From a virus: a stretch of 34,059 bases of DNA. Under the pieces are notes generated by a model. That model had not been told where the DNA came from, ran no database searches, and worked only from the letters and a program-made list of their open reading frames with translations. Position numbers and translations under genes: made by a program. Location of the stretch: the IMG/VR virus record IMGVR_UViG_3300042294_003544, positions 1 to 34,059 of that record; one strand, given 5' to 3'. Below, one piece after another: positions 1 through 34,059 of this stretch (the stretch's first letter is position 1; each line of letters opens with the position of its first letter).

Positions 1-81
1 GAACGGCACAAGCTCAGGGTGGCGAGCACGAATGACCGCCCAGACTTCGGGGCTGGTTTCCACGGTTCTGTAGTCCGACAT
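1..81 (-). CDS. Hypothetical protein, N-terminal fragment (runs off left edge)
   Basis: An ATG at 79-81 opens a minus-strand frame that stays open to the window edge. The 27 visible residues begin MSDYRTVETSPEVW and match no family I recognise. A well-formed sigma70-like promoter lies 25 bp upstream (106-134), which supports this as a real start. The stop codon is outside the window. Confidence 0.55.
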   Translation of the reverse strand, partial: MSDYRTVETSPEVWAVIRARHPELVPF

Positions 82-105
82 TGGGAGTGGCGTTTGTATG
101 CTATT

Positions 106-134
106 ACTATACCGTTTCTGCCAAGCAGGGACAA
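106..134 (-). promoter_or_regulatory. Sigma70-like promoter with palindromic spacer (P1)
   Basis: On the minus strand it has TTGTCC (-35), 17 nt, then TATAGT (-10). The spacer has CTGC-ttg-GCAG followed by AAACGG, as in the other members of this promoter family at 432, 3704, 7234 and 22430. It drives the gene starting at 81. Confidence 0.6.
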
Positions 135-169
135 GGGTGGAAACCGCCCGTTTTCGGGGTTGATGGTGA

Positions 170-409
170 CTAAGGGGTGAGTTCGTCCCACGAGTTAAAT
201 TCCGCAAGGTGCTCAATCATATAAGGTTGCATCCAATCCCAGCCGTCATTGATCTCTTGCCAGAACCGCCCCGTAAGATTTTCTTGCGTGTACCTTGTAT
301 CGCGGAACAACCACTCATTCCACTCGTAAAAGTGTTGTGAATACACACCAAAAACAGCAGCAGCCCAAAACTGGGCTGCATACTTAAACTGAGTGAGTGG
401 GTTCTTCAT
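170..409 (-). CDS. Hypothetical small protein, 79 aa
   Basis: Unrecognised. The protein is rich in Trp, Tyr and Phe (seven Trp in 79 residues) and has no clear membrane segment or Cys motif. It has its own sigma70-like promoter 23 bp upstream (432-460), and the next gene downstream has another, so it looks monocistronic. I see no homology clue to function. Confidence 0.6.
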   Translation of the reverse strand: MKNPLTQFKYAAQFWAAAVFGVYSQHFYEWNEWLFRDTRYTQENLTGRFWQEINDGWDWMQPYMIEHLAEFNSWDELTP

Positions 410-431
410 GGGTCAGCGTTTACACACTATT

Positions 432-460
432 ATTATACTGCTTCTGCGTCGCAGAAACAA
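432..460 (-). promoter_or_regulatory. Sigma70-like promoter with palindromic spacer (P2)
   Basis: Minus strand: TTGTTT, 17-nt spacer, TATAAT. The -35 and spacer contain the inverted repeat TTCTGC-gac-GCAGAA. It sits just upstream of the 79-aa gene starting at 409. Confidence 0.65.
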
Positions 461-525
461 GGGGTGGAAACCGCCCGTGTGCGAGGGGGGAAGATAATGC
501 TTCGCACTCTTCGAAAAAACTTTTC

Positions 526-562
526 AATGTTGAGGGGGGTGGGGGGGTACCCCCCTAACATT
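526..562. repeat. Inverted repeat, two-part stem with G-run loop
   Basis: AATGTT and AGGGGGGT on the left are complementary to ACCCCCCT and AACATT on the right, with one unpaired G and an 8-nt G-rich loop. Confidence 0.7.
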
Positions 563-669
563 GACTTTACAGGTTACCCCGGCGTACCTGTCTAAACTAG
601 TCGGCCATTTGGAAGCTGCCGAATAAGCGTGAAACTACTGGGGGTTTTAGCTGGAAAAATTTCAAAGTG

Positions 670-727
670 GGGGGACCCACCCCACCCCACTCAGTGCCCG
701 CAAGTTCTCAAGGGGGGTGGGTCCCCC
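670..727. repeat. Perfect 14-nt inverted repeat
   Basis: GGGGGACCCACCCC at 670-683 is the exact reverse complement of 714-727, separated by 30 nt. No T-run follows on either strand, so it does not look like a simple intrinsic terminator. Confidence 0.75.
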
Positions 728-775
728 TAGTTTACATAAAAATTTCGTGGAGAGGGCAGGGTAAAGTCATGTACA

Positions 776-824
776 GGGAGAGTGTTGTGGGTTATGTGAA
801 ATGACCTTGGGGCAACACTCTTCC
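776..824. repeat. Inverted repeat in the leader of the rightward genes
   Basis: AGAGTGTTG (779-787) pairs with CAACACTCT (813-821) and extends to 776/824 with one G-U pair. The stem ends about 20 nt before the start codon at 847, so it would form in the 5' leader and could affect translation. Confidence 0.6.
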
Positions 825-846
825 TCCCAAAACTTTTCACTCAACT

Positions 847-1929
847 ATGAACTTAATAGCGGCTAGACACACGGCGTCTCAAGCACTAACGAACGCTTTT
901 TCACAATTTGAGTCCAGAATTAATGAACTGGAAGCTGAAGTTAAAGACACCAAGGGCAAACTGGCTAAGGCAGAAAAGGCTTTATATTGTTGTGAAGATA
1001 AACTTAAAGAGACAAAAGAGATAGTTGTAAGTTTCGCCCACGAAGCTGGAATGTCAGTCAATGACTCTAGTCTCCACAACGCAACCTTGTTCCTTGGGAA
1101 ATGCGCAAGGGAGCTGTCTTCCCTTAAGGAAGATGCGGAAGCCCTTGGGTACGCGTCCCTTAAAAGCATGGTTAAGGCAGTCAAAATGACCACGAGTGAC
1201 ACAAGGGGCAGAAAGACTCGCGCATACTACGAAGATATACTTCCAAGGGAGCTTACAAGATTGCCTCTCGGTGTTCAACTGGCTAGCTCGGTCTCAGACT
1301 CGCGATACATCGAAAAACTTTTAATTGACGGAGTATATCCTGTATTTGAGCAGTATCTGGGGTCTGCTGCAGCTGACGTTGAACGTCTAACCCTATTGTG
1401 GAGCGAAATTAGCAGCGAAAGAGACATGGACACCGTTAAAAATTGGTGTCTCGAACGCACGGCGGGTGTGCGAGAGCAAACACCTCAGGACCTTGTTCCA
1501 CTTAGTGAGCTGATTTCCGATAGTGTTGGTACGTCAGGAGCATACAACACTCAAGTCCGTAGAGACTTGTTGGCCTGGGTGAACGAGGGGAATGTTTGTG
1601 TGTCTCGCATGGAGCTTGAAAAAGACTGGGAGACCTTGACCAGCAACAGTATCGTACACAAGTTGGTGAAGAAGTACGCGGGTTGTCCCATGCACTCCAG
1701 TGTTTGTGAAGCTGCAAAGGCTCTTGGATACTTGTCTTCAAGCGGGGTTTGGTCGGAGGAAATTACGCTCGGCCAGTTAGCCGCCGCTTTAAGGGCAACA
1801 GACTCAGTGAAAGACACTGCAAAGTGGAACACAGACTTTGTGGATGCGGCTATAGAAGCCATCCAAAGCCGCACTGGGGGTAAAATCCAAATGAACCCGT
1901 TTACGAAGAGTGTGTCCACCGTAAACTAA
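847..1929 (+). CDS. Hypothetical coiled-coil protein, 360 aa (rightward)
   Basis: This is one of the few rightward genes. Residues about 20-65 have the heptad-like charged pattern of a coiled coil (repeated E-L-E, K-L-A-K-A-E-K spacing), followed by a mostly helical domain without recognisable catalytic motifs. The ATG at 847 follows the hairpin-rich non-coding region directly and has no strong Shine-Dalgarno sequence. A short rightward gene follows 35 bp later, suggesting a two-gene unit. All competing frames here are shadows. Function unknown. Confidence 0.75.
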   Translation: MNLIAARHTASQALTNAFSQFESRINELEAEVKDTKGKLAKAEKALYCCEDKLKETKEIVVSFAHEAGMSVNDSSLHNATLFLGKCARELSSLKEDAEALGYASLKSMVKAVKMTTSDTRGRKTRAYYEDILPRELTRLPLGVQLASSVSDSRYIEKLLIDGVYPVFEQYLGSAAADVERLTLLWSEISSERDMDTVKNWCLERTAGVREQTPQDLVPLSELISDSVGTSGAYNTQVRRDLLAWVNEGNVCVSRMELEKDWETLTSNSIVHKLVKKYAGCPMHSSVCEAAKALGYLSSSGVWSEEITLGQLAAALRATDSVKDTAKWNTDFVDAAIEAIQSRTGGKIQMNPFTKSVSTVN

Positions 1930-1964
1930 AGTACAACCTTCCTTTAATCCTGTAAGGGGCGATT

Positions 1965-2171
1965 ATGAACCTAGCTGATGACGACAATAAGGATTGGAAA
2001 CAAACCACTTTTGACGGGAAAGTTATAGACCGTGAAGACATCTGTGTTCTACTCGACCGCACATTCCGCTGCGGACACTCGACACAAGGCAGCCCATTAG
2101 AGTATTACGGGCCGATTCCTCGACTCGTTGACCCGCCTAAGCGAAAGAAACCGAGACCCGTGGGGGACTAG
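1965..2171 (+). CDS. Hypothetical small protein, 68 aa (rightward)
   Basis: The start is supported by AAGGGG seven nucleotides before the ATG. The protein is acidic at the N-terminus and ends in a Pro/Lys/Arg-rich tail (DPPKRKKPRPVGD). It is second in the rightward pair and converges tail-to-tail with the leftward gene ending at 2168, overlapping it by 4 nt. No family recognised. Confidence 0.65.
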   Translation: MNLADDDNKDWKQTTFDGKVIDREDICVLLDRTFRCGHSTQGSPLEYYGPIPRLVDPPKRKKPRPVGD

Positions 2172-2833
2172 CCGTAGTACGGCACCGTAGGTACAAACAC
2201 CATTGGGAACCTTGACCCTTTTACTCTTGCGACAAATCCCTGGTACTTTTCAACCCATATCGGATCAGCGTAGCAAAGCTCTCCGAGCCGACTTGTCGGG
2301 TTGCCTGAAGAAGTAGCATCGAGTTCTTCGTTGGTTCTCTCAAGGAGCTTGGCTTCGTTGCTGTTTTCTTCAAATTCTCTGTGCGGGAAGTAGCGAGCGT
2401 ACCAACTTAGCCGGTCATACAGGAACCCTGTCTCAGCAAGTTGGTTGTCGCACATGTCGTAAACTTGAGCGGTCTCGTAGCTAACGTAGCGAGGATCACC
2501 CGAATCACCAATCTGCACGGTGACGAAACAATCGCGCTGCCAGAGCCAGTCCGAACTTCCAACTGGCGCGTATATAGTGTACACGAAAAAATCAGACAGG
2601 TCGTTTTCGTGGTTGCAAGTGTTTTCTCGTACAACTTGTTCGTACTCGCAACCTTTTATCAACTTGAAAAGCGAAACAAGGTCCGCATAGGCGTCCTCCG
2701 AAAAGTCGCTTTCTTCCACGCATTCATGAATCGAAGGAGGAAGAGACATTGGCTTCCCGAGCGAGCTCTCAATGTGCTTTCTCGTGTCCAGCATGCACAT
2801 GAACCAGTGCTTTTTATCCCGGATTACATTCAT
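2168..2833 (-). CDS. Hypothetical protein, 221 aa
   Basis: An acidic, aromatic-rich soluble protein with no transmembrane segment. It contains several Cys and His but in no recognised metal-binding spacing. It lies 34 bp downstream of the small Cys-containing gene at 2868-3170 and probably belongs to the operon started at the promoter at 3704-3731. Function unknown. Confidence 0.7.
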   Translation of the reverse strand: MNVIRDKKHWFMCMLDTRKHIESSLGKPMSLPPSIHECVEESDFSEDAYADLVSLFKLIKGCEYEQVVRENTCNHENDLSDFFVYTIYAPVGSSDWLWQRDCFVTVQIGDSGDPRYVSYETAQVYDMCDNQLAETGFLYDRLSWYARYFPHREFEENSNEAKLLERTNEELDATSSGNPTSRLGELCYADPIWVEKYQGFVARVKGSRFPMVFVPTVPYYG

Positions 2834-2867
2834 TGTTTAGTGTTGAGGTATACCGAAGGGGGAAGCA

Positions 2868-3170
2868 TTAACTAGGAGAGCCCCGCTCTCGCGCCTCTTG
2901 TCGAGTGCGGCTTCGTCCAACGTGGTAGCCGTCGCAAAATGCACATTTGTACGCACTGAAGGTGCCACCGAGTCTCTTTTGCATCGAGTCGGCTGCTTTC
3001 AATGCTGAGCTTTTGCTATTATACATGACTTTGGGCTTCCCACTCTTGAGTGAAATGTGAGAGTTTCGTGAGAAAAGACCCCATGCGACCCCGGTGACGA
3101 AAAAATTCCGAAGTGCCCTTTGAATTGGGAACTGGTCTTGAACTGCCCGGTATAAGTTGTACGGGTCCAT
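2868..3170 (-). CDS. Small zinc-ribbon-like protein, 100 aa
   Basis: The C-terminal half carries SKSSALKAADSMQKR followed by YKCAFCDGYHVGR. This resembles the common phage and bacterial mini-protein pattern of a Ser/Ala/Lys helix followed by a Cys-x2-Cys-x-x-Tyr/Trp-His knuckle. The tail is Arg-rich, suggesting nucleic-acid contact. Its ATG overlaps the stop of the upstream gene (TAATG), indicating translational coupling. The metal-binding role is inferred from the motif only. Confidence 0.65.
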   Translation of the reverse strand: MDPYNLYRAVQDQFPIQRALRNFFVTGVAWGLFSRNSHISLKSGKPKVMYNSKSSALKAADSMQKRLGGTFSAYKCAFCDGYHVGRSRTRQEARERGSPS

Positions 3171-3679
3171 TATCCGGTTATAGCTGCGTTTCTGGCTGCG
3201 GCTAACGCCAAGGGGTCGGAGGAACTGTTGCGCTTTCCGTTAAACCACTTGCAGCACGTAAGATGGAAGTAAGGGTCGCTTACCGGGGTAGACCCGATGA
3301 AGCCTCCGCTCGTTTCCCACTTGGGCTGGTTCTTGCAAAAGGGGCAATTTTCGTGTTCTACCCCGACAATCTCAAGCACATTGCTCCGGTGTACACCAGG
3401 CAGGGACATACCAACCGGGTTTTCTGCCCACTCAATCAGCCCCTTGGGGAGAATCACTCTGTAACCGTCCCAGTAGTCAAACTCGGGCGACAGCACGTTT
3501 TTGAACCCAGCGCCTCGAATACGCATCTCTGCTGTGAACACTATTTCAAACTTTTTGCTCCCATGAGCCATCCTCCAGATGCACAACCCTTTCTCGGGCT
3601 TGCGCTCTGCGTAGTTATGGAATACTAAACTCCCCAAAAGTTCTTTTGTGCTGAGAGTTTGGGGCTGGGCGAGGGTCAT
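3170..3679 (-). CDS. Hypothetical protein with CPFC knuckle, 169 aa
   Basis: First gene of an operon starting at the promoter 3704-3731. The protein has a CPFC motif and a later CC pair plus an upstream His (EHENCPFC), compatible with one zinc site in the C-terminal third. The N-terminal two thirds look like a compact alpha/beta fold with no recognisable family. It is translationally coupled to the next gene. Confidence 0.7.
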   Translation of the reverse strand: MTLAQPQTLSTKELLGSLVFHNYAERKPEKGLCIWRMAHGSKKFEIVFTAEMRIRGAGFKNVLSPEFDYWDGYRVILPKGLIEWAENPVGMSLPGVHRSNVLEIVGVEHENCPFCKNQPKWETSGGFIGSTPVSDPYFHLTCCKWFNGKRNSSSDPLALAAARNAAITG

Positions 3680-3703
3680 TGTTCGAGTGTCTCAACTGAA
3701 TTA

Positions 3704-3731
3704 AGTATACGTTACTGCCGAGCAGAAACAA
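3704..3731 (-). promoter_or_regulatory. Sigma70-like promoter with palindromic spacer (P3)
   Basis: Minus strand: TTGTTT, 16 nt, TATACT, with CTGC-tcg-GCAG in the spacer. It directly follows the terminator hairpin of the upstream membrane-protein gene, so terminator and -35 element are adjacent. Confidence 0.65.
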
Positions 3732-3732
3732 G

Positions 3733-3746
3733 GGCGGTTAACCGCC
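3733..3746 (-). terminator. Intrinsic terminator hairpin GGCGG-TTAA-CCGCC
   Basis: A perfect palindrome directly abuts the stop codon of the membrane-protein gene and is followed on the minus strand by CTTGTTT. The T-rich tail doubles as the -35 of the next promoter. Confidence 0.6.
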
Positions 3747-4274
3747 TTAACCAAGTCCCCCTTCTCCCAGATCGGTTCGAGGGGCAATACCTTCTTGCCT
3801 TCTCCTCGACTCGATAACAGAATCAATTCGCTCTCTTTGGGTAGCAATTAAAACACTTGGAATACTCAGCGAATAAGAGAATGCGAGAATGCCAAGGAAC
3901 AGGTATATTCGTTCCAACCAGATACTTTGGGTGGGAACAGCTTTTGACACCAGCACGGTTACAAAAATAAGCCCAAGCGTAACAAGGTAAGACAGGAAGA
4001 GTACCTGGTGGCGAGCCCATCGTCTATTGAGACGTTCCCGGTACACCTCGGCGACCCTCCAGTTTCCCGGTGGGATCAGAACAGGATCTCCGACCACCAC
4101 AATCAGGATGGCGATAGAGTAGGCTAGAACGGAAAATGCTGTAAATAGCATATTCAGTGCGGCGTCATTGCCGTGTATGAGTGGTTGAAGGTAGTACGCA
4201 ACGACTCCTGACGTTACCGCCTTGGGGCGTGTCAAACCTAAAACTAGTTTGCTGAACGAAAACTTTCCAGACAT
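3747..4274 (-). CDS. Hypothetical integral membrane protein, 175 aa
   Basis: About four hydrophobic segments are visible: around residues 20-32 (weak), 40-62, 92-110 and 120-143. A basic loop (YRERLNRRWARHQ) lies between segments two and three, and the C-terminus is charged and Gly-rich. No holin, transporter or photosynthesis motif was recognised. It ends against a terminator hairpin. The fold suggests an inner-membrane protein of the infected cell; function unknown. Confidence 0.7.
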   Translation of the reverse strand: MSGKFSFSKLVLGLTRPKAVTSGVVAYYLQPLIHGNDAALNMLFTAFSVLAYSIAILIVVVGDPVLIPPGNWRVAEVYRERLNRRWARHQVLFLSYLVTLGLIFVTVLVSKAVPTQSIWLERIYLFLGILAFSYSLSIPSVLIATQRERIDSVIESRRRQEGIAPRTDLGEGGLG

Positions 4275-4350
4275 TTGGCTACGGGGGTGTTTAACCTGAG
4301 AAGTGTGTGCTGATTTCGCTTAAGAGCTGCGTGGGACTACCCGACAGTAA

Positions 4351-4647
4351 TCAGTCAGAGCCTTGCCTTAGAAAGGATTCGCGTTTCAGGGCCAGAGCGT
4401 CCAGCTCAGACGCGATTAGGTTCAGGGCATCACGTACATGGCATTTGTATTCCATAGGAAAACCGTATAGTGAGCCGTATTCTACCGGTGAAGCTTCCTG
4501 GGCTGCAACACGGATGGCCTAAGCAAGGGCGCTAAAGCCGGAGTCAGCTTCAGGGTTGTGACGATGGCTAAACGCACTCACTACCTTTTGTGTTGCGGCT
4601 TTGACCTCTTGGGTAGAGCTAAGGTTACCGTAGGGGTCAATCGTCAT
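4351..4647 (-). pseudogene. Small gene with an in-frame TAG codon (42 + 55 codons)
   Basis: The frame starts at an ATG with a good AAGGAG site and overlaps the upstream stop (ATGA). It reads 42 residues ending NPEADSGFSALA, meets TAG at 4519-4521, then continues in the same frame for 55 residues (AIRVAAQEASPVEYG to SFLRQGSD) before TGA. The second part looks genuinely coding: amphipathic, no odd codons, no separate start with a ribosome site. It could be an amber mutation in a decaying gene, programmed readthrough or suppression, or a sequencing error. TAG is a normal stop for other genes here (for example 2168). Product function unknown. Confidence 0.6.
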
Positions 4648-4754
4648 TTTCTCCTTGTTAAACCTTGAAGGACATTGTACATGATGATTGTTGCCACCAC
4701 ACCTGCAACGGCAACGGCGGACACGATAATCACTAACAAAACTGGAACTTCCAT
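4644..4754 (-). CDS. Single-pass membrane peptide, 36 aa
   Basis: A very short gene beginning MEVPVLLVIIVSAV and ending in a basic tail (LTRRK). Residues 4-25 form one strong transmembrane helix. Its TGA overlaps the ATG of the next gene (ATGA), so the two are coupled. It has the size of a small membrane regulator or a photosystem/cytochrome single-helix subunit, but matches none that I recognise. Confidence 0.55.
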   Translation of the reverse strand: MEVPVLLVIIVSAVAVAGVVATIIMYNVLQGLTRRK

Positions 4755-4813
4755 GGTAGTTTCGGGTGGTTTGAGTGGGCAGAGTGGTACTAAAGAATAA
4801 TTTCTCCTAGTGG

Positions 4814-5182
4814 CTAAGACCAGAACCTTTTGAGGTAGTTTTCCCTTTCAACTTGGCGTTCCTCATTGTACTGTTCAAGCCAATAGTCGTTGCGTTTGTC
4901 TGTGAAGAATCCCTTACACGACCCTCGATACTTTCGGTAAAACAGTGTCATTTTCGAAGCTAGCCAAACTCCGTGTTCCCGAACTTCTCTTAAACTCATT
5001 GTGAATTTACACTCTGGGACGTCTTCTGTTCGAACATTCCACACGCTGGTGTAAGCCGTGGGGTTTGCATTCCACACGTCGTTTGCACTTATAAGTTCCC
5101 CAGAGATAGCGCACCACTTTTCGATAGGGTGGAGACTGCCGTGAGTTACACGAAAGTGAATGCAAGACTGACAGGGTGACAT
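4814..5182 (-). CDS. Hypothetical Cys-containing protein, 122 aa
   Basis: I start this gene at the internal ATG at 5182 (MSPCQSCIHF), because a longer upstream extension would overlap the better gene at 5217-5423 and is shadow-like. The N-terminus has CQSC followed by WC about 19 residues later, and another Cys further on, a pattern seen in small metal- or FeS-binding proteins. The C-terminus is charged and aromatic (DYWLEQYNEERQ). No family recognised. Confidence 0.6.
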   Translation of the reverse strand: MSPCQSCIHFRVTHGSLHPIEKWCAISGELISANDVWNANPTAYTSVWNVRTEDVPECKFTMSLREVREHGVWLASKMTLFYRKYRGSCKGFFTDKRNDYWLEQYNEERQVERENYLKRFWS

Positions 5183-5216
5183 TGGAGTTTGCTTAGTTTG
5201 GTGAGTTGCTAACGAG

Positions 5217-5423
5217 TTACTCGGGTAGTTCTCTGTGGAAATAACCAGCCAGCTCATTATAAACAGAGCACTCTTCCCAGAGCAAGGTGCCGTAGTCGTC
5301 GAAGCCCTTTTCGCAGGCACGCTCGCTCTCATTTTCGAGTTGGTGCGCCTCGTTGCGAAGAGCTTGTGCAACTCTGCGTGCGTCTTCAGGTGTGAGCTCA
5401 TACTTTATCGTAGATTTGGTCAT
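5217..5423 (-). CDS. Hypothetical acidic helical protein, 68 aa
   Basis: A short, strongly helical acidic protein (ALRNEAHQLENESERA) with no membrane segment. It follows the 85-aa gene at 5437-5694 by 13 bp and probably shares its transcript from the promoter at 5718-5747. Unknown function. Confidence 0.6.
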   Translation of the reverse strand: MTKSTIKYELTPEDARRVAQALRNEAHQLENESERACEKGFDDYGTLLWEECSVYNELAGYFHRELPE

Positions 5424-5436
5424 AAGTGAAAAGTTG

Positions 5437-5694
5437 TCAGGACTCTCCCTCTAAGTCATTGGCCAAACTCAAAATGTCTTCGACAAGAATGGCATCCTCA
5501 CTGAAATAAAAGGTTCCCTCGTACTCATATGTTTTTTCCACCTTAACCTCTTGAGACTTAAGCTTCGCTAAAGCCCGGAGTGCAACGGCCAACCCTAGGC
5601 GAAGGCCAATCTCAGGAAAATCGTACTGCTCAAATACGTCGTTTGCAGAACTGTACAACTCTTTTGCTGTTGGTGGCAATTTAGAAGTTTTCAT
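5437..5694 (-). CDS. Hypothetical protein, 85 aa; tandem paralogue of 5807-6058
   Basis: The N-terminus (KTSKLPPTAKELYSSA) and C-terminus (ANDLEGES) align with the adjacent 83-aa gene, which has NTSKLCPNAQELYDAA and ADDLEGKS. The central 30 residues are diverged. The copies share gene length and the preceding promoter architecture, so the pair arose by tandem duplication including the intergenic cassette. Function unknown. Confidence 0.65.
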   Translation of the reverse strand: MKTSKLPPTAKELYSSANDVFEQYDFPEIGLRLGLAVALRALAKLKSQEVKVEKTYEYEGTFYFSEDAILVEDILSLANDLEGES

Positions 5695-5717
5695 GGCTGA
5701 ATTGGTTAGCTGAAACC

Positions 5718-5747
5718 ACTATAGCGGGTTTTTAGCGGCAAGAGCAA
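5718..5747 (-). promoter_or_regulatory. Sigma70-like promoter (P4, palindrome degenerate)
   Basis: Minus strand: TTGCTC, 18 nt, TATAGT. The spacer has lost the CTGC...GCAG palindrome seen in the other members. A GC-rich imperfect hairpin (GGCGGGAAACCGGCC) lies just upstream. Confidence 0.5.
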
Positions 5748-5806
5748 GGCGGGAAACCGGCCCCAGCTCTCCAACTTCATCTCAGGTTTGTCCGTATAAA
5801 TGGTTA

Positions 5807-6058
5807 TCAGGACTTTCCCTCTAAGTCGTCAGCAATCTCTGTTAAAGAGGTCGTACAGTTTGTGATCCCGCGTATAAACTCAGTTTTTGGTTTGTTATTG
5901 AAAATTCCAATTTCCCTCTCCCACTTGTCTGAAAGACGGTGTAGGGCAGCGGCCAACGCTATGCGAAGGGTATCCTCGGGGATCTCAAACTGCTTAAGTG
6001 TGGATTCTGCGGCGTCGTACAGCTCTTGAGCGTTGGGACACAGTTTAGAGGTGTTCAT
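5807..6058 (-). CDS. Hypothetical protein, 83 aa; tandem paralogue of 5437-5694
   Basis: See the paralogue at 5437-5694 for the shared ends. Helical, acidic, no catalytic motif. It is preceded by its own promoter (6091-6119), which lies inside the 3' end of the upstream coding region. Confidence 0.65.
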   Translation of the reverse strand: MNTSKLCPNAQELYDAAESTLKQFEIPEDTLRIALAAALHRLSDKWEREIGIFNNKPKTEFIRGITNCTTSLTEIADDLEGKS

Positions 6059-6078
6059 GGCTGTTGGCCAAAGGTGGG

Positions 6079-6468
6079 TTAACTGACTCTACTATACCGC
6101 TTTCTGCTCAAGATAGCAAGGGCGGGAAACCGGCCCCTAGCCCTCCAACTATGTACAATTTCACGATAGGCGCACCATAGCTTAAAGCTTAACCTCCAAC
6201 GTAGTCTACTCACACCCCTGAAACCCTTTACAGGTGCAAAGTTCGGGCGATCGTAGTAGTTCACTTCCGGGAAGCTTAAGTCCGTATCCACACTTATGCT
6301 GTACCCTCTCATGAATGACTTTTGTGTTTGTGCTTCAAATAGCTTCACTGCTTCTTCGATTCCTTCGCAGTAGCACTCGAACACCGGTTGAGGATTGGAC
6401 CGGTAGTAAGCTTCTGACCTATCACCGTATCTGGATCCATACCAGAATTGGTAAGTTCTCCTGCTCAT
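6079..6468 (-). CDS. Hypothetical basic protein, 129 aa
   Basis: An aromatic N-terminus (RRTYQFWYGSRYGDRSEAYY) is followed by an Arg/Trp-rich C-terminus. The last 25 or so residues are encoded by the GC-rich hairpin and promoter cassette at 6091-6137, so the natural C-terminus may have been extended when that cassette was inserted. It is coupled to the upstream 56-aa gene by an ATGA overlap. Function unknown. Confidence 0.55.
   Translation of the reverse strand: MSRRTYQFWYGSRYGDRSEAYYRSNPQPVFECYCEGIEEAVKLFEAQTQKSFMRGYSISVDTDLSFPEVNYYDRPNFAPVKGFRGVSRLRWRLSFKLWCAYREIVHSWRARGRFPALAILSRKRYSRVS
6091..6119 (-). promoter_or_regulatory. Sigma70-like promoter (P5) inside the end of a coding region
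   Basis: Minus strand: TTGCTA, 17 nt, TATAGT, with GCAGAAAGCGG preserved next to the -10 but the left palindrome arm lost. It drives the gene starting at 6058. Confidence 0.55.
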
Positions 6469-6635
6469 TCCTGCTCAAACCGGTGAGCCAGGGCAGCTGC
6501 GGCATCGTCTGCCCTCTTGGCTAGGTTGCTTAGCTCATAGTCCGAGAGTGGAAAACGTGAGTCGCACTCTTTAATTAAGTGGAGGTAAATTTCTGTGGCC
6601 AGATTCATGTAGCGTTCCTCTGTGTAGCTTGCCAT
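6465..6635 (-). CDS. Hypothetical small helical protein, 56 aa
   Basis: Starts MASYTEERYMNLATEIYLHL and ends AHRFEQE. It is a compact amphipathic helical protein. Its TGA overlaps the next ATG (ATGA), which is good evidence that both are translated as a coupled pair. Unrecognised. Confidence 0.55.
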   Translation of the reverse strand: MASYTEERYMNLATEIYLHLIKECDSRFPLSDYELSNLAKRADDAAAALAHRFEQE

Positions 6636-6688
6636 TTTGTTTAGGGGGGTTGGTTGGTGAAGACCTTTACAAGGCTATTGAGGGAAAG

Positions 6689-6836
6689 TCAGCGCCGTTC
6701 GGTTTCTAAAATCGGATAAAAAACTCCACAAACTACCCCACTAATAATGGGAATCCATGCAGTATTTGGAAACATAAAGGCGAAAAGAGCCCCCAATGCA
6801 GCCAGTGGCTATAAGGTTGAAATAGTTGAGTTTCAT
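6689..6836 (-). pseudogene. Possible frameshifted small membrane protein
   Basis: An ATG at 6836 opens MKLNYFNLI, but its frame yields an unlikely 31-residue product ending at 6741. A shift of one nucleotide near the ninth codon joins a convincing hydrophobic sequence (LAALGALFAFMFPNTAWIP and on to ILETERR) ending in TGA at 6689. This fits a two-segment membrane protein of about 48 residues broken by one indel. It could also be two unrelated short frames. Confidence 0.35.
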
Positions 6837-6846
6837 GACTGTGGGG

Positions 6847-6972
6847 TTAACGCCGAAAAGGTGAGGACCAGAAAGCTCTTGATACCACCACGTAAATAAC
6901 GAGAGTGGACGTAACACCGATGAGACCTAAAAAGGTCACAACGTTTCCATTAAAGTCGAGAGTGTCGGGCAT
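6847..6972 (-). CDS. Single-pass membrane peptide, 41 aa
   Basis: Starts MPDTLDFNGNVV. A hydrophobic stretch (about residues 12-31) is followed by a short basic tail, giving one membrane helix. It is followed 10 bp later by the possible frameshifted membrane gene. No recognised family. Confidence 0.45.
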   Translation of the reverse strand: MPDTLDFNGNVVTFLGLIGVTSTLVIYVVVSRAFWSSPFRR

Positions 6973-7027
6973 TGCAGGGAGGTTGGTTGAGGTATGTGGG
7001 TTTGGTGTTTTAACGTTGCTAAGCAGC

Positions 7028-7222
7028 CTAGAAACGATCGAGAACGAACTTAACCTCGTGTAAAGAGGTGGTGTTAGGGTCTACAAACTCAGCGTAGACG
7101 TAGTCTACAGGCAATTCCATCTCAGATGCAAACTCTTCGCAGAGTGCAAATTTAAGCTCGTCTTCCATCTGAGCTTTCTCCTCAAAAAGGTCGAGGGTGG
7201 ACTTTTTCACGGTTGCTTGCAT
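7028..7222 (-). CDS. Hypothetical acidic protein, 64 aa
   Basis: A short, acidic, probably helical protein (DLFEEKAQMEDELKFALCEEF) ending VKFVLDRF. It has a near-perfect promoter 12 bp before the start (7234-7262), so it is likely well expressed early or from host RNA polymerase. Function unknown. Confidence 0.6.
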   Translation of the reverse strand: MQATVKKSTLDLFEEKAQMEDELKFALCEEFASEMELPVDYVYAEFVDPNTTSLHEVKFVLDRF

Positions 7223-7233
7223 GGACTGAAGTA

Positions 7234-7262
7234 ACTATACCGTTTCTGCGCTGCAGAAACAA
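7234..7262 (-). promoter_or_regulatory. Sigma70-like promoter with perfect palindrome (P6)
   Basis: Minus strand: TTGTTT, 17 nt, TATAGT. GTTTCTGC-agc-GCAGAAAC is a perfect 8+8 inverted repeat overlapping the -35, the best copy in the window and operator-like in form. Confidence 0.7.
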
Positions 7263-7302
7263 GGGGGGAATCCGCCCCGGAGCGCAGGGGGGAATCCGCC
7301 CC
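7263..7302. repeat. Tandem GC-rich repeat behind promoter P6
   Basis: Two identical 16-nt units (GGGGGGAATCCGCCCC) at 7263-7278 and 7287-7302, each able to form a short hairpin. Related GGcGG/CCgCC units precede the other promoters of this family. The following 7303-7336 shows no gene. Confidence 0.65.
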
Positions 7303-7336
7303 TTGCCCCCCGGTCGCAGGAGCCAGGGGCTAGAGA

Positions 7337-7420
7337 TCAGAGATCGTCGCAACGGTTTCTCGATTCTTCACGCAGAGAAATCTCAGTCTCACGCTCGCAA
7401 AGCCTTAACAAAACGTCCAT
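7337..7420 (-). CDS. Possible mini-protein, 27 aa
   Basis: Starts MDVLLRLCERETEIS 7 bp after the stop of the AbrB-like gene, in operon-like spacing, and ends at a TGA. It has no clear ribosome-binding site and is too short to judge by composition. Confidence 0.25.
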   Translation of the reverse strand: MDVLLRLCERETEISLREESRNRCDDL

Positions 7421-7427
7421 GTTCAAC

Positions 7428-7613
7428 TTAGCTATCTCCGTCGGGTTCAATCTTTCGGAAAATGATTCGTCCGGCGAACACCTCGATTCCGAGCGTGTCT
7501 CCTTCTGACCAGCCAACTGCTTGAAGGATCTCTTCAGGGAAGTCAAGAACGAGGTCACCATTGTCGTCGGAGGAAAGTTTCGTTGTAAGGTTATCATTAT
7601 TGTGCTCAAGCAT
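7428..7613 (-). CDS. AbrB/MazE-type DNA-binding or antitoxin-like protein, 61 aa
   Basis: The pattern GDLVLDFPEEILQAVGW, then SEGDTLGIEV, then IIFRK matches the swapped-hairpin AbrB/MazE fold, where the family typically has I-P-x-E-h-h-x-x-L-G-h-x-x-G-D-x-h-x-h-x-h-x-x-x-x-h-h-h. Family members bind DNA as dimers, as transition-state regulators or antitoxins. No toxin gene with a clear match is adjacent, so a stand-alone regulator is more likely. It overlaps the upstream gene by 8 bp in a four-gene operon. Confidence 0.6.
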   Translation of the reverse strand: MLEHNNDNLTTKLSSDDNGDLVLDFPEEILQAVGWSEGDTLGIEVFAGRIIFRKIEPDGDS

Positions 7614-7794
7614 TGTTTTCGATAATTTGAAGGTCCAACTTAGGGTTTATCATGAGTAGGTCATTCCTCATATTTTGTAGTTTGCTTCTGTACCTAGAAG
7701 CTGACGGCCACTCTGCATGTGTCTTCACTATCTTGTTTCCCTCTATTTCAACCAACTTTAGGACACCTGGGGGGAAGTTTCTTGGTGGTATCAT
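7606..7794 (-). CDS. Hypothetical small protein, 62 aa
   Basis: Starts MIPPRNFPPGVLKLVEI and has a basic helical middle. It is coupled to the upstream gene by ATGA and overlaps the AbrB-like gene downstream, so it is probably an operon member. No family recognised. Confidence 0.55.
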   Translation of the reverse strand: MIPPRNFPPGVLKLVEIEGNKIVKTHAEWPSASRYRSKLQNMRNDLLMINPKLDLQIIENNA

Positions 7795-8063
7795 TTTAAG
7801 TCTTGGCTGACGGACCAGGCCATTGCGGCTTGTAGGTCGGCTGCAGCACGTGGTTCGTGCAGCCAGCGCTCATTGGATGGTACTGCAGTCGATGCCCACT
7901 CGTGCAGAATTCCCTCTGCAGGCCGAATCTCAGCCTTTTCGACATCCTCGCCATTCTCATGCAGAGAGCGGGTTGCACTGGCCACTGTGAAGAACTTCTT
8001 GCCTTTCACGTTCCATCCGAAGCCGTCCCACACTCGGCCATCAACGCGAACAACCAAATACAT
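7791..8063 (-). CDS. Hypothetical protein, 90 aa
   Basis: The N-terminal half (YLVVRVDGRVWDGFGW, then KGKKFFTVASATRSLH) looks like a small beta-rich domain of phage or plasmid hypothetical proteins. The C-terminus is helical. It is the first gene of the coupled 8063 to 7428 operon. Function unknown. Confidence 0.6.
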   Translation of the reverse strand: MYLVVRVDGRVWDGFGWNVKGKKFFTVASATRSLHENGEDVEKAEIRPAEGILHEWASTAVPSNERWLHEPRAAADLQAAMAWSVSQDLK

Positions 8064-8118
8064 AATAGTTCTCGGGTAGCTGAGACTAGCTTAGCGCCTC
8101 GACACGTCGGTAAAGGGC

Positions 8119-8556
8119 TCACATGCCAAGGTAAGCTTGAAGGAGGTACTGGTCCGTAAGAACCGCATCAGAGATGCCCTGAATACGATTGGAAAGTGCG
8201 ACCAGGCGGGGGTCACCCTCGATGCTCTCGACAAACTCGAAAAACAAGGCGAGTGTGGCGCTCAAGGACATTAAAAAGTCAAGGGAAAGTTCGGCCAAGA
8301 ACTTACAGTCGTAGTTCTGCATCGAGATTCCAGGGCCGCTGAAGAGTGCGAAGTCGGGGTTGTGCTGAAACGCTCTTAGGCTCTCAACAAGGCCATCAAT
8401 TTGCCCGGAAAGGTCGGTATAAACTCTCTCGAAAAGAAGGTGGCACTCGTAGAAATTCGGTCCCCTTACGTTCCAGTGCGACATGCGACTTACAGTTATC
8501 GCGTCATTAAGTGCCTTAATGGTCTTATTTGCGTATACCGTGAAATTTTCTTCCAT
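8119..8556 (-). CDS. Dps-like mini-ferritin, 145 aa
   Basis: Dps proteins are 12-mer cages that oxidise and store iron with peroxide and protect DNA. The motif SHWNVRGPNFYECHLLFE followed by QIDGLVES is the Dps signature. The four ferroxidase residues fall at H27, H39, D54 and E58, with the same spacing as H31, H43, D58 and E62 of E. coli numbering. The length is slightly short for the family (about 160-170), mainly at the N-terminus, which lacks the DNA-binding Lys tail. A GGGTAAAA-type late motif lies 22 bp before the start. In a cyanophage it could detoxify peroxide from photosynthesis or hold iron; DNA binding is doubtful. Confidence 0.8.
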   Translation of the reverse strand: MEENFTVYANKTIKALNDAITVSRMSHWNVRGPNFYECHLLFERVYTDLSGQIDGLVESLRAFQHNPDFALFSGPGISMQNYDCKFLAELSLDFLMSLSATLALFFEFVESIEGDPRLVALSNRIQGISDAVLTDQYLLQAYLGM

Positions 8557-8578
8557 TGTGGTCCAGTGACTCGACTAA

Positions 8579-8588
8579 GTTTTACCCC
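8579..8588 (-). promoter_or_regulatory. GGGTAAAA-type late promoter motif
   Basis: Minus strand GGGGTAAAAC, 22 nt before the Dps-like start. See the family described in the findings. Confidence 0.55.
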
Positions 8589-8626
8589 TTTTCTGTGTGG
8601 TGAGAACGGTTCACACCCCCAGGAAA

Positions 8627-9247
8627 TCAGTACTTAATTGTCCAGTCTCCTTTCGATCCCTTATTTATCTCAAAGTCAAACTTTTTCGGCTTTTCAGAGT
8701 CCGTGTTGTCAAAGAATTTACCGGAAAAGGACTTTCCGTCAGGGGACTGCAGGTAGCTGTTACTTTCATTTGGGGGGTTTCCATCCCTGTCCGTGACACT
8801 CGACACACCGTCGAGGTAGACAGAGGAAATCACCTTTTTAAGGAAAAGCTCGATTTTGTCTGACATGTTGCCCGTTTCGGCAAAGCTGAGATCAAAGTCG
8901 AGTTCGTTGAAGCTACTTACTTCGCCGCAAGGGTCTTGGAGGAGCTTTTCTGATTGTATCTCAAGGATGTTTCTTTCGTCGGGCCAATCCGAATCCTGAG
9001 TGTAAATTAGACGCTCAACAACCTCGGAAAACTCCTCGTAGGTTTTCTCAGTGAGTGTGACACGGTTGAGTAGATTCAAGAGTGATACAGAACCGTCGGA
9101 GTAGTCGTGGGAGAGGCCTTCAACGTAGCTGTTCGGAATAGAAGCAAGGTCCCCTCTCGAAGCTTCCCACAGCATATCTGTTACTTTCCTTGCACTTATC
9201 TCAAAGTTTTCGTCCCTTGCGAACGAGGGATTGCGGTCCATAACCAT
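8627..9247 (-). CDS. Hypothetical acidic protein, 206 aa
   Basis: I start at the ATG at 9247 (MVMDRNPSFARDEN; alternative 9241) because a GGGTAAAATA motif sits at 9275-9282. A longer frame to 9307 would run through it and into the upstream gene. The protein is acidic and Ser/Asp-rich, with no membrane segment. The C-terminal part (DGNPPNESNSY to KKFDFEINKG) resembles beta-rich structural phage proteins in composition only. Function unknown. Confidence 0.6.
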   Translation of the reverse strand: MVMDRNPSFARDENFEISARKVTDMLWEASRGDLASIPNSYVEGLSHDYSDGSVSLLNLLNRVTLTEKTYEEFSEVVERLIYTQDSDWPDERNILEIQSEKLLQDPCGEVSSFNELDFDLSFAETGNMSDKIELFLKKVISSVYLDGVSSVTDRDGNPPNESNSYLQSPDGKSFSGKFFDNTDSEKPKKFDFEINKGSKGDWTIKY

Positions 9248-9274
9248 GGTCGGCTGAGCACTTCTTACAGGGTA

Positions 9275-9282
9275 TTTTACCC
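9275..9282 (-). promoter_or_regulatory. GGGTAAAA late promoter motif
   Basis: Minus strand GGGGTAAAATA, 27 nt before the ATG at 9247. It overlaps the 3' end of the glycosyltransferase region. Confidence 0.5.
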
Positions 9283-9285
9283 CAT

Positions 9286-10362
9286 TTAGACACTCAAAGT
9301 ATACCAACCTTTATCCCACAGATTGTTCAAGTCGGAGAATATCCGAGCGTACTTCTTTCCGCACGCGTCAAGGCTGTACCTTGCTGCTGAAAGCTCGTGT
9401 ATCCTCTTTCGGTCCAGGTCCCCCACGCTATGCAAAGCATTCACCCACTCTTGAAGAGTGTGGCATCGAAACCCGGTAACACCCTCGATGACGGTCTCTG
9501 TGAAAGCACCGTAGTCCACGGATACTAGAGGAGTCCCGCAGAGCATTCCTTCGACGCCGGACCCACCAAATGGTTCTGTAAAGGTAGTCGGCATTAAGCA
9601 GGCACGTGCGTTTCTCAGGAAAGTGCTACGTTCTTTGCCCTTGAGTGGCCCCACGTACTCAATATTAGGATGTTCCCAGGGTGTTGGATCTCCTTGTCCG
9701 GCCAGGCGGATTTTCCACGGGCTGTAGTCTGCGAGTGCCTTGATTGTGTCAAGACCTTTCAGTGGGGTTATTCTTCCCAGGAACGCGAGATAGTCACCGC
9801 TTTCGAAGGAGGGCTCCCACTCGCTTGTGTCAAAATAATTGGGAATAACCCACTCGTAGTTCTCCCCGTTTCGTCCCTCTTTGCCTTGGTGATAGTGCAT
9901 CCAGGCGTATGATTCAAAGATTTTTTTCGTTCCAACCATGGTTGTAGGGTAGCCAATACCGGTTTCAACGTGTGTGTTGGACGGGAACTTACTCAGTAGG
10001 GTCGAATGGGCGTGGCCAAAGGGGTGGCAGATAATGTCGCGAGGTTTTACACGGTCGTGAAGCGCAGGAATTAGACGAGACTCAAAGAGTTGGTGACCCT
10101 CTGTTCCAATTGTGGCGTCGTCTCCATGGAATTCCCGATCGTCGCGGTTGCCGTATAGTCTGTCAAATTCTTCTGCCGTTAGCATTGTGACATGCTCAGA
10201 GGCGTTTGCAACAGAACCTTCGTTGGCGTACTCAATTACGTTGTACCCTTGCGCCTTCATCATCTTCGGAAAGCGCATAGCCTTTCCGGTAAACGCGCAG
10301 TGGCTATATTGTTGGGTGGGCAGGGTGTGAAAAATTCCGATGAGATGGAGTGTTGGTTTCAT
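9286..10362 (-). CDS. GT4-family glycosyltransferase, 358 aa
   Basis: Retaining GT-B glycosyltransferases of family 4 move sugars from nucleotide-sugars. The C-terminal Rossmann half has FLGRITPLKGLDT (donor-domain start) and the E-x7-E signature EPFGGSGVE, followed by CGTPLVSVDYGAFTE and GVTGF, all family hallmarks. The N-terminal half (HLIGIFHT, then HPFGHAHSTLL) is the acceptor domain and is diverged. It lies next to the tail-fibre module, so it may glycosylate virion proteins, host surface sugars or modified DNA bases; the sequence does not say which. Full family length. Confidence 0.85.
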   Translation of the reverse strand: MKPTLHLIGIFHTLPTQQYSHCAFTGKAMRFPKMMKAQGYNVIEYANEGSVANASEHVTMLTAEEFDRLYGNRDDREFHGDDATIGTEGHQLFESRLIPALHDRVKPRDIICHPFGHAHSTLLSKFPSNTHVETGIGYPTTMVGTKKIFESYAWMHYHQGKEGRNGENYEWVIPNYFDTSEWEPSFESGDYLAFLGRITPLKGLDTIKALADYSPWKIRLAGQGDPTPWEHPNIEYVGPLKGKERSTFLRNARACLMPTTFTEPFGGSGVEGMLCGTPLVSVDYGAFTETVIEGVTGFRCHTLQEWVNALHSVGDLDRKRIHELSAARYSLDACGKKYARIFSDLNNLWDKGWYTLSV

Positions 10363-10407
10363 TTTGCTTATGAAGTTGCCTGAACAAAGCTATTTTAGCT
10401 TGAGCCT

Positions 10408-10614
10408 GTGGACGTAAAGAATTTTACGGACGAGTGGAGCGTCAAAGGCAAAACGCAAACTTTTGTAGCGCCAATTGATCCAATCAATCTAACTGTGATT
10501 GCCTTGGGTTGCGGTTGTTGTTTCAATCTAGCCAAAACAATTAACTTAGAAACTGTAAGCCATGGCTGTTGCTGTGGCTTTATTATAGGCTTGCTGGCCT
10601 GGCTCATGAGTTAA
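10408..10614 (+). CDS. Possible Cys-rich membrane peptide, 68 aa (rightward)
   Basis: A GTG start gives a protein with two Cys clusters (GCGCC and GCCCG) and a C-terminal hydrophobic segment (FIIGLLAWLM). A leftward 70-aa frame occupies the same bases, starting 3 bp after the upstream stop, but has a less protein-like Gln/Pro-rich composition. The two genes converge here and there may be no gene. No ribosome-binding site is evident. Confidence 0.3.
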   Translation: MDVKNFTDEWSVKGKTQTFVAPIDPINLTVIALGCGCCFNLAKTINLETVSHGCCCGFIIGLLAWLMS

Positions 10615-11519
10615 ATCGGGTACCGGATGATGACCTCTCCATTGCGGCTAACAGACGCCGGGCTGGAGCCGATCGAGCCTCGCCCGCCGCCGCCGGGTCC
10701 GTCTGCGCCCAGTGCATTAGGCGGCAAAGTGAGGCCACCTGACCCGCCGCCGCAGCGGGCCCGTGGCGTGCCAGTGATCGCAGACGTGATGCCGTCGCCG
10801 CCCCGGCCATCAGCGTTAGTCACCTGGCCGTTCCCTGGCTGCGCAGCCCCCCCGCCGCCGCCGCCGCCATAGCTGGCACCCCGGTCGAAAGTTCCGCCAC
10901 CGTTGCAGCCCTGCCCCGTGGTGCCTGCGCCCGCTGGCCCGGCGCCCTGCCCCGAGAATTGCGCGTAACTGGCGCCACCTCCAGAGCCATAGCTGCCGCC
11001 CGCAACGCCGCCGGGGCCGCCGCCTAGCCCGGTGATTCCGGCGAATGAGCTATCCCCTCCACGAGTGCCGAAAAAGTTCGATGATGTAGCCGAAAGACCG
11101 GCTAGGCCTATTACGACTATGTATTGCTGCGGCGTAACGATTAGGCGCGGTTCGGCTGGTAGCCCCCCGCCAGTTTGCTCACCCGGCACCGAACAGCGAT
11201 AGCCGCCAGCCCCAGCGCCACCGCCCCCCCACTGCGACCGACTGGCGCCACCCGCCGCGCCCGCAATCAAATACTCTAGATTGGGTCCTCCATTTGTTAC
11301 GTCAAATGTGTATGTACCGGGTACGCTAAAAAGATGAACTTTATAATTTATTCCGCCTACATTAATTACGGACTCTACACCACCAGTGGCAATAATGCCG
11401 CCGCTGGGGGGCCTGCGCCGGCTCACGGTAATCACTGGCCGCACCTCCCGATCCACCTTTCCGGCAGCAGGAGTGATCCAAGGGGGTGGAAGACGTACTC
11501 CATTACTGCTCGACTGCAT
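10611..11519 (-). CDS. Glycine-rich tail-fibre tip / adhesin-like protein, 302 aa
   Basis: I start at the ATG at 11519, which overlaps the upstream stop by 17 bp. After a linker, residues from about 75 on follow the glycine-rich phage and bacterial surface domain pattern: YTFDVTNG, EYLIAGAAGG, many poly-Gly loops, and the typical end GEVIIRYPI. Such domains form polyglycine sandwich receptor-binding tips in several phages. GC content is much higher than in the neighbours because of Gly codons. Position last in the fibre operon fits a tip or adhesin that determines host range (inference). Confidence 0.7.
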   Translation of the reverse strand: MQSSSNGVRLPPPWITPAAGKVDREVRPVITVSRRRPPSGGIIATGGVESVINVGGINYKVHLFSVPGTYTFDVTNGGPNLEYLIAGAAGGASRSQWGGGGAGAGGYRCSVPGEQTGGGLPAEPRLIVTPQQYIVVIGLAGLSATSSNFFGTRGGDSSFAGITGLGGGPGGVAGGSYGSGGGASYAQFSGQGAGPAGAGTTGQGCNGGGTFDRGASYGGGGGGGAAQPGNGQVTNADGRGGDGITSAITGTPRARCGGGSGGLTLPPNALGADGPGGGGRGSIGSSPASVSRNGEVIIRYPI

Positions 11520-12168
11520 TAACCCATCCCGAAATGGTCTCCCCTGTTTCAGGGTTAACTCCGGCCATTTTACTGAAAGGCCAGTCATCTATGTTACCGG
11601 ACTCTCCTGCTTCTTCAATTGCAGCGTATATCTGAGCAAGACGTGCGTCGTTGTGAAAAGACGCTTGAAGCAACCTTTCATGACGCTCAATTAAGGTTAC
11701 GTACTGATCCAAAAGATTATTGGCGGCCACCTGCTCTTTTGCGTAGTTTAGCTTTTCGGTGTAACCGTTCTCCTGAGGCCACAATTGAGCGTTGTTTTGA
11801 TCAGCGTACCCTTTGGCCAGTGCCCTCAGCTCAGCTTTGCTGCGTCGCTTAAGCGTTCGGGTCTCTTCGTACGTTCCTTGAGGGTGGCCGACTGGCGGTT
11901 TCGGGGAAATAGGCTTTAAAGCTCGACCGCTATTTTCACTGTCAACAAAACGCAACTCAGTGTCAAATGGCGCTGCAAAAAATGGAACTACCCTAAAAAA
12001 CTCCTCATTAAAGTCATGAACTTCGCCCCTAAGGGTGGGCCAACGATTCCCGCTAGGGTTGTTAATTTGCCCATTGCTAACGTTCACAAATAAAGCAACG
12101 CTCTGGCCTTCATTTGGACCGTCGGAGAAGTACTCGACGCCAGTCGTAGGATTGATAGTAGTGTTCAT
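11503..12168 (-). CDS. Tail-fibre-associated protein / fibre assembly candidate, 221 aa
   Basis: Starts MNTTINPTTGVEYFSD, 4 bp after the stop of the collagen-like fibre gene; the longer frame to 12225 would overlap that gene. Two parts: a beta-rich N-terminal 90 residues, then a helical C-terminal 120 (SKAELRALAKGYADQ to YAAIEEAGESGNIDDWPF). Phages often place a chaperone or short connector after a fibre gene, and the Asn/Gln-rich helical tail fits, but I recognise no named family. Confidence 0.6.
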   Translation of the reverse strand: MNTTINPTTGVEYFSDGPNEGQSVALFVNVSNGQINNPSGNRWPTLRGEVHDFNEEFFRVVPFFAAPFDTELRFVDSENSGRALKPISPKPPVGHPQGTYEETRTLKRRSKAELRALAKGYADQNNAQLWPQENGYTEKLNYAKEQVAANNLLDQYVTLIERHERLLQASFHNDARLAQIYAAIEEAGESGNIDDWPFSKMAGVNPETGETISGWVNAVEQ

Positions 12169-12172
12169 GGGA

Positions 12173-15133
12173 TCAGTTGTAACGAATGGTTGCGGTGAAA
12201 ATGTGACCGGACGACCCGGTGCCAATCTGAACTAGGTCGACGCCTAAAGTGTCCCCGGCAATGAGGGTTAGGGTGCCCGTAAGGGTGCCGCTAACGTCCA
12301 CATAGATTCCCGTGGTTGCGGGCAGAGATGCGTTAGCAGTGAGTAGGTTGGTTCGAGTACCACTGCGACGCGCATAAAACATTGCCTGACTGCTTCCACT
12401 GGTTGATGGTGCGGTGGGGTTAAGCTCCCAAAAAGCACCCGTCACAGTGCAAGAACGTTGAACTGTCGTCTCAACGTAGTTGGTAGCTGGTGTGGTGGTT
12501 TCGCCTTTGTTGCTGACAACAAACTTAAGGGTGTCGGTGAACTGCAGGGAACCAGCGTTGATTGAGAGGCTGCCGCCCAACGCGGCTCCAGCAGGTGAAC
12601 CAGAGTTGTTGTAAATTACTTGACCTGTGGAACCCGCGATGGGGCCTGTTGCCCCAGTAGCCCCAGCGGCACCTGTGGCCCCCGATACGCCTGTGAGGCC
12701 CGTGGCCCCCGACGCCCCCGTAGGACCGGTTATGCCGGACACTCCAACAGCACCCGTGGCTCCGGCCATACCCGTGGCACCCGTGGCTCCCGTAGATCCC
12801 TGAGCACCGCTCACCAAGGCAAGGAACAATGAGTGGTTGTTACTGAAGTTTGATGTTCCTAACCCGGACGAGTTCAGCAGGGTTACAGGATACTGCCAGT
12901 AGCTGTTTGATGAACCAGGGTTTATATTCGTGGGTGCGCCGTCAACCACCCAAGTTTGATAGTTTAAGCTATCGTTCTTGTCTTGTACGACAATTTTTTC
13001 GGCTGGGGCTATCTGAGATAAGAATATATCAATGTCTATGTTGTCACCCGTTAAATGACTAATGCTTAGTGTCGTAGAGGTGATTTGAGCTAGATTGTTC
13101 CAGATTAGGTACCCTGAGTCAGGGTTTCCCATGGTGGCCGTAGTTTTTGCTCTATAGAGGAATAAATTAGAAGAAAGTCCTTGGGGGCCAGTGGGACCTG
13201 TGCTACCGGTTGATCCTGTCACTCCTGTTGCCCCAGTCGCTCCAGCTACTCCAACGCCTGTTGCCCCTGTTGTTCCCGCTCCTGTTGCACCAACAGCCCC
13301 TGTTGCTCCGTCCGTTCCTGCTACTCCTGTTGCCCCTGTTGTTCCCGCTCCTGTTGCACCAACAGCCCCGGTTGCCCCAGTCGCTCCAGTTACTCCAACG
13401 CCTGTTGCCCCAGTCGCCCCAGTTGCTCCAATCGTTCCTGCTACTCCCGTCGCCCCTATTATTCCAGCGCCCGTAGCACCAACAGCCCCCGTAGCACCAA
13501 CAGCCCCGGTTGCCCCAGTCGCTCCAGCTACTCCGACGCCTGTTGCTCCAGTGGCCCCAGTTGTTCCCGCCCCTGTTGCACCAACAGCCCCTGTTGCACC
13601 AACAGCCCCTTCTACTCCAGTCGCCCCTGTTGTTCCAGCCCCTGTTGCACCAACAGCCCCTGTTGCCCCTGTTGCTCCAGTTACTCCAACGCCTGTTGCC
13701 CCAATCGCTCCAGTTGTTCCAGCCCCTGTTGCACCAACAGCCCCGGTTGCCCCAGTCGCTCCAGCTACTCCGACGCCTGTTGCTCCAGTGGCCCCAGTTG
13801 TTCCCGCCCCTGTTGCACCAACAGCCCCTGTTGCACCAACAGCCCCTTCTACTCCAGTCGCCCCTGTTGTTCCAGCCCCTGTTGCACCAACAGCCCCTGT
13901 TGCTCCAACCGTTCCTGCTACTCCCGTCGCCCCTATTATTCCAGCGCCCGTAGCACCAACAGCCCCTGTTGCACCAACAGCCCCTGTTGCACCAACAGCC
14001 CCTGCTACTCCAGTCGCCCCTGTTGTTCCAGCCCCTGTTGCACCAACAGCCCCTGTTGCCCCTGTTGCTCCATTTACTCCAACGCCTGTTGCCCCAATCG
14101 CTCCAGTTGTTCCAGCCCCTGTTGCACCAACAGCCCCGGTTGCCCCAGTCGCTCCAGCTACTCCGACGCCTGTTGCTCCAGTGGCCCCAGTTGTTCCCGC
14201 CCCTGTTGCACCAACAGCCCCGGTTGCCCCAGTCGCTCCAGCTACTCCGACGCCTGTTGCTCCAGTGGCCCCAGTTGTTCCCGCCCCTGTTGCACCAACA
14301 GCCCCTGTTGCACCAACAGCCCCTGCTACTCCAGTCGCCCCAGTTGTTCCCGCCCCTGTTGCACCAACAGCCCCTGTTGCTCCAACCGTTCCTGCTACTC
14401 CCGTCGCCCCTATTATTCCAGCGCCCGTAGCACCAACAGCCCCTGTTGCACCAACAGCCCCTGCTACTCCCGTCGCTCCTGTTGTTCCCGCCCCTGTTGC
14501 ACCAACAGCCCCTGTTGCCCCAGTGGCCCCGGCTACTCCAACGCCTGTTGCTCCAGTCGCTCCTGTTGTTCCCGCCCCTGTTGCACCAACAGCCCCTGTT
14601 GCCCCAGTGGCCCCTGCTACTCCAGCCCCTGTTGCCCCAGTGGCACCACCCGGAGAACCTGCAGGACCACTTGGACCCGTGGCACCGATTGGCCCAGACG
14701 CCCCTGCAGGACCTGCGTCCCCCCTGAAACTCGATATCCACTGCCCACCGTCTAAGTCAACGTACCATATCGACAAGTAAGACGACAGGGTATCAAACCA
14801 CAAATCACCCTCAGTCGGGTCTGGAGGAGGTGAAGCGGATACTGTTACGGGAGAGCTATTCGAAGAGCAGGGTGGCTCACCCGCCACTTCATCCCATCGA
14901 CCCCCCTCAAGGGTAACCACCCATATCTTCAATGTGAAATCCGTAGGGTTGTACCAGAGAGCACCACTTACCGGACTCGGTGGTGGAGAAGAGGATACGA
15001 ACGCATTAGCGTAGGTAATTTGCGTACACGAATCGCTCAGAGTAATCCACTGCCTACCCGTCCAGCGATAACTATTGCCTTGCCAAAGGAAAATCTGACC
15101 CGGCGTTGGATTTAAGGGGAAATTCTCTATCAT
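12173..15133 (-). CDS. Collagen-like tail fibre protein, 986 aa
   Basis: Domains in order: residues 1-35 hold [15 protein letters not shown]; two related repeats follow ([20 protein letters not shown] and [20 protein letters not shown]), typical of virion attachment segments. From about residue 140 to 630 there is a Gly-x-y collagen array dominated by [18 protein letters not shown] units. A globular insert comes next (about 640-770), then a short second collagen stretch. The C-terminal domain (about 830-986) is a beta-rich head ending TATIRYN. Collagen repeats form stiff trimeric rods in phage fibres. DNA units of about 80-110 bp recur nearly identically, so copy number probably varies between relatives. 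Confidence 0.85.
13203..14700 (-). repeat. Minisatellite-like array encoding collagen triplets
   Basis: Higher-order units built of 9-nt triplet codons recur many times, for example the block around 13740-13850 recurs near 14150-14220 and 14220-14300. This explains the long open frames on both strands in the region. It is not a CRISPR: there are no unique spacers. Confidence 0.8.
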
Positions 15134-15138
15134 CTCGC

Positions 15139-15375
15139 TTACAAGTTCTCACCCAACTTGTGGTACTTAGGGTTTAAGACTCCGCCACTCAACTCAATCT
15201 TTTGAATGCGAATTCCAAGGTCGTGGTAAATGTCAAATATACTTACCCTTTTCGTGGACTTAACTACGTCTACAACACCGTCTTCTCGTGTAACAGTGTG
15301 GCAATCCGAGGTGAGTCGTCTCGGGTCGATCTCTGAGAGCTCGACGTTTTCGGCAACGACTTTAACCTGCGACAT
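15139..15375 (-). CDS. Hypothetical protein upstream of the fibre gene, 78 aa
   Basis: Starts [20 protein letters not shown] and ends 5 bp before the fibre start, so it is probably the first gene of the tail-fibre operon. A GGGTAAAA motif lies 26 bp upstream (15401-15408). It is a small soluble mixed alpha/beta protein; a tail or fibre-assembly role is inferred from position only. Confidence 0.6.
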
Positions 15376-15400
15376 TTACTCTGACTTGGGCGCTGCCTAC

Positions 15401-15408
15401 TTTTACCC
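15401..15408 (-). promoter_or_regulatory. GGGTAAAA late promoter motif (fibre operon)
   Basis: Minus strand AAGGGTAAAAGTA, 26 nt before the 78-aa gene that leads the tail-fibre operon. Confidence 0.55.
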
Positions 15409-15475
15409 TTATTTTTCAGAGTTTACGGCCCGTTCGGGCAGCTATTTTACTAAGGAAATACTAAAAGAGTTCCGC

Positions 15476-15790
15476 GTGGCAACAATTACCGTTCCTAGCC
15501 AAATCGTCAACGAGGGTGTAACCGTAAATTGGAACAAAGGGGTTGTAGCACCCTCGTTGACAACTCCGGAAGAAAAAGTGGAGTGGAGCTACCTAGTTTC
15601 CAGGGGTCTCTACGGCAAATACGGTCACACCCTTGACCTGAAAGACTGCTTGTTTACGGACTTAGTAATTGCGCTATCAGTGCTAGTTGGCAGGGATAAC
15701 CTGACTATAGACTCAGATGGGTGGCAACAATGGGAAAGAGAAAAGTTTCACGAAGGCATGAACCCAATCCCCGACGGAGCAGCATCTTAG
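15476..15790 (+). CDS. Hypothetical protein, 104 aa (rightward)
   Basis: The only substantial rightward frame in the tail and virion half. I choose GTG at 15476, giving MATITVPSQIVNEGV, because AAAGAG lies 6 nt upstream; the ATG at 15230 would lie deep inside the opposing gene. The protein has good codon texture and a mixed fold (YLVSRGLYGKYGHTLDL, then DLVIALSVLVG). Its TAG overlaps the stop of the opposing protease-like gene. No leftward gene covers this stretch. Function unknown. Confidence 0.5.
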   Translation: MATITVPSQIVNEGVTVNWNKGVVAPSLTTPEEKVEWSYLVSRGLYGKYGHTLDLKDCLFTDLVIALSVLVGRDNLTIDSDGWQQWEREKFHEGMNPIPDGAAS

Positions 15791-17436
15791 TCTGTAGCGA
15801 GACCAACTCCCAGGGTGAACAGGTCAGGGTGCTTCTTGTATAAGTGAGCCATTAAATGGGGCTCGGCAAAGTGCTCTAGCGTGGAGGACACAATTTCCGT
15901 AAAATTGTCCTTGTATCGCTTTCCTAAGTAGGGGGAGAGGAAAGTGTCTAAAACAGCGATTTCCTCTGGTTTGTAGTCCATACCCTTCAGTGGAAGCATC
16001 TCGTTGAGTTTTACAACGGGCACTGTCTTCCTTGTGGTACTTAGCGTCTCTAGAGTGTAGGGAACTTTCGTAGTCTTTCCGTCACCGACCAGCTTTTGAG
16101 TCTCTGGGTGGTCGTACGCTTTTTGTACGGAGAAGGCCCGAGAGTCTCTCCACCGATTAGAGTAGTTAAGGAGCCAGTCTCTTTGTCCCTCTACAATGTG
16201 GCCAATTTCGTGAAACAGAGTTTGTTTTCCACCGTTCGATGTTACGAAGCCGGTATTAACCATGGCAAAAGCACGCTGAGCAGGGTCTATCACAAGTTGT
16301 GAAAGCTGCTTTCTATCCTCTTTCTTTTCGAGAACCTCCAGCATTCCCCTACCGTTGAACATACGCGTAAATTCCTCAAGGTGCTTACGTGTTTGCGCCA
16401 CAGTTTCCTGGTCGAGCGTGATCGATCCTTTAGGAGGCATTAAGGCCACTCTGCTGACAAGCAGTTGAACCTTCTCCTCAGACAAGGAAGTCTTCAGCAA
16501 CTGTTCACGGATACCCTGCATTTTGGCCTGTAAACGTGCTTCTGCGTTTCCCCTGTGTCGTGCGACCTTCATGATGGCTCCGGACACCCTCAGCTTTTTC
16601 TTTATCCACCCTGGCTCTCGGTCGGCCTCAAGTTTCTTACTCAGCACACGTAGTTGCTCCTCAAGAGCGTTGGCTTTGCGAAGGATACTTACAGTCGAGC
16701 GTAACCCTTCGTCGTACTCCCGAAGAAAGACATTTCCTTTCCTGAGTGTGTCCGTTAGGCTCCCTGCTTTGCTCACCCTTAGCTTTCCGGAGGCTTTACT
16801 CGTTTCGTAGAGAAGCTGGGCTTTGGCCGCCGGATCTTTTACGTTATCAATAAGTGTAAGTGTTTTCCGTTCGAGCTCCTTCAGCTCGTCTTTTTTCTCA
16901 GGGCTATACTCCCTGAGTGTCCTCATGTCGTAAGAATTCCTATTGATTGTCTCCCTCAGCTCAGTTTGTGAGCGTGAGCTGGCAAATCCCAACCACTCGA
17001 TGGCCTCCATTTTGGGCCTTAGTCTCATGGTGTCAGCCATCTCAAAGGCACCCTTGAGTTCGTTTCCAACTTTCTTATTCGCTTCGTCTATACGCCAGTT
17101 TTCAGCCCAAGGCAAATTCTGTCCCTTTAACTCAGCTAGTTCTTCGTACGCAGCAACCAACTTCTCGGCTCTGGTCCTTAGCTCCGCAGGCAAACTCTTC
17201 AAGAGTGCTTTACTTGATGGCTTGGATCTCGGCTTCTTGGTAATTTCGGGTGCGGGCTCGACTTCGAGAGCGGCTTCTATACCCGAGCGGCAAGTTCCCG
17301 CTGTTCCGTAGGCCGTACCGTTGGGGCGAACACAGCGAGTGAAATCATAGCTTGACCCGTAAAGGGAATCTACAAGTTTTTCTTTCGCCACTTCTTGGTA
17401 GTGTTCAAGAGCCGTGTTTGAGAAGTTGCCTTGCAT
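15787..17436 (-). CDS. Tagged HExxH metalloprotease-like protein, 549 aa
   Basis: I start at ATG 17436 (MQGNFSNTALEHY), matching the shared tag; another ATG is two codons upstream. Tag core YDFTRCVRPNG has C35 and C49. Residues about 65-330 are long charged helices. A zinc-protease motif HEIGH is at H409, E410, H413, and a conserved-looking Glu in NFTEIVSSTLEHF near the C-terminus is a candidate third ligand, so a gluzincin-like active site is plausible. No signal peptide. This looks like a virion-associated or host-targeted peptidase; substrate unknown. A weak GGGTAAgT motif lies about 25 bp upstream. Confidence 0.7.
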   Translation of the reverse strand: MQGNFSNTALEHYQEVAKEKLVDSLYGSSYDFTRCVRPNGTAYGTAGTCRSGIEAALEVEPAPEITKKPRSKPSSKALLKSLPAELRTRAEKLVAAYEELAELKGQNLPWAENWRIDEANKKVGNELKGAFEMADTMRLRPKMEAIEWLGFASSRSQTELRETINRNSYDMRTLREYSPEKKDELKELERKTLTLIDNVKDPAAKAQLLYETSKASGKLRVSKAGSLTDTLRKGNVFLREYDEGLRSTVSILRKANALEEQLRVLSKKLEADREPGWIKKKLRVSGAIMKVARHRGNAEARLQAKMQGIREQLLKTSLSEEKVQLLVSRVALMPPKGSITLDQETVAQTRKHLEEFTRMFNGRGMLEVLEKKEDRKQLSQLVIDPAQRAFAMVNTGFVTSNGGKQTLFHEIGHIVEGQRDWLLNYSNRWRDSRAFSVQKAYDHPETQKLVGDGKTTKVPYTLETLSTTRKTVPVVKLNEMLPLKGMDYKPEEIAVLDTFLSPYLGKRYKDNFTEIVSSTLEHFAEPHLMAHLYKKHPDLFTLGVGLATD

Positions 17437-17459
17437 GTACATACCGTCCTCTAAGTAAC

Positions 17460-18176
17460 TTACCCGAAATTGCTTCGCAATTTGCTGAGAATGTGGTCTA
17501 TGCTAGCAGGGTGGAGTAGCTCGGTTGTGGTGGGCGAGGAATAGCGATAGCCATGGGAGCGAGCCCAGTTGAGCAGGGACTGTTCAAGGTCGAAGCATTC
17601 TCCGAGGGTGGCGTGGTGGATGTGGATTATGGATACTAGGCTGTCGCCTAGCCGTTCTTTTAGCGTGCGCTTAGTAATGCCGATTTTGAAGTGAGTGCCG
17701 GACTCGTCAAGGTAGCGGACTAGGTACAGGGTGCCGGGAAGAAGACATTCGGCATTAGAAGGTTTTCGACCCCACCCAGGATTCATCCATCCCTGCTCTT
17801 TCTTTTCTTTGATTGTTTGAGTTATGGTCGCACTTCTTCTTAAGTTTGACTCGACCGTTTGAGGGGGGTTTCCAGCAAGTGGACTAATCCACCTTGCGTT
17901 TGCAGCTTTCCGTTTTTGCTCAGGGTCGTGTGCTTTAGACGCCGAGGATCGACAGCAATAGGTCCTTTGTACGAATAAGTGAACTCTGGAGTTGAATACA
18001 TTGCCGTGGGGACACGAACAGCGAAGGGGCGCATGGGCGGTCAGCTTCTCAGGCAGCACAACACACATTTCGAGTTGTGCGGCAACCTCGCATATCTCTT
18101 TCTTCCAGTCTCTGGCACCTCTATTCCAGGGTCCATTTGTCCGGCTGTAATTATTATCCCCAGTTTGAAATGACAT
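17460..18176 (-). CDS. GIY-YIG-type homing endonuclease, 238 aa
   Basis: Residues 50-76 carry paired Cys/His (RCSCPHG, later YCC) like a small zinc knuckle. Residues 88-140 resemble a NUMOD3-like DNA-binding motif (basic, Ser/Pro/Gly-rich, MNPGWGRKPS). Residues 149-176 have the nuclease core LYLVRYLDESG then FKIGITKRTLKERLG, with a downstream Glu (LEQSLLNW) as candidate catalytic acid. The gene directly follows psbA (48 bp apart). A free-standing homing endonuclease beside psbA is known from marine cyanophages, so this gene may have driven psbA-region exchange. Family assignment good; target site unknown. Confidence 0.7.
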   Translation of the reverse strand: MSFQTGDNNYSRTNGPWNRGARDWKKEICEVAAQLEMCVVLPEKLTAHAPLRCSCPHGNVFNSRVHLFVQRTYCCRSSASKAHDPEQKRKAANARWISPLAGNPPQTVESNLRRSATITQTIKEKKEQGWMNPGWGRKPSNAECLLPGTLYLVRYLDESGTHFKIGITKRTLKERLGDSLVSIIHIHHATLGECFDLEQSLLNWARSHGYRYSSPTTTELLHPASIDHILSKLRSNFG

Positions 18177-18224
18177 ACAAAAAGACCCCCACGGTTGTTA
18201 TACCGCAGAAGCCAAAAAGTAAAC

Positions 18225-19304
18225 TCAGCCGATTGCCGGAGCAATCAAGGCAACAGGAGTTGTGCTAGCCGAGGCCAAATCCAGGGGAAATTGATGGCTA
18301 TTTTTTTCGTGAATTGTTTCGATCCCAAGGTCAGCCCGATTGAGGATGTCTGCCCAAGTGGGAATAACTTTTCCTGTTTGATCGAGGACAGATTGGTTAA
18401 AGTTCAGGCCGTTTAAGTTGGTTGCGGAGATCGCAATACCCATCGAGGCACACCAAATTCCAACCACAGGGAACGCCGCCAGAAGAAAGTGCAGGCTGCG
18501 GCTGTTGTTGAAGGATGCGTACTGGAAGATGAGTCGTCCGAAGTAGGAGTGAGCTGCAACAATATTGTACGTCTCCTGGTCTTGACCAAACTTGTACCCA
18601 TTGTTATGGGACTCGTTTTCAGTGGTCTCCCGAACGAGAGAGCTGGTTACTAAACTCCCATGCATTGCGCTAAACAAAGCACCACCAAACACGCCAGCGA
18701 CTCCTAGCATATGCAGGGGGTTCATTAGTATATTATGTTCCGCTTGGAACACAATTTGGTAGTTAAAAGTTCCACTTATGCCCAAAGGCATTGCATCAGA
18801 GAAACTACCCTGTCCCACGGGGTAGATCAGAAACACTGCGAAAGCGGCTGACACAGGGGCCAGGTAAGCCACAAAAATCCAGGGGCGCATACCCAGGTAG
18901 TATGAAAGTTCCCACTGACGGCCAGCATAGCAAGCTATACCGATCAGAAAGTGAAACACAATCATCTGGTATTCGCCCCCATTGTATAACCATTCTTCAA
19001 GAGACTGGGCTTCATATAGCGGGTAAAAGTGCAATCCAATCGCATTAGAACTTGGAACCACTGCAGCGGAAATTATATTATTCCCGTACATTAGCGACCC
19101 TGAGAGGGGCTCCCTAATACCATCCAGATCGACTGGCGGGGCCGCGATGATGGCAAGAACAAAAACGATTGCAGCGACAGAGAGACACGGAATCATTAAG
19201 ACTCCAAAGTTGCCGATGAAAATACGGTTGTTAGTCGATGTGACCCAACCATTGAAACGCTCCCAAAGATTACTCTGAGGACGTTGTAAAACTGAACTAG
19301 CCAT
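18225..19304 (-). CDS. psbA: Photosystem II reaction-centre protein D1, 359 aa
   Basis: D1 binds the primary electron carriers and the Mn4Ca cluster, and turns over quickly in light. The frame is full length, and numbering matches the family. Conserved residues: Y161, D170, E189, H190, H198, H215, H272, H332, E333, H337, D342 and A344, plus S264 in the QB pocket and Q130 (low-light D1:1 type). Processing after A344 would leave a 15-residue tail. Five membrane helices are evident. The N-terminal helix and C-terminal third are clearly diverged from typical cyanobacterial D1 (for example [26 protein letters not shown]). Phage psbA replaces damaged host D1 during infection. The leader is structured; no strong Shine-Dalgarno. 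Confidence 0.97.
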
Positions 19305-19323
19305 TTAGCATGATTAAGTAAGT

Positions 19324-19438
19324 GATCTTAGGGAAAGATCTGTTACAAAACCCTCACTACCCTAAGGTGAGGCAGGATGAGAGACGGATTGACTTGCCTA
19401 GTCCCGGTAGCGGCAAGGCGGTTGAAAGAATCAACCGC
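19324..19438 (-). promoter_or_regulatory. Structured psbA leader: four stem-loops
   Basis: On plus coordinates: GATCTT/AAGATC at 19324-19340; CCTCAC/GTGAGG at 19352-19372; CTTGCC/GGCAAG at 19393-19417; GCGGTTGA/TCAACCGC at 19418-19438. The last two are contiguous and could stack. No coding frame crosses them. This may be a 5' leader that controls D1 synthesis or RNA stability, or the remains of an insertion boundary. Nothing else is seen between 19305 and 19459. Confidence 0.5.
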
Positions 19439-19459
19439 GACACAGGTAGTATAGGGTGC

Positions 19460-19639
19460 TTAGCGATCGGTAAACGTTGGTTCCAAAACTTTGCTGGAGG
19501 AAAACTTTACTGCTGTACCGTCCGGTCTCACACGCCGTGTAAAGACATACTCACCACCTTCAGTAAAGTTTACAGACTAAGTATGAGTTGCAAGCTGAGC
19601 AAACTGCTCAAGTACGGTTTCGGAAAAAGACCCTTGCAG
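19460..19639 (-). pseudogene. Degenerate copy of the shared N-terminal virion tag
   Basis: Reading the minus strand from 19639 gives (L)QGSFSETVLEQFAQL, a TAG at 19577-19579, then SVNFTEGGEYVFTRRVRPDG and TAV, ending at TAA 19460. Against the tag of the kinase-like protein (29952-31520) about 19 of 45 positions match: QGSFS, L, F-EG, Y-F-TR-VR, DGT. The ATG is CTG, the first Cys is Arg, and the second half of the tag and the whole body are missing. So this is a decayed fragment of a seventh tagged gene, cut short just upstream of the psbA leader. 19640-19732 holds no gene. Confidence 0.7.
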
Positions 19640-19732
19640 GGGTAATTTGTTTCTATACCCGCTTATACCACCTTCTCTAAGTCTGGTACGCACCCCTCAG
19701 AATCTCCTCCCAGGTTAAGTGCCAAGGCTCAT

Positions 19733-20887
19733 TCAGGTAGTGGAGTTAAAGGTCCTATGAGTCGTATAAGGGGTAGCTTTCAGAGACTCTTCGAAGAATC
19801 CGGGTTTGTTTGTCTTAAGCCCTGCCCCAAAAATAACCGTATGCCAAAGGGATATCTCTCTATAGCTTTCTTTAAACATGTAAGTTTGATCCAGACTCGC
19901 CTCGGAAGAGGTGGAGGGGACCATTTTCCCGTTACTTTTCTTGGCATACTGGTTCATCCCTGGCGGTCCATCAATTTCTTCCCCGTCCTTCGTCGTTTTT
20001 GGTCTGGAAAATCCCATCTTAACATAAGCGTCCATTCTACTCTGACCCCTACCGTCTTCCGTCCAAGCTTTCGTCGTCACTACGGCGCCCTCTGGAAGAG
20101 ACTTAACAAGAGCTTCGTACGTACGACGGACGGTGTTTGCCACTTCAATTTGCTCCCCTCTCTGCGTTACTGTACCCGCGTCATACTTTCCGTTAACCTT
20201 AAAGTCGAAGTGTTTTCGCCCAAACTCCGTCTTCACACGATGTCCTGACTTTGTTGTGACTTCAGTGACGATGCTCGCAAAGGGGGACGAAACGAAGACT
20301 TTGGTTCCCGCCGGAACGTTGTCCACCATACCGCTTAGGATTTTTTCGTTAGTCTTAAATTTGTTTAGTTCCTTGTTGAGCCTTTCCAGCTCAAAGTCTA
20401 GGTATTCGTCAGGTTTGGGGTGCTTCTTCTTATACTCATTTAGTTCTTTTATCTTCTCCTCTATACTCTTCCTGGGCAAACCCCCTGTTAGCTTAGTGGT
20501 ATCACCTACCAACTCACCTCCGATTTTGGGCTTAGTTGGTTCCTTTGGCTTGGGAGGTATCTCTGAACCTTTCTTCTCGTCAATTGGCTTCTGAATCTTG
20601 GCGGCCTGGTGAGGCTTTACCCTAGGGCCCATTAGAAGCTTTTCCAGGTCCCCGACGGAAAGGCTCTTAACCGTCTTTCCTGCGCGCATTCCTCGAACCT
20701 TCGGGGGGGCTTCAACCTTGGCCTCTTCCGTACCCTTCCTACACTGCCCCGCCGTCCCATACACAGTACCGTCCGGTTTCACACAGCGTGTAAAGTCATA
20801 GGCACCCTCAGCGAAATCCGCACCTTGCAGTTCAATCACAAGACTCCGGTACGAATCCAGTGCCATGTCTGAGAAGTAACCGCCCAT
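19733..20887 (-). CDS. Tagged virion/effector-like protein, 384 aa
   Basis: N-terminal tag MGGYFSDMALDSY, then YDFTRCVKPDGTVYG with C35 and C49. Residues 62-105 are a diverged copy of the second shared module (RAGKTVKSLSVGDLEKLL). A coiled-coil-like Lys/Glu stretch follows (about 135-175), then a globular C-terminal domain with VTTKAWTEDGRG and RMDAYVKMGFSRP. The R-x-x-x-Y-x-K-x-GF pattern is reminiscent of GNAT acetyltransferases, but the rest of that fold is not clear. A GGGTAAAA motif is 23 bp upstream. Function unknown beyond the tag. Confidence 0.7.
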   Translation of the reverse strand: MGGYFSDMALDSYRSLVIELQGADFAEGAYDFTRCVKPDGTVYGTAGQCRKGTEEAKVEAPPKVRGMRAGKTVKSLSVGDLEKLLMGPRVKPHQAAKIQKPIDEKKGSEIPPKPKEPTKPKIGGELVGDTTKLTGGLPRKSIEEKIKELNEYKKKHPKPDEYLDFELERLNKELNKFKTNEKILSGMVDNVPAGTKVFVSSPFASIVTEVTTKSGHRVKTEFGRKHFDFKVNGKYDAGTVTQRGEQIEVANTVRRTYEALVKSLPEGAVVTTKAWTEDGRGQSRMDAYVKMGFSRPKTTKDGEEIDGPPGMNQYAKKSNGKMVPSTSSEASLDQTYMFKESYREISLWHTVIFGAGLKTNKPGFFEESLKATPYTTHRTFNSTT

Positions 20888-20909
20888 CTATACAGAGTCA
20901 AGTACCAAC

Positions 20910-20917
20910 TTTTACCC
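20910..20917 (-). promoter_or_regulatory. GGGTAAAA late promoter motif
   Basis: Minus strand TAGGGTAAAAGTT, 23 nt before the tagged 384-aa gene. Confidence 0.55.
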
Positions 20918-20924
20918 TACGACC

Positions 20925-22409
20925 TCAGACGGATGAAAGCAGTGTAAGGTGTTTCTTCGCCCGAGTAACCTGTACATAGCACAGATTGCTTTCCTGAGCA
21001 AGCTCCCACGGCTTCTTCGCCCAGCGGCTCGGGCTCAGGCGGTCCATATCCAGTGCAAACACGCGGTCCCACTCTCGCCCCTTGGCCCGGTGAATGGTAG
21101 ACAGTGTGAGGACCTTTCTCTGGTTTCCTTCGCTGTCCGAGAAAAGCTCTCGAATGTTGTTCACAAGAACCTCAATCGAGTCGCCAGGATCGCAGTTTTC
21201 AATCAGAACACGAAGCGTCCCCACCTGGTCTTCTACCGTGGAGCACCGGTCGTTGTTGCCCTTCGCCTGGGCTTTGGTCATTTCGGCACCTTCCCACTGC
21301 TCCAGCCTCTCTTCAAGCTGAGCAACCGTGGTAACTTTTTTCCATCGCTTTGCCAGCTTGATTAGGCCCTCCCCGATGGCCCGCCCTTCGACTCTGCAAG
21401 CTGTGCCCTCACGCAGCAGTTTGTAGGCGAGTTCGATAAGGGGCTTTGTGGTCCGGCACAGGATGGCGTCCGACGCACCAAATTCCCCTTTGCCTATGGC
21501 TTTCTTAACCGTGGCGCTATCCACAATTCCCTCTGGAGCACTTTCGTGTGCTTCAATGTGGCCGACCCACTCCTGGGCCTTTGCAACAATCTTCTTGGGG
21601 CAGCGGTAGGTTACCGTGAGAGGAAGCTCCGTGGTTTGAAACTCTGTGGCAATATTTTCTAAGGAGGCGTGATCCGCACCGGTGAATCCGTAGATCGCCT
21701 GGTGCTCGTCACCCACGGCGACAAAACGCCCAGTCGGCTTCAGCATTTTCTTCATCATTGCTCGACGGACGAAGTTCGCGTCTTGCGCCTCGTCTAGAAA
21801 GCACCAGTCGTACTGACGAAATGGAAGGTTCTTCACCAGCGGTCCATAAATCATGTCGTCAAAGTCCACGACTTTGCTCAGCATGGAGTTGCTTTTGCGC
21901 ACTAATTTAGCCGTTTCACGAATGGCATCGTCGTAAGAGGCGTCTTCAGGGAGCAAATCTCCGAGAGAAAAGTGGCTAACCATCGCATCCCAGCTGAAGT
22001 TCGGATCAACTAGGTAGCCGAGTTGCTTTGCCATTGCCGCTGTGGCGACACAAAACCGGCGAATTCCCCAGTTTTCTATCGTATCCTCCGCAATGTTCCC
22101 CAGTTTCTTCCCGTCAACCTTAATGTTTTTGTATGCAGCTCGCAGCGCAGCGAAGCCGAACGAGTGGCACGTCCCGGTTCGCACTCGGCTCTGCAGTCCG
22201 AGGGGTTCAACTCGATGAGCGATCTCCACGGAAATTGCCTTGTTGTATGCGCAGAATGCCACTTCTCCTTCCGTCTCGGGAAGCATTACCACCAGCAAAG
22301 TGGTCTTTCCAGACCCTGCCACGGACTTTACGAGGAGGTTACCAGACCCGGTTCGGACCCACCCTTTGGCGGCTTGCTGTTGGGGAGACAGGGAAAGGGT
22401 GGTTTTCAT
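20925..22409 (-). CDS. UvrD/Rep-type superfamily 1 DNA helicase, 494 aa
   Basis: SF1A helicases unwind DNA 3' to 5' with ATP. Motifs in order: Walker A AGSGKTTLL (from residue 31), Walker B DEAQDAN (about 205), motif III GDEHQAIYGFTGAD (about 233), motif IV-like TYRCPKKI, and motif V/VI LSTIHRAKGREWDRVFALD with the C-terminal CYVQVTRAKKHL. It is shorter than host UvrD (about 720) and lacks much of the 1B/2B insertions, as in phage helicases. Likely role: phage replication or recombination, analogous to T4 Dda or UvsW (inference). Unlike its neighbours it has a sigma70-like promoter (22430-22458), implying earlier expression. Confidence 0.92.
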   Translation of the reverse strand: MKTTLSLSPQQQAAKGWVRTGSGNLLVKSVAGSGKTTLLVVMLPETEGEVAFCAYNKAISVEIAHRVEPLGLQSRVRTGTCHSFGFAALRAAYKNIKVDGKKLGNIAEDTIENWGIRRFCVATAAMAKQLGYLVDPNFSWDAMVSHFSLGDLLPEDASYDDAIRETAKLVRKSNSMLSKVVDFDDMIYGPLVKNLPFRQYDWCFLDEAQDANFVRRAMMKKMLKPTGRFVAVGDEHQAIYGFTGADHASLENIATEFQTTELPLTVTYRCPKKIVAKAQEWVGHIEAHESAPEGIVDSATVKKAIGKGEFGASDAILCRTTKPLIELAYKLLREGTACRVEGRAIGEGLIKLAKRWKKVTTVAQLEERLEQWEGAEMTKAQAKGNNDRCSTVEDQVGTLRVLIENCDPGDSIEVLVNNIRELFSDSEGNQRKVLTLSTIHRAKGREWDRVFALDMDRLSPSRWAKKPWELAQESNLCYVQVTRAKKHLTLLSSV

Positions 22410-22429
22410 GAATGGGCTTCAATGAATTA

Positions 22430-22458
22430 ATTATACCGTTTCTACCCCGCAGAAACAG
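22430..22458 (-). promoter_or_regulatory. Sigma70-like promoter with palindromic spacer (P7)
   Basis: Minus strand: CTGTTT, 17 nt, TATAAT, with GTTTCTGC-ggg-GTAGAAAC. Same architecture as P1-P3 and P6, 15 kb away from them. It drives the helicase gene. Confidence 0.65.
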
Positions 22459-22473
22459 GCCGGAGAACCGGCC
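22458..22473 (-). terminator. Hairpin GGCCGG-TTCT-CCGGCC
   Basis: A perfect 6-bp stem followed on the minus strand by TGTTT. Second of two stacked terminator hairpins before promoter P7; it overlaps the -35 by one base. Confidence 0.55.
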
Positions 22474-22480
22474 AAGGAAA

Positions 22481-22494
22481 GGCGGTTTACCGCC
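22481..22494 (-). terminator. Intrinsic terminator GGCGG-TAAA-CCGCC
   Basis: A perfect hairpin flanked by AAA and TTT, 25 bp after the stop of the tagged basic protein. It is the same element as at 3733-3746. It would separate late transcripts from the helicase unit. Confidence 0.65.
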
Positions 22495-22518
22495 CTTTCC
22501 CTTTTGGGGTGGTACTAC

Positions 22519-24123
22519 TCAGCGTCTCTCCGCCCTATCTGCCTTAAGCATCCTTGTAATTTCCTCGCGGTTGAGCGCACCCTCTTTGTCGAGTGCCGCT
22601 TGCAGCTCAGCTCTGGCTTTTTTCGTCGCCAGACTGCCCCCGTAATTTGCCCGTACACGCTCGGCAATGTTAGCATGGAGCACCATTGCGTTTCCAAGCT
22701 CCTGCCCCCTTAACTCCCTCTTCGGTGCGGGTTCCTGGCGCCTTTGACCTTCTTTCGCGACTTTCTCTTGAACCAACCTTAAAGCTGTTTTGTTCTTGGA
22801 AGGGTCTCTATCATCCCCGCCCATTTCTTTCGCTAATTTTCTAGCTAGTGCTGCTCGATCTGCTTGACGGTTTTTTCTAGCCATTCGTTTAGCTTTGTTT
22901 TCCATCGCCGCTATCTTGGCGGGAGAAAGGTCCCCGACCATCGTGTCTTTCTTCGCCCCTCCAGGGTTCCGATCGTCCATTGCATCGTTAACACGTCGCA
23001 TCCGTATTTGGGCCAGTCGATTTCTGTTAGCGTACACAACTCGCCCTGCTCGCCCTTCTGCGTTGGATAACCTGCTCCCCAAAGGTGCCTGAAGCGCACC
23101 ACGGTCTCTAAGGTAGTCTTGTGCTTTAGCGCCTATCTGTTCGCCCCTTTTGAACATAGCTTCAGTTCTTCTTGCCATTGCAACTGAGTGTGGTAATGTA
23201 CCCCCCTTGGAAGTTGCCGCTTGAGGTCCCTTTAACCCCTCACCCTGCTTCTCCTTCAACAACTTATTCAGCTGCCCCCTTTGCCTGTCGTTCAACCTCG
23301 GGTCATTCAGAACCTTCCTAAGGTCCTCAGCACCCAGAGCCTTAATCTTCTCAGTAACCCGCATTCCACCCGGCTTCGCCCCCCTCTTCTTCTTGTCCGA
23401 CACCATCTCCTTGCTTGGAGTGGGGTCCGTAGGCTGAGAAATTCGGGCCTTAGGGGGTAATTTCTCAACACCCTTCGGAGTCAGATTTGAGGCTACAAGT
23501 GGTCTCATCCTTCCTGTTTCAGTCCTCCCCCTTTCAAGAGAGTCCCGAATCTTTGCCTTCGTGTCGTTCAGCTTTGTAAAAGCTCTGTTTAGTTTCTCAA
23601 TCTTATCCTGTGTGGTTTTCCTTAAGTCATCAAACTTCGGTGAGTCTGACATGCGCTTCAGCAACCCCTTCTGGCGACTTAGTTTCTCTCCCACTTCTTT
23701 CCATTTCTCGTTAATTACAACCCAGTGCTCGTCGGTTAACCCCGCTTTGACTTTGCCTTTTGCACCCACCGTTTGAGTCCGTCCAGAACTCCCTACAATC
23801 TTCGACCCTTTCGGGAGCATCCTTGCAAGTTGGCCCATTGCGTCGTTTTCTTCCTTGTCTTCCTGAACCCCCTTGCGGCATTGCCCCGCCGTCCCATACA
23901 CTCCCCCGTCCGGTTTTACGCAGCGAGTGTAGTCGTAGTTCTCTATGTATTCTCCGCGAGCCTCACCGGATTTTGCAACAAATTGCTGCTCTCCGCGACT
24001 CCTAGCCCCTTCAGAGAAATCTTGAAGTCCCCCTACACTTGAGATGGCGGACGCTTCGTAACCTGCCTCACGCATCAGCGCGAGAAACTTTTCGGCGGAG
24101 TCAGGGGTGAAGGATCCTTGCAT
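22519..24123 (-). CDS. Tagged basic virion-like protein, 534 aa
   Basis: Starts MQGSFTPDSAEKF. The tag is expanded by about 32 residues, so the core YDYTRCVKPDG has C68 and C82. The second shared module GGMRVTEKIKALGAEDL, then RLNDRQRGQLNKLL, lies at about 248-292. The rest is very Lys/Arg-rich and helical with no catalytic motif (for example NKAKRMARKNRQADRAAL), ending in KADRAERR. Charge and length resemble internal head or DNA-associated virion proteins; role inferred. It has a GGGTAAAAT motif 23 bp upstream and a double terminator downstream. Confidence 0.75.
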   Translation of the reverse strand: MQGSFTPDSAEKFLALMREAGYEASAISSVGGLQDFSEGARSRGEQQFVAKSGEARGEYIENYDYTRCVKPDGGVYGTAGQCRKGVQEDKEENDAMGQLARMLPKGSKIVGSSGRTQTVGAKGKVKAGLTDEHWVVINEKWKEVGEKLSRQKGLLKRMSDSPKFDDLRKTTQDKIEKLNRAFTKLNDTKAKIRDSLERGRTETGRMRPLVASNLTPKGVEKLPPKARISQPTDPTPSKEMVSDKKKRGAKPGGMRVTEKIKALGAEDLRKVLNDPRLNDRQRGQLNKLLKEKQGEGLKGPQAATSKGGTLPHSVAMARRTEAMFKRGEQIGAKAQDYLRDRGALQAPLGSRLSNAEGRAGRVVYANRNRLAQIRMRRVNDAMDDRNPGGAKKDTMVGDLSPAKIAAMENKAKRMARKNRQADRAALARKLAKEMGGDDRDPSKNKTALRLVQEKVAKEGQRRQEPAPKRELRGQELGNAMVLHANIAERVRANYGGSLATKKARAELQAALDKEGALNREEITRMLKADRAERR

Positions 24124-24145
24124 ACGATTTACCGTGTATGCCTTA

Positions 24146-24153
24146 TTTTACCC
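24146..24153 (-). promoter_or_regulatory. GGGTAAAA late promoter motif
   Basis: Minus strand CAGGGTAAAATAAGG, 23 nt before the tagged 534-aa gene; one of the best copies. A weak GC hairpin that could end the upstream gene lies just before it (24170-24190). Confidence 0.6.
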
Positions 24154-24182
24154 TGTTTGCTTCGCAGGCGTAAAGGGGCGGT

Positions 24183-24425
24183 TTACCCCTCACCTTGATT
24201 CCCCCCTCCGCAACCACCCTTAATTTCCTCGGACCGCACCCACTCCTTCAACCCCGCAACGTACTCCCTTAGCAGCTCGGCTTGTTGCAAGTGCCGAATA
24301 CATCCTGAGTCAAGGTACAAGGACATGTGTCGGTCTATTGCATCTAGGCATGTTTTGATAACAGGGTTCCACGGTTCCCTGACTTTCGTGTTGTATGTTC
24401 TTTTCGTCTCGTCAAAGTTTTCCAT
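24183..24425 (-). CDS. Hypothetical helical protein, 80 aa
   Basis: Starts MENFDETKRTYNTKV. It is a helical protein with two His/Cys-bearing helices and a Gly-rich tail (GGCGGGNQGEG). It is the third and last gene after the endolysin, so it could belong to the lysis cassette, but it has no membrane segment. Unknown. Confidence 0.55.
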   Translation of the reverse strand: MENFDETKRTYNTKVREPWNPVIKTCLDAIDRHMSLYLDSGCIRHLQQAELLREYVAGLKEWVRSEEIKGGCGGGNQGEG

Positions 24426-24436
24426 TGTCTCGGGAG

Positions 24437-24604
24437 CTACGTGCTCAGGGTGGGAATCCGCTTTGTGAAGCAGAAAATTTCCAAGGGTGCGACCTTTGGT
24501 TTCGGGCTCCGAACAGTCACAAATAGTCCGTCATTTGCCAGAATTCGTACACAAATAAGGAATGGGAGCGCAAAGAGCCTGGTTATTTCACTGCAACGCA
24601 CCAT
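24437..24604 (-). CDS. Small membrane protein overlapping the endolysin stop, 55 aa
   Basis: ATG overlaps the endolysin stop (TGATG), a coupling arrangement common for lysis genes. Sequence [20 protein letters not shown] has one hydrophobic segment (residues about 9-30) and a basic remainder. It could be a holin-like or spanin-like partner, but one weak segment in 55 residues is thin evidence. It fills an otherwise empty 178-bp gap. Confidence 0.4.
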   Translation of the reverse strand: MVRCSEITRLFALPFLICVRILANDGLFVTVRSPKPKVAPLEIFCFTKRIPTLST

Positions 24605-25332
24605 CAAACAACCTGGAGTGTGCGATTGTAGTACATTTTGCGGTCCTCTAGTCCATTGTAACCGCCGTTAACTCTCCTTGTAACCTGCTCCACAGAGGGG
24701 TTCTTATCACAAAGGGCATTCATTCCGTTGTTAAACCACCAGAATCCCGCTGAGGAGAACGGGTAATTGTCCGCAACGTAGTACACACCTTGAATTACTT
24801 GAGGGTCTTTAATAAAGTTGGCAAAGTCTTGGTAATTCGCTCGCCCTGTCAATTGTATGTAGCCCGCACCCTTGAAACGGGGGCCATCGCCCGGTTGCGT
24901 ATTTCCCAGGTCTCTCCTACCTTCATAGTCCCACCCCGAAGCAAGTTCTTTCTTCCAGCGGCCACCGCCGGACTCATGCGCAGTCTGACTGAGAAAATGG
25001 CGGATTCGGGACGGTGTTGTTATACCGAAGTCCCCGAGGCACTTGTTCAGCTCGGAAACTTCGGAGTCAGTAATTAGGGTAGGGGAGCATTGCCACACGT
25101 AGGCTAGGGTTTCCTTGGAAACATACTGCTTCGGTGAGGGGGCCACAGGTTGAGTTGGCGGAGTGTAGGGAGTGCGGTATTTTCGCACCCACGTTGCTTC
25201 GTCAGTGAGTAGCTCGGGTTGCTTTGCAAAAACTTGCTTAGCAAAGTCAAGGAAAGCAGCTTCTTGGTTAGGGTTGTCGCTTCTGCGGTTGCTAACGAAA
25301 TCGAGAAACTTTTCCGGTGTGAATTGTGGCAT
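24604..25332 (-). CDS. GH19 chitinase-fold endolysin, 242 aa
   Basis: GH19 domains in phages act as lysozyme-like endolysins on peptidoglycan. After an N-terminal 75-residue segment and a Pro-rich linker ([14 protein letters not shown]), residues 80-242 match the family: [12 protein letters not shown] (E120, general acid), [10 protein letters not shown] (E137 candidate second acid), [16 protein letters not shown] and the late [11 protein letters not shown] then VTRRVNGG. No signal peptide or SAR helix, so it needs a holin or other export route. The N-terminal segment may be a wall-binding or structural domain. Confidence 0.88.
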
Positions 25333-25359
25333 CGTTCTTTGGCTACTTGGCTACTAAGG

Positions 25360-25367
25360 TTTTACCC
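25360..25367 (-). promoter_or_regulatory. GGGTAAAA late promoter motif (endolysin)
   Basis: Minus strand TGGGGTAAAACC, 28 nt before the endolysin start. Confidence 0.55.
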
Positions 25368-25386
25368 CAGGCCCCAAATAGCTGTT

Positions 25387-26445
25387 TCACTGGGACTGTG
25401 CTCTACGGATCCGTTGTGTTGCAATTTCTAGGTACTCGGACTCACGTTCAATACCAATGAAGTCAAAACCCTCTAGTTCACACGCCATACCCGTAGAGCC
25501 TGACCCCATGAATGGATCAAGCACCACGCCGCCGGGTGGGGTGACAAGGCGGCACAGGTAGCGCATCAGTTCTACCGGTTTCACTGTGGGGTGGATGTTA
25601 CCCTCTCCCCTTTCGCGTTTACTCGCTTTGGGACAGTAAAAGAATCGAGCGGCGCTGCCGGTACTGCCTGACGGGAACAACCCCACCACCTCGTCGGTGC
25701 CGTCGTGGATCAGGTTCGCGGGCCAGCGACCATTGTGTGCGACACCCACATAGTCTTCAGGGGAAATGTATTTTGACCATCCAAGCGCGTTTCCAGTGCC
25801 TTTTCGGACTCCGTATGTTTTGATTGTGTCCTCGCCCACCCTGCACCCATCCACATTCAGCGCCCCGGTGCCGTGCTCCAGCACGTTTGCGGCCACGGTG
25901 CCGGCCAGCGGCTTGCGGGCCATGGTGATCGGCTCCAGGGCGGGCTTCAGAGCGGTGCCCCAGCCGGCCCACTGCTGGGCTTCGGGGGTGGCGGGGGCGG
26001 TGATGTCGAACTCCCCATCGGCAAACGCCCCACCGCTTTGCGAGTTCCCATCGGTTTTGTACCCCTTAGGATTTACCGCCCCTCTGCGTTGCCCCACCAC
26101 CTCCCGCTCAGCCCCCGTCGCCTTATCTATCGCCTTGCTCACGTCCAGCGATTTCGGAAAACCTGATCCATATACCCATGCGATCATGTCACGGATCTCA
26201 AAGCCTGCGTCCTCAATCCGAACCGCCATTCGGTGCTGCGTGCGTGTGCCAGCAAAGGCCAGCATGTGCCCGCCAGGTTTCAGCACCCGCAGGCACTCGG
26301 TCCACACCTCAACCGTGGGCACGTTATAGTCCCATTTCTTTCCCATGAATTTTAGGCCGTAGGGCGGATCAGTCACCACTGAATCCACACTACTATCGGG
26401 AATGGTTCGCAGCACGTCAAGGCAGTCGCCAAGTAAGAGAGTCAT
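25387..26445 (-). CDS. DNA (adenine-N6 or cytosine-N4) methyltransferase, 352 aa
   Basis: Uses SAM to methylate the exocyclic amine of A or C. Catalytic motif IV DPPY is at residues 26-29 (TDPPYGLKFMGKKWDY); the SAM-binding motif I is at the far end (VLDPFMGSGSTGMACEL), preceded by HPTVKPVELM. This order is the beta class. The central 200 residues form the target-recognition region. No restriction enzyme gene is adjacent, so a solitary phage methylase for evading host restriction is the likely role. A GGGTAAAA motif lies 50 bp upstream. Confidence 0.9.
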   Translation of the reverse strand: MTLLLGDCLDVLRTIPDSSVDSVVTDPPYGLKFMGKKWDYNVPTVEVWTECLRVLKPGGHMLAFAGTRTQHRMAVRIEDAGFEIRDMIAWVYGSGFPKSLDVSKAIDKATGAEREVVGQRRGAVNPKGYKTDGNSQSGGAFADGEFDITAPATPEAQQWAGWGTALKPALEPITMARKPLAGTVAANVLEHGTGALNVDGCRVGEDTIKTYGVRKGTGNALGWSKYISPEDYVGVAHNGRWPANLIHDGTDEVVGLFPSGSTGSAARFFYCPKASKRERGEGNIHPTVKPVELMRYLCRLVTPPGGVVLDPFMGSGSTGMACELEGFDFIGIERESEYLEIATQRIRRAQSQ

Positions 26446-26494
26446 TCTTTAGTTGAGTATGTGTGATTCGTTTTGAGCCTTTGAGGGGCATACG

Positions 26495-26502
26495 GTTTTA
26501 CC
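26495..26502 (-). promoter_or_regulatory. GGGTAAAA late promoter motif (methyltransferase)
   Basis: Minus strand GAGGGTAAAACCG, 50 nt before the methyltransferase ATG, the longest spacing in the set. A 62-aa frame reading through it (26442-26630) is rejected. Confidence 0.5.
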
Positions 26503-26553
26503 CTCGGCCCCGTAAGAGGAGTCCCTGAGAGCACAAGGAAAGGTTCCCCCGGC

Positions 26554-26718
26554 CTATGTCTCAGTAGTATCCGTCTTGTACCTGTTAATGCCCCTGATGA
26601 AGGAGTCCATGTTGGTTGCTTTCTCGGCATCTTCGATGAACTTGCGCCTATCCTCGAAAAGGACCGGTTGAATAAGAACAGCGAGAATGCGGCTGATTGT
26701 GGGGTCGTTGATGTTCAT
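26554..26718 (-). CDS. Hypothetical small protein, 54 aa
   Basis: Starts MNINDPTISRILAVLIQPVL and ends RYKTDTTET. The ATG overlaps the stop of the tagged ADP-ribosyltransferase-like gene (ATGA), so it is coupled to it. It could be a partner or immunity-like protein of that enzyme, but only position suggests this. Confidence 0.5.
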   Translation of the reverse strand: MNINDPTISRILAVLIQPVLFEDRRKFIEDAEKATNMDSFIRGINRYKTDTTET

Positions 26719-28094
26719 TCGTTTTCGTCGGGGATTTGTGAGTCCATGGCGGCAATGATTGCTCCACGGTTAAGGAGAACCAAATAGTCTTTCCCAAGTG
26801 AGGGGAAAGTGAAGGCGTGGATTCCCACTGCCGCTGCAGCTTCCCCCAAGTCCTTGAAGCGGTACCCGGTCTTATTCTGAGCTTCGTTCAGGGTTATTTC
26901 CCTCCACCCCATGAGCTGTTCCATTCCCTCTTGCGCTGTTTTACCACTGAATTGTACTATATTTGCGTCTTTTCTAAGTGCAAAAGCCGTAACTTTTGAA
27001 GAAAGATTATTCCTATCCCCTGCATACTCTTTTGCTGTCTTAATGGCTTTACGGGTAGACGCTTCGCTCGGGTCGTGGTAGGAAGGTGCTGCGGCGTAGG
27101 ACCCATTGCCGAATATTCCTTTACCAGGGTAGTGACTACCCCCCTCGCTCCCCAACCCCTTAAATTGATCCGCGAATTTCTCGTCCCCAACACCACGATA
27201 GAAGATTAGAGGTGACCCGTCCGAGTTTGTTACAATGTCCTTTCGTTTTCGTAAATCGTCAACCGTTGCAACAAGTTCGGGCTTGGCGTTGAATCCCTGC
27301 TTCTCGTAAAGGGACTTTAAACTTGGCGACCACGGTAATTCTGTTTCACCGGAATCTTTCGGGACTCGTTTAGGAATCGGGGAGCTACTTCCCGGAGTCT
27401 TGTCATACTTAGGGGAATTCTTTAGATCCGCTTCGTACGTCTTCGGGTCTCTGCCTGGCTTCTTCCTTTCCTTCAGCTCTCTTTCCTTCTGATAAATCAA
27501 CAGTCGAAGATTAATCAATCGAGCCTTATTTGCAACCGTGTCCAACTCCGGCGACTTGACCAGGGTTTGCATCATCCTGTAACTTCTTTTTATTTCCGCC
27601 ACTGCTTTGGGGCCTGACCCAACCCAATCGTATTCATCCTGCACCTTAGGGTTGTTTTCTGAGACTGCTTTCCTCAGCTCTTCCCTGCTGGTTTTCCTGT
27701 CTTCCCTAGTCCCCTGCTTCACTAGCTGACCTTCAGGATCTTTCACTCCCCCTTTGCTCTTGAGCAAACCTTCTATAACTGCCCTTTGCTTTGGGGTTAC
27801 GCGAGGGTCCTGGAGAACCTTCTTAAGGTCTTCAGCTCCCAACCCTTTTATTTTTTCGGTAAGCCTCATTCCCCCTGCTTTAGGGCCACGCTTGCCTTTT
27901 ACTTGACTCTCCTCTTTCGCCCCAATTTCTGTACCCTGCTTACACTTTCCTCGGCTACCGTAGATAGTACCGTCCGGCCTTAAACAGCGAGTGAAGTCGT
28001 AGACTTCTCCTTGCGAGAAGTTCAAAGGGTGTGTCTCGGCGACGAGAGCTTCGTACGCTTGGAGGGCTTCAAGAGAAAAAGAACCGTGTGTCAT
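26715..28094 (-). CDS. Tagged ADP-ribosyltransferase-like protein, 459 aa
   Basis: I start at ATG 28094 (MTHGSFSLEALQAY), which aligns with the tag family. Tag core YDFTRCLRPDG has C37 and C51. Second module GGMRLTEKIKGLGAEDL, RVTPKQRAVI spans 69-115. After a basic linker, residues 292-459 resemble ADP-ribosyltransferase folds of toxins and phages: LIFYRGVGDE (R300, NAD-binding Arg), GIFGNGSYAAAP (ST-S-like strand region) and YLVLLNRGAII near the end. The usual catalytic Glu motif is not clearly placed, so activity is uncertain. T4 Alt, a head-packaged ADP-ribosyltransferase, is a functional precedent. A 54-aa gene is coupled downstream. Confidence 0.65.
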   Translation of the reverse strand: MTHGSFSLEALQAYEALVAETHPLNFSQGEVYDFTRCLRPDGTIYGSRGKCKQGTEIGAKEESQVKGKRGPKAGGMRLTEKIKGLGAEDLKKVLQDPRVTPKQRAVIEGLLKSKGGVKDPEGQLVKQGTREDRKTSREELRKAVSENNPKVQDEYDWVGSGPKAVAEIKRSYRMMQTLVKSPELDTVANKARLINLRLLIYQKERELKERKKPGRDPKTYEADLKNSPKYDKTPGSSSPIPKRVPKDSGETELPWSPSLKSLYEKQGFNAKPELVATVDDLRKRKDIVTNSDGSPLIFYRGVGDEKFADQFKGLGSEGGSHYPGKGIFGNGSYAAAPSYHDPSEASTRKAIKTAKEYAGDRNNLSSKVTAFALRKDANIVQFSGKTAQEGMEQLMGWREITLNEAQNKTGYRFKDLGEAAAAVGIHAFTFPSLGKDYLVLLNRGAIIAAMDSQIPDENE

Positions 28095-28111
28095 GCTTAT
28101 AGCTGGTGAGA

Positions 28112-28648
28112 TCATTCGTTGCAAGTAGGCAATGTTGGCTTCCTTTCAGCTTGGCCGCCTTGCCGCCCCATCTCTTGAACTTGCTGCTGAGGCTGCTGGT
28201 CGAACGTTTGACCTTGCTGCTGTGCCGCTTGTTGCGCTTGTTGTGTGGCCTGGCGCTGCTCTGTGCTTCGAGGCTGGGGCCTCGGACGGCAGTTTTCCTC
28301 ATAGCTTGCCGAAAGTTCCTTTCCCTTTTGCCCCAACTCATCAAACATTGCGAGTCCTTTAAGATCGCTACGCGATCTTGGTCCTTGTTGAGGGTTTCCT
28401 TTTGGAATGGAAACAGGGAAGATTGACTCTGAGCTTTGCTCCTTTTGCTTACCCTCACTCCCCTTTTGTTTGCCCGGACGGTTGTCAATGTCCATGCCTT
28501 GTAAACTTTGGGCGTGTGTAGTTTTGTTCTCTCTCGGAAGCTTCTCTGTGGTCTTGCCCGTCAAAAACTGCTGCTCCCACGGAGACTCACCGTACAGCAT
28601 TTCTTGTACAGCAGTTAAAGATTCAGTTGTAAATCCGGGGACGTTCAT
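28112..28648 (-). CDS. Gln-rich protein in the tagged-gene cluster, 178 aa
   Basis: Starts MNVPGFTTESLTAVQEML, resembling only the first 15 residues of the tag (G-F-x-x-x-x-L-x-x-x-x-x-L); the Cys-containing core is absent. The C-terminal 60 residues are low-complexity Gln-rich (QQAQQAAQQQGQTFDQQPQQ). No membrane segment or catalytic motif. It is likely a disordered structural or scaffold-like component, possibly a truncated relative of the tagged proteins. Confidence 0.6.
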   Translation of the reverse strand: MNVPGFTTESLTAVQEMLYGESPWEQQFLTGKTTEKLPRENKTTHAQSLQGMDIDNRPGKQKGSEGKQKEQSSESIFPVSIPKGNPQQGPRSRSDLKGLAMFDELGQKGKELSASYEENCRPRPQPRSTEQRQATQQAQQAAQQQGQTFDQQPQQQVQEMGRQGGQAERKPTLPTCNE

Positions 28649-28733
28649 TCTTACTAGTTCTTTTTCGATTGGATCTGAGTGGAGGTTAGCGTTCCGTGCT
28701 CCAAGGTACTCCCGCTCTTGCGGTGAGTTCTAC

Positions 28734-29300
28734 TCATCGCATTCTTCCACTAACTACTCCACCCTTAATACCCGACTCTACTCTTTTACGGAAAGAGTCT
28801 CTCTTTCTCTCTTCCGGGGTCATAGCCTCACGCTCTTTCGCTTCCTTGGTCCCAGCCTCGCTTCTACCCTCAAGTTTAAGCCTTTCTGCCATAGCCTTCT
28901 TTATGGCTAAGGCGTGGCCCTCTTTCACATCGGTTTCATCGTTGTCTATGGCTTTAATCACCGCCTTATGAATTGCCCCCAAGTGCTTCACTGACTCTGC
29001 CTTTGCGTAAATCTTGTTAAAGGTCTCGTCCGCGTCACTATTCCAGCTTATATTTCGTTTAGCGTCCTCTCTCGCTAGCTCCAGTTGTTCCGGCGTCATT
29101 GGGCCTAACCCACGGCTTTTTGTTATGGCTTCCTCTATTCCCTTGCGGCATTGTCCCGCCGTCCCATATGCGCTACCATCAGGTTTTACACATCGAGTGT
29201 AGTCGTACGATTCTCCCTCAGAGAAGTTCTGGGGGTATCTTTGAGAAACAAGTGCTTCGTAAGCTGAGAGGGCTTCACCGGAAAAGGAACCGTTTGTCAT
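28734..29300 (-). CDS. Tagged small protein, 188 aa
   Basis: Tag MTNGSFSGEALSAYEALV and YDYTRCVKPDGSAYG with C37 and C51. The remaining 130 residues are charged helices (for example KAVIKAIDNDETDVKEGHA, AMAERLKLEGRSEAGTKEA) ending in a basic Gly-Arg tail. It has no catalytic motif. It could be a minimal packaged protein, an adaptor or the remains of a larger one. GGGTAAAAT motif 22 bp upstream. Confidence 0.75.
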   Translation of the reverse strand: MTNGSFSGEALSAYEALVSQRYPQNFSEGESYDYTRCVKPDGSAYGTAGQCRKGIEEAITKSRGLGPMTPEQLELAREDAKRNISWNSDADETFNKIYAKAESVKHLGAIHKAVIKAIDNDETDVKEGHALAIKKAMAERLKLEGRSEAGTKEAKEREAMTPEERKRDSFRKRVESGIKGGVVSGRMR

Positions 29301-29321
29301 GGGGGGTCTGCTTTAAACTTA

Positions 29322-29329
29322 TTTTACCC
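29322..29329 (-). promoter_or_regulatory. GGGTAAAA late promoter motif
   Basis: Minus strand TAGGGTAAAATAAG, 22 nt before the 188-aa tagged gene. Confidence 0.6.
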
Positions 29330-29364
29330 TACTTCCTATCAACAAGGCCAATAGCCGTCCAACC

Positions 29365-29682
29365 TTACCCCTGGCAAGAACCGTCGGGAGGTCCACAAAT
29401 TACAAAGTCCAAAGCACCATCAAGCATAGAAGCAACCTCCTGAGCAACCTCCTCGGAATAACCCATCGACGTTAGCCGCTCCGCATGATCCTTCGACTTT
29501 CCTGCCATTGAAAGTGCTATGGCAATAGCCTGGTCTTGAGACTTAACAACCTTACCTTCTTTCCCTTTCTTTCCACGGCCAGAGTGAAGTGGTTTCGGGT
29601 CGTGATGCTTCCATCGGTGCATCACTTGCCCCACTTCGTCCTTGTGGGCCGACATCGAGTGGTCGTCAGGAAGCTTCGGCAT
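29365..29682 (-). CDS. DUF6496-like small basic protein, 105 aa
   Basis: The pattern H-x-W-K-H...LHSGRGKKGKEGKVV, then KSQDQAIAIALSMAGKS, is like the small conserved family (DUF6496-type) found in phages and bacteria. The following helix is acidic, and the protein ends DFVICGPPDGSCQG, which echoes the D-F-x-x-C-x-x-P-D-G core of the virion tag. Function unknown. GGGTAAAATAT motif 25 bp upstream. Confidence 0.6.
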   Translation of the reverse strand: MPKLPDDHSMSAHKDEVGQVMHRWKHHDPKPLHSGRGKKGKEGKVVKSQDQAIAIALSMAGKSKDHAERLTSMGYSEEVAQEVASMLDGALDFVICGPPDGSCQG

Positions 29683-29706
29683 TTACGTGAAACGGACTTA
29701 CAGATA

Positions 29707-29714
29707 TTTTACCC
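29707..29714 (-). promoter_or_regulatory. GGGTAAAA late promoter motif
   Basis: Minus strand CAGGGTAAAATAT, 25 nt before the DUF6496-like gene. Confidence 0.6.
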
Positions 29715-29778
29715 TGCTTACTCTCTTTGTTATGGGAGGACTTACCCGTATGAACAGAGGGGGATCCCACCCGTGGGG

Positions 29779-29952
29779 TTAGAGGTAAGCCCCACCCAAG
29801 AGCGCATCTTCACTCACGTCCCCCTTCTCTCGCAGCTTCATTGCAGCTTCAAGGTACGGATTTGCGCCGTCTCCTAGCTCGCCGCGTCTTTCCTTGTAAC
29901 GAGACATGAGCGCGATATACTGCGCGTCGTTTTTTCCTGTAGTCCTTTTCAT
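29779..29952 (-). CDS. Hypothetical small protein, 57 aa
   Basis: Starts MKRTTGKNDAQYIALMSRYK and ends ALLGGAYL. The ATG overlaps the kinase-like gene stop (TAATG), so translation is coupled. Short helical protein with a basic first half; a partner of the kinase-like protein is possible from position only. Confidence 0.55.
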   Translation of the reverse strand: MKRTTGKNDAQYIALMSRYKERRGELGDGANPYLEAAMKLREKGDVSEDALLGGAYL

Positions 29953-31520
29953 TAGATACCCTCGTAGAGCGTGTTGATCACTTCCATCGCTTGCTTGTCG
30001 CTTAGCTTAGCCCAAGGCCCCACCTTATACTTCTCGTCGCGAGTGCTAGTTTTAGTGGTAAGAACTTTAGTCATGTCTTCACCGTCTATTCCAAAACTTC
30101 GGAGTTTCTCGATAGCTCTCTCTTTGTTTGTATACGCTTTGTAAGCTAGCGGGGCATCCTCTTCGAGAAATGCCAAGTAGTTTGCTTTTTGTTTCGGAGT
30201 GTTATACTTTCTTTCCACATCTGCAATTAGGCTCCCACCTGGACCCCAACTCGAAAAGGTGAGGTCTGCGCTTTTGCCTTTAGGTCCCGGAAAAGCTCCC
30301 AGCGCCTCTACGAGAGCAGCTTTCGGATTGTCTTGCGCCAGCCCCATATCAACAAATCGCCCCTTACCTTTGTTGTCTATCAGAATATTGTTCCCGTGCA
30401 TGTCATTGTGGGCAATGCCCATTCTGTGCAGATCTGCACGAGCTTTCCAATAGGCGTCAGTGTCCCCCTTACTAGACTCTTTACTACGGATCGTACCGAG
30501 GGGTGTCCCTTGAACTTTTGACATAGCAATGCGACCGTTTCTTAGCTCTACCCCTGTTCCCTTAGGGCCAGCGGGTCCACCGATATCTGCAGCAATCAAC
30601 CTCGGCCCCAAGTCCGCTCTACCAATTTTGTCGACGATAGCCGCCTCTGTGCGACTAATTACACCTCGTTTAACAACTTCGCCGTCCGGACTTAGAATCG
30701 CAGTGCCGTACATACCCGACCCTAGCATCTTAGCCTTTTCACCAAAGGTGCGACTCCAACCGTCGTACTTCGGGTCTCCTTGTCTGACATGGTTGCTCTT
30801 TTCGATCTTAGAGTCCATGATCGCGGCTATTTCTTCTTCGTAGGTTAAACCAGCTGAGTTCACTTTCTTGGATGACTCTCTTGGACCCCGATTCTCTTCA
30901 AGAATGCTCTTAATGTCGGCCAGAATTTCCTTCTTCGTCGCTTTTGCTCCGCCGCTTTCATCCTTACTGGGTCCTGCCCCTGCCCCTGACGCTCTTTGTT
31001 GTGACACAGCCGGGACTTTTTTGGCGCTGGCCGGTGAAGGTTTCCGTTCTTCCAGCAGCATATTCACCTGCGCTCTCTGTTTGTCGTTCAGCCTCGGGTC
31101 ATTCAGAACCTTCTTCCGTTCTTCAGCGGGTAGCGCCTTGACTTTGGCGGTCAAACGCATTTTTCCCTGCGTTACGGCCCCCTTTGATGTGTCCAGTACC
31201 GCTTTCTTACTCGATAGCTTCTCTGAGAGTTTTGTGAGTGACGAATGGAGCTCTGGAGGGAGGGGTTTTCCTGGTGGCGTTGGCTTTACCGCCTTCTTAG
31301 TCCTTTCGGTCTTTGTCTTCTTCCCCCTTTTCCCTGGAGCGTCTTCCTTAACCTCCTCCGTACCCTTCCTACACTGTCCCGCCGTCCCATACACAGTACC
31401 GTCCTTCCTAACACAACGTGTAAAGTCGTACGTCTCCCCCTCAGAAAAGTCCAAGGGGTGCTGTTCGGCAATCAGTGTTTTGTACGCCTGAAGGGCATCG
31501 GATGAGAAGGAACCTTGCAC
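29952..31520 (-). CDS. Tagged protein-kinase-like protein, 522 aa
   Basis: Tag MQGSFSSDALQAY and YDFTRCVRKDGTVYG with C36 and C50. Second module KMRLTAKVKALPAEE and RLNDKQRAQVNMLL at about 118-162. Residues about 235-450 match a minimal protein-kinase fold: MYGTAILS then GEVVKRG (candidate ATP-binding Lys), RTEAAIVDKIG (helix C Glu), HNDMHGNNILID (catalytic D373, N378) and FVDMGLA (D391, the DFG position). The small size and HxD-H-x-N-N form resemble bacterial effector or antibiotic-type kinases rather than eukaryotic-like Ser/Thr kinases. Likely phosphorylates a host or virion protein; substrate unknown. Confidence 0.72.
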   Translation of the reverse strand: MQGSFSSDALQAYKTLIAEQHPLDFSEGETYDFTRCVRKDGTVYGTAGQCRKGTEEVKEDAPGKRGKKTKTERTKKAVKPTPPGKPLPPELHSSLTKLSEKLSSKKAVLDTSKGAVTQGKMRLTAKVKALPAEERKKVLNDPRLNDKQRAQVNMLLEERKPSPASAKKVPAVSQQRASGAGAGPSKDESGGAKATKKEILADIKSILEENRGPRESSKKVNSAGLTYEEEIAAIMDSKIEKSNHVRQGDPKYDGWSRTFGEKAKMLGSGMYGTAILSPDGEVVKRGVISRTEAAIVDKIGRADLGPRLIAADIGGPAGPKGTGVELRNGRIAMSKVQGTPLGTIRSKESSKGDTDAYWKARADLHRMGIAHNDMHGNNILIDNKGKGRFVDMGLAQDNPKAALVEALGAFPGPKGKSADLTFSSWGPGGSLIADVERKYNTPKQKANYLAFLEEDAPLAYKAYTNKERAIEKLRSFGIDGEDMTKVLTTKTSTRDEKYKVGPWAKLSDKQAMEVINTLYEGI

Positions 31521-31545
31521 TGTGCAGCAACTTATACCTATACAA

Positions 31546-31553
31546 GTTTACCC
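31546..31553 (-). promoter_or_regulatory. GGGTAAAC late promoter motif (kinase-like gene)
   Basis: Minus strand AAGGGTAAACTTG, 26 nt before the kinase-like gene, overlapping the end of the gene upstream. Confidence 0.5.
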
Positions 31554-31757
31554 TTCGATATCAACCTCTAGCTCTTCCAGAAAGTCTCGTAGCTGCCGTG
31601 TCTGGTGGGACAACCGTGAAAGAAGCAAAATGGAGTCCGCCAGGAACTCTTCGAGTTCGTCACGAGACAACTCCTTGAGTCTCTTTCGCACAGATTGGGC
31701 GCGGAACTCAATCTCCAGGGGAAGCGGTGTTACACTAAATGTCCTCGGTGAATCCAT
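31548..31757 (-). CDS. Small Leu-rich helical protein, possibly NblA-like, 69 aa
   Basis: I start at ATG 31757 (MDSPRTFSVTPLPLEIEF), overlapping the sigma gene by 23 bp; a longer frame to 31844 would overlap by 110. The pattern L-P-L-E-I-E-F-R, then LKELSRDELEEFLADSILLL and RQLRDFL, resembles the NblA fold (helix, LS-x-E-x-A-Q/L-E-x-L, then helix). NblA marks phycobilisomes for Clp degradation, and some freshwater cyanophages carry it. The similarity is by pattern only, so a generic two-helix protein is also possible. Confidence 0.5.
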   Translation of the reverse strand: MDSPRTFSVTPLPLEIEFRAQSVRKRLKELSRDELEEFLADSILLLSRLSHQTRQLRDFLEELEVDIEG

Positions 31758-32412
31758 GTGCAATTGCCTGCAATTTGTAAAATTTATCTGCGGCCCACTC
31801 TCTCTCTTCAGGCGATAAGTCTTTTTCCTCAGCATACTTGACAACAGTATTGAGTTCGGACTCTGAAAGTTCTTTCATAGACCTTACAAGTTCGGGAGAA
31901 GCCACGTAGGGCTTAACATCGTCGTCGTTAAAAATAAACTCTCGTGTGGTCCAATCTTCAGGGTTAGAGTCGTAGGAAACATGGTAGTTATGAGTTGTCA
32001 TATCAACCATAATTACTTTCGATTCAGGTAATCCCAACTCTGTCGCAATTTCGGTGTAAGTCTTCTTTTGCTTCAGTAGCTCGTCTACCTTGGTCTTATA
32101 CGTCGCAACCCATCGCGGGGTTTTCACCATTCGGGAGTAGTCCCGCAAAGCGTGCTGGATATAGCCTCTGGCGGTTCTCCAAGCAAAGGTACTAAACTGA
32201 ACCTTTTTATCAGGATCATACCGAGTTGCAGCTACGCACAAGGCAAAGTTTGCTATCGACTCAAGGTCCTCTCTTGTGAGAGATCCGGTGTATCCGCCTG
32301 TCGAGCACTTGGCACCGTAGGCGAGTCGTCCAGCGATCCATTTGTGGTCTCTTACCAAACACTGTTGCTCTTTTGTGAGCTCAGGGTAGCGCCTGTAGCG
32401 TCTTTTTGCCAT
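31735..32412 (-). CDS. Phage RNA polymerase sigma factor (sigma70 family), 225 aa
   Basis: I start at ATG 32412 (MAKRRYRRYPELTKEQ), 1 bp after the NrdA stop. Region 2 is clear at about residues 47-100: LTREDLESIANFALCVAATRYD, KKVQFSTFAWRTARGYIQ, ALRDYSRMVKTPRWV (core binding and -10 recognition). A helix-turn-helix like region 3/4 follows (KKTYTEIATELGLPESKV). Region 1 is absent, as in phage late sigma factors such as T4 gp55. It probably redirects host RNA polymerase to a phage promoter class, for which the GGGTAAAA motif is the candidate. Confidence 0.82.
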   Translation of the reverse strand: MAKRRYRRYPELTKEQQCLVRDHKWIAGRLAYGAKCSTGGYTGSLTREDLESIANFALCVAATRYDPDKKVQFSTFAWRTARGYIQHALRDYSRMVKTPRWVATYKTKVDELLKQKKTYTEIATELGLPESKVIMVDMTTHNYHVSYDSNPEDWTTREFIFNDDDVKPYVASPELVRSMKELSESELNTVVKYAEEKDLSPEEREWAADKFYKLQAIAHGFTEDI

Positions 32413-32413
32413 A

Positions 32414-34059
32414 TTAAGCCTCGCAGCTTTTGCATTCGTTGTAAGCGCCGTCTGAATCGTCATGGGCGCTGACCGTCTCGGTGTTATTCGATTGTTTGTA
32501 TGCTATGTAGTCGGTATAACCTCCAATGTGTTTCTTGAAAAGCCACAGTTGGGGTACAGTTGTCCACTCAGGGTTCCAGAAGCCTTTCTCCTCCGCTTCC
32601 ACTTTAGTAATTTCTTCGTACCGAACTCCCTCCATAGATAGCTCGTTCTTAAGTTTCACACACCACGGACAACCCTCGCGGGTCACAATCAAAGCAGGGA
32701 CAACTTCTTTATTCGTAAGAAGGCTGCTTGACTTCAGGTAATAAAGCGACTTCAGCCCCATTTTCCATGCAGCAAGGTGCAGACGAGTAATATACGATGC
32801 ATCCGACTTCGGGTCGGGAAACAGATTTAGCGATTGACCCTGACACACGTAGGGTTGCCGATCTGCCGCCTGCTTAATAAGCTCAAACTGGTCTACCTCT
32901 CGTGCAGTCTTGAACACCTCTTTCTCGTGCTCAGTTAAGCATTCAACACCCTGAACACTCCCCTTGGCCACTAGAATTTGATCCCAAACTTCCGGACCTA
33001 CTCCTCGATCGCAGAAGATTTTTTCAAGGTACTGGTTCTTTCGAACATAAGTGCCCTTGGCTTGTTTGGCGACGTAGTAGTTTCGGTCTCGTGGCTCTAT
33101 GCCTTCGGTGCCTGCCCCGCAAATCACACTATTTGTTTTGGTCGGTGCGATCGCGATTAAGTGCGTGTGACGCATTCCGGTGCCCTTGCACCATTCTGGT
33201 TCCCCAAACCGCTCGGCCAACTCCTTCGACGCTTTGACTGCTTCTTCCTTCATCCACCGAGTTGTTTCAACATTCAACGCTCGCGCCCCTTGTGACTTCA
33301 CGGGTAGTCCATGCAGTTGATAGAGGGAGTGAAGTCCCATGACTCCCAAGCCAAGAGCACGGCTTTTCTCTGCGAAACGAACGGATCTACCCATGCCAAC
33401 CTTGTCTTTGGCTTTGCGTATAAACTCACTAACGACCGCCTCAAGGAAGTGGATCCCAATTTGAGGAACAGTGCGGCCTGAGACAGGGGACTTCCAGTCC
33501 TTAAACTCGTCGTAGCGACTCAGGTTTAAGCTGCTGAGGACGCACACGAATGAGTGGTTCTCGTCAGTGTGTAGGAAGATTTCCGAGCACAAATTACTGG
33601 TCTTTACAGTCAGTCCCCTTTCTTTGTAGCAGTCCGGGTTCTGGTTATTAGCATTGTCAATAAAGATTAGGTACGGGGTCCCCGAGATCATTCTTGTTCT
33701 CAAAACCTCTGCGAACAACTCATGCTTTTGTTTGTCTCCCTTTATCATGGACTCAACCCACTCGTCGGTTATTGTGAGTGCTATGTTTGAGTCTACCCAT
33801 GTCCTCGGATCCCCTTTTGTGTGATCCTTTGCACGAAGCAGTTCTGGAACGTCCGGGTGATCAATAGGCAGGTAAAAAGCGAATGATCCTCTCCTGACTC
33901 CCCCTTGGCTCACGACTCTCGCACAAATATCATATTGCTGCATCCAGGGTACAGCGCCAATTGATTTTCCTCCCCCAGTTATAGGAGACCCTGCAGGACG
34001 AATTTCCCCGAAGTAGTTGCCCACTCCACCCCCACTCTTGCTGAGTTGAGCTACTTCTT
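32414..34059 (-). CDS. nrdA: Class I ribonucleotide reductase large subunit with glutaredoxin domain (C-terminal part)
   Basis: Partial: the frame is open to the window edge (QLSKSGGGVGNYFGE...), so the N-terminus, including the ATP cone if any, is missing. It reduces ribonucleotides to deoxyribonucleotides. Visible active-site features: TSNLCSEI (N, radical Cys, E), VCVLSSLNLS (partner Cys), SLYYLKS (the radical-transfer Tyr pair) and the C-terminal redox tail ECKSCEA. Between the last two lies a glutaredoxin-like domain: PALIVTREGCPWCVKL with CPWC encoded at 32660-32671, later TTVPQLWLF (cis-Pro) and IGGYTDY. So the reductant appears built into the chain. It is directly followed by the sigma gene. 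Confidence 0.93.
   Translation of the reverse strand, partial: EVAQLSKSGGGVGNYFGEIRPAGSPITGGGKSIGAVPWMQQYDICARVVSQGGVRRGSFAFYLPIDHPDVPELLRAKDHTKGDPRTWVDSNIALTITDEWVESMIKGDKQKHELFAEVLRTRMISGTPYLIFIDNANNQNPDCYKERGLTVKTSNLCSEIFLHTDENHSFVCVLSSLNLSRYDEFKDWKSPVSGRTVPQIGIHFLEAVVSEFIRKAKDKVGMGRSVRFAEKSRALGLGVMGLHSLYQLHGLPVKSQGARALNVETTRWMKEEAVKASKELAERFGEPEWCKGTGMRHTHLIAIAPTKTNSVICGAGTEGIEPRDRNYYVAKQAKGTYVRKNQYLEKIFCDRGVGPEVWDQILVAKGSVQGVECLTEHEKEVFKTAREVDQFELIKQAADRQPYVCQGQSLNLFPDPKSDASYITRLHLAAWKMGLKSLYYLKSSSLLTNKEVVPALIVTREGCPWCVKLKNELSMEGVRYEEITKVEAEEKGFWNPEWTTVPQLWLFKKHIGGYTDYIAYKQSNNTETVSAHDDSDGAYNECKSCEA

Follow-up and report, generated by a model that had tools for sequence, protein, structure and literature searches.

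The window analysed here, a 34,059-base IMG/VR virus record taken at its full length, carries a dps gene at positions 8119-8556 on the minus strand, which reads from an ATG for 145 amino acids with no internal stops; its product is referred to below as P0001. A 70 nt intergenic leader (8557-8626, minus strand) lies between dps and a preceding gene of unknown function (8627-9307, minus strand), and a late-promoter-like element, GGGTAAAA, is found within this leader at 8580-8587 on the minus strand, 31 nt before the dps ATG. The window also contains psbA, which encodes the photosystem II D1 protein (18225-19304, minus strand; Pfam Photo_RC, E = 7.6e-85), and a gene for the ribonucleotide reductase large subunit with a C-terminal glutaredoxin domain (32414-34024, minus strand), a possible redox or iron client. 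This psbA is ~69% identical at the nucleotide level to Synechococcus phage psbA, which bears out the attribution of the DNA to a cyanophage in an earlier note made from the sequence.

Fifteen IMG/VR records carry this Dps, 12 of them at 94% identity (ten with the same protein sequence) and three at 58-59%. One of the carriers is 277,244 bases long and has a psbA that is 98% identical to that of the window. Window positions 1-10381 are collinear with one end of this 277-kb contig and positions 14215-33176 with the other, and the genome is therefore probably circular or circularly permuted with a size of ~280 kb. The contig break falls at a repeat-rich collagen-like gene, seen in the window as a 986-residue tail-fibre protein with a GATGA repeat (12173-15133, minus strand). 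Six further minus-strand ORFs of the window (15787-17442, 19733-20887, 22519-24123, 26715-28124, 28734-29300 and 29952-31520) share an N-terminal leader, YD[FY]TRC[VL][KR]PDG..YG..G.C..G, beyond which their C-terminal parts are unrelated and include a kinase-like catalytic loop (Pkinase, E = 3e-5), an HExxH motif and a weak match to PhiKZ gp244. Several of the six lie behind GGGTAAAA, and together they look like a family of late or virion-delivered effectors that share a targeting leader.

The sequence matches of P0001 point to the Dps family. Its best phmmer match among PDB sequences is Bacillus brevis Dps (PDB entry 1n1q, E = 8e-8), and all 54 matches at E <= 1 are named Dps, ferritin-like or related, including a few such as AFP and CAIP, which are Dps proteins. 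A profile built from 24 relatives retrieves 71 PDB sequences at E <= 1e-10, and the 60 of these that were listed are Dps-family members or chimeras built on them. The protein also matches PHROG 3636, 'DNA binding protein', at 1.3e-9. The curated family models give lower scores: Pfam Ferritin (PF00210) matches residues 10-68 with E = 2e-4 and 21.7 bits against a cut-off of 24.5, and the NCBIfam Dps equivalog NF006975 gives 33 bits against a cut-off of 114. Both scores point to a strongly diverged second half of P0001. Among the relatives, L011 (26.3 bits) and L024 (26.7 bits) pass the PF00210 cut-off, L021 equals it (24.5 bits) and L013 and L023 score below it. A search of a plasmid collection returned only a Vibrio Dps, covering 33% of the query. 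Around helix B there is a similarity to the uncharacterized family DUF5856 (PF19174), with E = 0.0011 for L021 (8001-8432) and E = 0.2 for P0001, both far below the curated cut-off; from the L021 match this family may be Dps-like.

The earlier note had proposed that H27, H39, D54 and E58 are metal ligands at the canonical Dps spacing, and the alignments with solved Dps proteins agree with this. In ungapped register, H27, H39, E43, D54 and E58 of P0001 fall on positions 25, 37, 41, 52 and 56 of HP-NAP (phmmer alignments), 31, 43, 47, 58 and 62 of Listeria innocua Dps and 51, 63, 67, 78 and 82 of Escherichia coli Dps. Residue 47 of the Listeria protein is an aspartate (D47). For HP-NAP, the conserved ligands are described as coming from two subunits, His25 and His37 from one and Asp52 and Glu56 from its partner, and Glu41 is placed at the site (PMC4192664); E43 is thus a further site-position residue, which the earlier ligand list did not contain. 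All 31 aligned Dps rows (15 phage and 16 cellular) retain the four main ligands, although the cellular rows were gathered with patterns that included HWN and FYECH, so that among them only the conservation of D54 and E58 is unbiased. Position 43 is variable in the same alignment (E, D, G, M or S) and is Gly in L013, L024 and Synechococcus phage S-SRM01. As judged from sequence register, P0001 has the H, H, D, E ligand set of a dimer-interface ferroxidase site at Dps spacing.

The intrasubunit di-iron site of Dps-like (DpsL) proteins, ferritins and bacterioferritins has two ExxH motifs. The 145-residue protein contains no ExxH motif, which rules out a site of the ferritin, DpsL or bacterioferritin type. 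The ligands of such a site are given as E47, E80, H83, E130, E162 and H165 (PMC11150526).

The diverged C-terminal half and the variable residue 43 could also be read as signs that the Dps fold has lost its activity or been put to another use, such as mixing with host Dps so as to poison or redirect the latter. Against this, every phage row retains the four main ligands even though the remainder of the protein drifts to ~58% identity and beyond, and the dN/dS ratio of dps against three close relatives is low (~0.065-0.10), which indicates that the gene is under purifying selection. Similarity to cyanobacterial Dps is also slight for a mixing partner, at 16-18% over ~140 residues. We regard this reading as very improbable, and as the least probable of those considered here.

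The AlphaFold2 model of the P0001 monomer, computed from a 24-sequence alignment, has a mean pLDDT of 94.7 and a pTM of 0.89; the 16 bacterial Dps among the input sequences favour a model of Dps type, so that this result is not independent of the sequence result. Helices are predicted at residues 2-29, 35-61, 69-72, 84-110 and 116-142. All 50 Foldseek matches listed belong to the Dps family (E down to 1.3e-5, TM 0.83), and the best VIA-align match is Mycobacterium smegmatis Dps2 (PDB entry 2z90; Z = 18.7, r.m.s.d. of 2.2 Å over 140 residues), with other Dps and one mini-bacterioferritin tied within one Z unit of it. P0001 is thus predicted to be a Dps-type four-helix bundle over its whole chain. 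The outcome named in the earlier note as speaking against its reading, a non-ferritin bundle without an interface site, is not what was obtained, as far as the monomer model shows.

The absence of the DNA-binding tail, also claimed earlier, is borne out by the model. Only 26 residues precede H27, the first predicted helix begins at residue 2 and the last ends at residue 142 of 145, and the lysine-rich terminal tail of E. coli-type DNA-binding Dps is absent from both ends. The protein is acidic, with a pI of 4.56 and a charge of about -9 at pH 7. In length and in having no long N-terminal tail it resembles HP-NAP (1ji4, 144 residues) and L. innocua Dps (1qgh, 156 residues; ~19% identity over the whole chain), with which the ligand register, including the E41/D47 position, is shared. 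It differs from both in being encoded by a viral gene behind a late-type promoter and in the short helix of the BC loop, a feature defined for Dps in PMC11150526; this helix spans just four residues (69-72) in the model and seven in HP-NAP (PMC4192664). M. smegmatis Dps2, the best structural match, is 18% identical to P0001 and is aligned only from its own residue 15 onwards, and hence has an N-terminal extension. Taken together, the open reading frame, the profile matches and the predicted fold uphold the claim of a phage-encoded Dps-like protein: P0001 is, by sequence and by model, a tail-less mini-ferritin of the classical Dps type. Its Dps identity, ligand register, subunit fold and lack of a tail, together with the selection on the gene and the class of its promoter motif, are the parts of the preferred explanation established in silico.

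A recent capture of the gene from a cyanobacterial host is unsupported. Solved cyanobacterial Dps proteins reach the 16-18% identity given above, the cyanobacterial Dps 2c41 matches P0001 at E = 0.098 (phmmer, PDB) and the NCBIfam cyanobacterial DpsA model gives no match at E <= 0.01; the comparison took in solved cyanobacterial Dps and the DpsA model. In the phylogenetic tree, 13 of 28 inner branches are open and three branches are long, and we have used only the window clade (support 96/95) and its union with L024 (100/100). L024 (contig CALGUV010000018.1) is a phage contig that was binned into a Microbacteriaceae MAG; by inspection it has phage-like genes (speD-like, exonuclease and lysozyme-like), and its dps also lies behind GGGTAAAA.

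The earlier note had mentioned a late-type motif for dps without specifying it. The T4 late box, ATAAATA, is rejected for this role in this phage. The single occurrence seen (against 1.52 expected) is at 8662-8668 on the minus strand, within the preceding coding sequence, and is judged to be chance; it is missing in L001, and upstream of 108 ORFs (103 kb) it was observed three times against 5.0 expected, with no enrichment. A hairpin before dps that was seen by eye is not conserved and was dropped. Unprompted counts of 7-mers upstream of the same 108 ORFs instead gave GGTAAAA (11 against 0.8 expected), GGGTAAA (11 against 1.3), AGGGTAA (nine against 1.0) and CGGTATA (eight against 1.0). The part of the claim that stands is that GGGTAAAA precedes dps as a phage-wide element.

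In the window and the relative together, 23 starts have GGGTAAAA 29-36 nt upstream, homologous sites being counted twice. In the 277-kb relative it lies 15-45 nt upstream of 14 of 210 ORFs, dps and its upstream neighbour among them, and its reverse complement does so for one of 210 (Fisher p = 8e-4). Upstream of dps the element is located at -31, both in the window and in all 12 close loci; L023 has it at -30 and L024 at -33. The L021 and L013 copies precede an ORF whose end coincides with the dps start or lies just ahead of it. The element therefore stands before dps or the directly preceding ORF in all five phage variants examined, the chance of such a site being ~8e-4 per search window, and the stretch from motif to ATG in the dps leader is nearly invariant in the three relatives aligned. 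The preceding gene of the window has its own GGGTAAAA at 9275-9282, because of which ATG 9247 is the more likely start of this gene than TTG 9307.

The 'late' label of the element derives from the class of the other genes behind it, with the reservation that GGGTAAAA also occurs before genes of unknown timing. It lies ~30 nt before genes for tail sheath, head maturation protease, head-tail adaptor, endolysin and Dps, and 58 nt from portal. A PHROG scan of nine motif-near proteins identified tail sheath, portal, head maturation protease and head-tail adaptor, and gave no function for five. The endolysin gene (24604-25332, minus strand; element at +35) places a lysis gene in the same promoter class. 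Late-class expression of dps is thus supported by the sequence.

Membership of dps in one promoter class with head and tail genes would also be expected of a Dps that is expressed late for incorporation into or onto the particle, where it would carry iron or protect DNA and be delivered at the next infection. The same class appears to drive several of the paralogous leader-bearing ORFs, one of which weakly matches a PhiKZ capsid decoration protein, and in BFVD Dps-like folds occur inside longer 'Prohead protease' proteins of uncultured Caudovirales (A0A6J7XDU5, A0A6J7WIS1 and A0A6J7WPK9), possibly as head-associated Dps fusions, possibly through mis-naming. However, P0001 has neither a packaging signal nor the leader in its 145 residues, lysis genes are also late and need not be virion parts, and the BFVD names may be mis-assigned. 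A virion-associated Dps is in our view unlikely.

The explanation that we consider likely is a tail-less Dps ferroxidase made from the late-type promoter, which would remove iron and peroxide during virion assembly. By analogy with known Dps, twelve subunits would probably form a hollow shell, and each twofold interface is predicted to bind iron through H27 and H39 from one subunit together with D54 and E58 from its partner. This iron would be oxidized, typically with H2O2, and then stored as a ferric mineral, so that removal of free Fe2+ and peroxide would prevent hydroxyl-radical damage; the protein would act without coating DNA. Being read, as the element suggests, together with capsid, tail and lysis genes, the shell would accumulate during virion assembly, at a time when phage psbA sustains photosystem II. 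Phage-supplied D1 should raise peroxide in the dying cell, and a late-phase phage ferroxidase, if true, would be a direct remedy. The 12-mer, its catalysis, the actual timing and the benefit to the phage are what we infer beyond the mini-ferritin itself.

Dps encoded by phages is already known, from S-SRM01 and from gut, Lactobacillus and Campylobacter phages. Those of 'Gratiaviridae' gut phages, reported in a text that cites seven Lactobacillus phages (PMC8008677), and of Campylobacter phage CPt10 (gene CPT_0123; PMC2853527) enter here through published descriptions. The Dps of Aeromonas phage 4_4572, Salmonella phage 7-11, Cronobacter phage GAP52 and Streptomyces phages StarPlatinum and Gilson have the same four ligands and form tree branches separate from the window clade. 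In the first three of these phages the gene sits among nucleotide genes (ribonucleotide reductase, thyX, thioredoxin and dCTP deaminase), a setting that would suit an iron buffer that stores and releases iron for ribonucleotide reductase, and such a reductase, with its glutaredoxin domain, is present in the window. In the window, however, dps lies ~24 kb from the reductase gene, and its late-type element would place it later than DNA synthesis is expected to peak; we find this role quite improbable for P0001. The contrast between cyanophages and enterobacterial phages suggests differing uses of one fold.

Synechococcus phage S-SRM01, also a freshwater cyanophage and a cultured isolate, encodes a 144-residue Dps (QPX48251.1, annotated 'DNA starvation/stationary phase protection protein') with a late-type box immediately upstream of the gene. 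Unlike P0001, this protein has cyanobacterial DpsA as its best NCBIfam match (8e-15); it falls outside the window clade, though on a long branch, and its box is of the T4 type rather than GGGTAAAA, with ATAAATA 27 nt before the ATG. In 50 kb of S-SRM01, ATAAATA occurs within 45 nt before 20 of 70 genes, including wedge, tail-fibre, tube-cap and baseplate genes, and its reverse complement before none of the 70. On these three grounds, tree position, DpsA-like sequence and ATAAATA box, the Dps genes of the window lineage and of S-SRM01 seem to be two independent late-class cyanophage genes. We suggest tentatively, at somewhat less than even confidence, that freshwater cyanophages recruited Dps at least twice from different sources, each time under their own late promoter, and that selection favoured control of iron and peroxide, or a virion component loaded with iron, for the assembly phase and not for DNA replication. 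The text of the S-SRM01 paper has no word beginning with Dps, ferritin, starvation or oxidative, and among the papers listed from the one collection searched there was no report of a late-expressed cyanophage Dps; the repeated late placement of Dps in cyanophages and the GGGTAAAA element may be new. The element offers an entry point for studying late transcription in one group of large freshwater cyanophages.

A second promoter-like class, TTTCTGC-n-GCAGAAACGGTATAAT, precedes a UvrD-like helicase and small ORFs. It consists of an inverted repeat, TTTCTGC...GCAGAAA, abutting CGGTATAAT ~30 nt before starts, with sites upstream of 7028-7222, 170-409 and 20925-22409 and in pieces of the relative G001, and it is likely to be an early or middle class. 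Neither promoter element is present within 75 nt upstream of psbA. A DNA methyltransferase gene of the window (25387-26445, minus strand) seems to have no counterpart at the corresponding position of G001. There the upstream flank is the same and, with GGGTAAAA, is followed at once by the endolysin gene; the methyltransferase gene seems to have been gained or lost between flanking late elements.
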